Made by a program: the position numbers and the translations under genes. Shown here piece by piece: positions 1 to 64,000 of a stretch of DNA of 64,000 nt (the first letter of the stretch is position 1; each line of letters begins with the position of its first letter). The stretch is from NCBI RefSeq assembly GCF_028867965.1, contig NZ_JAPQNT010000003.1:1-64000 (forward strand), in the 5' to 3' direction. This DNA is from Flavobacterium sp. SUN046 (GTDB taxonomy: Bacteria; Bacteroidota; Bacteroidia; Flavobacteriales; Flavobacteriaceae). The notes under the pieces were generated by a model. That model ran no database searches. It saw only the letters and a list, made by a program, of their open reading frames with translations, and was not told where the DNA came from.

Positions 1-1
1 A

Positions 2-3000
2 ACACCAAATACTAATACATTTTCAGGATTAACTCCAGATACATGTTATAATTTGTATGTTAGAGCCGTATGTTCTCCTACAGATAGTAGTGCTTGGTCA
101 ACTGCAGCAAGTATAACAACACAAGTTGCACCACCAGTATGTGGCGGAACATTTACAGATCCAGGTGGAGCTACAGCAGATTATGCAAATAGTGCGAATG
201 TAACTACAACCATCTGTCCAATTAATGGTACTGATTTGGTGACAGTTAGTTTTACAGCATTTAATCTAGAAAATAATTTTGACTTTTTGAAAGTTTATTC
301 AGGTATTGGTACTGGAGGTACTTTACTAGGAAATTATACAGGTGCTACTATTCCACCAGATGTTTCATCAACTGCTCCTGGAACTTGTTTGACGTTTGTA
401 TTTACATCAGACGGAAGTGTTACTTTGCCTGGTTTTATTGCTAATGTTACTTGTGCTCCAGCACCTACATGTCCTAAACCAACTACGCCATTAACATCAT
501 CGGTGACTTCAAATTCGGGAACATTAAGTTGGACTAATAATAGTACAGCTACCCAATTCGAAGTTTTAGCATTACCATGTACTTCACCACCTCCAACAGC
601 AACTTCAACAGGTACAATAATTACACCAACTACACCAAATACATACACGTTTACAGGTTTAACACCTGATACTTGTTATACTTTATATGTGAGAGCAGTA
701 TGTTCACCTACAGATAGTAGTACTTGGTCTACAGGAGTAAATATCCAAACACAAATTGCACCTCCTGTTTGTGGAGGAACTTTTACCGATTTAGGTGGAG
801 CTTCTGCAAATTATGCTAATGGCACTGATAATACAGTTACAATTTGTCCAACAATAACAGGACAACAAGTTACAGTAACTTTTACAGAGTTCTTTACAGA
901 AGCAACTTGGGATGGTTTATATGTTTTTGATGGAAATTCTATTGGCGCACCTATACTAGCAAGTAATAATCCTGGCGGTAATGTTCCAGGTAATGTTCCA
1001 GGTTCATATTGGGGTCAGCTTACAGGTATAAATCTTCCAGGTCCATTTACATCTTCTAGTGTTGATGGTTGTTTAACTTTTAGATTTAGAAGTGACGGAT
1101 CAGTAAATGATCCAGGATGGGTTGCTAATGTAACTTGTGCTCCACCACCAACATGTCCAAAACCAACGGCATTGGTAACTTCTAATATAACTCAAAATTC
1201 AATGACTGTTTCTTGGACAGAAATTGGATCTGCAACTTCATGGGAAGTTATTGTTCAACCAGCAGGAAATCCACCTCCAACAGCTTCTTCAACAGGAGTG
1301 ATTGTTTCAACAAATACTTATACTATTAATACTCTAAGTCCAGGCACGCAATATGTAATTTATATTAGATCTTTATGTAGTGCTTCTGACATTAGTTTAT
1401 GGTCTACACCAAAATTATTTACTACATTAATAGCTAATGATGAATGTGCAAATGCGACTGTTGCGCCAGTAAATACATCAACAACTTGTACTCAAACCGT
1501 TTCTGGAACTGTTATTGGAGCAACTGCTTCAACTGAACCAAATGGTTGTTTTGGCACATCCGATGATGATGTTTGGTTTCAATTTACTGCGACAAGCACA
1601 ACACATACAATTAGCTTTTTAAATATAACAGGAAGCACAACTGATTTATTTCATGTGTTATATTCTGGAACATGTGGTGCATTAACACAAATATATTGTA
1701 GCGATCCTAATTCTAGTACCGCTAATAACCTTGTGGTTGGTCAAACTTATTATATTAGAGTTTATACTTATTCTGCGACTGCTAATCAAACTTCGGCTTT
1801 TGACTTATGTATAGGAACTCCAACACCACCTCCTAGTTGTATCAATAATACACCAGCAGGAAATACTTGTTCAGTAGCTACTCCAATTTGTAACTTAAAT
1901 GGATATTGCGGAAACACGTCTGCTTCATATACTGCAGACTCATGGCCACAATTAAGTACAGCGTTCTGTGGTTCAATAGAAAACAATTCGTTTTTAACTT
2001 TTGTAGCCTCTTCAACTACTATTTCATTTGATGTATGGGTTACAAGTTCTCAATTTAATAATGGTATTCAAATAATGGTTTTTAGTGCTGCTACATGTGG
2101 TTCTGGGCCAGTTACGAGTTTAACTTGTTGGAGTACTGGTACAGTTGCTGTTGGCTCAGTTAATGTATCTGCATCAGGTTTAACCATAGGAAATACCTAT
2201 TATATAATGATTGATGGATTTGCAGGAGACGTTTGTAGTTATGTAATTGCAAGTAGTTCTGGAATTACAGCTCCAGTATTAATTACTCCAGCTACTACAA
2301 CTACTACAAACACTATTTGTTTAGGTCAATCAGCAACATTAAATGCTTCGGGTGGAAATGGCACATACAATTGGTCTCCAGCTTCTAATTTAAATTCTAC
2401 TACTGGATCATCTGTGATTTTTTCTCCAACAGCTGTAGGAACATATAATATTACAGCAACTTCAACCGATTCAAATCCGTTATGTCCTCAATCTGCATCT
2501 AGTACTCAAACTATTACTGTTGTTGATATAGTGGCTCCAATATTTAATCAAATTCCTTCTTTCTGTGAAGGTGCTACTGCTCCAGTTTTACCAACTACCT
2601 CTACTAATAATATTACTGGTTCTTGGTCTCCTAATACAGTTAGTAACACAGCTGGTATTACAACATATACTTTTACACCAGATATTACACAATGTGCTAC
2701 ACCTACAACAATGGACATTACTGTAAATTCTGGAGTAACGCCAACTTTTTTAACACCGGCACCAATTTGTTCGGGTTCACCAGCACCAGTCTTGCCAACA
2801 ACTTCAACTAATGGAGTAACTGGTTCTTGGTCACCATCTCCAGTTAGTAATACAGCTTCGGGAACTTACACTTTTACGCCAGATCCAGGTCAATGTGCAA
2901 GTTCAACTACACTGAATATAACAGTAAATACAAATTGTTCATTCGGAAGTTTTGCAAGTGCTGTTTGGTTGACAAATTGTTCTACTTCTGACTTTTTTAA

Positions 3001-6000
3001 TACTGTGGGAACAGGAACTGATATTATAGGTCCTGCAACTAATGTATTTCCTAATTCTAATTTAGGGACTTATGTTCAAAATTCAAATTCTCTAATATTA
3101 AGAGGTGCAGAAGTAAAAACGTTTAAAAATGCATCTTCAAATGTTTGTAGTGCAAGATTAAATTATAGAATTTATCCACAATCAGGAACTCCAGGAGCTT
3201 TTCAAATTATGGATTTACCATTTTTCGATAATTGTGGTGGTACTTCATTTCCTTCTGGTGGACCATGTAATACTGGTGATCAAAAATGGCAAAGAGTAGT
3301 AGCAGATGGAACTACAATTCCATATTCTCCTATCAATTTAACTGCATATCCTCCAGGTAACTATGTGCTTGAAATTTATTATGACTTGTCAGGAAGCGCT
3401 TCATCAACTTCTTTATGTAATGAAAATGTACTAATTGATAACAATGGAGCAAATTATATTGCAAATTATACTATCCAATCACAGCCAAATTATGTAAGTA
3501 CTAATCCTACTACTTGTGGTGGATCTGAAGGAACTATTACAATTTCTGGTTTAGCACCAGGCACAAATTATACTTTAACTTATAATGATGATTCAACAGT
3601 AGTTGGACCAACAACTATAACATCTAATGGATCGGGAGAGATTACTTTGATTGGATTAAATTCTGGAAGTTACTCTAATTTCTTGTTGCAAATTAATGGA
3701 TGTTCTTATGCTTATTCAACACCAATAGTTTTGGTTGATCCAAGTACTCCAACCGTTACTTTAAATAGTGTAACAGTTTGTGAAGGAACTCCGGCTACTT
3801 TAACAGCAACTCCAGGAACCGCTAGTTCGTACAGTTATGTTTGGACAGTTCCATCTGGGGCTGTAAATCCAGGTAACGTAGCTAGTTTTGACGCTACAAT
3901 TTCTGGGACATACTCTGTTGTAATTACTAATGCTTCATCAGGATGTTCAAGTACAAGTGCATCAGGAACAGTTTTAATTAACCCAAGTCCTATAGTTACA
4001 GTTAATAGCCCAACAGTTTGTTCTGGAACACCAGCAACAGTTACAGCTACTCCATCAACACCGGGCACTTATACTTACACATGGACAGTTCCAGCAGGAG
4101 CAAGTAACCCAGGTGATGTAGCTTCATTTGATGCAACAGTAGCAGGAAATTATTCGCTAATAGTTACTAATACTAGTACTGGATGTTCAAGTGCATCTAT
4201 AACAAGTGTGGTTACAATCAACCCAACACCATCAGTTACAGTTAATAATCCTGTTGTTTGTCAAGGCGATTCTGCAACAGTTACAGCAACTACTAATCTA
4301 ACAGGAAATTACACTTATTCTTGGACGGTTCCATCTGGAGCTACTAATCCAGGTAACGTTGCTACTTTCAATACAACTGTAGCTGGTTCATATAGTGTTG
4401 TTGTTGCGTTACCAAATAATTTTTGTAATTCAGGATTTGAAGCACCATGTGGTGTTCCTCCTGGAGGAATGAGTTTTGTTAATCAAACTAATTTTTCATG
4501 TTGGAATACAACCGCATCAGATGGAATTATCGAGGTTTGGTCAAGCGGAAATGAAGGTGTGACATCCTATTCAGGAACTCAGTTTATTGAACTTAATGCT
4601 AATGAGGTTTCTACACTTTATCAAAACTTCTCTGCAATTCCAGGTACATTAATAAACCTTTCATTTGCACATAGAGGTAGATTCTCTGGAACAGACATTC
4701 TTGAAGTTCAGGTAGGACCAGTAGGTGGACCTTATGTTAGTTTAGGACAATATTCTGCTCAACCAAGTGCTTGGGTATTTAATACTATAAATTATACAAT
4801 TCCAAGTGGAACTAATACAAATTACACAATTCGATTTGTTTCTATAAGTTCAGGATCAGGGAATAACACCGTTGGGAATTTCTTAGATGATATTACTTTG
4901 GTAGCAAGTACTTGTTCATCTAATCAGGCAACAGGTATTGTTACAGTTAATCCAACAGTTACGCCATTATTTAATACAATTGCACCAATTTGTTTAGGAG
5001 AATCAGCACCAGTTTTACAAACTACTTCTAACAATTTAGTAACCGGTTCTTGGAGTCCAACAACAATAGATACATCAATTGCAGGAACTACTCCTTATGT
5101 GTTTACACCAGATGGTGGTCAATGTTCAGCTCCAGTTACAATAAATGTTGTAATTAATTCAGTTGCAACACCAACGGCTGTAGTAATAACACCAACCACT
5201 TGTGCAACACCAACAGGAACTGTTCAAATAACATCTCCAACATCTGGATTAGCAACAGTTGCAACAGATTTATTTATTTCAGAATTAACAGATTCTAATG
5301 CAGGTTCACTATCTTATGTTGAATTATATAATGGAACAGGCGCTACAATTAATTTAGCTAATTATTCTATAAAAACAGCATCAAACGGATCTTCAACCTA
5401 TTCATTTACTCTGCCGTTAAATAATGTTAATTTAGCTTCGGGTAGTACTTATGTAATTGCATTAGGAAATGATAATTATTGTCCTTCAACTCCGGGAGCT
5501 GATGGTTCACTAGCAGCTCAAAGTAATGGATCGGGTTCAGTTAATTTTTCAAGTAATGGAAATGATCATATTGCTCTTTTCAATGGTTTAACCAAAATTG
5601 ATAGTTGGGGAGTTTACCAAAATAATAATTGGGCACCAGCTTCAATTGGTAATGAAGGAGCTGATTTTAGAAGAAAAAATAGTGTAGTTTCACCAAATAT
5701 CTCTTATAGTAATAGCGATTGGGATGCACTTGATTATTCAGGAAGCGGAACTACTAATTGTTCAAATAATGATTATTCTAATATTGGAGTCTACGCACCA
5801 GCAACTCCATCATCATATCAATACAATGTAGATGGAGGAACTTATCAGTCTAATCCAATTTTTACAGGATTAACACCAGGAAGTCACACATTTACTGTTC
5901 AAGATTCAACAACAGGTTGTATTTCTTCTAGTGTAGTTGTTGTGTTAGACCCAATAGTGTATCCTACAGTTACCGTTAATAGTCCTACAGTTTGTGCTGG

Positions 6001-7459
6001 TTCTCCAGCTACAGTAACTGCAACACCTGGAACAGTTGGGGTATATACTTATTCATGGACCGTTCCAGCTGGAGCAACAAATCCTGGTAATGTTGATAGT
6101 TTTACAACAACAACAGCCGGAACTTATTCAGTAGTAGCAACAAATGTTACAACTGGTTGTTCAACAGCAAGTACATCTGGAGTTGTAACATTAAATGCTA
6201 TTCCTACAGTAACTGTAAACAGTCCAACAGTGTGTGCGGGTTCTTCAGCTACAGTAATAGCTACACCAGGAACATCTGCTACATATAGTTATTCATGGAC
6301 AGTTCCGGCTGGAGCCACTAATCCTGGTGATGTTGATACATTCAGCACATCAGTTGCAGGAGCCTATTCAGTAATAATTACTAATACTACTACAGGTTGT
6401 ACAAGCTCAAGTACATCGGGTGTTGTAACTATTAATTCTAATCCTACGGTTAGTGTAAATAGTCCTGCAGTTTGTGCTGGTACTTTAGCTACAGTAACCG
6501 CAACTCCGGGAATTCCAGGAACCTACAGTTATTCATGGACAGTTCCAGCTGGAGCTACTAATCCTGGTAATAATTCAAGTTTTACAACTTTAGTTGGTGG
6601 TACTTATTCTGTTGTAATTACCAATACTGCTACAACTTGTGTAAGCACTAGCGCATCTGGAATTGTAACTATTAGTGCAAGCCCAACAGTTGCTGTTGTT
6701 GGTGATACAGTTTGTATAGGTTCGTTAGCAACAATAAGTGCTAATCCATCGCCTTCAGGAACTTACACTTATGCATGGACCGTTCCAACAGGTGGTACTA
6801 ATCCTGGAGATGTTAGTACATTTGATACTTCTGTAGCAGGAACTTATTCAGTTGTAATAACTAATGCTTCTGGATGTTCAAGCACTAGTCAATCTGGAAT
6901 TGCAGCATTTGTACCATCATTTGATTTTACAATTAGTGACGGTTGCGTTAATAATAATTTTATCTTAGAAGTTATTCCTTCTGCAAGTTCATTTGATACA
7001 AATACTTCTACATTTGCTTGGGAGTTAGTCTCATCTACTGGAACTATTGCAGTTGGTTCAAATAATTCTACCTTTGACGTTACAGCTTATTTGAATTCTA
7101 CAGTAGTTAATGAAAATTTACCAATAACTTTTGGAGTTACAGTTACCTATAATGGTTGTCAACAGTATCACACAATTGTTCTAACAAGAGTATATTGTGA
7201 AATTCAAAGAGGTATTTCTCCAAACGGTGATGGACTTAATGAATTTTTCGATTTGCAAACATTAGGAGTTCAAAAGTTGAATATTTTCAATAGATATGGT
7301 ACTAAGGTTTATTCAAGAAACGATTATACTAATCAATGGTTTGGTCAAGCTGATAGCGGAAATGAACTTCCTGACGGAACCTATTATTATGTAATAGAAT
7401 TTAAATCTAATCAACCAAGTAAAACAGGTTGGATATATATAAACAGAGAAACAAAATAA
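2..7459 (+). CDS. Giant T9SS type B cargo protein / adhesin (5' partial)
   Basis: The reading frame is open from the window edge, so the N-terminus and signal peptide lie upstream. The visible ~2485 residues alternate fibronectin III-like and CUB-like domains (to ~nt 1430). A pre-peptidase C-terminal-like domain (nt ~1431-1830) and many Cys-containing Ig/PKD-like repeats follow, with consensus tVTVNSPtVC, YSWTVPaGATNPG and GtYSVvitN. The last ~85 residues are a CHU_C / gliding-motility-type sorting domain (GISPNGDGLNEFFD, then LNIFNRYGTKVY, then LPDGTYYYVI). That domain marks outer-membrane export by the type IX system and anchoring by the type B route. PorP/SprF and OmpA-like genes follow directly, the usual arrangement for such cargo. 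Adhesion or gliding is a likely role by family, but no ligand can be read from the sequence. Two extra domains appear to be inserted inside repeats (see findings). Confidence 0.93.
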   Translation, partial: TPNTNTFSGLTPDTCYNLYVRAVCSPTDSSAWSTAASITTQVAPPVCGGTFTDPGGATADYANSANVTTTICPINGTDLVTVSFTAFNLENNFDFLKVYSGIGTGGTLLGNYTGATIPPDVSSTAPGTCLTFVFTSDGSVTLPGFIANVTCAPAPTCPKPTTPLTSSVTSNSGTLSWTNNSTATQFEVLALPCTSPPPTATSTGTIITPTTPNTYTFTGLTPDTCYTLYVRAVCSPTDSSTWSTGVNIQTQIAPPVCGGTFTDLGGASANYANGTDNTVTICPTITGQQVTVTFTEFFTEATWDGLYVFDGNSIGAPILASNNPGGNVPGNVPGSYWGQLTGINLPGPFTSSSVDGCLTFRFRSDGSVNDPGWVANVTCAPPPTCPKPTALVTSNITQNSMTVSWTEIGSATSWEVIVQPAGNPPPTASSTGVIVSTNTYTINTLSPGTQYVIYIRSLCSASDISLWSTPKLFTTLIANDECANATVAPVNTSTTCTQTVSGTVIGATASTEPNGCFGTSDDDVWFQFTATSTTHTISFLNITGSTTDLFHVLYSGTCGALTQIYCSDPNSSTANNLVVGQTYYIRVYTYSATANQTSAFDLCIGTPTPPPSCINNTPAGNTCSVATPICNLNGYCGNTSASYTADSWPQLSTAFCGSIENNSFLTFVASSTTISFDVWVTSSQFNNGIQIMVFSAATCGSGPVTSLTCWSTGTVAVGSVNVSASGLTIGNTYYIMIDGFAGDVCSYVIASSSGITAPVLITPATTTTTNTICLGQSATLNASGGNGTYNWSPASNLNSTTGSSVIFSPTAVGTYNITATSTDSNPLCPQSASSTQTITVVDIVAPIFNQIPSFCEGATAPVLPTTSTNNITGSWSPNTVSNTAGITTYTFTPDITQCATPTTMDITVNSGVTPTFLTPAPICSGSPAPVLPTTSTNGVTGSWSPSPVSNTASGTYTFTPDPGQCASSTTLNITVNTNCSFGSFASAVWLTNCSTSDFFNTVGTGTDIIGPATNVFPNSNLGTYVQNSNSLILRGAEVKTFKNASSNVCSARLNYRIYPQSGTPGAFQIMDLPFFDNCGGTSFPSGGPCNTGDQKWQRVVADGTTIPYSPINLTAYPPGNYVLEIYYDLSGSASSTSLCNENVLIDNNGANYIANYTIQSQPNYVSTNPTTCGGSEGTITISGLAPGTNYTLTYNDDSTVVGPTTITSNGSGEITLIGLNSGSYSNFLLQINGCSYAYSTPIVLVDPSTPTVTLNSVTVCEGTPATLTATPGTASSYSYVWTVPSGAVNPGNVASFDATISGTYSVVITNASSGCSSTSASGTVLINPSPIVTVNSPTVCSGTPATVTATPSTPGTYTYTWTVPAGASNPGDVASFDATVAGNYSLIVTNTSTGCSSASITSVVTINPTPSVTVNNPVVCQGDSATVTATTNLTGNYTYSWTVPSGATNPGNVATFNTTVAGSYSVVVALPNNFCNSGFEAPCGVPPGGMSFVNQTNFSCWNTTASDGIIEVWSSGNEGVTSYSGTQFIELNANEVSTLYQNFSAIPGTLINLSFAHRGRFSGTDILEVQVGPVGGPYVSLGQYSAQPSAWVFNTINYTIPSGTNTNYTIRFVSISSGSGNNTVGNFLDDITLVASTCSSNQATGIVTVNPTVTPLFNTIAPICLGESAPVLQTTSNNLVTGSWSPTTIDTSIAGTTPYVFTPDGGQCSAPVTINVVINSVATPTAVVITPTTCATPTGTVQITSPTSGLATVATDLFISELTDSNAGSLSYVELYNGTGATINLANYSIKTASNGSSTYSFTLPLNNVNLASGSTYVIALGNDNYCPSTPGADGSLAAQSNGSGSVNFSSNGNDHIALFNGLTKIDSWGVYQNNNWAPASIGNEGADFRRKNSVVSPNISYSNSDWDALDYSGSGTTNCSNNDYSNIGVYAPATPSSYQYNVDGGTYQSNPIFTGLTPGSHTFTVQDSTTGCISSSVVVVLDPIVYPTVTVNSPTVCAGSPATVTATPGTVGVYTYSWTVPAGATNPGNVDSFTTTTAGTYSVVATNVTTGCSTASTSGVVTLNAIPTVTVNSPTVCAGSSATVIATPGTSATYSYSWTVPAGATNPGDVDTFSTSVAGAYSVIITNTTTGCTSSSTSGVVTINSNPTVSVNSPAVCAGTLATVTATPGIPGTYSYSWTVPAGATNPGNNSSFTTLVGGTYSVVITNTATTCVSTSASGIVTISASPTVAVVGDTVCIGSLATISANPSPSGTYTYAWTVPTGGTNPGDVSTFDTSVAGTYSVVITNASGCSSTSQSGIAAFVPSFDFTISDGCVNNNFILEVIPSASSFDTNTSTFAWELVSSTGTIAVGSNNSTFDVTAYLNSTVVNENLPITFGVTVTYNGCQQYHTIVLTRVYCEIQRGISPNGDGLNEFFDLQTLGVQKLNIFNRYGTKVYSRNDYTNQWFGQADSGNELPDGTYYYVIEFKSNQPSKTGWIYINRETK
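3745..4413 (+). repeat. Tandem Ig/PKD-like coding repeats, first block
   Basis: Three consecutive coding repeats of about 235 bp lie inside the giant adhesin. Each encodes VTVNxPxVCxGxxATVTATP, then YSWTVPxGAxNPGxV, then GxYSVVxTN. The third copy is interrupted near nt 4414 by an unrelated domain and its last strand resumes near nt 4908. The repeats are similar enough to be a site of recombination or assembly error. Confidence 0.8.
5962..6906 (+). repeat. Tandem Ig/PKD-like coding repeats, second block
   Basis: Four consecutive ~237-bp repeats of the same family as the block at 3745 occur here. Their copies resemble each other more closely at DNA level; for example, the segment encoding SWTVPAGATNPG recurs almost unchanged. 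This suggests expansion by tandem duplication. Confidence 0.82.
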
Positions 7460-7492
7460 CAGACTAACTATAAAATAATAAATTTCAAGACG

Positions 7493-8416
7493 ATGAAAAA
7501 ATTATATTTCTTAACTGCGTTTGCTTTGATGACATTTATTGATGTCAGTGCACAACAAGATCCACATTACACTCAGTATATGTATAACATGAGTGTTATG
7601 AACCCAGCCTATGCCGGTTCAAAAGAAAATTTAACCGGAGGTTTACTTTATAGAAAACAATGGATAGATATTGAAGACGCTCCATCAACAGGAACCTTTT
7701 TTATCAATAGTCCGGTCGGTAAAAATGTTGGACTTGGTTTGTCGGCTATTAATGATAAAATTGGTCCGGTTGAGGAAACGAATTTATATGCCGATTTCTC
7801 TTATACTTTAAATCTTGGCGGTGAAAGTAGACTTGCATTTGGATTAAAAGGTGGAGCTACTTTTCATAAAGTTGGATTGTTTTCAGAAATTGGAAACGGT
7901 AATGTGCCCGATTTGAATGACCCAGCTTTTGAAAAGAATTCAAGTAAATCGTTTTTGAATATTGGTTCAGGTGTTTTTTACTACACTAATAAATATTATG
8001 TTGCCTTTTCAGTTCCAAATATGTTGAAATCTTCTTATTTAGATTATAACGGAAGACGTTTTGGAACAGAAACGCTTCACTACTTTTTAACTGGTGGTTA
8101 TGTATTTGAATTAAATCCAAATTTGAAATTTAAGCCTTCTACAATGATTAAATCGGCATTCAATGCACCAACTTCTATTGATTTATCTGCAAATTTCCTT
8201 TTCAATGATAAATTTGAAGTTGGTGGAACTTACAGAAATCAAGATTCGTTTGGAGCGATGGTAAATTATGCTATTACTCCTGGTTTGAAAATTGGTTATG
8301 CTTATGATCACATTATTTCAGATTTGAAAGTAACAACTCCATCGTCTCACGAGGTTATGATTTTATTCGATTTGAATTTCCCGAAAAAAGTATCACAATC
8401 TCCAAGATATTTCTAA
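7493..8416 (+). CDS. PorP/SprF family type IX secretion membrane protein
   Basis: A 307-residue outer-membrane beta-barrel protein with a signal peptide (cleavage after ALMTFIDVSA). The N-terminal signature QQDPHYTQYMYNMSVMNPAYAGS is hallmark PorP/SprF sequence; many short amphipathic strands follow and the chain ends in an aromatic residue (SPRYF). Family members help T9SS export or attach one particular type B cargo protein at the cell surface, as SprF does for the adhesin SprB. It begins 33 nt after the giant adhesin and ends 19 nt before the OmpA-like gene, so the three are probably cotranscribed and this copy likely serves that adhesin. Confidence 0.93.
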   Translation: MKKLYFLTAFALMTFIDVSAQQDPHYTQYMYNMSVMNPAYAGSKENLTGGLLYRKQWIDIEDAPSTGTFFINSPVGKNVGLGLSAINDKIGPVEETNLYADFSYTLNLGGESRLAFGLKGGATFHKVGLFSEIGNGNVPDLNDPAFEKNSSKSFLNIGSGVFYYTNKYYVAFSVPNMLKSSYLDYNGRRFGTETLHYFLTGGYVFELNPNLKFKPSTMIKSAFNAPTSIDLSANFLFNDKFEVGGTYRNQDSFGAMVNYAITPGLKIGYAYDHIISDLKVTTPSSHEVMILFDLNFPKKVSQSPRYF

Positions 8417-8435
8417 CATAAAACAACAGTAAAAA

Positions 8436-10298
8436 ATGAAAAATCTATATATAGTATTAAGTTTTGTTGCAATAAGTAGTTCTATTATTGCTCAAAATAA
8501 AGACACAAAAGCAGCAGACAAATTATACAACAGATATGAATATGTTTCGGCTGCTAAGGAATATCAAAAATTAGTTGATAACGGTAAAGCAGATGGTTAT
8601 GTTTATAAACAACTTGCTGATACTTATTACAATATGTTCAATACTGCAGAAGCTTCAACTTGGTATGCCAAAGCAACTGAAACAACGCAAGATGCTGAAA
8701 CTTATTTCAGATATGCTCAAATGCTAAAAGCTAGCGGAAAATATGAGGAAGCTAACAAGCAAATGTCAAAATTTGCCGCAATGGCTCCAAATGATTTAAG
8801 AGCTAAATCATTTAAGGAAAATCCAAATTATGTTCCTAAAATTCTTAGCAAAGAAGCTAGATATACCGTAAATTCATTGCCTGTTAGTTCAGATAAATCA
8901 GATTTTGGAGCAGTAATGTATGACAACATACTTTATTTTACTAGTGCTAGAAACGCTGCAAGAAAAGATTACGGATGGAATAAAGAACCCTTTTTAGATA
9001 TTTATAAAGCTACATTAGGCGATTCAGGTACTTTTTCAGATGCAACAACTGTATCTGAATTGAATTCTAAATATCATGATGGACCAGTAACAATTAGTAC
9101 TGATGGAAATACAATGTATTTTTCTAGTGATAGTTTTAGAGAAGGATTGTTTCAAAAAGACAAAGTAAACAAACTTAAATTAGGAAAAAACAATCTTTAT
9201 AAAGCTACTAAAAATGGTGAAACTTGGAGTAACATTACACCACTTCCGTTTAATAGTAAAGAGTTTTCATTAAGCAACCCAAGTTTAAGTAGAGACGGAA
9301 AAACACTATATTTTTCTTCTAATATGCCAGGAAGTTTAGGCGGTGTTGATATTTGGAAAGTTGCTATTAATGGTGATTCTTATGGAACTCCAGAAAATTT
9401 AGGAAATAAAGTTAACACTGAAGGAAACGAAAGTTTTCCATTTATTGCAGATGATAATTCAACTTTATATTTTGCTTCAAGCGGAAAACAAGGTTTAGGC
9501 GGTTATGATATTTATCAAATAGATTTATCTAAAGGAACCGATGCATCTAATATGGGTAAACCAATTAACACTGAAAAAGACGATTTCTCTTTTACTTTTA
9601 ATAAAGCTAAAAATATGGGATTTCTTTCTAGTAACAGAAACGGTAATGACGATATCTTTAGCGCATTGCCAATTTGTGCTGTAGATTTATTAGTTCATGT
9701 AACTAACGCTAAAACAGGAGAGATTTTATCAAATGCTAAAGTTTCTATTCTAGATGAAAAGAAAAATATTATTACAACTGAAACTTCTGATACTAAAGGC
9801 GATGTAAACTTTAGAGTTGAATGCGACAAACCTTATACTATTCAAGCATCTAAAGACGGTTTTGAAGGAAATGCGTTTGCAGTAGCTAAAAGCAAAGGGC
9901 CAACTGCTACTATAGATGCTGCATTACAACCAATTGATGTTATTGTTACCGAAACTGAAATAGTTTTAAAACCAATTTATTTTGAGTTTGATAAAAGTAA
10001 CATTACGCAAGAAGGCGCATTTGAGTTAGATAAATTAGTTCAAGTTATGAGAAATAATGACAAACTAGTTATTTTTGCTAAATCACACACAGATAGCAGA
10101 GGAAGCGATGATTATAACTTATCATTATCAGACAGAAGAGCTAAATCAACAGTTCAATATATAATTTCTAAAGGCATTCCTGCTGAACGTATTTCAGGTA
10201 AAGGATTTGGTGAAACAGAACCTAAAGTTCAATGCGGACCATGTACTGAAGAACAATATTCTTTAAATAGACGTTCTGAATTCTTAATAGTAAAATAA
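8436..10298 (+). CDS. OmpA family protein with TPR and WD40-like PD40 repeats
   Basis: A 620-residue exported protein. After the signal peptide (SSSIIAQ) come TPR-like helices (residues ~20-125), then several PD40-type beta-propeller motifs (DGNTMYFSSD, DGKTLYFSSNMPGSLGG, DNSTLYFASSGKQGLGGYDIY). A carboxypeptidase-regulatory-like fold follows (~420-490), and the chain ends in an OmpA peptidoglycan-binding domain (PIYFEFDKSNIT, then SHTDSRGSDDYNLSLSDRRA). This domain order is typical of the peptidoglycan-linked partner encoded after PorP/SprF genes in Bacteroidota. It probably anchors the T9SS cargo or PorP complex to the cell wall. A strong hairpin terminator follows 20 nt downstream, closing the three-gene unit. 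Confidence 0.93.
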   Translation: MKNLYIVLSFVAISSSIIAQNKDTKAADKLYNRYEYVSAAKEYQKLVDNGKADGYVYKQLADTYYNMFNTAEASTWYAKATETTQDAETYFRYAQMLKASGKYEEANKQMSKFAAMAPNDLRAKSFKENPNYVPKILSKEARYTVNSLPVSSDKSDFGAVMYDNILYFTSARNAARKDYGWNKEPFLDIYKATLGDSGTFSDATTVSELNSKYHDGPVTISTDGNTMYFSSDSFREGLFQKDKVNKLKLGKNNLYKATKNGETWSNITPLPFNSKEFSLSNPSLSRDGKTLYFSSNMPGSLGGVDIWKVAINGDSYGTPENLGNKVNTEGNESFPFIADDNSTLYFASSGKQGLGGYDIYQIDLSKGTDASNMGKPINTEKDDFSFTFNKAKNMGFLSSNRNGNDDIFSALPICAVDLLVHVTNAKTGEILSNAKVSILDEKKNIITTETSDTKGDVNFRVECDKPYTIQASKDGFEGNAFAVAKSKGPTATIDAALQPIDVIVTETEIVLKPIYFEFDKSNITQEGAFELDKLVQVMRNNDKLVIFAKSHTDSRGSDDYNLSLSDRRAKSTVQYIISKGIPAERISGKGFGETEPKVQCGPCTEEQYSLNRRSEFLIVK

Positions 10299-10317
10299 TA
10301 ATTTTACCAATTTTATT

Positions 10318-10351
10318 AAAAAAGCCTTATTGTAAAAAATAAGGCTTTTTT
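10318..10351 (+). terminator. Rho-independent terminator of the adhesin-PorP-OmpA operon
   Basis: Perfect stem AAAAAAGCCTTAT / ATAAGGCTTTTTT around an 8-base A-rich loop, followed by T-rich sequence, 20 nt after the OmpA stop codon. Confidence 0.85.
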
Positions 10352-10829
10352 ATTTGCTCTATTTTTTGAGAATTTTACATATAACAACTACAAATCTTAG
10401 AATCGTTTTTTGTTGCTTAAAACTTAAATAAAGAGCACTATTAGATATGTTTTTGCTATTTGTCTTAAGTCAACTTGTTTTTACTTTCAGAAATTTTACT
10501 TTAAGTATTCATTTTTTATTAGTATAGCTGAAATTTATGAAGTGTAATGTTATAATAAATTTCATTTTTAATATTCAAATAACTTTGAAGAAAGAATAGT
10601 TTATTTATAAGAACATATAAATCCAATAAACTAGAACTTTTTTAAAACTAATGCTATTCACATAATGATATTAATAACTGTTGTCAACCATTAATTTTTA
10701 TTAAACGGTTAGATATTTTTAATTGAACTTTTAAAATCTAATAAAGAGAAAATTATATAAGGTTTAAATCAAACTAATACTTTACAGCGTTAATGTTTTT
10801 TAAATCAAAGCTCTGTTTTATGTAATAAA

Positions 10830-10859
10830 AAAAAGCTGTCTCAATCGAGACAGCTTTTT
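10830..10859 (-). terminator. Rho-independent terminator after the DUF5689 gene
   Basis: Perfect 13-bp stem AAAAAGCTGTCTC / GAGACAGCTTTTT with a 4-base loop. On the minus strand it is followed by a run of T (A27-A34 on the plus strand). It lies 22 nt past the stop of the minus-strand lipoprotein gene. Confidence 0.85.
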
Positions 10860-10881
10860 ATATTTTTAGTTTTAAAGAAAA

Positions 10882-12237
10882 CTAGTTTCCAGTAATCTTC
10901 ACATTGTCAATCTCCCAAGTAGAGGCAGCAGATGAAGTTGAAGTATATTTAATAGCGACATGTACATTACTATTACCAGATCCAGTGAACGAAGTAATAT
11001 TTAAAGCACCAGAATTAGCATAAACATAGTTACCTGTAGAAAGCGTTGCGCCTGTTAAAGTAGTCCATGTTGCAGCAGTTGGATCACCACTTGTATAATT
11101 ATTAGATATTTTAATTTCTATTGGATTTCCTGTAAATTTATAAGCATTATCAAGTGATAAAGTTGCAGATGTTAAGAAAGATAAATCTTGAGCAGGAGAA
11201 ATCAACCAGTCTTCATTAGCATTATTTACTGTTGAAAACCCAGACATTTTCATCATTCCACCAGGATTTCCAAAAGTAGAACTGTAAGTCCATAATTGAG
11301 CACCAGTAACACTATATTGAGTCCAAGCACCAATACCTGAATTAAAACCTTCATTTAATAAAGGTGTAAATCTTGGGTTAGTTAATTTGATATCACCTTC
11401 ACTTCTTACCATAAATTGAAAACCACTACCGTATTTAGTTAGAACACCTCTAACTTTTCCGCTTCCTGTAGCAACAGCTTTAGCAGCAAAATTTGCATAA
11501 GCACTTGTACGGAAAACAATAGAATTTCCGTTTAAATCAATAAGAGCTCTATTAGTTGCTCCACCTAAATCATTATTCAAGTCATAATAAGTTGAGGTAA
11601 TATCAGCACTAGAAAATTCAACATTATCAAATTCAATTAATCTATTTAAATAAGCATCAGATGTAGTAACTTGAGTAATAGTTACTGGAGTTGCAGGTAA
11701 TAAAGCATCTTCATTAACAATAGTACAAGAACGTTGTACTGAATTTCTAAAATCAGATTCAGGTAATCTACCAACTTCGGCTCCACCAGATGAATTAGCA
11801 TATAAACCACCAATTCTTTTACCTTGAGCTGCAGTTTGAGCTGGATAAGTAGGATTGTCTGTGTACAAACCATCCATTTTAATTAAAACTTTTCTTCCTG
11901 GTTCATAGTTGATGAATAATGAAGTTGCATCAACCGGAATACTAAATGCTTTAGAACCATCTAAAGTTTGTAATGAAATAGATTTAAAGAAATTACCACC
12001 AATATCACTAGAAGTAACATAAGCTTCGATTACGTCAGATACACCAGGCGTAATATTTTGGTGTTGAGCAACTGTACCACTAAAAAGAATATCAGCAACT
12101 TCTCTGTTTTTTACTAAAGTAGTTTCAGTACATCCGTTTAATTCTGGTGTTGAATAGTTATCGTCTTTAACACAGCTGGAAAACATTCCAGCAGTAAGAA
12201 CCATCAAAAAAGCTGATTTTAAAAAATTTGTTTTCAT
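10882..12237 (-). CDS. DUF5689 surface lipoprotein with choice-of-anchor domain
   Basis: A 451-residue lipoprotein. The signal peptide ends in the lipobox FSSC and the mature N-terminus reads CVKDDN, which fits the X-K-(D/E)2 surface-export signal described for lipoproteins of this family. The middle (~35-290) is the DUF5689 region with OB-fold-like strands. The C-terminal ~150 residues (LLNEGFNSGIGAWTQYSV, then STWEIDNVKITG) look like a cleaved-adhesin/choice-of-anchor J jelly-roll domain. It starts 18 nt after the TonB receptor gene and shares its transcript. By analogy with other TonB-receptor/lipoprotein pairs it probably captures or processes the ligand at the surface; the substrate is unknown. 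Confidence 0.88.
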   Translation of the reverse strand: MKTNFLKSAFLMVLTAGMFSSCVKDDNYSTPELNGCTETTLVKNREVADILFSGTVAQHQNITPGVSDVIEAYVTSSDIGGNFFKSISLQTLDGSKAFSIPVDATSLFINYEPGRKVLIKMDGLYTDNPTYPAQTAAQGKRIGGLYANSSGGAEVGRLPESDFRNSVQRSCTIVNEDALLPATPVTITQVTTSDAYLNRLIEFDNVEFSSADITSTYYDLNNDLGGATNRALIDLNGNSIVFRTSAYANFAAKAVATGSGKVRGVLTKYGSGFQFMVRSEGDIKLTNPRFTPLLNEGFNSGIGAWTQYSVTGAQLWTYSSTFGNPGGMMKMSGFSTVNNANEDWLISPAQDLSFLTSATLSLDNAYKFTGNPIEIKISNNYTSGDPTAATWTTLTGATLSTGNYVYANSGALNITSFTGSGNSNVHVAIKYTSTSSAASTWEIDNVKITGN

Positions 12238-12255
12238 ATTATATTTTTTTGTTTT

Positions 12256-15135
12256 TTAGAAATTAAGGTAAAGGTTTAAAAAGTAAGTTCTTCCGTAACC
12301 ATAGAAATACTTTGGTCCGAAAGCTGGAGTTCCACTAGAGACATCTTGATTTAATTGTCTGTAATTAGAATTTCTAGCTTGCTCATAACCTCCTGTTTTG
12401 TAACTTTGATTGAACACATTATTAATACTTGCAAAGAAACCTAATGTTTGGCTTCCAAATTTCCAAGATTTTCCTCCAGTTACATTTACCAAAGCAAAGT
12501 TATCGAATTTTTCTTGTTTTAGCAATTCGTCACCTCTAGCTTGAGTCGCCTCTGGAAAGGCACTTCCGTTAACACTAGCTGGATCAATATAGAAACGATC
12601 TGTTCTTGTTATAGGAGCAATGTCAATATAGCTATTTGCTAAATAATTTGCATTAGCACCAATCCACCAAAATTTTGGATCTCTGTATTCTAAACCAATA
12701 GAACCAGCAGCTTGTGGAGTACCTGATTGTTTGTAATTTTTTAAATGCGCAACACCATAGTCAAATGTAGGATTTGTATTGGTTGGAGAAGCTAATCTAT
12801 CTACACTGATTGATACATTTGGATTGTTGTCATAAATGTATTGTCCGTAAGAAGCAGCAGCTGTTACTTTAAGTGTTGATGTAATAGGATATTCAGCACC
12901 AAACTCTAAACCAATGTTCTTTTTATTTAATCCTGTAACTGTTTCGGCAACAAATGTATTACTTTCGTTAGTATCAGTTGTTGGATCATCTATACCAGCA
13001 CCATCACCAAAGAAGAATGAAGTTTCTGTTTGATTAGAAATTTTAGAGAAGAAAGCAGTAAGTCTAGCTTTAAACTTAGGAGAATTAATAATATAACTTG
13101 CATCAGCACTTGCAATTGTTTCACTAGTAACGCCATTAGTAACATTATTATTGACACGACCATTACTGAAAACATTTCTTAAAGTTGGTGCTTTTGACAT
13201 ATAAACACCGTTAAATGTCAAAAATTGTCTTCCAGTGATTTTATATGTTACACCACCTTTAAAACCAAAATTATCAAATGATTTTGTAGCACTATATCCA
13301 TAAGAATTAGTTGAATAATATCCGTTTTTGTACAATCCTTCTCTTTGGTATTCGCTACGAGAGAACGTTTGTCCTAAATAGAAATCAACTTTTTTGTAAG
13401 TAAACTTGAATTGCGTAAAAATATCATATTTAGTTGCATACAAGTTATAATTGTACCCATATATATCACCTTTTTGAATGGTTCTATTAGGATTGTTCAA
13501 GTCAGATTGTTGTTGTTCACCAGCACCAAAAAGATTCAAATCATTGTAGAAATTTGCACCTAATAAATCCAACATGTTTTTAAAATTGTGGGATTTTGAT
13601 TTTGTAAAAGTTCCACCAGCATTCAATGCAATATTATCGGCTAGTTGAGAACTCAAAACAGTATTTGCAGTCCATTTTTTCTCATCTGTACGATCTTCAT
13701 ACAATACATATTTAGCACCATCACCTGCATTATTTGCAGCTGCATTAGCTTGATACATACTTGTCCAATTTAATTGACGGTTGTTGTTGAAATTTGCATT
13801 ATTTGCACCAATTGTAGCAGGATTCGTAGGATCGTTAGGATCATATTCTAAAACTCCGCCCAATCCACCAGGTTGATAAGCTGCAGGATTTTCTGTTAAA
13901 ACAGTTGCAGGATCAGATTCATACAATGAAGTGTAGTAACTTGGCATGTTTCTGTAATAAGTAGGATCAGGATTGTTAACTCCTTGATAATCTATTCTAC
14001 TGTTTCCAATTTTTCCAAATTGATAAGAAACACTTGTAGTCAAATTAGTTTTTGAAGTTACTTTCCAATAATCACTTAGCATAAAAATTGGTTCTTCAAT
14101 TTCTTTGATTCTTGAATTTCTTTTATCTCCATTTTGCCAACCCCAATATGAATTGTATTTTTCACCAGCAAAATTGGTAACTTCTTGTGTGTTAGGAGAA
14201 TTTTTTCCTCTTCGGTTTTGAGCAAAAATGGTGGTTAAATTCAAAGAGTTATTTGAAGTTATTTTTCTTTCTAAACTTGAAAAAAACGAGTTAGCATTGT
14301 AAGTTGTACCTTCAAAATATCCTTCTTGAGCAAAACGTCTAGAAGCAGAAAGTACATAAGCCCAACCATCATTTCTCATTCCAGAAGCAACAGTTCCCAT
14401 TAATCTTCCAGTATAGTTAGTATTAGTTCCTGCAAGAGAAACTCTATTTCCTTTTCTATATAATGAAGCTCTAGTATTTATTTCATTAGTTCCTAAGATA
14501 TTTCCAAAAGTATAATCTGATGGTGCAGATCCACTAGTGAATTCTTGGTTTCTTGTAGCATCATTTAATCCGCCCCAATTACTATATTGTGGTCTTCCAT
14601 CGTAAATTTTGTTCATTGTGATACCATTTATCATAGTAACACCATATTCACTATCTAATCCACGCATTCTAAAACGAGCTTGACCCCAATTGAAAGCAGC
14701 ATTTTGTTGAAACACATCTCTTGAAGCTTGCAATAATCCTGCAGTACTCTCTGAACCACTATTGTCGTCACCCAAATCATTATCTGTAATGGTAACTAAA
14801 CTAAGTTGTTGCTCTTGAGTAATGTCTTCGGTCATTACAATAACTCCCAAATCTAAAATCTTTCCTTTAACAACGTCAATAGAAAGTAGTTGGTCTTTGT
14901 AACCAACCGTTTTAACAAGTAACAATTGACTACCAACAGGTACATTTTTAAATGTAAATTTACCTTCGGCGTCTGTAACTTCTGTTAAACTAAGATTTTG
15001 AACAGTCGCTACTACATTTTGTAATGGCTTTTGTGTTTTTGTATCTACTATCTTTCCAGAAAACCCAGTTCCTGATTGAGCAAAAACAAAAACAACTTGC
15101 ATTACAAATAAAATACTAAAAACAAGTTTTTTCAT
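12256..15135 (-). CDS. TonB-dependent outer-membrane receptor
   Basis: A 959-residue receptor with signal peptide (VVFVFAQ). A carboxypeptidase-D regulatory-like domain lies at ~22-105 (GKIVDTKTQKPLQNVVATVQ, typical of Bacteroidota receptors). A plug domain follows (~130-230: RFRMRGLDSEYGVTMINGITM), then a 22-strand-type barrel ending in an aromatic residue (LNLYLNF). The plug lacks the long SusC signature, so this is a general TonB receptor rather than a SusC-like glycan porin. It is first in an operon with the DUF5689 lipoprotein and divergent from a secreted endonuclease/phosphatase-fold enzyme, a neighbourhood compatible with uptake of a phosphate- or nucleotide-containing ligand. That substrate is an inference only. 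Confidence 0.92.
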   Translation of the reverse strand: MKKLVFSILFVMQVVFVFAQSGTGFSGKIVDTKTQKPLQNVVATVQNLSLTEVTDAEGKFTFKNVPVGSQLLLVKTVGYKDQLLSIDVVKGKILDLGVIVMTEDITQEQQLSLVTITDNDLGDDNSGSESTAGLLQASRDVFQQNAAFNWGQARFRMRGLDSEYGVTMINGITMNKIYDGRPQYSNWGGLNDATRNQEFTSGSAPSDYTFGNILGTNEINTRASLYRKGNRVSLAGTNTNYTGRLMGTVASGMRNDGWAYVLSASRRFAQEGYFEGTTYNANSFFSSLERKITSNNSLNLTTIFAQNRRGKNSPNTQEVTNFAGEKYNSYWGWQNGDKRNSRIKEIEEPIFMLSDYWKVTSKTNLTTSVSYQFGKIGNSRIDYQGVNNPDPTYYRNMPSYYTSLYESDPATVLTENPAAYQPGGLGGVLEYDPNDPTNPATIGANNANFNNNRQLNWTSMYQANAAANNAGDGAKYVLYEDRTDEKKWTANTVLSSQLADNIALNAGGTFTKSKSHNFKNMLDLLGANFYNDLNLFGAGEQQQSDLNNPNRTIQKGDIYGYNYNLYATKYDIFTQFKFTYKKVDFYLGQTFSRSEYQREGLYKNGYYSTNSYGYSATKSFDNFGFKGGVTYKITGRQFLTFNGVYMSKAPTLRNVFSNGRVNNNVTNGVTSETIASADASYIINSPKFKARLTAFFSKISNQTETSFFFGDGAGIDDPTTDTNESNTFVAETVTGLNKKNIGLEFGAEYPITSTLKVTAAASYGQYIYDNNPNVSISVDRLASPTNTNPTFDYGVAHLKNYKQSGTPQAAGSIGLEYRDPKFWWIGANANYLANSYIDIAPITRTDRFYIDPASVNGSAFPEATQARGDELLKQEKFDNFALVNVTGGKSWKFGSQTLGFFASINNVFNQSYKTGGYEQARNSNYRQLNQDVSSGTPAFGPKYFYGYGRTYFLNLYLNF

Positions 15136-15190
15136 AAATAAATAAAGTTAATTTTCAATCGTTAAGTCTTAATGAAAACTTAACAGCCGA

Positions 15191-15198
15191 CAAATGTA
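15191..15198 (-). promoter_or_regulatory. -7 element upstream of the TonB receptor gene
   Basis: Read on the minus strand the sequence is TACATTTG, matching the Bacteroidota -7 consensus TAnnTTTG, 56 nt before the start codon. No clear -33 TTTG is visible. Confidence 0.5.
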
Positions 15199-15272
15199 CA
15201 TCTTTTAATAATATTATTTACTTTTGGCGCAATGTTTGTAATAAACTTGACATTAAATTAATATACCAATTT

Positions 15273-16376
15273 ATGAAAATTAAAAATCTAATTGCCATTT
15301 CTGTTGTGTTATTCGCAATAAATAGCGCAAATGCACAGGCAAAAAAATACATTATTCATACTGTAGCCTTCTACAACTTTGAAAATTTGTTCGATACAAT
15401 TAACGGACCAAATAATGATGAAGAATGGTTGCCGAATGGAATTCAAAACTGGACAGGAAAAAAATATAAACAAAAATTAGAAAACCTTTCAAGAGTACTT
15501 TCTGAAATTGGAACAGGAGAAAATCCTAATTCTCCTACATTTATTGGCGGTGCCGAGATAGAAAACAGAGGCGTTTTAGAAGATTTAATTAAACAACCAA
15601 AATTAATTAATTTAGATTACGGAATTGTTCATTTTGATTCTCCTGATAAAAGAGGTATAGATGTCGCTTTATTATATCAAAAAAAACACTTTAAACCAAC
15701 TAGTTACGTAAATATTCCTTTGATAATTTATAAAAAACAGGAAGCTAAAGTTACTAAAAAAGAAAAAGATGAAGAAACAGATGATAAAGTAGTAGCTGAA
15801 AACGCATCTGAAAGAGTTTATACAAGAGACCAATTATTAGTAACTGGTTTTCTTGATGGTGATGAAGTAAATATAATTGTAAACCACTGGCCATCACGTT
15901 CAGGCGGTGAAAAGAAAAGTTCTCCATTTAGAGAAGCTGCTGGTGCTTTAAACAGAAAAATCATTGATTCTTTAGTTAAAATTAACCCAAATGCTAAGAT
16001 TATTACCATGGGAGATTTAAACGATGGTTCTTACAATAGAAGTGTTAAAGTTGCGCTTGGTGCTAAATTAAAAAAAGAAGAATTAAAAACTGCTGGAGAT
16101 ATTTACAATCCATTTGAGCAAATGGCTAAAGATGGTAATGCAACTCTTTTTTACAGAGATGCAGGAGATATTTTTGATCAAATTATGGTTTCTGAAGAAT
16201 TTGTGAAAAAAGACTATTCTTCTTTTAGATATTGGAAAGCCGGAATTTGGAACAAACCTTATATGATTCAAACAACAGGACAATACAAAGGCTATCCACT
16301 TCGACATTCTATGAACGAAATTGGTTTTAGTGATCACTTTCCTGCATACATTTACTTGATAAAGGAAATAAAATAG
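15273..16376 (+). CDS. Secreted endonuclease/exonuclease/phosphatase family protein
   Basis: A 367-residue exported protein (signal peptide ending NSANAQA) with an EEP (DNase I-like) fold. Visible family motifs are FYNFENLFDT near the mature N-terminus, the metal-binding Glu in GGAEIENRGVLEDL, HWPSRSGG, the Asp/Asn of MGDLNDGSYNRS and the terminal catalytic SDHFP. The DNase I-like metal phosphoesterase centre is therefore intact. Members hydrolyse phosphodiesters or phosphomonoesters; the extracytoplasmic location and divergent TonB receptor suggest nutrient scavenging. A Lys/Glu-rich insertion (~150-180) sits between the strands of the fold. A terminator follows. Confidence 0.88.
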   Translation: MKIKNLIAISVVLFAINSANAQAKKYIIHTVAFYNFENLFDTINGPNNDEEWLPNGIQNWTGKKYKQKLENLSRVLSEIGTGENPNSPTFIGGAEIENRGVLEDLIKQPKLINLDYGIVHFDSPDKRGIDVALLYQKKHFKPTSYVNIPLIIYKKQEAKVTKKEKDEETDDKVVAENASERVYTRDQLLVTGFLDGDEVNIIVNHWPSRSGGEKKSSPFREAAGALNRKIIDSLVKINPNAKIITMGDLNDGSYNRSVKVALGAKLKKEELKTAGDIYNPFEQMAKDGNATLFYRDAGDIFDQIMVSEEFVKKDYSSFRYWKAGIWNKPYMIQTTGQYKGYPLRHSMNEIGFSDHFPAYIYLIKEIK

Positions 16377-16381
16377 AGAAT

Positions 16382-16412
16382 AAGGTTAGTTTTAATAAGC
16401 TAACCTTTTTTA
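16382..16412 (+). terminator. Terminator after the EEP-family gene
   Basis: Stem AAGGTTAG / CTAACCTT with a 10-base loop followed by a T run, directly after the stop codon. Confidence 0.8.
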
Positions 16413-16443
16413 TTTTCAATAACTTTACATTAAAAATTAAATT

Positions 16444-16992
16444 ATGGCAATAGCAAAACCATTCAACCTCAATAAATGGATTGAAGAAAACAGATCGTTA
16501 TTAAAACCACCAGTTGGAAATAAAAACATTTACATAGATTCTGGTGATTATATAGTTATGGTTGTGGCTGGACCAAATGCAAGAAAAGACTATCATTACA
16601 ACGAAACCGAGGAATTATTTTATCAGTTAGAAGGAGAAATAGCAGTTTACATTCAAGAAGACGGAAAAAAGAAAGCAATGAAGCTAAACGCTGGCGATAT
16701 GTATCTTCATCCAGCTAAGGTACCACATTCGCCCAACAGAACAGAAAACTCAATAGGATTAGTGATCGAAAGAAAACGTGCTGGTAAAGGTTTCACCGAC
16801 GGTTTACTTTGGTTTTGTGATAACTGCAATCATAAACTTCATGATACTTATTTCGAATTGCACGATATTGAGAAAGATTTTCTACCACATTTCAAACATT
16901 TTTATAATTCTAAAGATTTAAGAACTTGCAAGCAATGTGGAACTGTTATGGAAACCAATCCAAAATATTCTGATGAAAAGGAAAGTTTTTAG
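16444..16992 (+). CDS. nbaC: 3-hydroxyanthranilate 3,4-dioxygenase
   Basis: A 182-residue cupin enzyme that opens the ring of 3-hydroxyanthranilate in tryptophan (kynurenine) degradation or quinolinate/NAD formation. The iron ligands are visible as H51 and E57 in DYHYNETEELFYQLEG and H95 in HPAKVPHSPNR. The C-terminus keeps the bacterial rubredoxin-like metal site with two CxxC pairs (FCDNC at 125/128 and CKQC at 162/165). Length matches bacterial HAAO/NbaC proteins. No other kynurenine-pathway gene lies beside it; the next gene is an ALDH7-type dehydrogenase 243 bp downstream behind a hairpin element. Confidence 0.95.
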   Translation: MAIAKPFNLNKWIEENRSLLKPPVGNKNIYIDSGDYIVMVVAGPNARKDYHYNETEELFYQLEGEIAVYIQEDGKKKAMKLNAGDMYLHPAKVPHSPNRTENSIGLVIERKRAGKGFTDGLLWFCDNCNHKLHDTYFELHDIEKDFLPHFKHFYNSKDLRTCKQCGTVMETNPKYSDEKESF

Positions 16993-17020
16993 AAAAACAA
17001 CAAGATAACTTTATAAAAAA

Positions 17021-17147
17021 TTCAACACAGATTTCACAAATTTGCACGAAATAACAAGATTCAATTTAATATTGAATCCTTGTTTCGTGAAATTATATAA
17101 GAGATACTTAATTTGTGCTAATTAGTGAAATTTGTGTAAAAATTTGA
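17021..17147. repeat. Nested imperfect palindrome (intergenic repeat element)
   Basis: The outer arms (TTCAACACAGATTTCAC... and ...GTGAAATTTGTGTAAAA) enclose inner arms CGAAATAACAAGATTCAAT / ATATTGAATCCTTGTTTCG. The right arm, GCTAATTAGTGAAATTTGTG, recurs with one change at about 50140-50161. It looks like a dispersed intergenic hairpin element. Confidence 0.6.
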
Positions 17148-17165
17148 CTTAACAGAAACCAACTT

Positions 17166-17199
17166 TTTGCTAATAATTCAAAACAAACTACTATTTTTG
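17166..17199 (+). promoter_or_regulatory. Promoter of the ALDH7-type gene
   Basis: A -33-like TTTG (17166-17169) and a -7 element TATTTTTG (17192-17199), spaced 22 bp, lie 35 nt before the start codon and match the Bacteroidota TTTG / TAnnTTTG pattern. Confidence 0.55.
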
Positions 17200-17234
17200 T
17201 ATAAAATTTAAAAAATCAAACAAAAGAACATACA

Positions 17235-18788
17235 ATGTCAACAATTGCTCAACAATTCGGTATGACCGAAGCATTAGAAATATTAGGTGTAAAAGCCATT
17301 AATGAAGGAACTTCAACTGGAAATAATCATTTTTCTAACGGAGAAATTATCGAAAGTTATTCGCCAGTAGACGGTCAGCTTATCGGAAAAGTAAAAACTA
17401 CTACCGCAGCTGATTATGAAAAAGTAATGCAAACTGCAACTGCTGCTTTCCTGACTTTTAGAGCAATGCCAGCTCCACAACGTGGTGAAATTGTTCGTCA
17501 GTTTGGAAATAAATTAAGAGAATTAAAAGAACCATTAGGAAAATTGGTTTCCTACGAAATGGGAAAATCATTACAAGAAGGTTACGGTGAAGTTCAAGAA
17601 ATGATTGACATTTGCGATTTTGCAGTTGGACTTTCACGTCAGTTAAACGGACAAACAATTCCGTCTGAGCGTCCAGGTCACGTAATGCGTGAACAATGGC
17701 ATTCTATTGGAGTTGTCGGAATTATTTCTGCGTTCAACTTTCCAGTAGCGGTTTGGGCTTGGAATACCGCTTTAGCATGGATTTGTGGTGATGTATGTGT
17801 ATGGAAAGCTTCAGAAAAAGCACCATTATGTTCTATCGCTTGTCAAAATATTATTGCTGGAGTTTTAAAAGAAAATAATTTACCAGAAGGTATTTCTTGT
17901 ATCATCAACGGCGATTACAAAGTAGGTGAAATGATGACTACTGACGCACGAATTCCTTTAATTTCTGCAACAGGTTCTACTAGAATGGGAAGAATTGTTG
18001 GTGCAACAGTAGCGCAACGTTTCGGAAAATCATTATTAGAATTAGGAGGAAACAACGCAATCATAATTACACCAACTGCCGATTTAAAAGTGGTTGTTCC
18101 TGGTGCTGTTTTTGGTGCTGTTGGAACTGCAGGACAACGTTGTACTTCAACCAGACGTTTAATTATTCACGAATCGGTTTATGATAAAGTAAGAGACGCT
18201 ATTGTTGGTGCTTATGGTCAATTAACTATTGGAAATCCGTTAGATCAAAAAAACCATATCGGTCCATTAATTGATACCGATGCTGTTAAAACCTATTTAG
18301 CCGCTATTGTAAAAGCAAAAGCCGAAGGCGGAAAAGTATTAGTAGACGGTGGTGTTCTTTCTGGTGAAGGATACGAATCAGGTTGTTATGTAAAACCAGC
18401 CATTATTGAAGCCGAAAATCATTTTGAAATTGTGCAACATGAAACTTTTGCACCAGTTTTATATTTAATGAAATATTCTGGTGAAGTTGAAAATGCTATC
18501 GAATTACAAAATGGCGTTGTGCAAGGTTTATCATCGGCAATTATGACAAATGAACTGAAAGAAGCTGAAAAATTCTTATCATTTGCAGGTTCCGATTGTG
18601 GAATTGCAAACGTAAATATCGGAACTTCTGGTGCTGAAATTGGTGGTGCTTTTGGTGGTGAAAAAGAAACTGGTGGCGGAAGAGAATCAGGTTCAGATGC
18701 TTGGAAAGTATACATGAGAAGACAAACCAATACAGTTAATTATTCGGACCAATTGCCTTTAGCTCAAGGAATTAAATTTGACTTGTAA
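17235..18788 (+). CDS. amaB: ALDH7-type aldehyde dehydrogenase (L-aminoadipate-semialdehyde dehydrogenase-like)
   Basis: A 517-residue NAD-dependent aldehyde dehydrogenase. The active site is complete: N168 in SAFNFP, general base E269 in LLELGGNNA and nucleophile C303 in GTAGQRCTSTRR. The sequence style (WHSIGVVGIISAFNFPVAVW, KSLLELGGNNAIII, and the GGEKETGGGRESGSDAWK ending) is that of the antiquitin/ALDH7 group. That group oxidises alpha-aminoadipate semialdehyde/piperideine-6-carboxylate in lysine catabolism. It has its own promoter and a bidirectional terminator, so it is probably monocistronic. The exact substrate is family inference. Confidence 0.88.
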   Translation: MSTIAQQFGMTEALEILGVKAINEGTSTGNNHFSNGEIIESYSPVDGQLIGKVKTTTAADYEKVMQTATAAFLTFRAMPAPQRGEIVRQFGNKLRELKEPLGKLVSYEMGKSLQEGYGEVQEMIDICDFAVGLSRQLNGQTIPSERPGHVMREQWHSIGVVGIISAFNFPVAVWAWNTALAWICGDVCVWKASEKAPLCSIACQNIIAGVLKENNLPEGISCIINGDYKVGEMMTTDARIPLISATGSTRMGRIVGATVAQRFGKSLLELGGNNAIIITPTADLKVVVPGAVFGAVGTAGQRCTSTRRLIIHESVYDKVRDAIVGAYGQLTIGNPLDQKNHIGPLIDTDAVKTYLAAIVKAKAEGGKVLVDGGVLSGEGYESGCYVKPAIIEAENHFEIVQHETFAPVLYLMKYSGEVENAIELQNGVVQGLSSAIMTNELKEAEKFLSFAGSDCGIANVNIGTSGAEIGGAFGGEKETGGGRESGSDAWKVYMRRQTNTVNYSDQLPLAQGIKFDL

Positions 18789-18835
18789 TTTTTATTGAAC
18801 CATATAAGGAATTTAAGTTCATTTAAGACATAATT

Positions 18836-18869
18836 AAAAAGGCGTTCAGAATTTTCTGAACGCCTTTTT
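18836..18869. terminator. Bidirectional terminator between converging genes
   Basis: Perfect 14-bp stem AAAAAGGCGTTCAG / CTGAACGCCTTTTT with a 6-base loop, flanked by A and T runs. It serves the plus-strand ALDH gene and the minus-strand PhnA-like gene. The same GGCGTTCA stem is reused at 46325. Confidence 0.88.
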
Positions 18870-18924
18870 CTGTAAAATAAAAAGCTTATATTTTCTTAAA
18901 TGACTTAAATGGTTTTCTTAAATC

Positions 18925-19500
18925 CTACTTAGTCTTCTTAACATATTGCGTTAAAATAAAAATACTTTGGTTTTCAACGCGTCCTTCAATAAGGTTAGCA
19001 TCATCCCAAACTAATTTTATATTGTGAACAGCAGCACCACGTTTTGCAGTGAAAGTTGCACCTTTTACATCTAAATCTTTCACTAAAACAACCGAATCAC
19101 CATCTTTTAAGATATTTCCGTTGCTGTCTTTGTGAGTTATTTTGCCTTCGTCATCATCGGCTTCTCCAGTGGCTTTTGCCCATTCTAAAGCATCTTCATC
19201 AAGATACATCATGTCTAACATATCATTGTTTTTCAATCGAGCATGCATTCGCCAAGAAACAATTTGAACCGGAAGATTTTCATTCCACATGCTATCGCTT
19301 AAACCACGCCAATCGTTGGCAGATGTAGTTTCAGGATTTTCTATTTGATCTTTTAATGATTTGGTAATTAAGATACAATTTTCTGGAATATTTTCTGTTT
19401 TTGGTTCAACCAAATAAACAACTAAATCTTCTTCACTTCCAGAAATTTCACATTTAGAATTGCTTCTATCTTTTAATCTTTTTTCGGTAACAACGCTCAT
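18925..19500 (-). CDS. PhnA domain-containing protein
   Basis: A 191-residue cytoplasmic protein. The C-terminal ~70 residues (KDSNGNILKDGDSVVLVKDLDVKGATFTAKRGAAVHNIKLV) are a PhnA (YjdM-like) SH3-type domain. The N-terminal part (KDRSNSKCEISGSEEDLVVYLVEP) keeps one Cys of the zinc-ribbon seen in longer homologues. Despite the name, members are not established phosphonate enzymes; function is unknown. The gene starts 9 nt after the upstream small beta-barrel gene on the same strand, so the two are cotranscribed. Confidence 0.85.
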   Translation of the reverse strand: MSVVTEKRLKDRSNSKCEISGSEEDLVVYLVEPKTENIPENCILITKSLKDQIENPETTSANDWRGLSDSMWNENLPVQIVSWRMHARLKNNDMLDMMYLDEDALEWAKATGEADDDEGKITHKDSNGNILKDGDSVVLVKDLDVKGATFTAKRGAAVHNIKLVWDDANLIEGRVENQSIFILTQYVKKTK

Positions 19501-19509
19501 TTTTATATT

Positions 19510-20001
19510 TTATAAATTGAACGAAGCTCCAAATTGAAAAACAAACTGATTATTAAAGCGCTCATATCCAACAGAATCTGGATTGTATTTGGCTAGAGGA
19601 ATTCCAGCCTCTGAATAAATTCCAAAACCGTTAGTGAAGAAATATCTAGCACCTATATGCGCACCAAAATTTCTTGTTCCTAAATCTAAACCAGGATATA
19701 AGTCAAACTTGTCGCTAATGTTTAAAACATTTCCCAAATTAGCATTGAATCTAGCTTTTGCATCAGCTCTATCTCCAAATTTTGGTGTTCCAGCAGCTGT
19801 TGTAGTATTTAATAAATAACCAACTGTAAATCCGTAAGATAAATTTTCGCCAAAACCAAAATCGGCACCACTAACAATTCCAGTTCCATATTCTTGAAAC
19901 GTTGCTCCAACTTGAAATTTAATATCGCCTTTTCCTTTAAAAGCTTGCGCATTTGCAAAACTTGCAGTTAAAACAAGTATAAGTATTGTAATTTTTTTCA
20001 T
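19510..20001 (-). CDS. Small outer-membrane beta-barrel protein (DUF6646-like)
   Basis: A 163-residue exported protein with signal peptide MKKITILILVLTASFANA. Alternating hydrophobic/polar strands and a terminal aromatic-containing strand (FVFQFGASFNL) indicate an 8-strand-type barrel. The sequence (FKGKGDIKFQVGATFQEYGTG) resembles a conserved flavobacterial family of unknown function. Its -7 element CAAATATA (minus TATATTTG) lies 20 nt upstream, and the PhnA-domain gene follows in the same unit. Confidence 0.8.
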   Translation of the reverse strand: MKKITILILVLTASFANAQAFKGKGDIKFQVGATFQEYGTGIVSGADFGFGENLSYGFTVGYLLNTTTAAGTPKFGDRADAKARFNANLGNVLNISDKFDLYPGLDLGTRNFGAHIGARYFFTNGFGIYSEAGIPLAKYNPDSVGYERFNNQFVFQFGASFNL

Positions 20002-20020
20002 TTTATCTAATTTTAATGTA

Positions 20021-20028
20021 CAAATATA
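20021..20028 (-). promoter_or_regulatory. -7 element of the small beta-barrel / PhnA operon
   Basis: The minus strand reads TATATTTG, 20 nt before the start codon, matching TAnnTTTG. No good -33 match is seen. Confidence 0.5.
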
Positions 20029-20040
20029 ATGGTTTATAGT

Positions 20041-20778
20041 CTAATTTCTTCCTTTTTCATCAAAGTACAAATTGTGTAATGGTTCGCTTTGCCAGAATTC
20101 CTTAGTAGCGACGTCTAAAATTGTTAACGGACCTTTGAAAGCCGCACCAGTATCAATATTCCAAACACAAGCTTTTTGAATCGGAATCATTTTTTCAATA
20201 TGAGTTACAGGCGTGTGACCAATGTAAATTTCTTTATATAATTTAAATCGTTTTGGATAAAAACGGCTTGATGGTTTTATGTTTTCATCTAGTGCTAATG
20301 CGGTTTCCCAAAGCGTTCTATCCCAATAAAATAATTTCGGAAAATATTCATAGGCAACACCATTCATATTGGTAAATCCAGCATGAATAAAAAGGCGGTT
20401 TTGATCGTCTAAGTAATAATTTTGTAATGATTTTAAAAAAGCAATGTGAGTATTTTTCTTTTCTTCTAAAACTTTGGCATAAGCAGTAATTGTTGCTTCT
20501 CCACCATGCTTGAACCACATTAATTCATCAAAATTCTTAGTATTTCCAGTTAGCCAGTCTAGCAGCAATTCATCGTGATTGCCGCGAATAAAAACGCAAG
20601 TTTGTTTTGTGCTCAGTGCAATAAGATAATCAATTACTTCGGGCGATTGGCTCCAACCATCAACATAATCACCAAGAAATATTAAAGTATCGTCTGTAGT
20701 TACGTTGGCGCGTTCCATTATTTGGTGTAATGCACGCAAACCACCGTGAATGTCGCCTATTACTAATGTTCTATTCAT
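20041..20778 (-). CDS. Metallophosphoesterase (serine/threonine phosphatase-like)
   Basis: A 245-residue calcineurin-like phosphoesterase. Metal and catalytic motifs are intact: GDIHG (D9, H11), GDYVDG (D37) and GNHDE (N67, H68), with later His residues in FIHAGF and YIGHTPVTH. This arrangement matches PrpA/PrpB and ApaH-type enzymes; protein phosphatase or dinucleoside polyphosphatase activity is possible. I chose the ATG at 20778, preceded closely by a -7 element, rather than an in-frame extension to 20823 whose 15 extra residues are not family-like. Confidence 0.88.
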   Translation of the reverse strand: MNRTLVIGDIHGGLRALHQIMERANVTTDDTLIFLGDYVDGWSQSPEVIDYLIALSTKQTCVFIRGNHDELLLDWLTGNTKNFDELMWFKHGGEATITAYAKVLEEKKNTHIAFLKSLQNYYLDDQNRLFIHAGFTNMNGVAYEYFPKLFYWDRTLWETALALDENIKPSSRFYPKRFKLYKEIYIGHTPVTHIEKMIPIQKACVWNIDTGAAFKGPLTILDVATKEFWQSEPLHNLYFDEKGRN

Positions 20779-20799
20779 TTTATATAAAAAATTCAATTG

Positions 20800-20807
20800 C
20801 AAAAGTA
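20800..20807 (-). promoter_or_regulatory. -7 element of the metallophosphoesterase gene
   Basis: The minus strand reads TACTTTTG (TAnnTTTG), 22 nt before the chosen ATG, and supports that start. Confidence 0.5.
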
Positions 20808-20816
20808 ATGCAAATT

Positions 20817-20872
20817 TTAACATTTTTTACACTTTTAACGTAAAGCCACTTCTTTCAATCAAGGTAGGTTTG
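20817..20872 (+). promoter_or_regulatory. Island promoter 1: 28-bp box plus -7 element, before lipoprotein-HK-RR operon
   Basis: The box at 20817-20844 reads TTAACATTTTTTAC, then ACTTTTAAC, then GTAAA. Exactly 20 bp later comes the -7 element TAGGTTTG (20865-20872). Three further promoters in the next 7 kb have the same sequence and spacing. Position relative to the -7 suggests the box replaces or overlaps a -33 element, as expected for activator-dependent promoters. Placement before the kinase/regulator operon suggests autoregulation. Confidence 0.8.
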
Positions 20873-20985
20873 TGATGTAATAGTACTAACACAAAGAATT
20901 TTATAAAAAATAAACCAAAAATCGTAACACATTATTATTAATGTGATTGCACACTAAATCATTGTCTTATTTAAAACTAATATTT

Positions 20986-21264
20986 ATGAAAACAACTCTT
21001 AACTTTCACTCATTTTTAGCACTAAAAGCATTTAATAAAACACATGTTTTATTTTTAGTAGCCATTGTAACAACTTCACTTTTAGTTTCTTGTACGGCAG
21101 ACGAAATAGAAGTACAGCCAAAAAATACCATTAAAAAAGAGCTTAACCTTCAACGAACAGATACTATTTTTAATGCTCCAAATACGACGAATACTACTAA
21201 CACTACTACAAATAGTGGAGAGATAAATCCAATAAAGACTCCACCACCACCATCAAATCCTTAA
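20986..21264 (+). CDS. Small Pro/Thr-rich lipoprotein, first gene of the HK-RR operon
   Basis: A 92-residue predicted lipoprotein with an unusually long N-region, a hydrophobic stretch (VLFLVAIVTTSLLVSC) and lipobox Cys36 followed by TADEIE. The mature part is low-complexity Asn/Thr and ends in PPPPSNP. No enzymatic motif is visible. The ATG at 20986 is preferred over a TTG at 20947. It lies 19 nt before the histidine kinase gene and shares island promoter 1. A role as a signal, sensor accessory or target of the kinase is possible from context alone. Confidence 0.72.
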   Translation: MKTTLNFHSFLALKAFNKTHVLFLVAIVTTSLLVSCTADEIEVQPKNTIKKELNLQRTDTIFNAPNTTNTTNTTTNSGEINPIKTPPPPSNP

Positions 21265-21283
21265 TCCTAATTTTTTCGTAGAT

Positions 21284-23326
21284 TTGAAAAAAATAAATAT
21301 TTTGAAGAACTTAATAATTTTACTATTCGTTAGTGTTTTCTTTTTTAGTTGTAAAAAAGAAAACACTAACGATTTTAATACTAAAAACAATATAGATATT
21401 TTATTAACTAAAGCTAGCCAATCTTTAAATCCAGACTCTAAATTAAATATTGCAAATAAAGCTTCTAAGGAATTAGAGAATTATGGTTTAGATTCCATTT
21501 CTAGAAAACAAAATATTGAACTTGCAAGGATATATTACTCGTTAGATAATAAAAAATACGTTAATATTTGTAAACGGTTACTAGGTAATCAAAATAATCA
21601 AAATAATGATGAAATTTCATTTTGTAATTTTTTATTAGGGAATTTTTACTATAATCAAGCAAAATATGATGAATCGTATACATATTACTCTAATGCCGAA
21701 AAAGCTTTTTTAAAGAAAAACAATTTAGATTACGTTTCATTTTCATTAGCTTTCAAAGCTAATATTCTAATTTATAAAAAAGATTTTGTTGGAGCAGAAG
21801 TATTGGCGATAAAAGCAATCAAAATAGCTATTCAAAAAAAAAACAATGAATTAATTTATAATTGCTACTTGACATTAGGTAATTCGTCTCTAGGCTTATC
21901 AAATTTTAATAAAGCCATTGAATATTTTAATAAAGCTATATCCACATGTCAAAATTTAGAGACAAGTTCCAATTATTTAGCTTTTTCAATTCAACCATTA
22001 AATTATATTTCTATTGTTTACCAAAAACAAGAAAAATATAATAAATCTATTCATTATGCAGAAAAGGCTTTAAATTTTGCAGGAATTAAAAACAAGGAAA
22101 TTCTAATATATGCTTATCTAACAAATAATGTTGCTTACTCTAAATTCAAATTAGGTGATAAATCATCAATAAAACAATTTCAAGAAACTTTAAAAATTGG
22201 AGATAGTATTCAAAGTATTCCAATTCAAATCACTTCCAAAACCTATTTAGGTGAATACTATTTAGCCCAAAAAGATACTGTTAAATCTAATTTTTATTTA
22301 AAATCAGCCCAAAATCAAGCGCATAAAAACAATATTTTTGAAGATGAGTTAAAAATTTTGCAACTTTTAGCACAAGCCAATCCTAACGATAAGTCATTTT
22401 ATTCAAATAGATATATTACTCTAAATGATAGTCTTCAAAATGTTGAACGAGCTACTCGTGATAAATTTGCTCGAATAGAATTTGAAACCGACGAAATCAC
22501 CAATCAAAACCAGTTAGTCTCTAAAGAAAATGATTCACTATACAAAGGTATTTGGATAGTTTTAGGATTTGGTATTTTGAGTTTGATGGTTATTATGTTG
22601 TGGTATACCAATAAATTACAAAATGCCAAAAATAGAGAATTGCTATTAAAACAAGAACAACAAAAAGCCAACGAAGAAATTTATCAATTAATCTTAGACC
22701 AACAACAACAAATTGAAGAAGGAAAGAATATTGAAAAGCAACGAATTTCGTTAGAACTTCATGATGGTGTTATGGGAAAATTATCGGCAGTGCGGTTAAA
22801 TTTATATGCTGCATTATACAAAGCTAATTTGATAGAAGACGAATTATTTGCAAAACAAATAGACGAAATCCAAACCGTAGAACAAGAAATTAGAACCATT
22901 GCACACGACTTAAATTCTAATTTATTTTCAGACAATGCTAACTTTATTGGAATTGTTAAAGAACTTTTTACCAAAATTGAAAGCCATTCTTCAATACAAT
23001 TTACGCTTCAAGTAAGCGATGCTGTAAATTGGGATCTGGTCAATAATGTTGTCAAAATTAATTTATATCGAATAGTACAAGAAGCACTTCAAAATATTGA
23101 AAAGTATGCCCAAGCTAGCAATGTTTTTGTAGTTATGACCAAAATTGAAAGTAATGAATTGCAAATAGAAATTTCTGATGACGGAAAAGGATTTGATACT
23201 ACTCTAAAAAAGGACGGAATTGGACTTAATAACATGAAAAAAAGAGTAGCCGAACTAAACGGAAAAATCAGCATTAAATCAACCTTAAAAAAAGGAACAA
23301 AAATAAATTTGATTATTCCATATTAG
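21284..23326 (+). CDS. TPR-containing sensor histidine kinase (HisKA_3 type)
   Basis: A 680-residue kinase with a TTG start. The N-terminus looks like a lipoprotein/anchor signal (LLFVSVFFFSCKKE), followed by ~380 residues of TPR repeats (~40-400) as the extracytoplasmic sensor and one membrane helix (~422-445). A cytoplasmic coiled coil leads to the HisKA_3 phosphoacceptor H493 in RISLELHDGVMGKLSAVRLNL. The ATPase domain carries the N-box (YRIVQEALQNIEKYA), G1 (SDDGKGFD) and G2 (DGIGLNNMKKRV). It is the partner of the response regulator 37 nt downstream. Such TPR kinases commonly sense envelope or peptide cues in Bacteroidota; the cue here is unknown. Confidence 0.93.
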   Translation: MKKINILKNLIILLFVSVFFFSCKKENTNDFNTKNNIDILLTKASQSLNPDSKLNIANKASKELENYGLDSISRKQNIELARIYYSLDNKKYVNICKRLLGNQNNQNNDEISFCNFLLGNFYYNQAKYDESYTYYSNAEKAFLKKNNLDYVSFSLAFKANILIYKKDFVGAEVLAIKAIKIAIQKKNNELIYNCYLTLGNSSLGLSNFNKAIEYFNKAISTCQNLETSSNYLAFSIQPLNYISIVYQKQEKYNKSIHYAEKALNFAGIKNKEILIYAYLTNNVAYSKFKLGDKSSIKQFQETLKIGDSIQSIPIQITSKTYLGEYYLAQKDTVKSNFYLKSAQNQAHKNNIFEDELKILQLLAQANPNDKSFYSNRYITLNDSLQNVERATRDKFARIEFETDEITNQNQLVSKENDSLYKGIWIVLGFGILSLMVIMLWYTNKLQNAKNRELLLKQEQQKANEEIYQLILDQQQQIEEGKNIEKQRISLELHDGVMGKLSAVRLNLYAALYKANLIEDELFAKQIDEIQTVEQEIRTIAHDLNSNLFSDNANFIGIVKELFTKIESHSSIQFTLQVSDAVNWDLVNNVVKINLYRIVQEALQNIEKYAQASNVFVVMTKIESNELQIEISDDGKGFDTTLKKDGIGLNNMKKRVAELNGKISIKSTLKKGTKINLIIPY

Positions 23327-23362
23327 TTTATTACTTTCACGTAAGATATAACTTGTTATTTT

Positions 23363-24025
23363 ATGGTGATAAGAATTTTAATGATTGACGATCATTCAAG
23401 TATGATTGAAGGCTACAAAGCAATGTTGACACTAAACAAAGCGCAGCATATAATTGAAACTGAAGAAGCCTATAGTTGTGAAGAAGCCTATACTATTATT
23501 ATTGATCCTCAAAAAAGCACTACTTTTGACCTTGTTTTTTTAGATTACTCTATACTAGGATTTCCAGAACAAAAAATATACAACGGTGAAGACTTAGGTG
23601 TTTTAATTAGAAAACACATGCCAAATACCAAAATCATAATGCTAACTTCACATTTTGATGCCATTAGATTATACAATGTTGTAAAAAAAATCCAACCCAA
23701 CGGATTATTAGTAAAAAGTGATTACAAACCACCTCATTTATTGGACGCTTTTGAAAAAGTATTAGCAGGCGAAACTTATTTTACTCCAGTAGCAATTGAA
23801 AAAACTAAAGAACCATTGTTTACCAAAGGTTTATTAGATAGTGTTGATAGAGAAATAATAACATTATTGGCTGAAGGATTTGTAATAAAAACGATTGCCA
23901 ATAAAATGAATGTTTCTGAAGATACTATCAAAAAAAGAAAAAGTAAAATAAAAGATTTACTTGGCATAGAGAAAGGTGGCGATGAAGACATTCTTAAAGA
24001 GTGTAGAGCATTAGGATTACTTTAG
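23363..24025 (+). CDS. LuxR/NarL-type response regulator
   Basis: A 220-residue regulator. The receiver domain has the acidic pair D9/D10 (LMIDDHSSM), phosphoacceptor D61 (LVFLDYSILG), T95 (IMLTSHFDA) and K118 (GLLVKSDY). The C-terminal ~65 residues form a LuxR-type helix-turn-helix (REIITLLAEGFVIKTIANKMNVSEDTIKKRKSKI). The final KGGDEDILKECRALGLL tail resembles BldC/NarL-like flavobacterial regulators. It is cotranscribed with the TPR kinase. The TTTAC-N9-GTAA box found four times nearby has the dyad symmetry expected for a dimeric LuxR-type regulator, so this protein is the natural candidate to bind it. Confidence 0.93.
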   Translation: MVIRILMIDDHSSMIEGYKAMLTLNKAQHIIETEEAYSCEEAYTIIIDPQKSTTFDLVFLDYSILGFPEQKIYNGEDLGVLIRKHMPNTKIIMLTSHFDAIRLYNVVKKIQPNGLLVKSDYKPPHLLDAFEKVLAGETYFTPVAIEKTKEPLFTKGLLDSVDREIITLLAEGFVIKTIANKMNVSEDTIKKRKSKIKDLLGIEKGGDEDILKECRALGLL

Positions 24026-24047
24026 TTCTATTTAAATAAATAAAGTT

Positions 24048-24103
24048 TTAACGTTTTTTACACTTTTAGTGTAATACCATATTTTAAGGTTATAGTAGTT
24101 TTG
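24048..24103 (+). promoter_or_regulatory. Island promoter 2, before the 178-aa secreted protein
   Basis: The box at 24048-24075 reads TTAACGTTTTTTAC, then ACTTTTAGT, then GTAAT, with inner inverted repeat TTACAC / GTGTAA. The -7 element TAGTTTTG (24096-24103) begins 20 bp after the box, the same geometry as the other three copies. Confidence 0.82.
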
Positions 24104-24135
24104 ACATAACAAATTACTCGAGAATTATTTGTCAA
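24104..24135 (+). promoter_or_regulatory. Conserved CTCGAG leader element, copy 1
   Basis: Just after the -7 element lies CAAATTACTCGAGAAT (24110-24125), identical in the leader of promoter 4. CTCGAG starts 13 nt after the -7 in both. The flanks ACAAAT / ATTTGT and TTTGACA / TGTCAAA are inverted, so the transcript 5' end could fold, or a second dimeric protein could bind. Confidence 0.65.
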
Positions 24136-24192
24136 ACTAATATCAAAAATCTAGAAAGGTTCTAGATTTAAAACTTTAAAATTTTATTTATT

Positions 24193-24729
24193 ATGAAAAA
24201 ATTATTATTTGGCTTAATTGCCACAGTTATGTTTGGTTTTGTTGGGAATGCTCAAAAAACTACTAAAGAAGATGTAAGATACAGTTTATCTGAAGGAATG
24301 GCTTCTATTGTTCAAGCTTTAAAACCTGCTTATAAAAGCGGTATTACTTTTGAAACATTTGAAAAAACAGTCACAGGAAATAGTAGAAATACTGAACAAG
24401 GAAGAAAATTACTTGTTAAAGTATTTGAATATGAAGCCCAAGGAACTTCAAGAGATCAAATTTTAAAAGAGTATTCAGGTTCAGAAATGGCAGAAGCGTG
24501 TCTTTTTGTAAACGATGTTTATAAAAACAATCCTAAATCAGATGGTAGAGAGTTATTTGGTGGTACTACTGGAGATTTTAATCCTTATCCAGCTACAATT
24601 CAAGGGAAAGGAGCGCCTTGTAGATGGTGGCAATTAGGATGTTGGTTAAATCAAATTTTCGGTGAATCTGGAGGTAATGCTATTATTTCTGCAATAGTAG
24701 ATTTTGTAATTGGTCTTATCATACCTTAA
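24193..24729 (+). CDS. Secreted 178-aa protein with hydrophobic C-terminus, unknown function
   Basis: The signal peptide MKKLLFGLIATVMFGFVGNA is cleaved before Q21. The mature part is a helical, charged region (~22-120), then a Gly/Pro-rich linker (FGGTTGDFNPYPATIQGKG) and a C-terminal segment with C143 and C150 flanking WWQLG. The chain ends in an uncharged-to-hydrophobic helix (GGNAIISAIVDFVIGLIIP). I recognise no family. The tail could insert in membranes or pack in a complex; a bacteriocin-like or toxin-like role is only a possibility. It is driven by island promoter 2 and followed by a terminator. The signal peptide nearly matches that of the gene at 27757. Confidence 0.8.
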   Translation: MKKLLFGLIATVMFGFVGNAQKTTKEDVRYSLSEGMASIVQALKPAYKSGITFETFEKTVTGNSRNTEQGRKLLVKVFEYEAQGTSRDQILKEYSGSEMAEACLFVNDVYKNNPKSDGRELFGGTTGDFNPYPATIQGKGAPCRWWQLGCWLNQIFGESGGNAIISAIVDFVIGLIIP

Positions 24730-24743
24730 GTTTATTTTTAATT

Positions 24744-24777
24744 AAAACCATCAAATAAATTATATTTGATGGTTTTT
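24744..24777 (+). terminator. Terminator between the secreted protein and the TraB-like lipoprotein
   Basis: Perfect 14-bp stem AAAACCATCAAATA / TATTTGATGGTTTT with a 5-base loop and T-rich 3' side, 14 nt after the stop codon. The next gene starts only 13 nt later, so it must depend on read-through unless a promoter is hidden inside. Confidence 0.75.
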
Positions 24778-24789
24778 AAATTATTCTTT

Positions 24790-25512
24790 ATGAAAAATTT
24801 TATCTACATTATTATTTGTTTTTTTGTTTTAATTTCTTGTACATCAACAAAGGTAAATCTAGCTTTAAAGGTAATTGGTGCTTACAATGACAAAATAAAG
24901 TTGGAAAAAATGTCTAAATCAAATAAAGAAGTAGTATTCTTTCCGATGATACATATTGGTACAGAACCTTTCTATGAAGATGTAAAAAACAAAATAGATT
25001 CTTTAGAGAACTTGGGTTTTATAACCTATTATGAAAAGGTTAATTCTAGCCCAACTGACACCTTAGATTTAATGAAATTAAGAAAACTGCTTGGTTTTCC
25101 GGTTCCTAAAAGAGGTAAAGGATACATGAGCGTTTTCGATTCATTATATAAATTCAAGCTTAAGAAAAAATTAATAAGCCAGCCCTCTAATAAAAACTTG
25201 GGCGTAGATTCTTTGAAAGGAAGAAATGTAGATTTAACTTTAAAACAAGTTATTACTGAATATGAAAGAAGATTTGGTGAACTTAAGTTAAACGATTGTG
25301 ATTTTCAAACATTTTATGATCAGAAATCAATTTGTAATGATAAACCAATTTCTAAAGAATCAAGAAATGAGATAATTTTAGATTTTAGAAATAAAAATGT
25401 TGTAAATGAGATAATATCAGATCAACATCAAAAGATTATTATTGTTTATGGAAAGCAACATTTTATTGGTATAAAAAAAGAATTACAAGATTTAGGATTT
25501 ACGGTTAAGTAA
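24790..25512 (+). CDS. TraB/Tiki-like (TIKI/PrgY superfamily) lipoprotein
   Basis: A 240-residue lipoprotein starting at the ATG at 24790 (signal peptide to lipobox LISC, then TSTK). The segment EVVFFPMIHIGTEPFYEDVKN followed by GFITYYEKV matches the first conserved block of the TraB/Tiki/EreA-ChaN superfamily (xxxGTxHxG-like, then a Glu). Near the C-terminus IIIVYGKQHFIGIKKELQDLGF matches the second block (hvYGxxHxxGhxxxL). Tiki members are metalloproteases and TraB/PrgY members interfere with peptide pheromones. If the assignment holds, it could act on a peptide at the cell envelope, which would fit its place in the island. Remote homology only. Confidence 0.65.
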   Translation: MKNFIYIIICFFVLISCTSTKVNLALKVIGAYNDKIKLEKMSKSNKEVVFFPMIHIGTEPFYEDVKNKIDSLENLGFITYYEKVNSSPTDTLDLMKLRKLLGFPVPKRGKGYMSVFDSLYKFKLKKKLISQPSNKNLGVDSLKGRNVDLTLKQVITEYERRFGELKLNDCDFQTFYDQKSICNDKPISKESRNEIILDFRNKNVVNEIISDQHQKIIIVYGKQHFIGIKKELQDLGFTVK

Positions 25513-25646
25513 TTTTTGATAATGTTGTGTGATTTTAAAATTAAAAATTGTGAAAAGATAATTTTAATACTGCCATTGTTTTTGGGAATTAATATTATAT
25601 GATTTACAAAAATGAAACAAAGTAAAACCCTCACTTAATTCAAAAT

Positions 25647-25679
25647 AAAAAAACGACAGCCAACAACTGTCGTTTTTTT
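25647..25679 (+). terminator. Terminator after the TraB-like lipoprotein gene
   Basis: Stem AAAAAAACGACAG / CTGTCGTTTTTTT with a 7-base loop and T run, about 135 nt after the stop codon. Confidence 0.85.
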
Positions 25680-25697
25680 ATGCTATAAAATTAAATA

Positions 25698-25753
25698 TTA
25701 ACATTTTTTACACTTTTAGTGTAAAATCAGCCATAATCTTCAAAGTAATTTTA
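25698..25753 (+). promoter_or_regulatory. Island promoter 3, before the secreted pair 25789/26374
   Basis: The box at 25698-25725 reads TTAACATTTTTTAC, then ACTTTTAGT, then GTAAA; with its flanks it forms a perfect 8+5+8 palindrome TTTTACAC / GTGTAAAA. The -7-like TAATTTTA (25746-25753) begins 20 bp after the box and deviates from consensus only at the last base. The CTCGAG leader element is absent here. Confidence 0.8.
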
Positions 25754-25788
25754 CAACATTAAATCAACAGTAATTAATTATAAAAATC

Positions 25789-26241
25789 ATGATAAAAACA
25801 GCAATATCAATAGCCACATTTCTAATTTCATTAGTTGCTTCATCACAAAATTTTGGTAAAGAAGCTCAAGGTGAATTTAATGGAAAAATTTGCGACATCG
25901 GAAGAGGACTTTGTACGATAACACCACCCAACACGAATAATAAATCTACAACAATGAAAAATTACACTACCTACAAACAATCTGAAAATACAATGATAAT
26001 TGAACTTGACACTAATAATTTATCAGTTGAAGATCAAAAAAAGTTTTTTGGAAAAGAATATTCTAAAATAACTAGCAATGAAGAATTAACCTTTGTTCAG
26101 GATGCAGATTACGTTTTTTCTGTAGATATGCTTCTTTATTTAGGATTTGATTTATCCTATAAAAATCTAAAAAAAGGCACTTATCCTTTAGCAATAATCA
26201 AAGACAAAGTGCTTATAACACTCACTCTTTCTAAAGATTAA
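25789..26241 (+). CDS. Secreted 150-aa protein, unknown function
   Basis: The signal peptide (MIKTAISIATFLISLVASSQ) precedes a mature domain with one Cys pair (C35 and C42 in KICDIGRGLCTI), a Thr/Asn-rich linker (~45-60) and a mixed alpha/beta C-terminal part. That part contains DTNNLSVEDQKKFFGKEYSKI and a terminal strand LITLTLSKD. No family is recognised. It is the first gene after island promoter 3 and precedes the helical protein gene by 36 nt to its earliest ATG, so the two probably act together. Confidence 0.78.
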   Translation: MIKTAISIATFLISLVASSQNFGKEAQGEFNGKICDIGRGLCTITPPNTNNKSTTMKNYTTYKQSENTMIIELDTNNLSVEDQKKFFGKEYSKITSNEELTFVQDADYVFSVDMLLYLGFDLSYKNLKKGTYPLAIIKDKVLITLTLSKD

Positions 26242-26373
26242 TGAAAAAAAATTAGTAAAACTTAAACAATTAAGATTATGAAATCACCATTAACAACAAG
26301 TTTGCTTACGCCAACAACAAGTAGTAGAATGGCGATACCATATATGGCTGTTAAAAAATTAAATTTTACATAT

Positions 26374-27510
26374 ATGAAAAATCTTAAATATCTATTTTTT
26401 CTTTTATTTCTCTTTGCAAATAATGTAACGTTCGCAACTAACGAAGGTGACAATCCAAATGAAGTTGTTGCAAAACTAATTGAGGAAATTAAAGCTGTTA
26501 CTGCAAAATATGACTTGCTTCTTGATGTAAAACAATGCGAGTTAGAACGAATAAATAAAGCACTTTTAATTGCTTACAGTACAGAACAAAAAGTTGATTT
26601 ATTAGTAGAAAAAGATAAACTAAAGAGCGAAATTCTAGAATTAAAAGCCGAAGGAACTGGAGAAATTTCTAAAATAAGATACCTAAAAGGACTTCAAATT
26701 ATTAAGATTTTGTACGAGAAAATATTGAGTTTAGACCATCATTTTGCATCAGTAAGAACGCTTAATGAAATTAATAAAATTTCAAATCCCAATCAATATC
26801 CAGAGTATGAAAAACTTAAAGATTTAGTTGCTTCCAAAAAGGATAAAAAATCAGGTTTCGATTTGACTTCTGTTCTAGGAACTAATACAATTGTATCTGT
26901 CGTTCAAACATTTACAAACATGTTAGGTTCGTCATTAACTAAGGACGAAAAAGAGAAAGAACTCGCTAATGTAGATTGTATTCTTGATTTTACGTTACGA
27001 ATGCAAAATGATTTGAATACCATTTATTTTGAAACTGCATTTTTACAAAAAAGCAACGATAAAATGAAATTAGATATTGAGTTATTGTTCAAAGATTACA
27101 CCAAACCCATAGGATATGTTGCCACTTTAGAAAACTGTAGAACCAATGATGATTGGGAAACAGTAACTCAAAAAATGGAAGAATATCTTGCCAAATTAAA
27201 AACTACAACAGGAACTTCACAATATAAAATGCAAGTAAATTTAGAGTTTCCAATTGATAGATTATTGCAATTTATCACGCAATACAACAACTTTATAGAC
27301 CAAGGCGGAAAGTTTTATGAAAAGTTTAAAATCATACTCAACAGCTATGAAAATGAAAAACAATGCGAAACCAAATTACCAATGGAATATAAAAAACTAA
27401 AAGCAGATATTGATGTTGCAATTGATAAATTCAACATTGCCTACAAACCAGTTGAGGTAAACGGCACAAAAATGAAAGAGATACTTTACGGATTAAATGA
27501 ATTTGATTAA
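26374..27510 (+). CDS. Exported long-helical protein, unknown function
   Basis: I chose the ATG at 26374 because it gives a standard signal peptide (LKYLFFLLFLFANNVTFA); an earlier in-frame ATG at 26278 would add 32 residues without signal character. The 378-residue protein is nearly all helical and rich in Lys/Glu heptad-like segments. It has a short hydrophobic central part (SVLGTNTIVSVVQTFTNMLGSSL) between the two long helical halves and four Cys residues in the second half and N-region. Long helices around a hydrophobic hairpin occur in alpha-helical pore-forming proteins, but simple coiled-coil envelope proteins look alike. I assign no function. Confidence 0.75.
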   Translation: MKNLKYLFFLLFLFANNVTFATNEGDNPNEVVAKLIEEIKAVTAKYDLLLDVKQCELERINKALLIAYSTEQKVDLLVEKDKLKSEILELKAEGTGEISKIRYLKGLQIIKILYEKILSLDHHFASVRTLNEINKISNPNQYPEYEKLKDLVASKKDKKSGFDLTSVLGTNTIVSVVQTFTNMLGSSLTKDEKEKELANVDCILDFTLRMQNDLNTIYFETAFLQKSNDKMKLDIELLFKDYTKPIGYVATLENCRTNDDWETVTQKMEEYLAKLKTTTGTSQYKMQVNLEFPIDRLLQFITQYNNFIDQGGKFYEKFKIILNSYENEKQCETKLPMEYKKLKADIDVAIDKFNIAYKPVEVNGTKMKEILYGLNEFD

Positions 27511-27631
27511 AGATAGTTATTAAGTTAAAAATTGGGTTAATTTTTTTTAAAACAATAGCAGAAATGAAGTAGTTTTTTTATACTGAATTTATTTTATCAT
27601 CTGAATCGTTTCATCATCTAAAGCAAAAAAA

Positions 27632-27687
27632 TTAACATTATTTACGTTTTTTCCGTAAAACCATCATAACCATAAAAACTATTTTTG
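27632..27687 (+). promoter_or_regulatory. Island promoter 4, before the Cys-rich secreted protein
   Basis: The box at 27632-27659 reads TTAACATTATTTAC, then GTTTTTTCC, then GTAAA. Its inner dyad TTTACG / CGTAAA has changed symmetrically compared with the other copies. The -7 element TATTTTTG (27680-27687) starts 20 bp after the box, the same geometry again. Confidence 0.82.
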
Positions 27688-27720
27688 AAGTATCAAATTA
27701 CTCGAGAATATTTGAAGTAT
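27688..27720 (+). promoter_or_regulatory. Conserved CTCGAG leader element, copy 2
   Basis: CAAATTACTCGAGAAT at 27694-27709 is identical to copy 1 at 24110, again with CTCGAG 13 nt after the -7. Here it is flanked by the direct repeat TTTGAAGTAT (before and after) and the dyad CAAAT / ATTTG. Confidence 0.65.
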
Positions 27721-27756
27721 AACAAATAAATTATTAATTTTATAAAACTATTAAAA

Positions 27757-28212
27757 ATGAAAAAAATTCTATTCGGCTTAATTGCCACGATATTAATATC
27801 AATAAATTCAAATGCTCAAAAAATTGGTGTAAATCAGGAGGATAAATATATCATTACTGATGATTTAAGTTTTTTGAAGGAGAAGTGGAATCAAATATTA
27901 AAAGATCAAAAAATTAATGATCAAATTAATAATTTTAAAATTGAATCTGGAGAATATGATGATGGCGATAAAAAAATAAAATATTATGCCATTATTGGAA
28001 CTACATTAAATTCGAATCTTCAAATGGCTGAGGTTATAGAGTTAACTCAAAATGGCGAGTTTTATTATAATAAACTTTTAGCTGACTCTGGTCACACGGT
28101 TTCGTGTAGTGGATGTATGGCGGGTTGTTCTCCAAAAAAAATGAAATTTGGTTGGGTGTGTACAGCGGGATGTGAAGCGTGTAGTAAAACGGAGACAGTA
28201 TCTGGCAGATAG
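27757..28212 (+). CDS. Secreted 151-aa protein with mirrored Cys motif, unknown function
   Basis: The signal peptide (MKKILFGLIATILISINSNA) is nearly the same as in the gene at 24193. The mature N-terminal ~90 residues are mixed alpha/beta (FLKEKWNQILKDQKINDQINNFKIESGE). The C-terminus carries six Cys in a mirror-like pattern: CX2CX3C (117, 120, 124), ten residues, then CX3CX2C (135, 139, 142). This could be a metal site or disulfide knot. I do not recognise the family. The next gene at 28508 encodes a diverged paralogue. Island promoter 4 controls it. Confidence 0.8.
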   Translation: MKKILFGLIATILISINSNAQKIGVNQEDKYIITDDLSFLKEKWNQILKDQKINDQINNFKIESGEYDDGDKKIKYYAIIGTTLNSNLQMAEVIELTQNGEFYYNKLLADSGHTVSCSGCMAGCSPKKMKFGWVCTAGCEACSKTETVSGR

Positions 28213-28312
28213 AACTATAATGTTATTTTAAGTAACATTTGTATAAATAGCGTGAGTTATATTTTATTTAAATATTTTGGTGCAAATATCTAGAACTGTC
28301 TCAAATTATTAG

Positions 28313-28343
28313 TATAAATTTAAAAAAAGATTTTAAATTTATA
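28313..28343. repeat. AT-only perfect hairpin in the 28213-28507 gap
   Basis: Perfect 13-bp stem TATAAATTTAAAA / TTTTAAATTTATA with a 5-base loop. It contains no G/C pair and no T run, so it is a weak terminator at best. The rest of this gap is AT-rich with no recognisable promoter box. Confidence 0.4.
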
Positions 28344-28507
28344 AAACTTGTTTACCAAATTTAAATCAATCGTATCAAAGTTTTTTTTTATTTTTAACTC
28401 ATGTTTCTGATACTATTTTTTTAGTAAATCATAAATAGATATTTTAGATAATATCTCCAAAGTGGTTGTTGCTATTTTAATAATTAATTAGTCGTAAAAA
28501 TTTTAAA

Positions 28508-28945
28508 ATGAAGTACTTAACTCTAGTTGTATTATTTTCTTTTTTATCTTGTAATAAATCTTTATACAAGAATCAAATAGGTGTGAAAACCAAAGATAGA
28601 TTTGAAGTTTCAATTGACACAAATAAATTAAAGATAGATTGGAATAATATATTAGCAGAAAATAATATAGAAGGTAAAATATCTGATTTTGTTATTAAAA
28701 GTGGTATTGATGATAAAAACAATAAAAAATACTATTATTTATTCTCTAAATCTAAAGATAATAAAATAAAAATGGTTTCAAAAATCATAAAAAAAGGAAA
28801 TCTTTTTTTTATTGATTCTATTGATCAGAGGTATATAATATGTCATAATTGTAGTGATTCTTATCCAAAAATATATGATAATTTATGGGCTTGTGAAACG
28901 GAAAATTTCTTTGAATGTAAAAAAACTGAGGTAATAAAATTTTAA
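28508..28945 (+). CDS. Lipoprotein paralogue of the 27757 protein, unknown function
   Basis: A 145-residue predicted lipoprotein (lipobox FLSC, Cys15). It aligns along its length with the upstream Cys-rich protein: IGVKTKD, DWNNILAENNIEGKISDFVIKSG, KKYYYL, then CHNC (112, 115) ... WACE (129) ... ECKKTEV (137). It keeps four Cys rather than six and is membrane-anchored rather than free, suggesting a secreted/anchored pair. It lies 295 nt downstream without its own island box, so it may depend on read-through or a separate promoter. Confidence 0.76.
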   Translation: MKYLTLVVLFSFLSCNKSLYKNQIGVKTKDRFEVSIDTNKLKIDWNNILAENNIEGKISDFVIKSGIDDKNNKKYYYLFSKSKDNKIKMVSKIIKKGNLFFIDSIDQRYIICHNCSDSYPKIYDNLWACETENFFECKKTEVIKF

Positions 28946-29028
28946 TACTGATAGTATTTTTTACTTATTTTTTCACGAAATTAATATTTAAATAGGTGCA
29001 AAAATGATTTGTTGTAATGTATTGTTTT

Positions 29029-30174
29029 TTATTTTCCATTATATTTCATTTTCCTCAAAACACGCATTACTTCTTTAAAATTGACATAAACTTCTTTGTT
29101 TTTGTATTGTTTTAAAAGTGGTTTTGCATCAATTAATTTTTGTTTCGCATCAACAAATCCGTTAAGATAACAAATCATAAAAGTAGATGGAACGCTTTGC
29201 AAATCTAATTCTTCACGTTCAGATAATTCTTGTGATTTTTGCAATTTAGTCAGCAAAGATAGTGTAGAATTATAAATATGAAACAATACTTTTCGATTGT
29301 ATTGTGGTGGTTCAAACAACATTTCGGTTTCAATTTTGTAATAGCCATTATCATAAAACGAAATTTTTTGCTGTTCCAAAGGATAATAACTCGTTTTATC
29401 ATTCAATCCTAACGGAACATATTCAGTTATTGTAAAAGTATCTTCGTCAAATTCGATAGAAACATCATCTTGAGCCGAATAAAAAAGTTTAATTTGTTCG
29501 TTAACTAATTCAATATCAACTCTTGAAAAATAAGTTTTATCACGAATTTTTTTTGGAATTCCAGCCCAACAAATCACAAATAACTCCTTGAAAACTTTAT
29601 ATTTAGATGGAATGTCTTTGTGACGATTGTTCACAAAATCAATTACGCCATCAAGTGTATTCGCAATGCTATTTCGGGAACTATTTTCAATGCTGATTAC
29701 TGTTTCAATATTAAGTTTAGAATACGGAATTTTTTCTTCAGTTGGAATAGAATTACTGCCACGACGAACAAAAACAGTATTGGCAAGAATCGTATGAATG
29801 TTTTTTTTGAAACAAGAAGTTTTCGATTTGGGTTTGATCGTTACCAATCCAACTACTTTGTCTTTCGGTAAATTCGGAAAAGGCACATTTTCATATAGAA
29901 TTTTCGGCGGATTTTCCAAATAAGCATTTACTAAATTCTGAATTCGAGAATCGTCAAAAAAATCGTCACCAGTAATCTCATTATCCTGATCTTCAACACC
30001 AACTACAATATAAGAATTGTTAGAAGGATTAGAATTCGATAACGCACAAATGTGTTTCAAAAACTTGGCTTTTCCTTCTTTAGTATGTAAATTTAACTGC
30101 CTTTTTTTATCATAAAAACTACTCTCATCATTGTGAGCAAGAAGGTTTTTGATAAGTAAACGCTTGTTAATCAT
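29029..30174 (-). CDS. AlbA_2/Schlafen-type ATP-binding domain protein
   Basis: A 381-residue cytoplasmic protein. The N-terminal ~140 residues fit the AlbA_2 (Schlafen-like) domain: ESSFYDKKRQLNLHTKEGKAKFLKHICALSNS, then SYIVVGVEDQDNEITG, then VFVRRGSNSIPTE. The rest is a conserved flavobacterial C-terminal region without a known motif. Such proteins are annotated as putative DNA binders or ATPases and some occur in defence or mobile contexts, but this one is a stand-alone gene and no partner is visible. It converges with the two-component island. Confidence 0.78.
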   Translation of the reverse strand: MINKRLLIKNLLAHNDESSFYDKKRQLNLHTKEGKAKFLKHICALSNSNPSNNSYIVVGVEDQDNEITGDDFFDDSRIQNLVNAYLENPPKILYENVPFPNLPKDKVVGLVTIKPKSKTSCFKKNIHTILANTVFVRRGSNSIPTEEKIPYSKLNIETVISIENSSRNSIANTLDGVIDFVNNRHKDIPSKYKVFKELFVICWAGIPKKIRDKTYFSRVDIELVNEQIKLFYSAQDDVSIEFDEDTFTITEYVPLGLNDKTSYYPLEQQKISFYDNGYYKIETEMLFEPPQYNRKVLFHIYNSTLSLLTKLQKSQELSEREELDLQSVPSTFMICYLNGFVDAKQKLIDAKPLLKQYKNKEVYVNFKEVMRVLRKMKYNGK

Positions 30175-30198
30175 GGCTTAATTATTGAATATTCAATG

Positions 30199-30243
30199 TT
30201 CAGCGTTCAATTACTGTCAACTGAAAACTGAAAACTGCCAACT
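30199..30243. repeat. GAAAACTG-rich intergenic repeat
   Basis: The short stretch between the AlbA_2 gene and the aldo/keto reductase gene contains tandem CTGAAAA units (AACTGAAAACTGAAAACTG). It resembles the arms of the hairpins at 41651-42095 and 43098-43151. Confidence 0.5.
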
Positions 30244-30246
30244 ATT

Positions 30247-31116
30247 TTAAGGTACTCTATTCCCCATACTTTCCGTCCAAATTGCAAACCAATCTTCTTG
30301 TTCAAGTTGCAACTCGACCGCTTTCATTAATTGTTGAATTCTAGCAATATTAACTGTTCCAGCAACAGGAAGCACTTTTGAAGGATGTTTTAAAACCCAA
30401 GAAAGTAAAATAGTATCAGAACCAACTCCATATTTTTCAACTAATTGTGCGAGAAGTTTTTTTAATCTACGTGTTTGCTCAATATCTTCACGAAAAACAG
30501 TTCCAAGCGGATTCCAACTCATCGGAATGATGTCATGAACTTGCATATAATCCAAGCTTCCGTCCAACATTGGTTCATGATGTGTTGCCGAAAACTGAAT
30601 TTGATTGTAACTAATTTCAGTTTTTTGCAAAATTAATTCCGTTTGTGATGCCGTAAAATTCGACAAACCAAAATCAATAATTTTTCCATCCGATTTTAAT
30701 TTTTCTACTGCTTCTGCAATTTCATCAGCAACCATCAACGGACTCGGACGATGCAAAAGAAATACATTTAAATAATCAGTTTGAAGATTTTTTAATGAAT
30801 TTTCAACACTCCAAATAATGTATTCTTTCGAGTAATTGTAATGTTTAATTTTATTGGTTCTATTTCCTTCAAGTTGAATGCCACATTTTGAAATTAGTTG
30901 CAATTTATCTCTCGAAATAGTGCTTTCGCCAAATGCTTTTCCAAATTGAGCTTCAGTAGTATAACCACCATATATATCAGCATGGTCGAAAGTGGTAATT
31001 TTATTTTCGATGCAAATGTTTATCAAATGCACCATTTCGGATGTAGTGAGATTTTTATCCCAAATTCCCCAATTCATCGTTCCTGCAATAATTGGAGACA
31101 GTTTTGTTTTTGCCAT
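30247..31116 (-). CDS. Aldo/keto reductase, YdhF-like
   Basis: A 289-residue NADPH-dependent oxidoreductase of the AKR superfamily. The tetrad is present: D44 and Y49 in FDHADIYGGYTTEAQFG, K77 in LISKCGI and H122 in FLLHRPSPL. The cofactor end (LSWVLKHPSKVLPVAGTVNIARI) is intact. The overall sequence is closest in style to E. coli YdhF, whose natural substrate is not established. It is divergent from the MoxR-Bat operon. Confidence 0.9.
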   Translation of the reverse strand: MAKTKLSPIIAGTMNWGIWDKNLTTSEMVHLINICIENKITTFDHADIYGGYTTEAQFGKAFGESTISRDKLQLISKCGIQLEGNRTNKIKHYNYSKEYIIWSVENSLKNLQTDYLNVFLLHRPSPLMVADEIAEAVEKLKSDGKIIDFGLSNFTASQTELILQKTEISYNQIQFSATHHEPMLDGSLDYMQVHDIIPMSWNPLGTVFREDIEQTRRLKKLLAQLVEKYGVGSDTILLSWVLKHPSKVLPVAGTVNIARIQQLMKAVELQLEQEDWFAIWTESMGNRVP

Positions 31117-31283
31117 AATTTCTTTAAAAAGTTTAAAATTAGTAAAACAAAATCATAAATCATCCTTAAAAACCAGATTTAGCAAGAAGTTTTAACGCAT
31201 TGTTAACATTCTATTAGTGTTAAAATCTTCAATTTTGAAATGTTAAAATTTTGAACCTCAAGAATACTATAAAAATAGAATTT

Positions 31284-32288
31284 ATGGAAGATAATGTTGC
31301 CGCTTTAGACATTAGAGCAATTAATGAAAAAATTGAAAGAGAAAGTGCTTTTATTGATTTACTAACAATGGAAATGAACAAAGTCATTGTAGGTCAAAAG
31401 CACATGGTAGAACGTTTGTTGATTGGACTTTTAGGTCAAGGTCACATACTTTTAGAAGGTGTTCCAGGTTTGGCAAAAACATTAGCAATTAATACTTTGG
31501 CGCAAGCTGTTGAAGGAAGTTTTAGCCGAATTCAGTTCACGCCCGATTTATTGCCAGCCGATGTGGTTGGAACCATGATTTACAACATTAAAGCCAATGA
31601 ATTCTCCATAAAAAAAGGACCAATTTTTGCAAATTTTGTTCTAGCTGATGAGATTAATCGTGCACCAGCCAAAGTGCAATCGGCTTTGTTGGAAGCGATG
31701 CAAGAAAAGCAAGTTACCATTGGTGATACAACTTTTAAATTAGAACGACCTTTTTTAGTTCTAGCAACTCAAAATCCAATTGAACAAGAAGGAACATATC
31801 CTTTGCCAGAAGCGCAAGTGGATAGATTTATGCTAAAAACCGTTATCGATTATCCTAAAATGGATGAAGAACGTTTGGTAATTCGTCAGAATCTTAAAGG
31901 CGCTTACGAAAAAGTAAATGCAGTTGTTTCTATAAATCAAATTATTCGCGCACAAGAAGCGGTTCGCGAAGTTTATATGGACGAAAAAATTGAAAAATAT
32001 ATTCTAGATATCATTTTTGCAACACGTTTTCCAGAAAAGTATAAATTAGAAAGCCTAAAACCATTAATTGGATTTGGAGCTTCACCTCGTGGAAGTATTA
32101 ATTTGGCTACAGCAGCTAAATGTTATGCGTTCATAAAACGTCGCGGTTACGTAATTCCAGAAGACGTTCGTGCCGTTGTTCACGATGTATTACGCCATAG
32201 AATCGGAGTCACTTATGAAGCCGAAGCCGAAAATGTAACTTCTGTTGACATTATCAATAAAATTGTGAACGAAATAGAGGTTCCTTAA
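31284..32288 (+). CDS. MoxR-family AAA+ ATPase, first gene of the Bat operon
   Basis: 334 residues from the ATG at 31284; an upstream TTG at 31251 would add 11 unlikely residues. Walker A is GVPGLAKT (59-66), Walker B LADEINRAPAKVQSALLEAM, sensor 1 ATQNP, with a C-terminal lid. MoxR ATPases act as chaperones that work with VWA-domain proteins, and here the VWA proteins are encoded in the same operon. The order MoxR, DUF58, BatD-like, BatA, BatB, BatC, BatD, BatD, BatE is the classic Bacteroidota aerotolerance (Bat) layout. Confidence 0.94.
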   Translation: MEDNVAALDIRAINEKIERESAFIDLLTMEMNKVIVGQKHMVERLLIGLLGQGHILLEGVPGLAKTLAINTLAQAVEGSFSRIQFTPDLLPADVVGTMIYNIKANEFSIKKGPIFANFVLADEINRAPAKVQSALLEAMQEKQVTIGDTTFKLERPFLVLATQNPIEQEGTYPLPEAQVDRFMLKTVIDYPKMDEERLVIRQNLKGAYEKVNAVVSINQIIRAQEAVREVYMDEKIEKYILDIIFATRFPEKYKLESLKPLIGFGASPRGSINLATAAKCYAFIKRRGYVIPEDVRAVVHDVLRHRIGVTYEAEAENVTSVDIINKIVNEIEVP

Positions 32289-32336
32289 TCTTTTTTCTTT
32301 AAAAACTTAGTGCCTTTGCGCCTTTGTGGCAAAAAC

Positions 32337-33203
32337 ATGGAAACAAAAGACTTACTAAAAAAAGTTCGTAAAATAGAAATCAAAACCCGACGATTGAGTG
32401 ATCATATCTTTTCGGGTGAATACCACACATCGTTTAAAGGACGCGGAATGACTTTTTCTGAAGTGCGTCAATACCAATATGGCGATGATATTCGTGCCAT
32501 TGATTGGAATGTTACTGCACGATATAACGAACCTTATATTAAAGTTTTTGAAGAAGATCGCGAATTAACCATGATGTTGATGGTTGATATTTCTGGTTCT
32601 GAAAGTTTTGGCACACAAAATCAATTAAAAAGTGAAATCGTTACCGAAATTGCTGCAACCATGGCATTTTCGGCAACTCAAAATAATGATAAAATTGGTT
32701 TGATTTTATTTTCTGATGCAATCGAATTATACATTCCACCAAAAAAAGGAAAATCACACGTTTTGAGAATCATTAGAGAATTAATCGAATTTCAACCTAA
32801 AAGTAAAAAAACCGATTTATCTCAAGCACTAAAATTTTTATCATCAACACAAAAAAAGAAAGCAATTGTATTTTTGATTTCCGATTTTATGGTGGACGAT
32901 GATTATGAGAAAACATTAAAAATAGCAAGTAAAAAACATGATATCACTGGCGTTAGAGTATATGATATTCGCGAAGAAAAAATGCCAAACATTGGAATCG
33001 TTGAAATGGAAGATGCCGAATCGGGAGAAATAATGGTTGTTGATACGAGTTCCAAATCAGTACGATTGAATTACGAAAAAAACTATCAAAATAAGATAAT
33101 TTTTTTCAAAGAAATTTTTTCAAAATGCGGTTCAGGAACCGTAAATACTCGTGTCGACGAAAGTTATGTCAAGAAATTATTGGGTTATTTTAAATCTAGA
33201 TAA
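32337..33203 (+). CDS. DUF58 domain protein of the MoxR/Bat operon
   Basis: 288 residues from the ATG at 32337, which drops nine residues of an in-frame upstream TTG. The DUF58 core is visible as GEYHTSFKGRGMTFSEVRQYQYGDDIRAIDWNVTARYNEPYIKVF, followed by a VWA-like fold with a DISGS metal-site motif. These proteins usually accompany MoxR ATPases. It has 48 nt to the MoxR stop codon and is followed by a long hairpin element before the next gene. Confidence 0.92.
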   Translation: METKDLLKKVRKIEIKTRRLSDHIFSGEYHTSFKGRGMTFSEVRQYQYGDDIRAIDWNVTARYNEPYIKVFEEDRELTMMLMVDISGSESFGTQNQLKSEIVTEIAATMAFSATQNNDKIGLILFSDAIELYIPPKKGKSHVLRIIRELIEFQPKSKKTDLSQALKFLSSTQKKKAIVFLISDFMVDDDYEKTLKIASKKHDITGVRVYDIREEKMPNIGIVEMEDAESGEIMVVDTSSKSVRLNYEKNYQNKIIFFKEIFSKCGSGTVNTRVDESYVKKLLGYFKSR

Positions 33204-33209
33204 ATGTTT

Positions 33210-33309
33210 AACCGCAAAGCACGCTAAGAATACGCCAAGAACGCAAAGCTTTGTATTCAAAATTTATCCTTGTGAACTTTGCGAAAAACTTTGCGCTCTT
33301 TGCGGTTAA
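33210..33309. repeat. Long imperfect palindrome inside the Bat operon
   Basis: Arms TAACCGCAAAG... and ...CTTTGCGGTTA, with internal matches such as CGCAAAG / CTTTGCG and AAGAACGCAAAG / CTTTGCGAAAAA, form a ~100-bp hairpin between two operon genes. The gap at 32290-32336 carries a single-arm relic (CTTAGTGCCTTTGCGCCTTTG). Confidence 0.65.
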
Positions 33310-33320
33310 GAAAATAAAAA

Positions 33321-34943
33321 ATGAAACTTAAATTATACATATTATTACTATTCACCACAACGCTTTTTGCACAAAAAGTAACGACTTCTATTGATACAAC
33401 TAAGAACAAGATTGGTGCTGAATTCAAATTAACATTAAAAGCATCCGTTAATAAAACAGATAAAGTTGTTTTTCCTAAAAGTAAAAGTTTTGGCGCGCTA
33501 GAAGTTATCGAATCGTATAAGGTTGACACTATAAAATCAAATGACAAATACGAATTAATAAAAAAATATGGATTAACACAATTCGATTCAGGAAAATATA
33601 CAATTCCAAGAATTCTGGTTTTAATTAATGGTAAACCCAATTTTTCAGACAGTTTAAAAGTTGAGGTAAACGATGTAAAAGTCGATACTTTAAAACAAAA
33701 AATGTACGACATTAAAGATGTTGCAAAAGCTGAATCATCAAGCAATTGGTGGAAATATCTTGTAGCTATTTTGCTTGTAATTGGAATTGGATTTTTAGTG
33801 TTTTGGTTAATTAAAAAATATCAAAAACGTGAAATAATTGAAGAAATTATTTATACATCTCCAATTGAAAAAGCCACTTCTTTATTGCAACAATTAGAAC
33901 AAAAAGAGTTTTTACAACGCGGTGAAGTGAAATTATACTACTCAGAATTAACAGATATTGCCCGAAATTACATCGAAGAAGAAATCAAAATTCCTGCAAT
34001 GGAAAGCACGACTTCTGAACTTCTTTTTGCTTTAAGAAAAGTGGCAAATCAACAAAAATTAAAACTTTCTAAAGAAGCATTAATCAATTTAGAAAAAGTA
34101 TTACAACAAGCCGATTTAGTAAAATTTGCCAAAGTAACGCCGCTAGATTTTGAAATTGAAGAAGATAAAAAACGCATCACAAGCACCATTGTAACCATTC
34201 ACAAAGCCATTCCGGAAATTGTTGAAGACGATGACGAATTACAAGCGTGGAACGAACAACAAAAAGAATTAGCCCGAATTCAGAAGTTGAAAAAACAAAA
34301 ACAAGCACGAATTGTTTCAACAGTCGGAATTGTTTTAGGTGTGTTTGTAATCGCTTTATTGACTTTAATTTACATCAAAGGATTTGATTATGTAAAAGAC
34401 AATGTTATGGGCAATCCAACCAAAGAATTGTCAGAAGGCGAATGGATTTTGAGCCAATACGGAAATCCTGGAGTCACAATTGAAACTCCAAAAGTTCTAA
34501 AAAGAATTGATGCAAGCAAAGTGCTTCCAAAAAATGCTTTTGCGGTTTTAAAAGACATGCAAATGTTTAGTTTTGGAAGTTTGATTGAACCATTTTACAT
34601 TGAAGTTTCTACTAATAAATACAAACAAAATACAGAAGTAAAATTTGAAACTGTTTTAGAAGGAATTACTAAAATTTGGGAAACTCAAGGCGCAACAAAT
34701 ATTCTTTTCAAACAAGAAGATTTTAATACCGATAAAGGAATTACAGGCGTAAAAGCTTATGGAACAATGACTGTTTTAGATAAAGTTAACAACGAAAGTC
34801 AGAAAATGTATTATGAGATTTTATTGTTCAAACAAGACGGCGGATTGCAACAAATTATAGTTTCATATAAAGATGGAGACGAAAATGGCAAGAAGATTTT
34901 AGAACGAATTATCAACTCAGTTGAACTTAAAATCGAGCAATAG
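33321..34943 (+). CDS. BatD-like membrane protein of the Bat operon
   Basis: 540 residues: a signal peptide (LLFTTTLFAQ) and a BatD/oxygen-tolerance-like immunoglobulin domain (~20-135). A membrane helix (WWKYLVAILLVIGIGFLVFW, ~143-165) follows, then a cytoplasmic helical domain (~170-320), a second membrane helix (~330-357) and a periplasmic C-terminal domain (~370-540). The first half resembles DUF4381-type proteins found between MoxR/DUF58 and BatA. Its stop is 2 nt before batA, so translation is coupled. Probably a scaffold for the VWA proteins. Confidence 0.82.
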   Translation: MKLKLYILLLFTTTLFAQKVTTSIDTTKNKIGAEFKLTLKASVNKTDKVVFPKSKSFGALEVIESYKVDTIKSNDKYELIKKYGLTQFDSGKYTIPRILVLINGKPNFSDSLKVEVNDVKVDTLKQKMYDIKDVAKAESSSNWWKYLVAILLVIGIGFLVFWLIKKYQKREIIEEIIYTSPIEKATSLLQQLEQKEFLQRGEVKLYYSELTDIARNYIEEEIKIPAMESTTSELLFALRKVANQQKLKLSKEALINLEKVLQQADLVKFAKVTPLDFEIEEDKKRITSTIVTIHKAIPEIVEDDDELQAWNEQQKELARIQKLKKQKQARIVSTVGIVLGVFVIALLTLIYIKGFDYVKDNVMGNPTKELSEGEWILSQYGNPGVTIETPKVLKRIDASKVLPKNAFAVLKDMQMFSFGSLIEPFYIEVSTNKYKQNTEVKFETVLEGITKIWETQGATNILFKQEDFNTDKGITGVKAYGTMTVLDKVNNESQKMYYEILLFKQDGGLQQIIVSYKDGDENGKKILERIINSVELKIEQ

Positions 34944-34945
34944 TA

Positions 34946-35950
34946 ATGGAAAAAATATCGTTTTTAAATCCGCAATTTTTATGGTTGTTATTGTTAATTC
35001 CAATAGCCGCTGTTTGGTTTTTTTGGAAACAAAATCAGCAAACACCAACATTAAAAATAAGTTCTGTTAAAGGTTTTAAAGCGTCAAATTCGCTTTTAGC
35101 AAAGTTAAAACCATATCTAAATGTGCTTCGACTTTTAGCCTTAAGTTTCTTGATTATCGCTTTGGCACGACCAAGATCTGTAAATATAAGTGATGAAACT
35201 AAAACAACTAAAGGAATTGATATTGTAATGGCAATAGATCTTTCGAGCAGTATGTTGGCGCGAGATTTAACTCCGAGTCGAATGGAAGCTTTGAAAAAAG
35301 TGGCTGTAAACTTTGTTGACGGACGACCAAATGACAGAATTGGGATTGTAGTTTACGCAGGCGAAGCCTATACCAAAACACCTGTTACAAGCGATAAAGC
35401 AATAGTTAAAGAGGCTATCAATGACATTAAATTTGACAATGTACTTCAAGACGGAACCGGAATAGGAATGGGATTGACAACAGCCGTAAACCGATTGAAA
35501 GATAGTAAAGCCAAAAGTAAAGTTATCATTTTGTTGACCGATGGCGTGAACAATGCAGGATTTATTGAGCCAGAAACAGCTGCCGAAATCGCACATGAAT
35601 ACGGAATCAAAGTGTACACAATTGGTTTAGGAACCAACGGAATGGCCGATTTTCCGTATGCTTATGCGCCAAACGGAATTGATTTTTTATATAAAAAACT
35701 TCCGGTAGAAATTGATGAAAAATTAATGAGAAGTATTGCTCAAAAGACTGGCGGAAAATATTTTAGAGCCAACAGCAACTCTAAATTAGAGGAAATTTAT
35801 AGCGAAATCAATAAATTAGAAACAACCGAAATTGAAGAATTGAAGTTCTATGATTACGACGAATTATTTAGACCGTTCGTGTGGATTGCAGGAATTCTAT
35901 TGTTGTTGGAAATAGCATTGAGAAATACGTTATTTAAAAGTTTTATTTAA
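34946..35950 (+). CDS. batA: VWA domain membrane protein BatA
   Basis: A 334-residue protein with two N-terminal membrane helices (~8-28 and ~55-75), a VWA domain with an intact metal-ion site (AIDLSSSMLARDL, then TPVTSD and LTDGVNNAG) and a C-terminal helix (~310-330). The Bat proteins of Bacteroides were named for aerotolerance; their biochemical task is unsettled. Starts 2 nt after the preceding gene. batB, a paralogue, follows. Confidence 0.92.
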   Translation: MEKISFLNPQFLWLLLLIPIAAVWFFWKQNQQTPTLKISSVKGFKASNSLLAKLKPYLNVLRLLALSFLIIALARPRSVNISDETKTTKGIDIVMAIDLSSSMLARDLTPSRMEALKKVAVNFVDGRPNDRIGIVVYAGEAYTKTPVTSDKAIVKEAINDIKFDNVLQDGTGIGMGLTTAVNRLKDSKAKSKVIILLTDGVNNAGFIEPETAAEIAHEYGIKVYTIGLGTNGMADFPYAYAPNGIDFLYKKLPVEIDEKLMRSIAQKTGGKYFRANSNSKLEEIYSEINKLETTEIEELKFYDYDELFRPFVWIAGILLLLEIALRNTLFKSFI

Positions 35951-36005
35951 AAAAGTAGTGCAAATAGAATTTAGCTAAAGTCTAAAATCAAAAATCTGAT
36001 ATTTA

Positions 36006-37049
36006 ATGTTTGAATTAGAAGAAAAAAATTATTTATATTTAATGCTCATCATTCCGATTTTGGTGCTGCTTTTTCTTTATGTTCAGTATTGGAAAAGAAA
36101 AAAGCAGCTGGAATTTGGAGATTTAGATTTGATTAAAAAATTGAGTCCAGAAAAATCTGTTTTTAAACCAGTTTTGAAATTTATTTTTGTTCTTTTAGGA
36201 TTAACTTGTTTGATAATTGCATTGGTGAATCCCAAAATGGGAACCAAAATAGAAAAAGTAAAACGTCAAGGAATTGATATTGTTTTTGCAATTGATGTTT
36301 CTAAAAGTATGCTTGCAGAAGATGTAGCGCCCAACAGATTAGAAAAAAGTAAACAGATAGTTTCTCAGATTATCAATCAATTAGGTGGCGATAAAATTGG
36401 AATTATTGCATATTCAGGCAGTGCATTTCCAGTTTTACCAATGACATCAGATTATGCTGTTGGAAAAATGTTTTTGCAATCAATGAACCCAGGAATGATA
36501 TCGTCTCAAGGAACTTCTATTGATCAAGCAATTGATTTGGCATCAACTAATTTTTTCAATAAAAAAGATAAAACTAATAAATTATTAATCATCATTTCAG
36601 ATGGTGAAGATCATTCTGATAATGCAGAATCAGCAGCAGAAGAAGCCCAAAAATTGGGTTTGAAAATTATTACAATTGGTGTCGGAACCGAAAAAGGCGG
36701 TGTTATTCCGTTTAGAAAAAATGGAGTAATTGAAGCTTATCAAAAAGACAAAGACGGACAAACTGTTGTTACCAAAAGGAATGCAACCGTTTTGGCTGCA
36801 ATTGCTAAAGCGAGTAAAGGCGGTTATGTTGACGGAAATTCTACTAAAACAGTAATTGACTACATCAAAAAAAGATTAGATAATACTCAAAAATCAGAAT
36901 TTGAAGGAACAATGATGGCCGATTTAAAATCACAATTTCAATGGTTTTTAGGCTTCGGATTCTTTTTCTTGTTTGTAGATGTTTTCATGCTAGAAAAGAG
37001 AACAAAATGGGTTAGAAAAATGAATTTGTTTAACGAAGAAAAAGAATAG
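36006..37049 (+). CDS. batB: VWA domain membrane protein BatB
   Basis: A 347-residue paralogue of BatA with the same layout: two N-terminal helices, a VWA domain with the metal site (AIDVSKSMLAEDV, then PMTSD, ISDGEDHSDNAES) and a C-terminal helix (~318-338). It likely forms a heteromeric complex with BatA and the TPR proteins encoded downstream. A gap of 55 nt to batA contains no promoter. Confidence 0.92.
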   Translation: MFELEEKNYLYLMLIIPILVLLFLYVQYWKRKKQLEFGDLDLIKKLSPEKSVFKPVLKFIFVLLGLTCLIIALVNPKMGTKIEKVKRQGIDIVFAIDVSKSMLAEDVAPNRLEKSKQIVSQIINQLGGDKIGIIAYSGSAFPVLPMTSDYAVGKMFLQSMNPGMISSQGTSIDQAIDLASTNFFNKKDKTNKLLIIISDGEDHSDNAESAAEEAQKLGLKIITIGVGTEKGGVIPFRKNGVIEAYQKDKDGQTVVTKRNATVLAAIAKASKGGYVDGNSTKTVIDYIKKRLDNTQKSEFEGTMMADLKSQFQWFLGFGFFFLFVDVFMLEKRTKWVRKMNLFNEEKE

Positions 37050-37114
37050 ATTACAAAAAATCAGAGAATTAAATGAAAATTAAATTCCTAAAAATTTGTG
37101 CAATTCGAGTAAAA

Positions 37115-37858
37115 ATGAAAAAAATAATAACTTTACTAATACTACTAATTTCTTTTGCAATAAAGGCGCAAGAGAAAGACAAGTATTTGCCACAAGGAAA
37201 CGAAAGTTTTGCAACAAAAAACTATTCAGATGCTGAGGTGAATTATAGAATTTCACAATCTAAATTTAAAAAGAAATCAATTTCATCTTACAATTTAGGA
37301 ACGTCAATTTACAAACAAAACCAACCATTAGAAGCCAAATATCAGTTTGAAAAAGCCGTAAAAGATGCCAAAACAAAATCAGAAAAACACCAGGCATTTC
37401 ATAATCTTGGTAACACATTAATGAAAGAAAAAGAGTATTCTAATGCTGTTGAAGCCTATAAAAATGCGTTACGAAATAATCCTTCTGATGAAGAAACGCG
37501 ATACAATTATGCTTTGGCTAAAAAAATGCTGAAAGAAAATCCGCCACCAAAAAACGACGACAAAGGAAAAGACAATAAAAAAGATAACAAGAAAGACGAT
37601 AAAAAGGACGATAAAAAAGACCAAAATAAAGACAAGGATAAAGACAAAAAAGACGATAAAAAGAAAGACGGAAACGATAAAAAAGACAATCAAGACAAAG
37701 GCAATCAGCCACCGCCACAGCCACAACCAACTGGAGCTTCTAAACAAAGAATTCAGAACCTTTTAGACGCGGTAAATAATGAAGAAAAGAAAGTTCAAGA
37801 AAAAGTAAAAGGTAAAAAGGTAGAAGGAAATCCTCAAAAACCTGAAAAAGATTGGTAA
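37115..37858 (+). CDS. batC: TPR protein BatC with Lys/Asp-rich linker
   Basis: 247 residues from the ATG at 37115, which gives a normal signal peptide (LLILLISFAIKAQ); an in-frame ATG at 37073 adds 14 residues. TPR repeats occupy ~20-140 (KHQAFHNLGNTLMKEKEYSNAVEAYKNALRNNPSDEETRYNYA). A highly charged Lys/Asp tract (~150-205, nt ~37554-37701) and Pro/Gln-rich segment follow. The low-complexity tract creates long open frames on the other strand that are not genes. Confidence 0.9.
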   Translation: MKKIITLLILLISFAIKAQEKDKYLPQGNESFATKNYSDAEVNYRISQSKFKKKSISSYNLGTSIYKQNQPLEAKYQFEKAVKDAKTKSEKHQAFHNLGNTLMKEKEYSNAVEAYKNALRNNPSDEETRYNYALAKKMLKENPPPKNDDKGKDNKKDNKKDDKKDDKKDQNKDKDKDKKDDKKKDGNDKKDNQDKGNQPPPQPQPTGASKQRIQNLLDAVNNEEKKVQEKVKGKKVEGNPQKPEKDW

Positions 37859-37863
37859 ATAAA

Positions 37864-39063
37864 ATGAAATGTTTTCAATTACTTATTGTTATTATTTTTT
37901 CCCAGAGTTTATTTGCTCAGGTAGAATTCAAATGCGTTGTTGAAGCTAAAAATATTGCGCCAAATGATTATTTTGCTGTTGATTTTATTCTTAATAAAGA
38001 AAGCGAGGATTTTACACCGCCAGATTTTAAAAAGTTAGGATTGGAACTCATTTATGGTCCAACAAATAGCACAGATCAAACAACTATCAACAACAGTACT
38101 ACTTTAACTATTAAACGTGGTTACATTGTAAAAGCATCTAAAAAAGGAACGTATACAATTGAAAGTGCAACCGCTAAAATTGACGGAGAAACATATAAAT
38201 CTAATACACTAGAGGTTGAAATTCAAAATACAAAAATCGATTCCGATTTATTTAATGACTATTATTTAGTTGCAGAAGTTGACAAAGGCGATTACTGTTA
38301 TTACAATACTGAGCCAATCATGTTGAGCTATAAAATTTATTTTAATAAAGACTTGCATATTGCTTCTTATCAGTTTTTAAACCAACCTAATTATAATGAT
38401 TTAGTTACTAAAGAGTATCTTTATGATAAGCCACAAGGTTATAACGAAATGTATTTAGGAAAATCGTATTATTCAAGTGTGTTGAAAAAAGTAATTATTT
38501 ATCCTAACGAAATAGGTGAATTCGAGTTTGATTCTTTAGCAGTAACTATCAGAATCAAAAAATTTGACAAAAAAATTAAAGGAAAAAAACAAACATTCAA
38601 GATAATTACTAAGAATGTATTTTCCAACAAGCCTAAAGTAAATATTTGCGATTTACTTCCTAGAAATCAACCTGATAGCTATTCGGGCGGATACGGAAAA
38701 TTTACAATTAAAGTAGTAAAACCTACTAAAGAACTAATTGTAAATAAACCATTTGATGTAAAAATTGAAATTTCTGGAGATGGAAACTTTGACGGATTTG
38801 TCTTTCCAGAATTGAATTTAATTCCTAGTGTTGTTGAAAGTGATTACGATTTAAAAATAATCAAAACCAACATCACAATTGACAGTCAAGAACAAAGTAA
38901 TTCAAAATTTGGAATTCTTGCAAAACAAACCAAAACAGTTACACTAAAATCAGCAGTTAAAGGAGAACAAATAATTGCACCAATAAATTTTAGTTTCTTT
39001 AATCCAGAAACTAACGCTTACGAAACTTTAAAAACAAAAGAAATTGTTTTAGACATAAAATAG
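37864..39063 (+). CDS. batD: BatD family protein (first copy)
   Basis: 399 residues from the ATG at 37864, 5 nt after the batC stop. Signal peptide (IIFSQSLFAQ), then repeated BatD immunoglobulin-like domains (YTIESATAKIDGETYKSN, then GDYCYYNTEPIMLSYKIYFNK, then PDSYSGGYGKFTI). Unlike the next gene it lacks a C-terminal membrane helix and cytoplasmic domain, so it is probably a soluble periplasmic variant. It is a diverged paralogue of the downstream batD. Confidence 0.88.
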   Translation: MKCFQLLIVIIFSQSLFAQVEFKCVVEAKNIAPNDYFAVDFILNKESEDFTPPDFKKLGLELIYGPTNSTDQTTINNSTTLTIKRGYIVKASKKGTYTIESATAKIDGETYKSNTLEVEIQNTKIDSDLFNDYYLVAEVDKGDYCYYNTEPIMLSYKIYFNKDLHIASYQFLNQPNYNDLVTKEYLYDKPQGYNEMYLGKSYYSSVLKKVIIYPNEIGEFEFDSLAVTIRIKKFDKKIKGKKQTFKIITKNVFSNKPKVNICDLLPRNQPDSYSGGYGKFTIKVVKPTKELIVNKPFDVKIEISGDGNFDGFVFPELNLIPSVVESDYDLKIIKTNITIDSQEQSNSKFGILAKQTKTVTLKSAVKGEQIIAPINFSFFNPETNAYETLKTKEIVLDIK

Positions 39064-39075
39064 ATTATCAATAAA

Positions 39076-40833
39076 ATGAAAAGAGTACTTATCTTTTTTA
39101 CTTTACTTTTATTAAATTCTATGATGGCGCAACAAGTAAAATTTGAAGCCTCAACAGATAGAACTACTTATGCATTAAACGAAACCATCGAAATCACTTT
39201 CTCGATGAATGTTGATGCAGATAACTTTGAGTTACCACCAATTAGCGATTTTAGAATTCAAGGGCCATTTATTTCAGTTCAAGAATACAATTTTAATGGG
39301 CGTCGCGGATTTGAAAAAAGCTATAAATATTATCTAGTTCCTAAAAAAATAGGAGTTTTTACCATCAAAGAATCCCAAATCGAATTCAACGGAAGATTAT
39401 ATAAAAGTAATCCGTTAAAGATAAAAATCATTAAAGCTATTCAGCAACAAAATGATCCTTATCAAAACGGCGGTGGAGTTCGTCTTGACGATAATTTGTA
39501 TTTAATTACAGAAATTCCTAAAACTAATCCGTATGTAAATGAACCAATTACAATCGTTTACAAACTTTATTTTAGTTATAATATCGGAATTACTAATTCA
39601 CGTGAATTAAACAAACCCAAATACAACGATTTCTGGAGTCAAAACATTGAAATTAAACAACCTGTAGCTCAAGAAGGAATTTTTAAAGGGCAAAATTACC
39701 GTTACATAATTCTTAAAAAAGTAGTTCTTTATCCGCAAAAATCTGGAAATTTAGTTATTGAGCCTTTGTCTATGGATATTGATTGCCAAGTTCCTAAAGG
39801 CCAACCCGATTTTTTTGGCCAAATAGAGGTAGTTAATGCAACTAAAAGAGTTTCAACCGGAAACAAGATTATCAATGTTAAACCGTTACCCGAAAATGGC
39901 AAACCTAAAAGTTTTTCTGGTGCAGTTGGGCGCTTTACATTTGACGTAACACCATCAAGAACTACTTTAAAAAGCGGTGAATCTCTAGATTTGAATATTA
40001 GCGTATCGGGAATAGGAAATTTAAAATTGTTTACTTTACCAAAACCAGAATTGCCAGCTTCTCTAGAGATGTATGATCCGCAACATACTGAAAATGTAAC
40101 CACGCCATTAAATGGAATGAGCGGAACAATTTCTGATAGATACACTATAATTCCGCAAGAAAAAGGAGATTTTACGATAAAGCCAATTCAGTTTTCTTAT
40201 TTTGACTTGAATTCAAATACGTATAAAACAATTACATCCAAAGAAATCCATTTGAATGTTTTACAAGGCTCAGAAGTTGCAAAATCTAATGTTACAAATG
40301 ATACTGAAAAAACGGAAGCAAAAGCTAAAAAGACCTTTGCTTTTATCAAACTAAAAACTACTCTTAAACCAATAGAATCGGATGACTTTTTAGGTTCCAA
40401 TTTGTTTTACGGATTACTAATTGTACCTTTTTTAGCCATTCCGGCATTAGTGCTATTTAGAAAAAGAAAAGAAGCTGAGGATGCTGATATTATTGGAAAC
40501 AAGAAGAAAAAATCGAACGCATTAGCTAAAAAATATTTATCGGAAGCTAAAAAACAAATTAATAACAAAGAGCCTTTTTACATCGCACTCGAAAAAGCAA
40601 TGCACAATTTCTTGAAGGCCAAATTAAACATTGAAACATCTGAAATGAGTAAAGATAAAATTACCGAATTATTGCTTTCGCGAAATGCCAATTCAGAAAC
40701 CGTAAATGAGTTTATTGTTTTGACAGAAAGTTGTGAATTAGCTCGATATGCACCATCAACAAACTCATTAATCAACCAAGATTATGAAAAAGCTGTAGAG
40801 ATTATATCCAATTTAGAAAAACAAATTTCATAA
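39076..40833 (+). CDS. batD: BatD family protein (second, full-length copy)
   Basis: A 585-residue protein with signal peptide (LLNSMMAQ). The tandem BatD domains show the family motifs FELPPISDFRIQGPFISVQEYNFNGR, PYVNEPITIVYKLYFSYNIGI and PKSFSGAVGRFTFDV. One membrane helix (~442-464) and a cytoplasmic helical tail follow. It starts 12 nt after the shorter copy. Full length for the family. Confidence 0.92.
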   Translation: MKRVLIFFTLLLLNSMMAQQVKFEASTDRTTYALNETIEITFSMNVDADNFELPPISDFRIQGPFISVQEYNFNGRRGFEKSYKYYLVPKKIGVFTIKESQIEFNGRLYKSNPLKIKIIKAIQQQNDPYQNGGGVRLDDNLYLITEIPKTNPYVNEPITIVYKLYFSYNIGITNSRELNKPKYNDFWSQNIEIKQPVAQEGIFKGQNYRYIILKKVVLYPQKSGNLVIEPLSMDIDCQVPKGQPDFFGQIEVVNATKRVSTGNKIINVKPLPENGKPKSFSGAVGRFTFDVTPSRTTLKSGESLDLNISVSGIGNLKLFTLPKPELPASLEMYDPQHTENVTTPLNGMSGTISDRYTIIPQEKGDFTIKPIQFSYFDLNSNTYKTITSKEIHLNVLQGSEVAKSNVTNDTEKTEAKAKKTFAFIKLKTTLKPIESDDFLGSNLFYGLLIVPFLAIPALVLFRKRKEAEDADIIGNKKKKSNALAKKYLSEAKKQINNKEPFYIALEKAMHNFLKAKLNIETSEMSKDKITELLLSRNANSETVNEFIVLTESCELARYAPSTNSLINQDYEKAVEIISNLEKQIS

Positions 40834-40886
40834 CCACAAAGCATAAAAACTTAATGATTCTTACTATCTTAATGGTTAAAGAAAAA

Positions 40887-41627
40887 ATGAAGAAAATACT
40901 ATACATAATTGTCCTAATAACTCAATTTTCATTTGCACAAGATGCATTTGAAAAAGGAAATCAATACTATCAAAAAGGAAATTTTCAACAAGCAATTAGC
41001 AACTATGAAAGTGTTTTGGTTTCGGGTAATCAATCTGCGGAGTTATACTTTAATCTAGGAAATTGCTATTATAAATTGCATAAAGTAGCACCAGCGATTT
41101 ACAATTTTGAAAAAGCATTACAACTAAATCCGAATGACCAAGAAATTCAAACCAATTTAGATTTTGCCAAAAGAATGACCGTTGATGATATTAAAGAAAT
41201 TCCTCAAGTTGGTTTTAATAAATTACTTCAAAATCTTGTTTCAATTTTTAATTATGATACTTGGGCTTCGATTGCAGTTATATTTGCATTCCTATTTTTA
41301 CTAAGTTTTGTTGGATATTATTTTTCACCATCAGCAGTTAAAAAGCGAATTTTCTTTACATCAATGTTTGTAATTTTTATTGGAATACTTGTCAGTGTTT
41401 CGTCAGCAATTTCAGAGAAAAGCCGAATTTCGAACGAAAAAGCAGCCATAGTTTTTGCCGAAAAAGCATCGGTGAAATCAGAACCTAAATTGTCTGCAAC
41501 AGAAACTATTTTGCTTCATGAAGGAACAAAAGTATTCATTTTAGAAAGTATCGCCAATTGGAAAAAAGTACAACTCACCGATGAAACAACCGGTTGGATA
41601 AGTGATGAAGCGATTAAAGAGCTTTAG
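40887..41627 (+). CDS. batE: TPR/SH3 membrane protein BatE
   Basis: 246 residues from the ATG at 40887 (signal peptide LITQFSFAQ). TPR repeats (~20-95: AISNYESVLVSGNQSAELYFNLGNCYYKLHK) are followed by two membrane helices (WASIAVIFAFLFLLSFVGYYF and FFTSMFVIFIGILVSVSSAI) and a C-terminal bacterial SH3 domain (AEKASVKSEPK, then LHEGTKVFIL, then TGWISDEAIKEL). It is the last gene of the Bat operon. Confidence 0.92.
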   Translation: MKKILYIIVLITQFSFAQDAFEKGNQYYQKGNFQQAISNYESVLVSGNQSAELYFNLGNCYYKLHKVAPAIYNFEKALQLNPNDQEIQTNLDFAKRMTVDDIKEIPQVGFNKLLQNLVSIFNYDTWASIAVIFAFLFLLSFVGYYFSPSAVKKRIFFTSMFVIFIGILVSVSSAISEKSRISNEKAAIVFAEKASVKSEPKLSATETILLHEGTKVFILESIANWKKVQLTDETTGWISDEAIKEL

Positions 41628-41650
41628 TTGGCAGATTTAGTCTCAGTCTC

Positions 41651-42095
41651 AGTTTTCAGTCTTATTAGTTTCTCGACAACGTTTGTCACATTCCTTAGGA
41701 GTCTTATTTTATTTGAAAGAATACTTATGCTTTATTTAAATCCAACAATCATATTTTGATAAGCTGATACAAAAGCTATTATATGTATTATTACAATTAT
41801 AAAAAAGATTTTTTTTGAGTTTTTACTTTTGTCTACTATATAGCCATAAATTGGAAATTGAAGAAATAAGATAATTATAAATATATATAATGAATCATAG
41901 TAATTTAAAACTAATCCAGCGTAAGGGAAGCAAAAATAAAGTAATTCGAAATGGTTATATCCTAAAGCGAGATATGAAAAATTGATAATTATTAGCAATA
42001 TTTCAATAATTGACATTTTTGAAATCCATGTTAGTTTTTTTATCATATTTAAATATATTTTGAAGTCTGATTTCTTAAAACCGTGACTGAAAACT
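41651..42095. repeat. Inverted repeat arms flanking the small gene at 41732
   Basis: AGTTTTCAGTC (41651-41661) and its exact reverse complement GACTGAAAACT (42085-42095) bracket the 104-aa gene. The same sequence forms the arms of the compact hairpin at 43098. The left arm is preceded by a CTCAGTCTCAGT tandem. Confidence 0.55.
41732..42046 (-). CDS. Small membrane protein, unknown function
   Basis: A 104-residue hydrophobic protein with three predicted membrane helices (IIEILLIIINFSYLALGY, LYIFIIILFLQFPIYGYI and IFFIIVIIHIIAFVSAY) separated by short loops. No known family is evident. Codon and base composition are more AT-rich than the neighbours, and inverted repeat arms flank it, which suggests a recent arrival. 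Reading frame and topology are plausible, but coding status is not certain. Confidence 0.5.
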   Translation of the reverse strand: MIKKLTWISKMSIIEILLIIINFSYLALGYNHFELLYFCFPYAGLVLNYYDSLYIFIIILFLQFPIYGYIVDKSKNSKKIFFIIVIIHIIAFVSAYQNMIVGFK

Positions 42096-42585
42096 AAACT
42101 TTCTTCTTCAAATCAACAAACCAATCTGATAAAACAGGCATCAAAAACTCCGAAGTTTTCAAAATTGGATTAAAAAACAACGAACTTTTCTGAGTTTCTT
42201 TAGAGATTAAAGCATCATTTATATTCACTTTTTGAAACAAACTCAAAACAACACCAAGAATTAAAGCCGTTTTTAATCCGCCAAAAACAGCGCCACCAAT
42301 CCGATTAATTAATCCTAAAAACAAAGCGCTTGCAATTTTAGAAAACACTTTGGCAAGCAAATGAATTCCTATAACAACCAAAATAAATGTTAGTACAAAT
42401 GCTAAAACTTTTGCCGATTTAGATTCGCCAATAAAACTTCCAACAACAGACGAAAATTTCACTGCAATATAAATCCCAACAAAAAAAGAAATCAACGAAG
42501 CTAATTCAACAATTAATCCATTTTTGATTCCTTTGAAAATTCCGTAACCCAATAAAACACCCAAAAATATATCTATAAAACTCAT
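42094..42585 (-). CDS. CvpA family membrane protein
   Basis: A 163-residue protein with four membrane helices typical of CvpA (MSFIDIFLGVLLGYGIFKGIKNGLIVELASLISFFVGIYIA). It has the conserved glycine-rich central part (FLGLINRIGGAVFGGLKTALILGVVLS). CvpA proteins were named for colicin V production and influence envelope homeostasis; the mechanism is unclear. Its -7 element (minus TATATTTG) is at 42605-42612. Confidence 0.88.
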   Translation of the reverse strand: MSFIDIFLGVLLGYGIFKGIKNGLIVELASLISFFVGIYIAVKFSSVVGSFIGESKSAKVLAFVLTFILVVIGIHLLAKVFSKIASALFLGLINRIGGAVFGGLKTALILGVVLSLFQKVNINDALISKETQKSSLFFNPILKTSEFLMPVLSDWFVDLKKKV

Positions 42586-42604
42586 AATTCTTCTAAAATA
42601 AAAG

Positions 42605-42612
42605 CAAATATA
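42605..42612 (-). promoter_or_regulatory. -7 element of the CvpA-family gene
   Basis: The minus strand reads TATATTTG, 20 nt before the start codon. Confidence 0.5.
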
Positions 42613-42658
42613 ACAGAATATAGAACATAGAAAATAGAGAAAAGACTCGAAATGTAAT

Positions 42659-42666
42659 TATATTTG
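42659..42666 (+). promoter_or_regulatory. -7 element of the gene at 42736
   Basis: TATATTTG on the plus strand. It lies between the arms (AGAAAATAGAGAAAAGA / TCTTTTCTCTTTCATCTATTTTCT) of an imperfect inverted repeat spanning about 42628-42725. Confidence 0.45.
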
Positions 42667-42735
42667 CAAATATCAAATTTTGAAGGTGAGAAGTCTATTT
42701 TCTTTTCTCTTTCATCTATTTTCTAAAAACAAAAA

Positions 42736-43092
42736 ATGTCAAGAGATACACAACTAAAAGACCGTTGGGATAAAGTCGTAGAAATCCTTTCCAATCAGTT
42801 TGCTGAAGGAGAAATTCTAGATTTAGACGCCATAATATATTTAATCGGAGTACAAGAATTGGGTAATTTTAAGAAGAATTTCCATAAAGACGAAAAGGTA
42901 AATTTGATGCACATTGCTATTTGCAAACTTCTTGAGCCTTATGGTTACTACGAATTCGAGTTTTTCGACAAAGACGGTTGGCCACATTATAAAGTTAAAG
43001 AAGAATTGCCGCCACTAAAAGCAGGAGAACAAACCATTTTAATGAAAGATGCAATTGTAACTTATTTTCTAGAAAAAGAACTTATTGATTAG
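42736..43092 (+). CDS. Conserved Bacteroidota protein, unknown function
   Basis: A 118-residue soluble protein (MSRDTQLKDRWDKVVEILSN, then DLDAIIYLIGVQELG, then EKVNLMHIAICKLLEPYGYYEFEFFDKDGWPHY). Its sequence has the look of a short, well-conserved family, but I recognise no enzymatic motif. It sits alone between cvpA and pheS; the hairpin at 43098 directly after the stop may serve as terminator. Confidence 0.82.
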   Translation: MSRDTQLKDRWDKVVEILSNQFAEGEILDLDAIIYLIGVQELGNFKKNFHKDEKVNLMHIAICKLLEPYGYYEFEFFDKDGWPHYKVKEELPPLKAGEQTILMKDAIVTYFLEKELID

Positions 43093-43097
43093 TTTTC

Positions 43098-43151
43098 AGT
43101 CGCAGTCGCAGTTTTCAGAATATTCTGAACTGAAAACTGCGACTGCGACTG
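43098..43151. repeat. Compact hairpin after the 42736 gene
   Basis: Arms CAGTCGCAGTCGCAGTTTTC and GAAAACTGCGACTGCGACTG form a ~20-bp perfect stem around an AT-rich loop. No T run follows, so it may be a repeat element more than a classical terminator. It shares its AGTTTTCAG arms with the repeat at 41651. Confidence 0.75.
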
Positions 43152-43171
43152 TTTACTTTGAAAAAAAACCC

Positions 43172-43179
43172 TAAATTTG
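43172..43179 (+). promoter_or_regulatory. -7 element of pheS
   Basis: TAAATTTG followed by C, 20 nt before the start codon, with TTTA/TTTG-like sequence 11-17 bp upstream. Confidence 0.55.
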
Positions 43180-43198
43180 CACCCACAAAGAAAGACCG

Positions 43199-44218
43199 AT
43201 GATAGATAAGATTAAACAACACATAGAAGAAGCCAGAGCATTCAATGACAAAAATAAAGATGCATTGGAAGCTTTTCGTATAAAATATTTAGGAAGTAAA
43301 GGATTGTTGAAAGAACTTTTTACAGAGTTTAAAAATATCCCTAACGACCAAAAGAAAGATTTCGGACAAGTAATAAATACCCTTAAAGCTGTTGCTGAAG
43401 AACGCGTAAAAACCATTCAGGAAGAACTTGAAAGCAAAGAAGAAATTAAAGGAATTTATGGCGATTTATCTCGTCCGGGCGAGCCATTGGTTATCGGTTC
43501 GCGTCATCCAATTTCAATTGTAAAAAATCAAATTATCGATATTTTTTCAACCATCGGATTCAATGTTTCTGAAGGTCCAGAAATTGAAGACGATTGGCAC
43601 AATTTTACCGCATTAAATCTTCCAGAATATCATCCGGCAAGAGATATGCAAGACACGTTTTTCATCCAAACCAATCCAGATGTTTTGTTGCGTACGCATA
43701 CTTCGTCTGTGCAAGTGCGTTATATGGAAAACAACAAGCCGCCAATTCGTACTATTTCTCCTGGAAGAGTTTTCCGTAACGAAGCTATTTCGTCGCGTTC
43801 ACATTGTATTTTCCACCAAGTAGAAGGATTATATATTGATAAAGATGTTTCGTTTGCCGATTTAAAACAAACGCTTTTATATTTCACCAAAGAAATGTTC
43901 GGAAAATCTAAAATCCGTTTGCGACCATCTTATTTTCCGTTTACTGAACCAAGTGCCGAAATTGATATTTATTGGGGTTTAAAAACCGAAACCGATTACA
44001 GAATTACAAAAGGAACCGGTTGGTTAGAAATTGGCGGTTGTGGAATGGTAGATCCAAACGTTTTGAAAAATTGTGGTATCAATCCTGATGAATTCTCAGG
44101 TTTCGCTTTCGGAATGGGAATCGAACGTATCGCAATGTTATTGCACCAAATTGGCGATATTAGAATGTTCTTTGAAAACGATGTGCGTTTCTTGGAGCAG
44201 TTTAAAGCATCAATTTAG
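43199..44218 (+). CDS. pheS: Phenylalanine--tRNA ligase alpha subunit
   Basis: A 339-residue class II aminoacyl-tRNA synthetase subunit that charges tRNA-Phe with the beta subunit (not in this window). The N-terminal coiled coil (~1-85) binds tRNA. The catalytic core shows motif 1 ([22 protein letters not shown]), motif 2 ([28 protein letters not shown]) and motif 3 ([18 protein letters not shown]). Length is normal. Confidence 0.97.
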
Positions 44219-44286
44219 TCATTGCGAGGTACAAAGTAATCTCATAATCTAAATTATTTGAAGCTATTTCCAGCTATCCACTATAT

Positions 44287-44313
44287 TTTTTGTTCTGAAC
44301 ACCAGAACAAAAA
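44287..44313. repeat. Hairpin inside a longer intergenic repeat element after pheS
   Basis: Perfect stem TTTTTGTTCTG / CAGAACAAAAA with a 5-base loop sits inside 44219-44345. The flanks (GCTATTTCCAGCTATCCACTA, then GGGCTAGGGCT) look like the conserved ends of a dispersed Flavobacterium intergenic element. It may also act as the pheS terminator. Confidence 0.55.
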
Positions 44314-44433
44314 GATGTCGTTACTATCTGGGCTAGGGCTAATCGTTCAAAATTCAAAATTCGTTAATCGATATTCAACATTTTATTAACTATTATCTTA
44401 AACCTACAAGATACTGAAAAAAGTTTAGCATAT

Positions 44434-44841
44434 ATGAAATCAGACATCACCATCCCAGAAGTAGAAAACGTTTTCCTAGCAGCCGTTCAAGAATGGAGCG
44501 ATGACTTCATGGAAAAAGTTTGGTATGCCTATTTAGTAAACGATTCTGACTACGATTTAGATGGAGTAATGGTAGTTTCCAAAGCATTTGGAACTATTGA
44601 TGGCGAAATGAAAAAAACGTCGCTTTTGCGTCATGCTTTTCCAAATGTTCCTGCTGTTTCAGTAGTAAAAATAGAATTATTAGAAACCAGCGTTCTTCGA
44701 TTGAATAATGAATTTATGGTAACTTATTTCATCGGAGATAAATTATACGACAAGAAATTCATCTTTCGCGCACAAACCATAACTCCAGACTATGTAGAAG
44801 AAGTGCCTATTTTATTTGTTGATGGTGTGATTGTGAGGTAA
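44434..44841 (+). CDS. Conserved flavobacterial protein, unknown function
   Basis: A 135-residue soluble alpha/beta protein (EVENVFLAAVQEWSDDFMEKVWYAYLVND, then DGVMVVSKAFGTIDGEMKKTSLLRHAFPNVP). It is compact and without signal peptide or membrane helix. Family not recognised beyond its conserved look. It converges with the minus-strand gpsA unit. Confidence 0.8.
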   Translation: MKSDITIPEVENVFLAAVQEWSDDFMEKVWYAYLVNDSDYDLDGVMVVSKAFGTIDGEMKKTSLLRHAFPNVPAVSVVKIELLETSVLRLNNEFMVTYFIGDKLYDKKFIFRAQTITPDYVEEVPILFVDGVIVR

Positions 44842-44897
44842 TTTTTAACCTTTTCTTTGTCATTTCGGCCTTTTGGGAAAAATGATAAAAAAACTTA

Positions 44898-45119
44898 CTA
44901 TTTATTTGAGTTTTCTGTTTTCTCTTTTGACTTCCAATTAAAATATCCCAATACCAAAACACCAACCAAAGTATAAACTACCAATCTTAAATAAAAAGTT
45001 GATGAAGTTAATTGTTCGTATAATGACTTTTCTTTAATCTCGACTAAAACATTCAAAGCAGTCATAAAAATTCCCCAAAATCCACCAATTTTTAATTGAT
45101 ATTTCCATCTTTCACTCAT
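44898..45119 (-). CDS. Small membrane protein downstream of gpsA
   Basis: A 73-residue protein with two predicted membrane helices (IGGFWGIFMTALNVLVEI and FYLRLVVYTLVGVLVLGYF) and a charged C-terminus. Its start lies 1 nt after the gpsA stop on the same strand, so it is translated from the gpsA transcript. No function can be assigned. Confidence 0.72.
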   Translation of the reverse strand: MSERWKYQLKIGGFWGIFMTALNVLVEIKEKSLYEQLTSSTFYLRLVVYTLVGVLVLGYFNWKSKEKTENSNK

Positions 45120-45120
45120 A

Positions 45121-46116
45121 TTAATCCAATTTATCGGTTAGTTTTTTAAATACCGATTTGGCATCTTTTCCTTCATATAAAATTTGATAAACGGCATCAA
45201 TAATTGGTGTATTTGCTTTGTATTCTTGGTTTAATTTATAAGCACTTTTTACAGCATAATAACCTTCGGCAACCATACTCATTTCCATCATAGCTGATTT
45301 TACGGTGTAGCCTTTTCCAATCATGTTTCCGAACATTCTATTTCTAGAAAACACCGAATATCCAGTAACTAATAAATCGCCTAAATAAGCCGAATTATTA
45401 ATATTTCGTTTCATTTTATGCACTTTGCGAATGAATTTTTTCATTTCACGAATGGCGTTACTCATAATTACCGATTGAAAATTATCGCCATAACCCAATC
45501 CATGAGCAATTCCAGCTGCGATTGCGTAAATATTTTTCAACATTGCTGCATATTCGGTGCCGATAATGTCATCAGAAATTTTAGTTTTAATGTAATTTCC
45601 AGCAAGAATTTTTGCCACAACTTTAGCTTTAGCCGAATCGCCACAAGCAATTGTTAAATATGAAAGTCGCTCCAAAGCCACTTCTTCCGCATGACACGGA
45701 CCAGTAATTACACCAATATTTTCAAAAGGAATATCGAATTTTTTATTAAAATGTTCTCCAACTATTAAGAAAGTTTCGGGCACAATTCCTTTAATGGCAG
45801 AGAAAATGACTTTATCTTGTAAACTAACGTTCAGTTTTTCCAACTCACTACTCAAGAAAGCAGATGGAATTGCAAAAATGATATAATCAGCATAAGCTAC
45901 TGCTTCGTTGATATCAGAAGTTAATTTTAACTTATTGGTGTCAAATTCAACAGAACTTAAATAATTTGGATTGTGTTTAAAGGCTTTAATATGATCAATT
46001 GCAGATTGATTTCTCATGTACCATGCAATTTCGTCTAGATTAACACATAGCATTTTTGCAATTGCAGTAGCCCAACTTCCTCCACCAATTACTGCAAATT
46101 TTGGATTTTGATTCAT
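45121..46116 (-). CDS. gpsA: NAD(P)H-dependent glycerol-3-phosphate dehydrogenase
   Basis: 331 residues from the ATG at 46116; an in-frame extension to 46149 precedes the Rossmann fold without family support. The nucleotide-binding motif is VIGGGSWATAIAKML. Further signatures are IFAIPSAFLSSEL, SAIKGIVPETF, VITGPCHAEEVA, the catalytic Lys region YAAMLKNIYAIAAGIAHGLGYGDN and SRNRMFGNMIGKG. It reduces dihydroxyacetone phosphate to sn-glycerol 3-phosphate for phospholipid synthesis. Confidence 0.96.
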   Translation of the reverse strand: MNQNPKFAVIGGGSWATAIAKMLCVNLDEIAWYMRNQSAIDHIKAFKHNPNYLSSVEFDTNKLKLTSDINEAVAYADYIIFAIPSAFLSSELEKLNVSLQDKVIFSAIKGIVPETFLIVGEHFNKKFDIPFENIGVITGPCHAEEVALERLSYLTIACGDSAKAKVVAKILAGNYIKTKISDDIIGTEYAAMLKNIYAIAAGIAHGLGYGDNFQSVIMSNAIREMKKFIRKVHKMKRNINNSAYLGDLLVTGYSVFSRNRMFGNMIGKGYTVKSAMMEMSMVAEGYYAVKSAYKLNQEYKANTPIIDAVYQILYEGKDAKSVFKKLTDKLD

Positions 46117-46444
46117 TATTTGTTTGTTTGATAAACCAAAAATACTCATTTTTATTTAATGCTAAATAATTGTTCTAATGCTTCACTAAATTAATTTGAA
46201 TAAATTTAACTTATTATTATGATTTTCAGCATAATAACAATGTTTATTGTGCGTTATATAAGTAAGATTTATGTTAGATAAATTTATAAGTTTAGTTAGT
46301 TAAGATTTTGTTTTGGGGTTGAAGAAAGGCGTTCAGGATATTAAATCTTGAACGCCTTTTGAATTTTACACTGAACTTGTTTTAGTATCTTATGAAGTTA
46401 ATGATTTATTCTAATCACTATTTACTTTTCACTTTTCACTAAAA
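46117..46444. other. Intergenic region between gpsA and the YqhD-like gene
   Basis: About 330 bp. It holds the gpsA upstream region, an AT-rich dyad near 46210-46235 (TTATTATTATGATTTTCAGCATAATAA) and the terminator of the YqhD-like gene at 46325. No ORF or RNA gene is apparent. Confidence 0.6.
46325..46360 (-). terminator. Terminator after the YqhD-like gene
   Basis: Stem AAAGGCGTTCA / TGAACGCCTTT with a 14-base loop, 85 nt past the stop on the minus strand. The arms equal those of the terminator at 18836. Confidence 0.7.
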
Positions 46445-47611
46445 TTAATAACTCAATTCTACAATTTCATGAACTTTGTCAGGTGTAATATTTTGTTTTT
46501 CGCCTAAAGCTTTCCAACCTCTTTCCTCAAAACGATTTACTATAAAATTAGCGGTTTCTTGATAGTTTTCTGTATTTTCCGAAAGTTTAGTTTTCATTCC
46601 CATAGTATGGAAAAATTCAACTGTTTTTTCGATCGCTTTATTCGCTTTTTCTTCAATGGAATTTCCCGAAACGTTCCAAACTCTTTCGCCATATTGCGCC
46701 AATTTTTCTTTCTTGGTTTCAAACATTACTTTGTATAAATTTGGGCCAATAATTGCCAAGGTTCTTGCGTGGTCAATGTTGTACAAAGCAGTTAATTCGT
46801 GACCAATCATATGTGTCGCCCAATCGCTCGGAACTCCTTTTTGAATCAAGCCATTTAACGCCATTGTTGCACACCAAACAAAGTTAGAAGCTAGTTTATA
46901 ATCAGATGGATTTTCAACGACACTTGGACCTACTTCAATTAATGTTTTTAAGATGCTTTCTGAAAATCTATCTTGTAAATAAGCATCGTGTGGAAATGTT
47001 AAATATTGTTCCATTACGTGTGTAAAAGCATCAATAACACCATTTTGCAATTGACGTTTTGGTAATGAAATAATTACAGTTGGATCAACAATTGAGAATT
47101 TCGGAAATAAAGCACTTCCGCCAAGAGTTAGTTTTTCCTGAGTTGTAGCAATAGTTACAACAGCACCAGAATTCATTTCAGATCCAGTTGCTGGCAAAGT
47201 TAAAACAGTTCCAAACGGAATCACATTCGAACCTTCTTTAAACAGAATTCTTTTTCTTAAAATATCAGCTGTATCGCCATCAAAATGAACGGCAGCCGAA
47301 ATAAATTTTACACCATCAATAACGCTTCCGCCACCAACAGCAAGGATAAAATCGATTTTTTGTACGCGGATAATTTCCACAGCTTTCATTAATGTTTCAA
47401 AATGTGGATTGGGTTCAATACCACCAAATTCAATAATTTCGAAACCTTTTAAAGCTTTAATAACCTGTTCGTGAACGCCATTTTTAAAAATGCTTCCGCC
47501 ACCATAAGCCAATAAAATTTTGGAATTTGCAGGAACTAAATCAGTTAATTTTTGGATTTGATCTTTACCAAAAATGTAGTTTGTTGGATTATATAATTCG
47601 AAGTTTGTCAT
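46445..47611 (-). CDS. yqhD: Iron-containing alcohol dehydrogenase, YqhD-like NADPH aldehyde reductase
   Basis: A 388-residue group III alcohol dehydrogenase. The sequence aligns closely with E. coli YqhD: FELYNPTNYIFGKDQI, LLAYGGGSIFKNGV, EFGGIEPNPHFETLMKAV, AVGGGSVIDGVKFI and LPATGSEMNSGAV. The metal ligands fall at the same numbers: D194, H198, H267 and H281. The GGGS motif is the NADPH-binding loop. It probably reduces toxic short aldehydes to alcohols. It has its own promoter (47633-47660) and terminator. Confidence 0.94.
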   Translation of the reverse strand: MTNFELYNPTNYIFGKDQIQKLTDLVPANSKILLAYGGGSIFKNGVHEQVIKALKGFEIIEFGGIEPNPHFETLMKAVEIIRVQKIDFILAVGGGSVIDGVKFISAAVHFDGDTADILRKRILFKEGSNVIPFGTVLTLPATGSEMNSGAVVTIATTQEKLTLGGSALFPKFSIVDPTVIISLPKRQLQNGVIDAFTHVMEQYLTFPHDAYLQDRFSESILKTLIEVGPSVVENPSDYKLASNFVWCATMALNGLIQKGVPSDWATHMIGHELTALYNIDHARTLAIIGPNLYKVMFETKKEKLAQYGERVWNVSGNSIEEKANKAIEKTVEFFHTMGMKTKLSENTENYQETANFIVNRFEERGWKALGEKQNITPDKVHEIVELSY

Positions 47612-47632
47612 AACAATTTGTATTTAGAAGTA

Positions 47633-47660
47633 CAAAGTTACAAAATGGTTGAACGAACAA
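47633..47660 (-). promoter_or_regulatory. Promoter of the YqhD-like gene
   Basis: The minus strand reads TTG (47660-47658), 17 bp, then TAACTTTG (47640-47633), 21 nt before the start codon. Confidence 0.55.
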
Positions 47661-47693
47661 GTGGTAAAGGAATGTTAAGTTATTTCAACAAGC

Positions 47694-48275
47694 TTATTTA
47701 GTATAAAACAAATTATGATCTAAATATTCCCAAACTTTATATGGCAACATTGGAGCAACATTTTTTTTATTTTTGATGCTTTCTCGAATAAAAGTGGACG
47801 AAAGTTCTATAATTGGAGAATCGATTTTGTGAATTTTAGGATGATTTACAAATTGATTTTCTATTGTTCCAGAATTCAATCTTGGATATACATAAATATC
47901 ATGATTTGCTAAAATGTACTCGTAGTTTTTCCATTTATGAAGCGAATTCAAATTGTCTTCACCCATAATCAAACTAAACTCATGTTGCGGATATTTGTCT
48001 TGTAAATGTGCTAAAGTATTGACGGTATAATTGGGTTGTGGTAATTTGAACTCGATATCCGAAGCTTTAATTTTAGTATAATCTTCGGTTGCCAAATTTA
48101 CTAAGTGCAAACGTTGGTAATCGTCCAATAAAGTATTTTTTTGTTTGTGTGGATTGTGTGGCGTAACAACCATCCAAATTTGATTCAAATCGGAATTTTC
48201 TGCCATGTGATTGGCAATAATCATGTGTCCAACGTGAATTGGGTTGAAGGTTCCGAAATATAATCCTATTTTCAT
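47694..48275 (-). CDS. nadD: Nicotinate-nucleotide adenylyltransferase
   Basis: A 193-residue enzyme that adenylates nicotinate mononucleotide in NAD synthesis. The nucleotidyltransferase signature GTFNPIHVGHMIIA (8-21) carries the HxGH motif, and the second signature is SSTFIRESI near the C-terminus. Length is typical. gmk lies upstream on the same strand across a palindromic repeat array, and the order yicC, gmk, nadD is common in Bacteroidota. Confidence 0.96.
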   Translation of the reverse strand: MKIGLYFGTFNPIHVGHMIIANHMAENSDLNQIWMVVTPHNPHKQKNTLLDDYQRLHLVNLATEDYTKIKASDIEFKLPQPNYTVNTLAHLQDKYPQHEFSLIMGEDNLNSLHKWKNYEYILANHDIYVYPRLNSGTIENQFVNHPKIHKIDSPIIELSSTFIRESIKNKKNVAPMLPYKVWEYLDHNLFYTK

Positions 48276-48291
48276 TGTTTTGTTTTGGTAG

Positions 48292-48393
48292 AGACGCGAT
48301 TAATCGCGTCTGATATTTTGTTAATCAATTTAAGACGCGATTAATCGCGTCTGATATTTTGTTAATCAATTTAAGATGCGATTAATCGCGTCT
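48292..48393. repeat. Tandem array of three 20-bp perfect palindromes, 41-bp period
   Basis: AGACGCGATTAATCGCGTCT occurs at 48292-48311 and 48333-48352, and with one change (AGATGCG...) at 48374-48393. The spacer TGATATTTTGTTAATCAATTT and its continuation is identical between copies. The outermost flanks GTAGAG and CTCTAC make the whole array symmetric. GC-rich palindromes stand out in this AT-rich genome. It lies between gmk and nadD. Confidence 0.92.
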
Positions 48394-48404
48394 CTACATG
48401 AAAA

Positions 48405-48977
48405 TTATTTATTTATGAAATTTTTTACCAATTCATACGCTTCTGCTTTCGCCACATCCAAATCATAATTTTTTATAATTGTATCAAATTGTGGTGCGGT
48501 TGCCAATTCAACGTGAGCTTTTGCTATACGCATATTGATTTTTTCATCCGTTTCAGTAGAACGTTCTTTTAATCGTCGCTTAAGTTCGTCAACGCTTGGT
48601 GGTTTTACAAAAACAGCTAATGTTTCCGTTTGAAATTTCGATTTAATTCGCAATCCGCCAGCCACATCAATATCAAATATTACGTTTTTACCTTTTGCCC
48701 AAATGCGTTCGACTTCACTTTTTAAAGTTCCGTAAAAATTATCACGATAGACTTCTTCCCATTCGATAAAATCATCGGCTTTGATGTGTTTTTTGAAATC
48801 AGCAATCGACATGAAATAATAGTCTTTTCCGTCGACTTCTTCACCACGAGGCTCACGAGTTGCAGCAGAAATTGAAAATTCTAAATTCAAATCGTCTTGT
48901 GCTAATAAATGCCTTACAATAGTTGTTTTTCCTGAACCTGATGGCGCTGAGAATACGAGTAGTTTTCCTTTTTGCAT
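48405..48977 (-). CDS. gmk: Guanylate kinase
   Basis: A 190-residue kinase that phosphorylates GMP to GDP. The P-loop is SAPSGSGKTTIVRHLL (10-25). GMP-binding residues lie in ATREPRGEEVDGKDYYFMS, and the lid follows with RRLKERSTETDEKINMRI. Normal length. Its start overlaps the stop of the small membrane-protein gene by one nucleotide, so translation is coupled in the yicC operon. Confidence 0.97.
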   Translation of the reverse strand: MQKGKLLVFSAPSGSGKTTIVRHLLAQDDLNLEFSISAATREPRGEEVDGKDYYFMSIADFKKHIKADDFIEWEEVYRDNFYGTLKSEVERIWAKGKNVIFDIDVAGGLRIKSKFQTETLAVFVKPPSVDELKRRLKERSTETDEKINMRIAKAHVELATAPQFDTIIKNYDLDVAKAEAYELVKNFINK

Positions 48978-49192
48978 TATTTTATTGAATTGCGATTAGT
49001 TCTAAAATTATAAACTATTAAAAATAAAAAAAAGAGAGTTAAAGTAGCTATTCCTACAATATTTGTCATTACCCAAATATCAACATTTTGAGATTCTTGA
49101 AATATAAAAGCGACTATTTCTGTTGAGAAAATAAAGAAAATGGAAATAGAAATAATCCAAAGCAAAAAATATATAATTAAGTTTCGAGTCAT
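48977..49192 (-). CDS. Small two-helix membrane protein between yicC and gmk
   Basis: A 71-residue protein with two membrane helices (LIIYFLLWIISISIFFIFST and VGIATLTLFFLFLIVYNF) and a basic C-terminus. It starts 2 nt after yicC and its stop overlaps the gmk start, which argues that it is genuinely translated. Function unknown; not part of the usual yicC-gmk pair. Confidence 0.7.
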   Translation of the reverse strand: MTRNLIIYFLLWIISISIFFIFSTEIVAFIFQESQNVDIWVMTNIVGIATLTLFFLFLIVYNFRTNRNSIK

Positions 49193-49194
49193 AA

Positions 49195-50055
49195 TTACAA
49201 AACATTCAAAACCTGCTCCTTAATCTTCTCCAACTCATCTTTCATCATCACAACCAATTTTTGCATTTCGGTATGATTCGATTTTGAACCCATAGTATTG
49301 ATTTCTCTTCCCATTTCTTGCGTAATAAAACCTAATTTTCTTCCGTTAGCTTCCGTTCCAGCTAGTGTTTCTATAAAATAATTTAGATGATTTTCTAAAC
49401 GCACTTTTTCTTCAGTAATGTCGTATTTTTCTAGATAAAAAATCAATTCTTGTTCAAAACGATTTTCGTCAACGGTTACTTTTATTTCGTCAATTGCCGT
49501 TCTTAGTCTCGTTTTAATAGTTTCAATACGTTCTTTATCATAAGCAACTGCATTGTTCATCAATGTCATGATATTTGCAATTCTGTGCAAGAATTCTTTT
49601 TCTAATGAAACACCTTCGTCTTTACGAAATTGCGCCATGTTTTCTAACGCTTGATCGATTACTTTTTGGATTTCTTTCCATTCGTTTTCGTCAATTTCGT
49701 CGCGGTCTGTTTTTAGTGCATCCGGCATTCTTACTGCCATTTTCATCAATTCTGTTTCATCTGCTTTTGGAATTACAGCTTTCATTTGATTGATGTAACC
49801 TTTTACAATCGGCACATTTATTTTAGAAGTAGTTTCTTCGCCAGTAACTTCAACATATAACGAAAAATCTATTTTGCCGCGTTCCAATCGTTGCGAAATT
49901 TGGTTGCGCAAACCCAATTCCATTTCACGAAAAACAGATGGCATTCTTGTATTTAAATCTAAACCTTTAGAGTTTAGTGATTTTATTTCTACGGTAATTT
50001 TTTTGGTTGGTAATTGCAAAGAAGCTTTACCAAAACCAGTCATTGATTGTATCAT
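49195..50055 (-). CDS. yicC: YicC family protein (endoribonuclease YloC/YicC type)
   Basis: 286 residues from the ATG at 50055, where the family N-terminus MIQSMTGFGKA begins; the longer frame to 50103 lacks support. Conserved blocks are VEIKSLNSKGLDLNTRMP, RGKIDFSLYVE, DENRFEQELIFYLEKYDITEEKVRLENHL and GRKLGFITQEMGREINTMGSKS. YicC-family proteins are reported to act in RNA turnover as endoribonucleases. First gene of the yicC, small membrane protein, gmk unit, with -7 elements just upstream. Confidence 0.93.
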   Translation of the reverse strand: MIQSMTGFGKASLQLPTKKITVEIKSLNSKGLDLNTRMPSVFREMELGLRNQISQRLERGKIDFSLYVEVTGEETTSKINVPIVKGYINQMKAVIPKADETELMKMAVRMPDALKTDRDEIDENEWKEIQKVIDQALENMAQFRKDEGVSLEKEFLHRIANIMTLMNNAVAYDKERIETIKTRLRTAIDEIKVTVDENRFEQELIFYLEKYDITEEKVRLENHLNYFIETLAGTEANGRKLGFITQEMGREINTMGSKSNHTEMQKLVVMMKDELEKIKEQVLNVL

Positions 50056-50075
50056 ATTATATTTTAAAATATTTT

Positions 50076-50083
50076 CAAAGATA
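50076..50083 (-). promoter_or_regulatory. -7 element of yicC
   Basis: The minus strand reads TATCTTTG, 20 nt before the ATG. A second TAACTTTG follows at 50091-50098. Confidence 0.5.
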
Positions 50084-50093
50084 ATGAAATCAA

Positions 50094-50165
50094 AGTTAAA
50101 CACGAATTTCGTGAAATTTATTTAACTTCCATTCAATCATGCTAATTAGTGAAATTAGTGTAAAA
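50094..50165. repeat. Imperfect palindrome, relative of the element at 17021
   Basis: The left part AACACGAATTTCGTGAAATT and right part GTGAAATTAGTGTAAAA are imperfect reverse complements. The right arm GCTAATTAGTGAAATTAGTG repeats that of the element at 17021-17147 with one change. Confidence 0.55.
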
Positions 50166-51080
50166 TTATTTCTTCTCTATTTTCATCGTAACGAGATAAA
50201 CGCCAATAAATATTAAAATTGCGGATAGTAATTTCACCCAACTCAATTCGTCTTTTCCTAAACTCACGGCAAATATTGTTGCAAAAAGCGGTTGTAAATA
50301 AATAAAAACGGCAACTGTTGTTGGTTTTAATTCGCGCATCGAAAGCAAATTTAATAAATAAGTAAAAAATGTTGAAAACAGAATTACAAAACCAATTTTC
50401 CAGAAAATATCTATTGGAATTAATGTCCAATTTATCGCATGAAATTCATTCCATCCAAAAGGTAAAACCATCAGAAAACCAAACGTGTAAATCCATTTTA
50501 CGAAGGTAAAAGCATTGTATTTATCCATTAATTTTTTTACAACTATTAGATAAAAACCATACGAAACGGCGTTGATAAAAACCAGTAAATTTCCTAAAGT
50601 AGCATTTGGAGCATTAATCATTGATTTTCCATAAAGAATTAGAGAAGTTGTTCCAGCTAAACCTAAAATAATTCCGAAAACCTTTCTTTTTTTCATGCGT
50701 TCTTTCATGATTATTGCTGAAAGAACTAGCACAATCATTGGTGTTGTAACCATTAAAACCGCACTCATAATTGGCGAAGTATAACTCAATCCTTTGAAAA
50801 AAGTTAGCATATTTAAAGCTACTCCAAAAAATGCAGCGGCAATTATTCTTGGGAAATCTTCTTTTGCTATTTTGTCATTGCGAACTTCTTTTTGGAAGTT
50901 TAGCAATCTAACGAAAAAAGAAACCAACCAAAACAAAACCGTTGCACCAAAAACCCGAATTACAATAAATCCAAAAGGTTCAATGTAGCGCGGCATCACG
51001 TCTTTGGCAATTGTAAAAGTCAATCCGTAAATTATGGAAACAAATGTTGCGGCAAGTAATGCCCAAGTTCTTTTAGACAT
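50166..51080 (-). CDS. DMT-family (EamA) transporter
   Basis: A 304-residue inner-membrane protein with ten predicted helices in two EamA repeats (~8-140 and ~155-298). Examples are TWALLAATFVSIIYGLTFTIAK, the AAAFFGVALNMLTFFKGLSYTSPIMSAVLMVTTPM segment and LQPLFATIFAVSLGKDELSW. Substrates of this superfamily (amino acids, nucleotide sugars, other metabolites) cannot be read from sequence. Its start overlaps the ArsC-like gene by 8 nt, so they share a transcript. Confidence 0.92.
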   Translation of the reverse strand: MSKRTWALLAATFVSIIYGLTFTIAKDVMPRYIEPFGFIVIRVFGATVLFWLVSFFVRLLNFQKEVRNDKIAKEDFPRIIAAAFFGVALNMLTFFKGLSYTSPIMSAVLMVTTPMIVLVLSAIIMKERMKKRKVFGIILGLAGTTSLILYGKSMINAPNATLGNLLVFINAVSYGFYLIVVKKLMDKYNAFTFVKWIYTFGFLMVLPFGWNEFHAINWTLIPIDIFWKIGFVILFSTFFTYLLNLLSMRELKPTTVAVFIYLQPLFATIFAVSLGKDELSWVKLLSAILIFIGVYLVTMKIEKK

Positions 51081-51432
51081 TTTCTAGAGCTTTCATTACT
51101 TGTAACATGTTTTGTTGCGTGTTTCCTATGTAAATTTTGTCTTGAATAATAAAAACAGGACGACTTATAAAAGTGTAATGTTCTAAAATGTATTTTTTAT
51201 AATCGTCTTCCGTCAAATTTTTATTTTTCAAATCCATCGATTTATACAATTGCGCTTTTTTGCTAAATAAAGATTCATAACTTCCTGAAAGCGAATGCAT
51301 ATATTCTAATTCAGTAACCGTAATTGGATCTTGTTTTATGTCGTGATATGCCAAATTTGCAGTTTTTGGTAATGATTTTATAATTTTTCTGCACGTGTCG
51401 CAAGAGGCTAAATAGTAGATTGTATCAGTCAT
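51073..51432 (-). CDS. ArsC/Spx-family thioredoxin-fold protein
   Basis: A 119-residue protein with the N-terminal CxxC (YYLASCDTCRKIIKSLP) and ArsC/Spx-like helices. Arg near the ArsC catalytic position appears in SRPVFIIQD (RP motif). Both arsenate-reductase-like enzymes and Spx-type redox proteins share this fold. No other arsenic gene is nearby, so a redox or glutaredoxin-like role is as likely as arsenate reduction. Confidence 0.82.
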   Translation of the reverse strand: MTDTIYYLASCDTCRKIIKSLPKTANLAYHDIKQDPITVTELEYMHSLSGSYESLFSKKAQLYKSMDLKNKNLTEDDYKKYILEHYTFISRPVFIIQDKIYIGNTQQNMLQVMKALENV

Positions 51433-51446
51433 GGAATTTCTTTTTG

Positions 51447-51454
51447 CAAAAGTA
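51447..51454 (-). promoter_or_regulatory. -7 element of the ArsC-like / EamA operon
   Basis: The minus strand reads TACTTTTG, 15 nt before the start codon. Confidence 0.5.
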
Positions 51455-51479
51455 AGATTTTGAATTCATTTATAGATTT

Positions 51480-51551
51480 TAAACCATTAAGATATTAAGA
51501 AAATTAAGTTTTTCAATTTTTCTTAATGAACTTAACTTTCTTAATGGTTTA
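51480..51551. repeat. Imperfect inverted repeat between divergent genes
   Basis: TAAACCATTAAGATATTAAG and the arm ending CTTTCTTAATGGTTTA form a 72-bp hairpin. Similar arms (AACCATATAAGGAATTTAAG and CTTAAATGACTTAAATGGTT) flank the terminator at 18836. Confidence 0.6.
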
Positions 51552-51569
51552 ATGAAACAAAAAAGGCTG

Positions 51570-51577
51570 TATTTTTG
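51570..51577 (+). promoter_or_regulatory. -7 element of the thioesterase gene
   Basis: TATTTTTG, 18 nt before the ATG at 51595, matches TAnnTTTG. Confidence 0.5.
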
Positions 51578-51594
51578 TAAAAAAAATATAATCA

Positions 51595-52032
51595 ATGAGC
51601 ACATTTACTAAAGAAATTAATATTCGTTGGTCTGATTTAGATCCAAATTTTCATGTACGTCATTCCGCTTATTACGATTTTGGCGCACAACATCGTGTTG
51701 AAATTTTAGAACAATTAGGCATGACCGTTCGACTAATGCAAGAACAACATTTTGGCCCGATTTTATTTCGTGAAGAATGTGTTTTCAGAAAAGAAATGCG
51801 AATGAATCAAACGGTTTTTATCTCAACAAAAGTTGGTAAAATAAAAGAAGACGCATCTCGTTGGACATTAATTCACGAATTTAAAAACGAAAATAACGAA
51901 CTCATGGCAACAATTACTGTTGATGGCGCTTGGATGGATACAAAACTTCGAAAAATTGCCAATCCAACACCGCAAATTGCAGTTGACGTGATGAATAAAA
52001 TGCCAAAATCAGACGATTTCACACAATTGTAA
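51595..52032 (+). CDS. Acyl-CoA thioesterase (4HBT/YbgC-like hot-dog fold)
   Basis: A 145-residue hot-dog protein. INIRWSDLDPNFHVRHSAYYDFGAQHRVEIL is the 4HBT/YbgC active-site region with the catalytic Asp and the following His/Tyr. Later strands show LFREECVFRKEMRMNQTVFISTKVGKI and WTLIHEFKNENNELMATITVDGAWMD. It likely hydrolyses an acyl-CoA thioester in the cytoplasm; chain length unknown. The DinB-family gene follows 9 nt later. Confidence 0.88.
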   Translation: MSTFTKEINIRWSDLDPNFHVRHSAYYDFGAQHRVEILEQLGMTVRLMQEQHFGPILFREECVFRKEMRMNQTVFISTKVGKIKEDASRWTLIHEFKNENNELMATITVDGAWMDTKLRKIANPTPQIAVDVMNKMPKSDDFTQL

Positions 52033-52041
52033 AACAATAAA

Positions 52042-52494
52042 ATGGAAGCAACATTCAAAATTTGGGAAACCAGCAGAAACATTTATTTAAAAATTATCGA
52101 AAACTATTCGTTGGAACAATTGAACACAATTCCAGATGGTTTTAGCAATAATTTGGTTTGGAATTTAGGTCATATTATCGTTTCCCAACAAGGATTGGTT
52201 TACCGACTTTCGGGTTTACCAATGAATATTTCGACCGGAATGATGGAAAAGTATAAAAATGGTTCAAAGCCAACAGCAACAACGCAAGAGGAAGTTGATG
52301 AACTGAAAGGTTTGTTATTTTCATTATTAAATCAAACCAAAGATGATTACGCCAACGGAAAATTTGTTACCTATAATGAGTACACAACTGGAACCGGATT
52401 TCATTTGGCTTCGACCAAAGATGCGATGGAATTCAACAATTATCATGAAGGAATTCATCTTGGATTTATGATGAATATTAGAAAATTCATTTAA
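52042..52494 (+). CDS. DinB family protein
   Basis: A 150-residue four-helix-bundle protein. The metal-binding His triad is visible: H49-region NLGHIIVSQQGLVYRL, then the C-terminal YHEGIHLGFMMNIRK with two His. DinB/YfiT proteins include metal-dependent thiol transferases and hydrolases; the actual reaction is unknown. Cotranscribed with the thioesterase. Confidence 0.88.
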   Translation: MEATFKIWETSRNIYLKIIENYSLEQLNTIPDGFSNNLVWNLGHIIVSQQGLVYRLSGLPMNISTGMMEKYKNGSKPTATTQEEVDELKGLLFSLLNQTKDDYANGKFVTYNEYTTGTGFHLASTKDAMEFNNYHEGIHLGFMMNIRKFI

Positions 52495-52536
52495 CAACCT
52501 GTTGGGTGCAATTTTAAAAAAACAAAAGATAAAATT

Positions 52537-52660
52537 AAACACATAGAAACATAGAAAAAAGTAGGCTCTAGACCAATTCTTGGTTTTACATAGCTATACT
52601 TTACCTCTGAAAAGTGAAACGCCTTTAAAAAAGGAACAAAATCTATGTTTCTATGTGTTT
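52537..52660. repeat. Long inverted repeat between dinB-like gene and metB
   Basis: Perfect 19-bp outer arms AAACACATAGAAACATAGA and TCTATGTTTCTATGTGTTT enclose ~86 bp with weaker internal symmetry. It probably forms a large hairpin in RNA or DNA and ends the upstream transcript. Confidence 0.78.
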
Positions 52661-52743
52661 AAAAAAATAAAAATTAATTATACCTAACGGATTCATTTAA
52701 CATTCTTTGTGATTTTTGATACAAACAACAATTTGAAACTTAT

Positions 52744-52751
52744 TACCTTTG
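52744..52751 (+). promoter_or_regulatory. -7 element of the cystathionine gamma-synthase gene
   Basis: TACCTTTG, 21 nt before the ATG. A TTTTTG 25 bp upstream could be the -33 element, though that spacing is long. Confidence 0.5.
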
Positions 52752-52772
52752 CAAAAAATAATTACATAACAA

Positions 52773-53918
52773 ATGAAATTCAACACTAAAGTTATACATG
52801 GTGGTCAACACCATGATCCAAGTACTGGAGCCGTAATGCCACCAGTTTATCAAACATCAACATTTGTACAAAATAGTCCTGGGCAACCAGTTAATCCAGA
52901 TTATGAGTATTCTCGTGCAGCAAATCCAACACGTTCAGCCTTAGAAAATGCTTTAGCAAGTATCGAAAATGGAGCGCGCGGATTGGCTTTTTCATCAGGT
53001 TTAGCCGCAACTGATTGCTTATTGCGATTGTTTAAAGCAGGCGATGAAATCATTGCAATGGACGATCTTTATGGCGGAACGTATAGATTATTTACAAGAT
53101 TATATAAAGATTCGGGTATCAAATTTCATTTTGTTGACATGAATGATTTGGAGAAATTCCAATCGTTAATCAATGAAAACACGAAATTGGTTTGGGTTGA
53201 AACACCAACTAATCCGTTAATGAAAATTGCTGATATTGCCGAAATTGCTAAAATCACTAAAGCTAAAAAAATACTTTTTGCTGTTGATAATACTTTTGCT
53301 ACACCTTATTTGCAAAAACCACTAGATTTAGGAGCTGATATTGTAATGCATTCGGCTACAAAATATCTTGGCGGACATTCTGATGTTATTGCTGGAGCAT
53401 TGATTATGAAAGATGCAGCACTAGGCGATGAATTACATTTCAAGCAATTCGCAACTGGCGCAACTCTTGGTCCAATGGACAGTTTCTTAGTTTTAAGAGG
53501 AATTAAAACCTTGCATTTACGAGTGCAAAGACATTGTGAAAACGGAATGAAAGTTGCCGAATTTTTACAAAATCATCCATTGGTTGAAAAAGTATATTAT
53601 CCAGGTTTGCCAAATCATCCTTTTCATGAAATTGCTAAAAAGCAAATGAGTGGTTTTGGCGGAATGGTTTCTTTTACGTTCAAATCGGGTTCAAAAGAAG
53701 ATGCAATTAAGTTTTTAGAAAAAGTAAAAGTATTTACACTTGCCGAATCTCTTGGTGGAGTTGAATCATTAGCAAATCATCCAGCTTTAATGACACACGC
53801 TTCAATTCCAGAAGATAAACGATTAGAAGTTGGAATCACCGATGATTTAGTACGATTAAGTACCGGTGTTGAAGATATTGAAGATTTACTTGCTGATTTA
53901 GAACAGGCTTTTAGATAA
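52773..53918 (+). CDS. metB: Cystathionine gamma-synthase / trans-sulfuration PLP enzyme
   Basis: A 381-residue Cys/Met metabolism PLP enzyme. Signatures are YSRAANPTRSALENALASIE, FSSGLAATDCLLRLF, DDLYGGTYRLF, the Asp in FAVDNTFATPYLQ and the PLP lysine K197 in VMHSATKYLGGHSD. The ending (RLSTGVEDIEDLLADLEQAF) is typical. It makes or cleaves cystathionine; gamma-synthase and gamma-lyase cannot be separated safely by motif, so the metB symbol is tentative. A bidirectional terminator follows. I see no riboswitch in the leader. Confidence 0.88.
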   Translation: MKFNTKVIHGGQHHDPSTGAVMPPVYQTSTFVQNSPGQPVNPDYEYSRAANPTRSALENALASIENGARGLAFSSGLAATDCLLRLFKAGDEIIAMDDLYGGTYRLFTRLYKDSGIKFHFVDMNDLEKFQSLINENTKLVWVETPTNPLMKIADIAEIAKITKAKKILFAVDNTFATPYLQKPLDLGADIVMHSATKYLGGHSDVIAGALIMKDAALGDELHFKQFATGATLGPMDSFLVLRGIKTLHLRVQRHCENGMKVAEFLQNHPLVEKVYYPGLPNHPFHEIAKKQMSGFGGMVSFTFKSGSKEDAIKFLEKVKVFTLAESLGGVESLANHPALMTHASIPEDKRLEVGITDDLVRLSTGVEDIEDLLADLEQAFR

Positions 53919-53923
53919 AAACA

Positions 53924-53960
53924 AAATCCCGATTCAAATTAAAATGAATCGGGATTTTTT
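53924..53960. terminator. Bidirectional terminator between metB and the THC0290-like gene
   Basis: Perfect 14-bp stem AAAATCCCGATTCA / TGAATCGGGATTTT with T run on the plus strand and A run at its left side. Confidence 0.88.
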
Positions 53961-53978
53961 TATATTATTTGATAACTA

Positions 53979-54767
53979 TTATTGTAAGTAATAAATATAT
54001 CCAAAATTAAAGAAAACATTCCAATCGTTAGCTCTGTTTTCAAGATATACTTTTGGGTCTGGACTTAAACCATCTACCCAGTTTGAGAAATAATATTGAA
54101 ATCTTAAATCAACCATTAAATCAGATAAAGGACTTAATTTATATCGAGTTCCAACACTTGATACTACAGACCATGTTGTTCCGCCTTTCACATCAAATGC
54201 ACCTATATATTTTATTGGAGTTACCGTTGGTAATTGACCTAAACCCGGACCTAATTCTGAATAAGCAGTTGGTTTAAAGAAACTAAATTGACCACCAAGA
54301 CTTATAAAAGGAGCCCAACTTCCTTCGGTTGCGGTAAAATCTCTTATACTAAAAGGGAAAAATTCTAATTGCATTCCAATATTGGTAACAGCAGTGCTTC
54401 CTCTCATAGCTCTTAATTGATTTGCAATTAATGAGGTTTTGTTAGGAGCAACATATTGTCCAAAATGTTGAAGTTCAGTTTTATTGTATGACAATTCACT
54501 TCTTAATTTAAAGTGATCATTAAAATAAGTTTCAGGAGTATAACAGCTACATTCAGCTTTGTAAGAAAAGTTTAGATAATGGATAATTCCAATACCATAA
54601 CCAGTATTTCCTGCATTAGTAGAAAAATCATGTCTTTCACCATAATCAGACTGAAATGCAACAGGTCCAACAATAGCGCCAATTTCATGTGAAAAACCGA
54701 ACTGAGCGATAGCTTTGTCGGAAATGCCAAACAAAAGCAGAAAAGTTACTATAAAATACTTAGTCAT
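53979..54767 (-). CDS. Outer-membrane beta-barrel protein (THC0290_0291-like family)
   Basis: 262 residues from the ATG at 54767, which gives a normal signal peptide (FIVTFLLLFGISDKAIAQ); an in-frame ATG at 54818 is less likely. The mature protein shows barrel-like strands and ends in an aromatic strand (FFNFGYIYYLQ). A conserved CSCYTPETYFNDHFKLRSELSYN segment resembles a flavobacterial family usually found beside gdhA, as here. Function unknown. Confidence 0.82.
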   Translation of the reverse strand: MTKYFIVTFLLLFGISDKAIAQFGFSHEIGAIVGPVAFQSDYGERHDFSTNAGNTGYGIGIIHYLNFSYKAECSCYTPETYFNDHFKLRSELSYNKTELQHFGQYVAPNKTSLIANQLRAMRGSTAVTNIGMQLEFFPFSIRDFTATEGSWAPFISLGGQFSFFKPTAYSELGPGLGQLPTVTPIKYIGAFDVKGGTTWSVVSSVGTRYKLSPLSDLMVDLRFQYYFSNWVDGLSPDPKVYLENRANDWNVFFNFGYIYYLQ

Positions 54768-54794
54768 CTGATTATGGATTAATTCAATTCTCGA

Positions 54795-54802
54795 CAAATA
54801 TA
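54795..54802 (-). promoter_or_regulatory. -7 element of the beta-barrel gene
   Basis: The minus strand reads TATATTTG, 27 nt before the chosen ATG at 54767. It overlaps the upstream alternative start region, which supports the shorter protein. Confidence 0.5.
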
Positions 54803-54951
54803 TAAAAACATCATTCACTTATAAAATAAAATAAAAAAATACTTATATATATACGAAAAAAAGCAGAAATAGTTTTAAAATAGAGCTATAATTTCAATTA
54901 TCAACAAAAAACCTTAAGATAAACATAAAAATTATGAGAATTTAAAAAAAA

Positions 54952-54983
54952 TTGTGCCATTATTTTAATAAAATGTATATTTG
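54952..54983 (+). promoter_or_regulatory. Promoter of gdhA
   Basis: A -33 TTG (54952-54954) and -7 TATATTTG (54976-54983), spaced 21 bp, lie 45 nt before the ATG. A clean Bacteroidota promoter. Confidence 0.65.
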
Positions 54984-55028
54984 TCGGATATAACGAAAAC
55001 GTTTTCTTAAACATTAATATAATAATTT

Positions 55029-56372
55029 ATGTCACAAAGTATTAACGCATTTATTGATTTAGTTGCACAAAGAAACGGCAACGAACCAGAATTTATGCAA
55101 GCAGTTAAGGAAGTTGCTGAAACAGTAATTCCTTTTATTGAAGAAAATAAAAAATACCAAAACAAAATGCTTTTGGAAAGAATGGTTGAGCCTGAAAGAG
55201 TAATCATGTTCAGAGTTGTGTGGGTTGATGATTCTGGAAAAACTCATGTAAATAGAGGTTACAGAATTCAAATGAACTCAGCAATAGGGCCTTACAAAGG
55301 AGGAATTCGTTTTCATCCAACCGTAAATTTAAGTATTTTAAAGTTTTTGGCGTTCGAACAAACTTTTAAAAATAGCTTAACTACATTGCCAATGGGCGGT
55401 GGAAAAGGTGGAGCAGATTTTGATCCAAAAGGTAAATCAGATAATGAAATTATGAAATTTTGTCAATCTTTTATGACAGAATTATCTAAACATATTGGTG
55501 CCGATACTGATGTCCCAGCTGGAGATATTGGAGTTGGAGGAAGAGAAGTTGGCTACATGTTTGGTCAATATAAAAGATTAAGAAATGAATTTACTGGAGT
55601 TTTAACAGGAAAAGGTATCTCTTTTGGAGGTTCATTAATTCGTCCAGAAGCTACAGGATACGGCGATGTATATTTTGCTCAAAGTATGTTAGCAACTAAA
55701 GGCGATAGTTTCTCTGGAAAAACTGTAGTTGTTTCAGGTTCAGGAAATGTGGCGCAATATGCAACAGAAAAAGCTACGCAATTAGGTGGAAAAGTAGTAA
55801 CAATGTCAGATTCATCAGGATATATCTATGATGCAGATGGAATTACTGCCGAAAAATTAGCGTATGTAATGGAAATCAAAAACGTAAACTACGGAAGAAT
55901 TTCAGATTATGTAACTAAATTTCCAAATGCAAAGTTTGTAGCAGGAAAACGTCCATGGGAAGTTAAATGTGATGTAGCATTACCATGCGCAACTCAAAAT
56001 GAATTGAACGAAGAAGAAGCTAAAACATTAGTAGCAAACGGATGTATTTGTGTAGCTGAAGGTGCTAACATGCCTTCAACGCCAGAAGCTGTTACGGTTT
56101 TCTTAAATGCTAAAATATTATTTGCTCCAGGAAAAGCGTCTAATGCTGGTGGTGTTGCAACTTCTGGATTAGAAATGTCACAAAATTCATTGCGTTTAAG
56201 CTGGACTTCTGAAGAAGTTGATAACAGATTAAAAACAATTATGTCAGACATTCACGCAGCATGTGTGAAATATGGTACCGATGCTAACGGACACGTTGAT
56301 TATGTAAAAGGTGCTAATATTGCTGGTTTCGTGAAAGTAGCCGATGCAATGTTAGGACAAGGAATTGTGTAA
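55029..56372 (+). CDS. gdhA: NADP-specific glutamate dehydrogenase
   Basis: A 447-residue hexameric-type enzyme that forms glutamate from 2-oxoglutarate and ammonia. Substrate and catalytic region: GPYKGGIRFHPTVN and PMGGGKGGADFDPKGKSDNEI with catalytic K126, then DTDVPAGDIGVGGREVGYM. The Rossmann part (VVVSGSGNVAQYATEKA) has a Ser-rich end consistent with NADPH use. Length and N-terminus match the GdhA small-hexamer class. Confidence 0.97.
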   Translation: MSQSINAFIDLVAQRNGNEPEFMQAVKEVAETVIPFIEENKKYQNKMLLERMVEPERVIMFRVVWVDDSGKTHVNRGYRIQMNSAIGPYKGGIRFHPTVNLSILKFLAFEQTFKNSLTTLPMGGGKGGADFDPKGKSDNEIMKFCQSFMTELSKHIGADTDVPAGDIGVGGREVGYMFGQYKRLRNEFTGVLTGKGISFGGSLIRPEATGYGDVYFAQSMLATKGDSFSGKTVVVSGSGNVAQYATEKATQLGGKVVTMSDSSGYIYDADGITAEKLAYVMEIKNVNYGRISDYVTKFPNAKFVAGKRPWEVKCDVALPCATQNELNEEEAKTLVANGCICVAEGANMPSTPEAVTVFLNAKILFAPGKASNAGGVATSGLEMSQNSLRLSWTSEEVDNRLKTIMSDIHAACVKYGTDANGHVDYVKGANIAGFVKVADAMLGQGIV

Positions 56373-56393
56373 ACAAACAAACTATTTCTATAG

Positions 56394-56428
56394 AAACCTT
56401 CTTTTAAATTTTAAAAGAAGGTTTTTTT
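56394..56428 (+). terminator. Terminator of gdhA
   Basis: Stem AAACCTTCTTTTAA / TTAAAAGAAGGTTT with a short loop and T run, 21 nt after the stop codon. Confidence 0.88.
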
Positions 56429-56467
56429 ATGAATGTATATTAAAATCTAAATAATTGCGTTTTGTAC

Positions 56468-56475
56468 TATATTTG
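56468..56475 (+). promoter_or_regulatory. -7 element of porZ
   Basis: TATATTTG, 20 nt before the ATG. No -33 at normal spacing. Confidence 0.45.
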
Positions 56476-56495
56476 TAATATCATTAAAAGTTGCA

Positions 56496-58817
56496 ATGCG
56501 TAAAATATTTTTAACCTTACTATTATTTTTTTCTCTTGCAGTTGGTTTTGCACAAAGCAATCAATTGTGGAAAGGATATTTTTCGTTTAGTCAAATTACC
56601 GACTTAAGTGAATCTTCTCAAAATATCTATGCCTCATCAGAAAACGCTTTTTTCTCTAAAAATCTTTCTACAAATGATATTAAGACTACAACTTCAGTTG
56701 ATGGCTTAAAGGCAGAAACAATAACGTCATTATATCATAGCGATACCGTTAATAAAACATTTGTTGGCAACCAAAACGGTTTATTATTAGTTGTAAACCA
56801 AGACGGTTCAATATTGTACAAGACTGGAATTTTAGATGAAGTTCCAGTTTCTCCAGTAATAAAAAGAATTAATCATTTTTTAGAATTTAATAATAAGCTG
56901 TACATTTCTTGTGATTACGGAATAACAGTCTTTGATTTAATTACGTATGAATTTGGCGATACTTACTACATTGGAAATGGTGGACAACAAGTAAAAATTT
57001 ATCAAACAACAATTTTAAATAACGAAATTTATGCTGCTACCGAAACTAACGGTATAAAAAAAGCATTATTGTCTAACCCAAACTTGGTAGATTACAATCA
57101 ATGGCAAGTATTTGATAATGGCAATTGGAATGGTATTACAACTATTCAAAATAAATTAATAGCGCTAAACACTAATGGTAGAGTTTACAAGCATAACGGA
57201 GTTTCATTTGATGAAATTTTAAACTTATCACAATCTGGTTTAGATATTAGAACAAGTAACGATTATTTAATAGTTACTTCATTAAATAATGTTTACCTAC
57301 TTAATTCAAGTTTTCAACAAGTTGCTCATGTTACTACAAGTCAAGTTACAACTATTCCGGTTACTTTTTCTTGTGCAACACTCATTAATGGAATAATTTA
57401 TATTGGTACAAACGAGAATGGTGTGCTTTCTTCAAGTTTATCGAATCCGACAAATTTTGAATTTATAATGCCCGATGGACCGCTAAAAAATAAGATTTTC
57501 AGAGTAAAAACTTCAAGTTCAATGTTACTAGCTTTGTACGGTAGATACAGCGGAGATTATAATCCGTATGACATACCAAACGGATTAGGTCAATATCCAA
57601 TAAGCAAATATACGTCAGAAAACGGTTGGGATTTAATTCCGTATTCTTCTTTATTTGGAGCTAAATCATTATCAAACATTACATTTAATCCAAAAAACGA
57701 AAAACAATTCTACGTAAGTTCTTATTTTTCGGGACTTCTAAAAGTAGATAATGAAGTGCCAACTATTTTATATAATTCAACCAATACTGGTACCGATGGA
57801 CTTCAATCGTTAACTCTTTCTCCGCCAAATCCAACCTATGTTGATATAAGAATTAATGGACCATTATTCGACAAAAACGGAAATGTTTGGGTGACAAATA
57901 ATTATTTAACCAAACCATTAAAGGTATTAAGAGCAAGTGGTCAATGGCAATCCTTTGATCTTACATCAGGAATTGCAGCTTCCGATTTGACTAATTTGAG
58001 TTATGCGGTTCCAACAATAGATAAAAACAGCACAAAATGGTTACCAACAGATAAAAATGGCTTGATTGGATTTAATGAAAATTATAGTAATAAAATTATA
58101 GTTATTAAAACAGGAACTAACGGAAATCTCCCAGATTTAGACGTAAGATGCGTTGCTGTTGACAATAAAAATCAACTTTGGATTGGAACCAATAAAGGCT
58201 TAAGAATAATTCCTTCTGTTGATTCTTTCATTTCTGAAACCGAAATTCAAACCAAAGCCATCATCATTCTTGAAAATGATTTAGCACAAGAATTATTTTA
58301 TGATCAATTTATTCTAGACATTGCCGTTGATGGAGCCAACAGAAAATGGGTTTCGATAAGTGATTCAGGAGTTTATTTAGTTTCATCCAATGGTCAAGAA
58401 ACGATTTATCATTTTACTAAAGACAATTCACCACTTCCAAGCAACATTATAAATGACATTGAAATAGATGGCGTAACAGGTGAAGTTTTCTTCGCAACCG
58501 ATAAAGGTTTAGTTTCTTTTAAAGGAACATCAACAAAGCCAAGTGATGATTTAAGTGGTGTTTATGTTTACCCAAATCCGATGCGCCCAGAATACAACGG
58601 AACCGTTAAAATATCTGCATTGACTAATAAAGCTGTTGTGAAAATTACAGATATTGAAGGAAATTTAGTTTACGAAACCACTTCCGAAGGCGGAACAATT
58701 GAATGGGATACCACTGCTTTTGGAAAATATAAAGTCGCTTCTGGTGTGTATATGATTTTAGTTTCAGCCCAAGATGGTATTGATACAATTGTAAAAAAAG
58801 TGATGATTATAAGATAG
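56496..58817 (+). CDS. porZ: PorZ-like two-propeller T9SS protein
   Basis: A 773-residue secreted protein (signal peptide LLLFFSLAVGFAQ). The N-terminus NQLWKGYFSFSQITDLSESSQNIYASSENAFF starts the first of two seven-bladed propeller-like domains (~20-330 and ~340-665), with blade motifs such as NQLWIGTNKGLRI and NRKWVSISDSGVYL. The C-terminal ~85 residues (VYVYPNPMRPEYNGTVKISAL, then GVYMILVSAQDGIDTIVKKVMI) form the T9SS sorting-type domain. PorZ belongs to the T9SS attachment complex, delivering A-LPS to the sortase PorU in Porphyromonas. recO follows, the usual flavobacterial order. Confidence 0.9.
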   Translation: MRKIFLTLLLFFSLAVGFAQSNQLWKGYFSFSQITDLSESSQNIYASSENAFFSKNLSTNDIKTTTSVDGLKAETITSLYHSDTVNKTFVGNQNGLLLVVNQDGSILYKTGILDEVPVSPVIKRINHFLEFNNKLYISCDYGITVFDLITYEFGDTYYIGNGGQQVKIYQTTILNNEIYAATETNGIKKALLSNPNLVDYNQWQVFDNGNWNGITTIQNKLIALNTNGRVYKHNGVSFDEILNLSQSGLDIRTSNDYLIVTSLNNVYLLNSSFQQVAHVTTSQVTTIPVTFSCATLINGIIYIGTNENGVLSSSLSNPTNFEFIMPDGPLKNKIFRVKTSSSMLLALYGRYSGDYNPYDIPNGLGQYPISKYTSENGWDLIPYSSLFGAKSLSNITFNPKNEKQFYVSSYFSGLLKVDNEVPTILYNSTNTGTDGLQSLTLSPPNPTYVDIRINGPLFDKNGNVWVTNNYLTKPLKVLRASGQWQSFDLTSGIAASDLTNLSYAVPTIDKNSTKWLPTDKNGLIGFNENYSNKIIVIKTGTNGNLPDLDVRCVAVDNKNQLWIGTNKGLRIIPSVDSFISETEIQTKAIIILENDLAQELFYDQFILDIAVDGANRKWVSISDSGVYLVSSNGQETIYHFTKDNSPLPSNIINDIEIDGVTGEVFFATDKGLVSFKGTSTKPSDDLSGVYVYPNPMRPEYNGTVKISALTNKAVVKITDIEGNLVYETTSEGGTIEWDTTAFGKYKVASGVYMILVSAQDGIDTIVKKVMIIR

Positions 58818-58871
58818 CTACTTCTTTCATAAGACTTCGTAGTTTGTATTTCACACTTCAACCTTTTATTT

Positions 58872-59585
58872 ATGTTGGTAAAAACCAAAGCCATAGTAAT
58901 TTCATCATTAAAATACCAAGAAAAAAGCTTGATTGTAAAGTGCTTTACCGAAAGTGACGGACTAAAAAGTTACTTCGTGCAAAGCGCTTTTTCAAATAAA
59001 AAATCTTCTCATAAAATTGCTTATTTTCAACCATTAACTATTCTTGAAATAGAAGCCAATCACAAGAATAAAGGAACTTTAGAACACTTTAAAGAAATTA
59101 AATTAGCGACAGCTTATCAAACCATAAACACCGATATTTTTAAAAGCACAATAGTAATTTTTCTTTCAGAAATGTTGCATCATAGTATTCACGAAGAAGA
59201 AAAAAATCAAGATTTATTCACGTTTCTCGAAACCGCATTACTTTGGTTGGATGCACATGAAGAAACGTCTAATTTTCATTTAATTTTACTTTTAGAAATC
59301 ACAAAATTCCTCGGGTTTTATCCTGATATTTCAGAAATTGACTTCAATTTTTTTGATATAAACGAAGGTTTTTTTACGCCGTTTCAAGGTTTGAATTGCC
59401 TTTCTGAACACGAAACGCATTTATTCAAAAAATTAATCGATTTAAAATTTGATTCCAATCAAAAAATCTTCGCCGGAATTGAACGTCAAATTATCCTTAA
59501 AATTCTTTTAGATTACTATTCCATTCACCTTGTTGGATTTAAAAAACCTAAATCTTTAGATGTTTTAAAAGAAGTTTTTAGTTAA
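58872..59585 (+). CDS. recO: DNA repair protein RecO
   Basis: A 237-residue protein with the N-terminal OB fold (MLVKTKAIVISSLKYQEKSLIVKCFTESDGLKSYFVQSAFSNKK) and a helical C-terminal domain. It promotes RecA loading and strand annealing in recombinational repair. The family's optional zinc-binding Cys cluster is not visible. It starts 54 nt after porZ and is probably cotranscribed. Confidence 0.93.
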   Translation: MLVKTKAIVISSLKYQEKSLIVKCFTESDGLKSYFVQSAFSNKKSSHKIAYFQPLTILEIEANHKNKGTLEHFKEIKLATAYQTINTDIFKSTIVIFLSEMLHHSIHEEEKNQDLFTFLETALLWLDAHEETSNFHLILLLEITKFLGFYPDISEIDFNFFDINEGFFTPFQGLNCLSEHETHLFKKLIDLKFDSNQKIFAGIERQIILKILLDYYSIHLVGFKKPKSLDVLKEVFS

Positions 59586-59722
59586 ATTACCAATAAAAAA
59601 TCAAATTCACGATCAAACCCAACAAATAATAATTCGTTTCTTAACTTATTAGATATTTTCATTATATTTACTTTCTTTTGGATGTTTGTTATAATTCTAT
59701 AACCAATTAAAAAAATAATACA

Positions 59723-62338
59723 ATGAAAACAAAATTATATTTAGGAATTACACTTTTATTTTTAAGTGTATTTGGTTATAGCCAAGTTAGTATTCCAGAT
59801 GCAAACTTTAAAGCAAAGTTGTTACAAGCCAGTACGGGAATTCAAATTGCTAAAAATATTGCGGGTCAATGGTTTAAAATTGATGCTAATAGTGATGGAC
59901 AAATTCAAACTACCGAAGCGCAACAAGTTAGTGCATTATATGTTAATTTTTCAAACATTAGCAACATGACAGGAATTGCTAGTTTTACTAATTTAAAAGT
60001 GTTGAGCTGTTTTAATAATTCAGTAACTAGTTTGAATGTTTCTACTTTATCAATTTTACAAGAGCTATATTGCTATAATAATAGTTTAACAAGTTTAATA
60101 GTTGCAGGAACTGCTTTAAAACGGTTGGATTGTTTTAATAATCCATTAACCGCTTTAAATTTAACAGGATTAAATACGTTACAATATTTAGACTCCACTT
60201 TTACTAAAATAGCAAATATAAACACTTCAAATTTAACTAATTTAGAAAGTTTATATTTCGGAGGAGGAATACAAAGTGTTTGGTACTTGGAAAACTTAAA
60301 TGTTTCTGGCTGTACAAGTTTGGTAAATATTACGGGATTTATAGAAGAAATTAGTTTACAAACCGCTAATTTTTCAAATTGTACTGGATTGCAATCCATT
60401 AATTTGAATAATTGTTTTGGTTTAAATACCTTAAATGTTTTAGGATGTACTAATTTACAAGCTCTATACGTAAACAGAACCTCACTGACAAGTTTAAATG
60501 TTTCTGGTTTGACTAATTTAACCTCTTTAACCTGTACAGAAAGTCAATTAACATCGCTAAATGTTGTAGGTTTAAACAATTTATCCACTTTAAATTGTTC
60601 AATAAACCAATTACCTGCTTTAAATTTAACAGGGTTAATTAATCTTACTAGTGTTACTTGCTCAGAAAATCAATTATTATCACTCAATTTATCAGGATTG
60701 AGTAATTTAAATTCATTAAATTGTAGAAATAATCAATTACTTTCTCTAGATGTTTCTGAATGTTATAATATAGGTAGTGTTGATTGTCAAAACAATCAAT
60801 TACTTTCCATATTTATGAAAAATGGTAAATTAGAAGGAATAAATTCAGGAAATAATTCTGCTTTTAATTTCAACAATAATCCAATCCTGCTTTATATATG
60901 TACAGATGAAGGAGAAATGAATGCTGTCCAAAACTATGTTAGTCAGCTAGGTTATTCTAATTGTCAAGTAAATACCTATTGCTCGTTTGTTCCTGGCGGA
61001 TTTGTTTACCTTATTGAAGGAGCATCAAAATTAGATGCCAATGCAAACGGATGTGACCCATCAGATTTGAACTATTCTCATTTAAAATATGATGTTACAA
61101 ACGGAACAATATCTGGAAGTATAATTGCAGATACTACGGGAACCTATTCAATACCGGTTACTGTTGGAACCCATACTGTAACTCCAGTTTTAGAAAACCC
61201 GACCTATTTTAATGTTTCGCCATCTAATGTTCAGGTTTCCTTTCCAGCAACTGCAACTCCGTTTACTCAAAACTTTTGCATAACACCAAATGGCGCTCAT
61301 CCTGATCTAGAAATAACAATTGTACCTATTAATACAGCAATTCCTGGGTTTAATGTCAACTATAAATTAGTTTTCAAAAATAAAGGGAATACAGTTATAA
61401 GCGGACTAATAACTTTGTCATTTGATGATGCTTTAATGGATTTTATTTCTGCAAATCCAATAATTACAAACCAAATAACCAATTTGTTAACTTGGAATTA
61501 TACTAATTTAGAGCCTTTTGAAACAAGAAACATAGTTTTCAATATGAATCTTAATGCTCCAACAGATACACCGCCTTTAAATGCAAACGATATATTAAAT
61601 TTTACAGCAATTATTAACCCTGTTGGCAACGATGAAACGCCTTCTGACAATCAATTTGATTTTCCTCAATATGTGTTTAATTCTTTAGATCCAAATGATA
61701 AGATATGTTTAGAAGGAACAACCATAAATCCATCTATGATCGGAAAATATATTCATTACAAAATTCGTTTTGAAAACACAGGAAATTTTCCAGCTCAAAA
61801 TATCGTCGTAAAAGATATTATAGATACTACAATGTTTGATATTACTAGCATACAAATTACAGATTCTTCGCATTCTTGTGTTACAAAAATTACTAATGAT
61901 AATAAAGTCGAATTCATCTTTGAAAACATTAATCTTCCTATTGACGATGCTAATAATGATGGATATGTTGTTTTTAAGATTAAAACCAAACCAACAGTCG
62001 TTTTAAATGATATTCTTACAAATCAAGCCAATATTTATTTTGATTATAATTTCCCTGTAACAACTAATCAAGCTCAAACAATTGTTCAAACATTAAACAA
62101 CCAACAATTTAATAATTTTAATATTAAAGTATATCCAAATCCAGTTAAAGATATTTTAACTATCCAAAGTCAAGAAAGTATTAATAAAGTTGATGTATAT
62201 GATGCTAACGGAAGATTATTAATGAGCTCACAATTAAGCAATAATCAAACCGATTTAAGCACTCTTTCTTCTGGATTTTATTTCGTTAAAATAGTGTCAA
62301 ACGATAAAGTAACAGTTATTAAAATAACTAAAGAATAA
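59723..62338 (+). CDS. Leucine-rich-repeat T9SS type A cargo protein
   Basis: An 871-residue secreted protein (signal peptide LLFLSVFGYSQ). An EF-hand-like loop (DANSDGQIQTTEAQ) precedes about a dozen ~20-residue Leu-rich repeats of the type LTSLNVSGLTNLTSLTCTES (~65-375). A carboxypeptidase-regulatory-like stretch and two CARDB/DUF11-like domains follow (YIHYKIRFENTGNFPAQNIVV at ~680, the DUF7619-type ending). The last ~75 residues (IKVYPNPVKDILTIQS, then LSSGFYFVKIVSNDKVTVIKITK) are a type A sorting domain. It is surface-attached or released; LRR repeats suggest binding, ligand unknown. Confidence 0.92.
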   Translation: MKTKLYLGITLLFLSVFGYSQVSIPDANFKAKLLQASTGIQIAKNIAGQWFKIDANSDGQIQTTEAQQVSALYVNFSNISNMTGIASFTNLKVLSCFNNSVTSLNVSTLSILQELYCYNNSLTSLIVAGTALKRLDCFNNPLTALNLTGLNTLQYLDSTFTKIANINTSNLTNLESLYFGGGIQSVWYLENLNVSGCTSLVNITGFIEEISLQTANFSNCTGLQSINLNNCFGLNTLNVLGCTNLQALYVNRTSLTSLNVSGLTNLTSLTCTESQLTSLNVVGLNNLSTLNCSINQLPALNLTGLINLTSVTCSENQLLSLNLSGLSNLNSLNCRNNQLLSLDVSECYNIGSVDCQNNQLLSIFMKNGKLEGINSGNNSAFNFNNNPILLYICTDEGEMNAVQNYVSQLGYSNCQVNTYCSFVPGGFVYLIEGASKLDANANGCDPSDLNYSHLKYDVTNGTISGSIIADTTGTYSIPVTVGTHTVTPVLENPTYFNVSPSNVQVSFPATATPFTQNFCITPNGAHPDLEITIVPINTAIPGFNVNYKLVFKNKGNTVISGLITLSFDDALMDFISANPIITNQITNLLTWNYTNLEPFETRNIVFNMNLNAPTDTPPLNANDILNFTAIINPVGNDETPSDNQFDFPQYVFNSLDPNDKICLEGTTINPSMIGKYIHYKIRFENTGNFPAQNIVVKDIIDTTMFDITSIQITDSSHSCVTKITNDNKVEFIFENINLPIDDANNDGYVVFKIKTKPTVVLNDILTNQANIYFDYNFPVTTNQAQTIVQTLNNQQFNNFNIKVYPNPVKDILTIQSQESINKVDVYDANGRLLMSSQLSNNQTDLSTLSSGFYFVKIVSNDKVTVIKITKE

Positions 62339-62413
62339 GATTTAAAATAATCATTTAATAGAAAAAAGAAATCTCTCTTAATAAACATTTTCCTTAAATT
62401 TTTAATTAATGAG

Positions 62414-62448
62414 AAAAGTGGGTAGTAGTTTCGCTACTCACTTTTTTT
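62414..62448 (+). terminator. Terminator after the LRR cargo gene
   Basis: Stem AAAAGTGGGTAG / CTACTCACTTTT (one G-U pair) with an 8-base loop and T run, about 75 nt after the stop codon. Confidence 0.82.
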
Positions 62449-62583
62449 GTTTCCAACACATGCGTTTGAGCATATAAATAAAGAGTTTTGTCACTTTCGA
62501 TATTGATAAAACTTTTGACTTTTGACATTATGACTTTCGACTTAATTTACTACTTTCGCAAATTGATTTTAGAAAACGATAAA

Positions 62584-64000
62584 ATGAGCACAAAATTTAC
62601 TGAATACAAAGGACTTGACTTGCCAACAGTTGCATCAGAAGTTCTTGAATTTTGGAAAAAAAACAACATCTTTGAACAATCGGTAACTTCGCGTGAAGGA
62701 AACCAACCATTCGTATTTTTTGAAGGTCCGCCATCTGCAAATGGTTTACCTGGAATTCACCACGTAATGGCGCGTGCTATTAAAGATATTTTTTGTCGTT
62801 ACAAAACCCAAAAAGGATTTCAAGTTAAGCGTAAAGCAGGTTGGGATACACACGGTTTGCCAGTAGAATTGGGAACTGAGAAAGAATTAGGAATTACAAA
62901 AGAAGACATCGGGAAAACAATTTCCATCGAAGAATACAACGAAGCGTGTAAAAAAACCGTAATGCGTTACACCGATGTTTGGAACGATTTAACCGAAAAA
63001 ATGGGTTATTGGGTTGATATGGAAGATCCGTATGTGACTTACAAATCCAAATACATGGAATCGGTTTGGTGGTTGCTGAAACAAATTTATAACAAAGATT
63101 TATTATACAAAGGTTACACAATTCAACCGTATTCTCCCAAAGCTGGAACCGGTTTGTCTTCGCACGAAGTAAACCAACCCGGAAGCTACCGAGATGTTAC
63201 GGATACAACGGTTGTAGCACAATTTAAAGCTTTACCAGAAACTTTACCAGACTTTTTGCAAGGTTTTGGAGAAGTTCATATTCTAGCTTGGACAACAACG
63301 CCTTGGACGTTGCCGTCGAATGCCGCATTGACCGTTGGGCCAAAAATTGATTACGTTTTGGTACAAACTTTTAATCAATATACATTTCTTCCTGCAAAAG
63401 TTATTTTGGCTAAAAATTTGGTCTCAAAACAATTCGGAAAAGGATTTGTTTCAAGTGAAGAAGCATCAGATTTTGAAAATTTTAAAGCTGGAGATAAAAC
63501 TATTCCATTTAAAGTTTTAACCGAATTTAAAGGAAAAGACTTAGTCGGAATTCGTTACGAACAATTAATGAAATTGGTGTTACCATATCAAAATGCAGAA
63601 AATGCTTTCCGAGTAATTTCTGGAGATTTTGTTACCACAGAAGATGGAACTGGAATTGTACACACAGCGCCAACTTTTGGTGCCGATGATGCTAAAGTTG
63701 CTAAAGAAGCAAAACCAGAAGTTCCGCCAATGTTGGTTTTAGATGCCAACGGAAATCCGGTGCCTTTGGTAGATTTACAAGGTAAATTCATTCAAGGTTT
63801 GGGTGATTTATCTGGAAAATATGTCAAAAATGAATATTATGATGCCGATAAAGCACCAGAACGTTCTGCCGATGTTGAAATTGCAATCCAATTAAAAGAA
63901 GAAAACAAAGCCTTCAAAGTAGAAAAATACGTTCACAGTTATCCGCACAGTTGGAGAACCGATGAACCATTATTATATTATCCGTTAGATTCTTGGTTTA
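62584..64000 (+). CDS. ileS: Isoleucine--tRNA ligase, eukaryote-like type 2 (3' partial)
   Basis: The frame is open to the window edge: 472 residues of an expected ~1100. It charges tRNA-Ile. The N-terminus (FEGPPSANGLPGIHHVMARAIKDIFCRYKTQKGFQVKRKAGWDTHGLPVE) is of the type 2 (eukaryote-like) class. The class I HIGH motif reads G57-I58-H59-H60 rather than HxGH. The editing domain (CP1) begins near residue 200, with threonine-rich AWTTTPWTLPSNAALTVG and the later conserved FGADDAKVAKE. An ATG at 62584 with upstream TACTTTCG (a weak -7) is chosen. Confidence 0.94.
   Translation, partial: MSTKFTEYKGLDLPTVASEVLEFWKKNNIFEQSVTSREGNQPFVFFEGPPSANGLPGIHHVMARAIKDIFCRYKTQKGFQVKRKAGWDTHGLPVELGTEKELGITKEDIGKTISIEEYNEACKKTVMRYTDVWNDLTEKMGYWVDMEDPYVTYKSKYMESVWWLLKQIYNKDLLYKGYTIQPYSPKAGTGLSSHEVNQPGSYRDVTDTTVVAQFKALPETLPDFLQGFGEVHILAWTTTPWTLPSNAALTVGPKIDYVLVQTFNQYTFLPAKVILAKNLVSKQFGKGFVSSEEASDFENFKAGDKTIPFKVLTEFKGKDLVGIRYEQLMKLVLPYQNAENAFRVISGDFVTTEDGTGIVHTAPTFGADDAKVAKEAKPEVPPMLVLDANGNPVPLVDLQGKFIQGLGDLSGKYVKNEYYDADKAPERSADVEIAIQLKEENKAFKVEKYVHSYPHSWRTDEPLLYYPLDSWF

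Follow-up and report, generated by a model that had tools for sequence, protein, structure and literature searches.

A shared 56-bp promoter architecture at a kinase/NarL-type regulator locus of Flavobacterium sp. SUN046 and its candidate bacteriocin-like outputs

The window analysed here comprises 64,000 nucleotides of contig NZ_JAPQNT010000003.1 from Flavobacterium sp. SUN046, and all features described below lie on its forward strand. In the locus, an operon encodes a small lipoprotein of 92 aa (20986..21264; lipobox ..LLVSC-TADEIE.., Pro-rich end), a sensor histidine kinase (21284..23326, start codon uncertain) and a NarL/FixJ-type response regulator of 220 aa (23363..24025). The kinase has a lipoprotein-type N-terminus followed by a TPR region (TPR_12, 42.8 bits, cut-off 30.1), HisKA_3 (24.3 bits, cut-off 24.0) and HATPase_c (48 bits, cut-off 26.4) domains, and a membrane helix near residue 530 was read off the sequence. 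The receiver domain of the regulator scores 37.4 bits with Response_reg (cut-off 30.2). Its GerE HTH, at 22.4 bits, falls slightly under the cut-off of 23.5; full-length NarL-family models and the PDB relatives RcsB, VraR and NarL align across this HTH region, in which residue 190 is Lys. The small lipoprotein gene, a feature beyond those of an earlier note on this DNA, lies ahead of the kinase in 32 of 44 loci, and its product is a candidate sensor accessory or signal.

Four copies of a 28-bp box accompany the operon. Box 1 (20817..20844) precedes the lipoprotein-kinase-regulator operon, and a box is found at the corresponding position in L091, L119, L120 and other related loci. Box 2 (24048..24075) lies directly 3' of the regulator gene and is followed by a leader (24104..24192) and the gene of the putatively toxin-like effector 1 (178 aa, 24193..24729), which starts with the signal peptide MKKLLFGLIATVMFGFVGNAQ and ends in a Cys/Trp-containing C-terminus with a hydrophobic stretch containing Gly. 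A homology search with effector 1 gave 90 proteins at E<=1; its predicted fold is all-helical (pLDDT 78.7) and comparison of the model with the PDB gave no match at E<=0.001. Directly 3' is the gene of a partner lipoprotein of 240 aa (24790..25512), an immunity candidate. Box 3 (25698..25725) is upstream of the gene of a secreted 150-aa protein (25789..26241) that has a motif around GRGLC and no family above cut-off in Pfam or NCBIfam. Its family is kept in related loci: a box precedes it also in L120 and L142 (family members aligned as L093 and L095) and, with the family assigned from N-termini, in L124, L131, L165 and L189. The secreted 378-aa companion (26374..27510, ORF listed from 26278) shows 69-80% identity over four related loci and is present in 37 of 103 regulator-positive vs 4 of 57 regulator-negative genomes; it is a candidate maturation, export or immunity factor, and the two proteins may form a conserved accessory unit. 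Box 4 (27632..27659) is upstream of the gene of effector 2 (151 aa, 27757..28212), a protein with a Cys-rich C-terminus for which no Pfam family was found. A lipoprotein-like ORF of 145 aa (28508..28945), a possible partner, begins 295 bp 3' of effector 2 and was left out of the partner count below since this gap is too long. The signal peptides of effectors 1 and 2 share 13 of 21 residues, a relation that the earlier note had missed.

The pattern TTAACRTTWTTTACN9GTAAW matches the window at the four positions with 0 mismatches where up to 3 were permitted; shuffled windows gave a mean of 1.24 matches at <=3 mismatches, and at least four such loose matches in 4 of 100 shuffles. From the end of the box to the -7-like 8-mer the distance is 20 bp at 4/4 sites, while the sequence of the gap varies. 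Both the four boxes and the constant spacing of the earlier note are thus confirmed. Boxes at many unrelated promoters, which according to the earlier note would speak against a local regulon, were not seen in this genome. Its 3.37 Mb (36 contigs) contained 4 matches with 0 mismatches, none with 1, 2 with 2 and 53 with 3. At <=3 mismatches the reversed control pattern gave more matches (94 + 71) than the box pattern (35 + 24), which shows that the loose sites are chance. When box core, constant spacing and TAnnTTT were required together (strict form), there were 4 matches, all at this locus, and none for the reversed control. A different distribution was seen in the relative G717, which has 25 scattered sites of a different dyad class.

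The -7-like elements of boxes 1 to 4 are TAGGTTTG (20865-20872), TAGTTTTG (24096-24103), TAATTTTA (25746-25753) and TATTTTTG (27680-27687). They were compared with the Bacteroidota sigma-A -7 element TAnnTTTG (TAHHTTTG), the form TAnnTTTG being the one that the earlier note had suggested for a genome scan; three of the four fit, but the third, TAATTTTA, ends in A and does not match. Virtually no G at the two variable positions is reported in the portion of PMC6847099 available to us, and two of our four elements carry G there, which fits a weak, activator-dependent promoter. The box stands at a fixed distance near -41 and takes the place of the -33 element; a dyad centre at -42 and a box end at -33 would make its ligand a class II activator. 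The 20-bp gap was also found in close-relative sites with <=1 mismatch, where 18-22 bp were permitted, whereas in the wider multi-genome searches it is fixed by the search model itself. Of five base pairs tested in the dyad, four are intact at 24048 and 25698 and two at 20817 and 27632. Within the window, the compensating changes proposed earlier come down to a single base pair in a single box; the paired changes that uphold the idea are those in other genomes. Among 89 unique boxes, positions 15/23, 16/22 and 17/21 are complementary in 92, 87 and 56%, against a shuffled expectation of 50, 48 and 32%, and 0 of 2000 shuffles were as high.

The box architecture recurs within the genus: the strict form had 182 matches in 398 genomes vs 4 for reversed-pattern controls (summed per-genome counts). 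Taking a regulator match at E<=1e-45 as regulator-positive, 49 genomes had both regulator and box, 54 the regulator only, 12 the box only and 283 neither (odds ratio 21, Fisher p 9e-23), which covers regulator and box out of the kinase, regulator and box for which a search of related genomes had been suggested. The strict box is accordingly absent from 54 of 103 regulator-positive genomes, and 12 of 61 box-positive genomes are without a close regulator. Among 40 regulator loci, sites were found before the kinase operon in 22 and directly after the regulator gene in 28; 9 had no site at the score used.

Residue 190 of the regulator follows the dyad type. The key dyad position is G/C in 77 of 80 half-sites of Glu loci and in 5 of 72 of the others; by locus this is 16/17 for Glu vs 0/17, so that by majority call the residue correctly tells the dyad type of nearby boxes for 33 of 34 loci. 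One locus, in G523, holds two regulator types and two box types. The K-type regulators form one clade, hence the number of independent switches is small. In the window, three of eight half-sites are G/C despite the local Lys-190, namely both of box 27632 (ACG/CGT type) and half of the hybrid box 20817 (ACAC/CG); as its dyad type matches the other regulator class, the assignment of box 27632 to the local regulator is less certain. Co-occurrence, dyad covariation and the residue 190 rule together indicate that the box, with its dyad centre at -42, is very probably a binding site of the neighbouring regulator. The compact autoregulated regulon that the earlier note had ascribed to this NarL/LuxR-type regulator agrees with the site positions as well as with these three lines of evidence. 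Regulator-operator codes can seldom be read from genomes; here a residue of the recognition helix and a dyad base pair co-vary across a genus, which opens the binding specificity of a Bacteroidota regulator to direct testing.

A sample of 37 ORFs, selected by signal-peptide similarity, shares the signal peptide, and their mature parts fall in 20 unrelated clusters. Between such clusters the identity of the signal-peptide DNA reaches 94%, with a median of 68%. A box within 300 nt was found for 16 of the 37 ORFs and for 10 of 29 effector/partner pairs. In these pairs (17 effector clusters, 16 partner clusters), 23 of 29 nearby partners are of the lipoprotein or membrane-protein type, against a background of 24% (10.4% + 13.6% of 492 ORFs). 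In the effector 1 cluster, which has 13 paired members, the family of the 24790 partner follows 6, the window counted, and another lipoprotein family the other 7; by eye, the partner family tracks the C-terminal type. This composition is the pattern of toxin/immunity pairs and suggests a toxin function. One sharer of the signal peptide, P0063, belongs to the fulvocin-type bacteriocins (NCBIfam NF033852, 70.1 bits, cut-off 35), the single bacteriocin-family match at E<=0.01 among 36 sharers. Eight genomes (G299, G451, G457, G482, G552, G582, G683 and G684) have a signal-peptide DNA match at 0.1-1.2 kb beyond the regulator gene, and some genomes that lack a close regulator, e.g. G324 and G326, have such a match too. 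The box after the regulator gene is followed in L125-L130 by a 217-aa protein that lacks the shared signal peptide, and in L093/L120 there are two cassettes with near-identical upstream DNA. The description of the outputs as exported proteins of unrecognised role holds as to export (secreted or lipoprotein-type, as read from the sequence), and can be extended to toxin/immunity-like.

On balance, and with modest confidence, we favour a dedicated autoregulated sensor system that drives secreted bacteriocin-like cassettes; the regulatory part of this reading is well supported by sequence comparison. Sensing of something outside the inner membrane would fall to the small lipoprotein and to the TPR kinase with its lipoprotein-type N-terminus, and the kinase, judging from its domains, would phosphorylate the NarL-type regulator. 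A regulator dimer would then bind the dyad TTTACNC..GNGTAAA, a step for which sequence comparison provides strong support, with an extra upstream contact at TTAAC, and act in class II fashion at a weak sigma-A -7 element, inducing three output units as well as the operon that encodes it. Export via the signal peptide and, from the organisation of the cassettes, a bacteriocin-like toxicity towards other bacteria are proposed for effector 1 and, with less certainty, for effector 2, a neighbouring lipoprotein being the immunity protein. More tentatively, the whole may be an undescribed Flavobacterium weapon system, with a three-component sensor made up of the TPR kinase, the NarL-type regulator and, as signal or co-sensor, the small lipoprotein, a post-regulator slot in which polymorphic toxin/immunity cassettes are exchanged, and a co-evolving regulator and operator. 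In this extended form the exchangeable end would be a module joining the operator and the -7 element to the leader RNA and to a signal peptide that hardly varies, and position 190, with Glu in one class and Lys, Asp or Asn in the other, would serve as a one-residue code; we consider it possible but somewhat doubtful, its probability being lowered by the box having been found for no more than 16 of the 37 ORFs that share the signal peptide. Should the outputs be antibacterial, a search that combines the box with the signal peptide could bring to light a hidden set of polymorphic toxin/immunity pairs in flavobacteria.

The regulon could also be real and its outputs no toxins, but envelope, adhesion or stress-induced periplasmic proteins with the lipoproteins as assembly partners, much as the FimS/FimR kinase/regulator pair activates surface fimbriae in the accessible parts of PMC1974823 and PMC11053733. 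A bacteriocin-family match is indeed wanting for most outputs, and conservation, not variability, marks the 150-aa and 378-aa proteins. We nevertheless consider this explanation unlikely, since unrelated mature parts behind one signal peptide and covarying partner families would be odd for structural subunits, one sharer of the peptide is a fulvocin-type bacteriocin, and the kinase, with 17.4 bits for the curated FimS model (cut-off 600), is not a FimS member.

The box might instead be bound by another NarL-type paralogue or a global regulator, with the neighbouring kinase/regulator as one target; the genome has eight regulator matches at E<=1e-3 (the regulator itself counted), and the box-positive genomes without a close regulator, the dispersed sites of G717 and the other dyad class of box 27632 would be accommodated. 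That the dyad type can be told from residue 190 of the neighbouring regulator, that G523 with both regulators has both boxes, and that box copies in this genome occur only near the operon make this quite improbable. Still far less probable is that duplication and recombination of cassettes, in which promoter, leader and signal peptide were copied together, gave rise to the repeated 56-bp unit, rather than selection on a set of operators. The near-identical upstream DNA in L093/L120 and the similarity of signal-peptide DNA between unrelated clusters would be expected from it, whereas gaps of constant length but differing sequence, paired dyad changes and the helix-residue rule point to selection, and the unit also precedes genes without the shared signal peptide.

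As in FimS/FimR of Porphyromonas gingivalis, a Bacteroidota sensor kinase and response regulator would here activate exported proteins. The excerpts of PMC1974823 report binding of FimR to the mfa1 promoter by EMSA and none of rFimR to fimA promoter DNA; a 56-bp architecture, a small lipoprotein and variable cassettes go unmentioned in the accessible text on FimS/FimR. BcpT, in the accessible part of PMC9308784, is a secreted Phocaeicola toxin whose small lipoprotein immunity protein BcpI is encoded directly downstream. The present cassettes resemble it in organisation; BcpT itself is a 499-aa, protease-activated, plasmid-borne lipoprotein. Bacteroidetocins and class II bacteriocins are small exported Bacteroidota antibacterial peptides with Cys pairs, but they have, in the portion of PMC6671954 available, a 15-16-aa double-glycine leader, a peptidase-domain ABC transporter and no obvious immunity gene, whereas our cassettes carry signal peptides of the Sec type and, for the most part, a partner gene. 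A bacteroidetocin/class IIa identity was rejected, as the N-termini were read as Sec-type and the ten window ORFs scanned included no ABC transporter. The fulvocin C-related bacteriocins (NF033852) are linked to the system through P0063; window proteins scanned against bacteriocin families including NF033852 gave no match. Among the papers listed in literature searches, mostly from outside subscription journals, none had a title or abstract start describing a system like the one proposed here. Regulators of the RcsB/VraR/NarL family, sequence relatives with solved structures, bind as dimers to inverted half-sites and activate from about -40. Their similarity to the present regulator is only about 24-41 bits, and what sets the present case apart is its site, together with the additional TTAAC and a -7 element of the Bacteroidota kind.

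The leader of effector 1, which would form the start of the transcript from the unit next to the regulator gene on its 3' side, contains two predicted hairpins, H1 (24109-24132, beginning at the predicted +2) and H2 (24147-24169), the pairing of the latter being kept despite sequence changes. An Rfam search of 18500-29500 gave no match, and the transcript from 27632 does not favour hairpin H1. The sequences that the leader model matches strongly are those it was trained on, and new matches are weak. Two measures were at or near shuffle level (pair types 274/500; pairs changed on both sides 21/500). Paired cells were kept at 97.8% vs 93.9% in shuffled and 21-50% in slid alignments, and cells changed on two sides numbered 10 vs 3.2 in shuffled ones; a two-hairpin structure common to close relatives is thus supported, and the leader RNA adds a feature to those of the earlier note.

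The 28-bp box (TTAACRTTWTTTACN9GTAAW) reported in the earlier note at 20817, 24048, 25698 and 27632 of the plus strand (boxes 1 to 4) is present there to the letter. The invariant spacing also holds, a -7-type 8-mer lying exactly 20 bp past each box (TAGGTTTG, TAGTTTTG, TAATTTTA and TATTTTTG), and the genome scan that the note had proposed, for box, spacing and -7 element together, returned just these four sites. In the whole 3.37-Mb genome there is no further box site with fewer than two mismatches, and at up to three mismatches the box pattern is rarer than its reversed control. Of 398 genomes of the genus, 61 contain the strict pattern, at 182 sites in all, versus four matches for the reversed control; this count and the whole-genome mismatch scan rule out that the boxes arose by chance. 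When gaps of 18-22 bp were permitted in close relatives, the gap was 20 bp at all sites with at most one mismatch. A loose promoter motif used throughout the family was likewise rejected: a box with at most one mismatch occurs in 96 of 299 family genomes, where matches to the reversed control are commoner (judged by eye).

Two genomes carry many strict sites, dispersed over each genome: 25 in G717 (L166-L174) and nine in G520 (L175-L182). The fetched ones are mostly of an ACAG/CTGT type and lie upstream of unrelated genes; in some species, boxes of this class may control a broad regulon. Locus L183 (G548:C1:647000-656000) has the box architecture in tandem, seven times in strict form and repeating every 312-314 bp, plus an eighth, looser copy.

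Box 1 precedes an operon that encodes a small lipoprotein (20986-21264), a TPR histidine kinase (21284-23326) with a lipoprotein-like start and a single membrane helix near residue 530, as read from the sequence, and a NarL-type response regulator (23363-24025). The regulator's close relatives are found in a Flavobacteriaceae MAG (85% identity), F. caeni (79%), two Flavobacterium MAGs (74% and 60%) and a Bacteroidetes MAG (46%). The small lipoprotein has an equivalent at the same place in 32 of 44 loci with a kinase directly before the regulator under a relaxed rule (17 of 39 under the first-pass rule). In nearly all examined the mature part begins C[ST]-x-[DE]-[DE], and most end KP, KK or KKD-like; the one in the window matched no Pfam or NCBIfam family above cut-off. 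We think that it could be a co-sensor or signal.

Co-occurrence of regulator and box in related genomes, which the earlier note had suggested searching for, was indeed found: with regulator presence taken as a match at E≤1e-45, 49 genomes have both, 54 the regulator only, 12 the box only and 283 neither. Weaker boxes are present in part of the 54 (L133, L139, L144, L152) and in others none was seen. In 40 regions around regulator homologues of 42-79% identity, scored with a model of fixed 20-bp spacing, sites with a score of at least 15 precede the kinase operon in 22 and closely follow the regulator gene in 28, and nine regions have no site at that score. A phosphatase-like gene that diverges from the operon (recognised by reading the sequence) likewise has box 1 upstream of it. 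On the minus strand (20740-20844 in the window) a -7-like 8-mer starts beyond the dyad, at 18 bp in the window and in L091 and at 17 bp in L093, with none in L092; control of both the operon and this gene by box 1 is possible.

Compensating changes within the dyad were found across related genomes. In a comparative set of 120 sites from 82 loci, with 89 different boxes (40 of the loci were picked for holding or adjoining a strict box, identical surroundings being counted once), the pairs tested were those not fixed by the search; complementary bases stood at pair 15/23 in 92% versus 50% in shuffled columns, at 16/22 in 87% versus 48% and at 17/21 in 56% versus 32%, and none of 2000 shuffles reached as high a covariation. 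The central pair 18/20 shows no such excess (12% complementary), nor do the outer pairs 10/28 and 11/27 covary. The main dyad types are ACAC/GTGT, ACGG/CCGT and ACAG/CTGT, and they follow residue 190 of the regulator, which by alignment to RcsB falls in the HTH region and which we take to be in the recognition helix. In 34 loci, each with a single residue type and one box or more (L123, L153, L197, L198 and loci with a regulator and no box being left out), G/C at 15/23 is found in 77 of 80 half-sites where the regulator has Glu-190 and in 5 of 72 where it has Lys, Asp or Asn; by locus majority the G/C type holds for 16 of 17 Glu-190 loci versus 0 of 17 for the other residues. Only five changes of residue 190 are required on the tree and Lys forms one clade, so the independent switches are few and the evidence is weaker than the Fisher value (1.5e-8) suggests. 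Genome G523 has Lys and Glu regulators side by side, and both box types are present. Contrary to the rule, the box at 27632 and half of that at 20817 carry G/C in the window, where the regulator has Lys.

The confinement of the sites in this genome, the co-occurrence and the helix-residue rule bear out the earlier view of a real, local regulon, very probably under the control of the neighbouring regulator. New beyond that view are the helix-operator code, a third component in the small lipoprotein, the leader RNA of close relatives and the cassettes, which are polymorphic and toxin-like; no description of such a system was found in literature searches.

A class II activated promoter is expected to combine a weak -7 element with an activator in place of the -33 motif. 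The box promoters appear to have this shape, from which we infer activation: the box spans -60 to -33, with the dyad centre at -42, and boxes 1 and 2 have G at the -10/-9 positions of the -7 element. The numbering follows the excerpted text of PMC6847099, which puts the T of TAnnTTTG at -12 and its G at -5, gives TTTG/TAnnTTTG as the -33/-7 consensus with a much less evident -33 motif, and finds virtually no G at -10 and -9. The excerpted text of the F. psychrophilum transcription map (PMC9723704) makes no mention of a box of this kind.

The box 2 transcript is predicted to start near 24108, with the T of TAnnTTTG taken as -12; on that reckoning boxes 1, 3 and 4 would have starts near 20877, 25758 and 27692. 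The predicted box 2 transcript opens with a hairpin H1 (ACAAAT..ATTTGT), followed by a hairpin H2 that ends 23 nt before the start codon. Across 11 leaders the H1 stem is invariant, and H2 varies in sequence with its pairing kept. Of the H1 and H2 cells 97.8% are paired, versus 93.9% when shuffled and 21-50% when slid; both sides are changed in 10 cells versus 3.2 in shuffles. Counted by pairs, those changed on both sides are barely above the shuffles (21 of 500), and pair types are no more numerous than in shuffles (274 of 500). A covariance model from 12 leaders, run against 78 sources, had 13 strong matches, all of them training sequences, two seen again in overlapping loci, and the leader is therefore shown only in close relatives and L142; the best new match, in L148, is weak (E 0.0012). 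Single-sequence folding of five leaders of the H1/H2 type is modestly better than that of shuffles (z -3.0 to -1.1), and H1 is not favoured on folding the transcript of the box at 27632. A known RNA family was rejected for 18500-29500, with zero Rfam matches.

Effector 1 (24193-24729), which is followed by a partner lipoprotein (24790-25512), and effector 2 (27757-28212) have related signal peptides. Effector 1 as query found 90 proteins at E≤1, of which 36 (P0055-P0090) share its signal peptide; in this set, selected through that very similarity, 19 of 21 signal-peptide positions are invariant or almost invariant, and the rest of the sequence has next to nothing in common. The mature parts of 37 signal-peptide ORFs in fetched loci (another of the 38 was dropped as too short) fall in 20 clusters without detectable relation. 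A box lies within 300 nt, the rule used, of 16 of the 37; the other 21 are in part close after the regulator gene, in part accompanied by weaker boxes (L139, L152) and in part elsewhere. In eight genomes the signal-peptide DNA is matched 0.1-1.2 kb downstream of the regulator gene. Such matches are seen, too, where the genome lacks a close regulator, so the signal peptide is not confined to the regulon.

A same-strand ORF starts within 130 nt after the effector in 29 of 36 complete cassettes, the remaining seven being left out below. By simple regular-expression and hydropathy rules these 29 partners comprise 17 lipoproteins and six proteins with at least two membrane segments; among 492 background ORFs the two classes make up 10.4% and 13.6%. 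The length minimum was 50 residues for partners and 150 for the background. Partner families change along with effector families (17 effector and 16 partner clusters). Within the large cluster around effector 1, the C-terminal type and the choice between two lipoprotein families go together, by eye. Among the sharers, P0063 is a fulvocin C-related bacteriocin and P0085 has a sub-threshold class II bacteriocin match. Comparison of ten cassette proteins with Pfam and NCBIfam brought two matches above cut-off, to a bacteriocin and to a choice-of-anchor domain, and for all 36 sharers the remaining matches have E 0.002 or worse. No solved fold matched effector 1 at E≤0.001. The immunity protein of the toxin BcpT of Phocaeicola is, in the excerpted text of PMC9308784, a downstream lipoprotein. 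On the partner types, the family pairing, the bacteriocin among the sharers and the BcpT parallel, we read effector 1 and the 24790 lipoprotein as a candidate toxin/immunity pair; effector 2 and 28508, with a gap of 295 bp, form a less certain candidate. Behind the cassette of a MAG (L095:5116-7842) stand three thioredoxin-like ORFs, one Pfam-matched and two recognised from sequence, which might introduce disulphide bonds into effectors that contain Cys.

Box 3 precedes secreted proteins of 150 aa (25789-26241) and 378 aa (26374-27510). The latter is 69-80% conserved among four relatives, more than the kinase in the same genomes (46-61%), and is present in 8 of 120 relatives, all eight regulator-positive. 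It was found in 37 of 103 regulator-positive versus 4 of 57 chosen regulator-negative genomes (p 5e-5), the 57 being a non-random set in which 52 match the box 2-leader-signal-peptide DNA, mostly weakly, and seven have a strict box, so that finding the gene was if anything favoured there; without five negatives added for such hits, it is in 3 of 52. In 20 of the 41 positive genomes, those with the gene and such a DNA match on one contig, the two lie 0.7-6.3 kb apart. The 378-aa protein may help to export, mature or neutralise the effectors.

In F. caeni (L092:9475-13806) and a related MAG (L094:11406-15803) a box and a two-hairpin leader stand before a 70-71-aa ORF, with a Cys/Thr-rich end in L092. 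It is followed by a protein of 392-393 aa and by an S41 peptidase and AAA ATPase, both identified through Pfam in L092; the whole is a RiPP-like operon behind a box of the type described here. Directly beyond the regulon in the window lies a Schlafen/AlbA_2 and DUF5929 protein (29029-30174, minus strand), an evident homologue of which, as read from its sequence, adjoins the regulon in L093 too.
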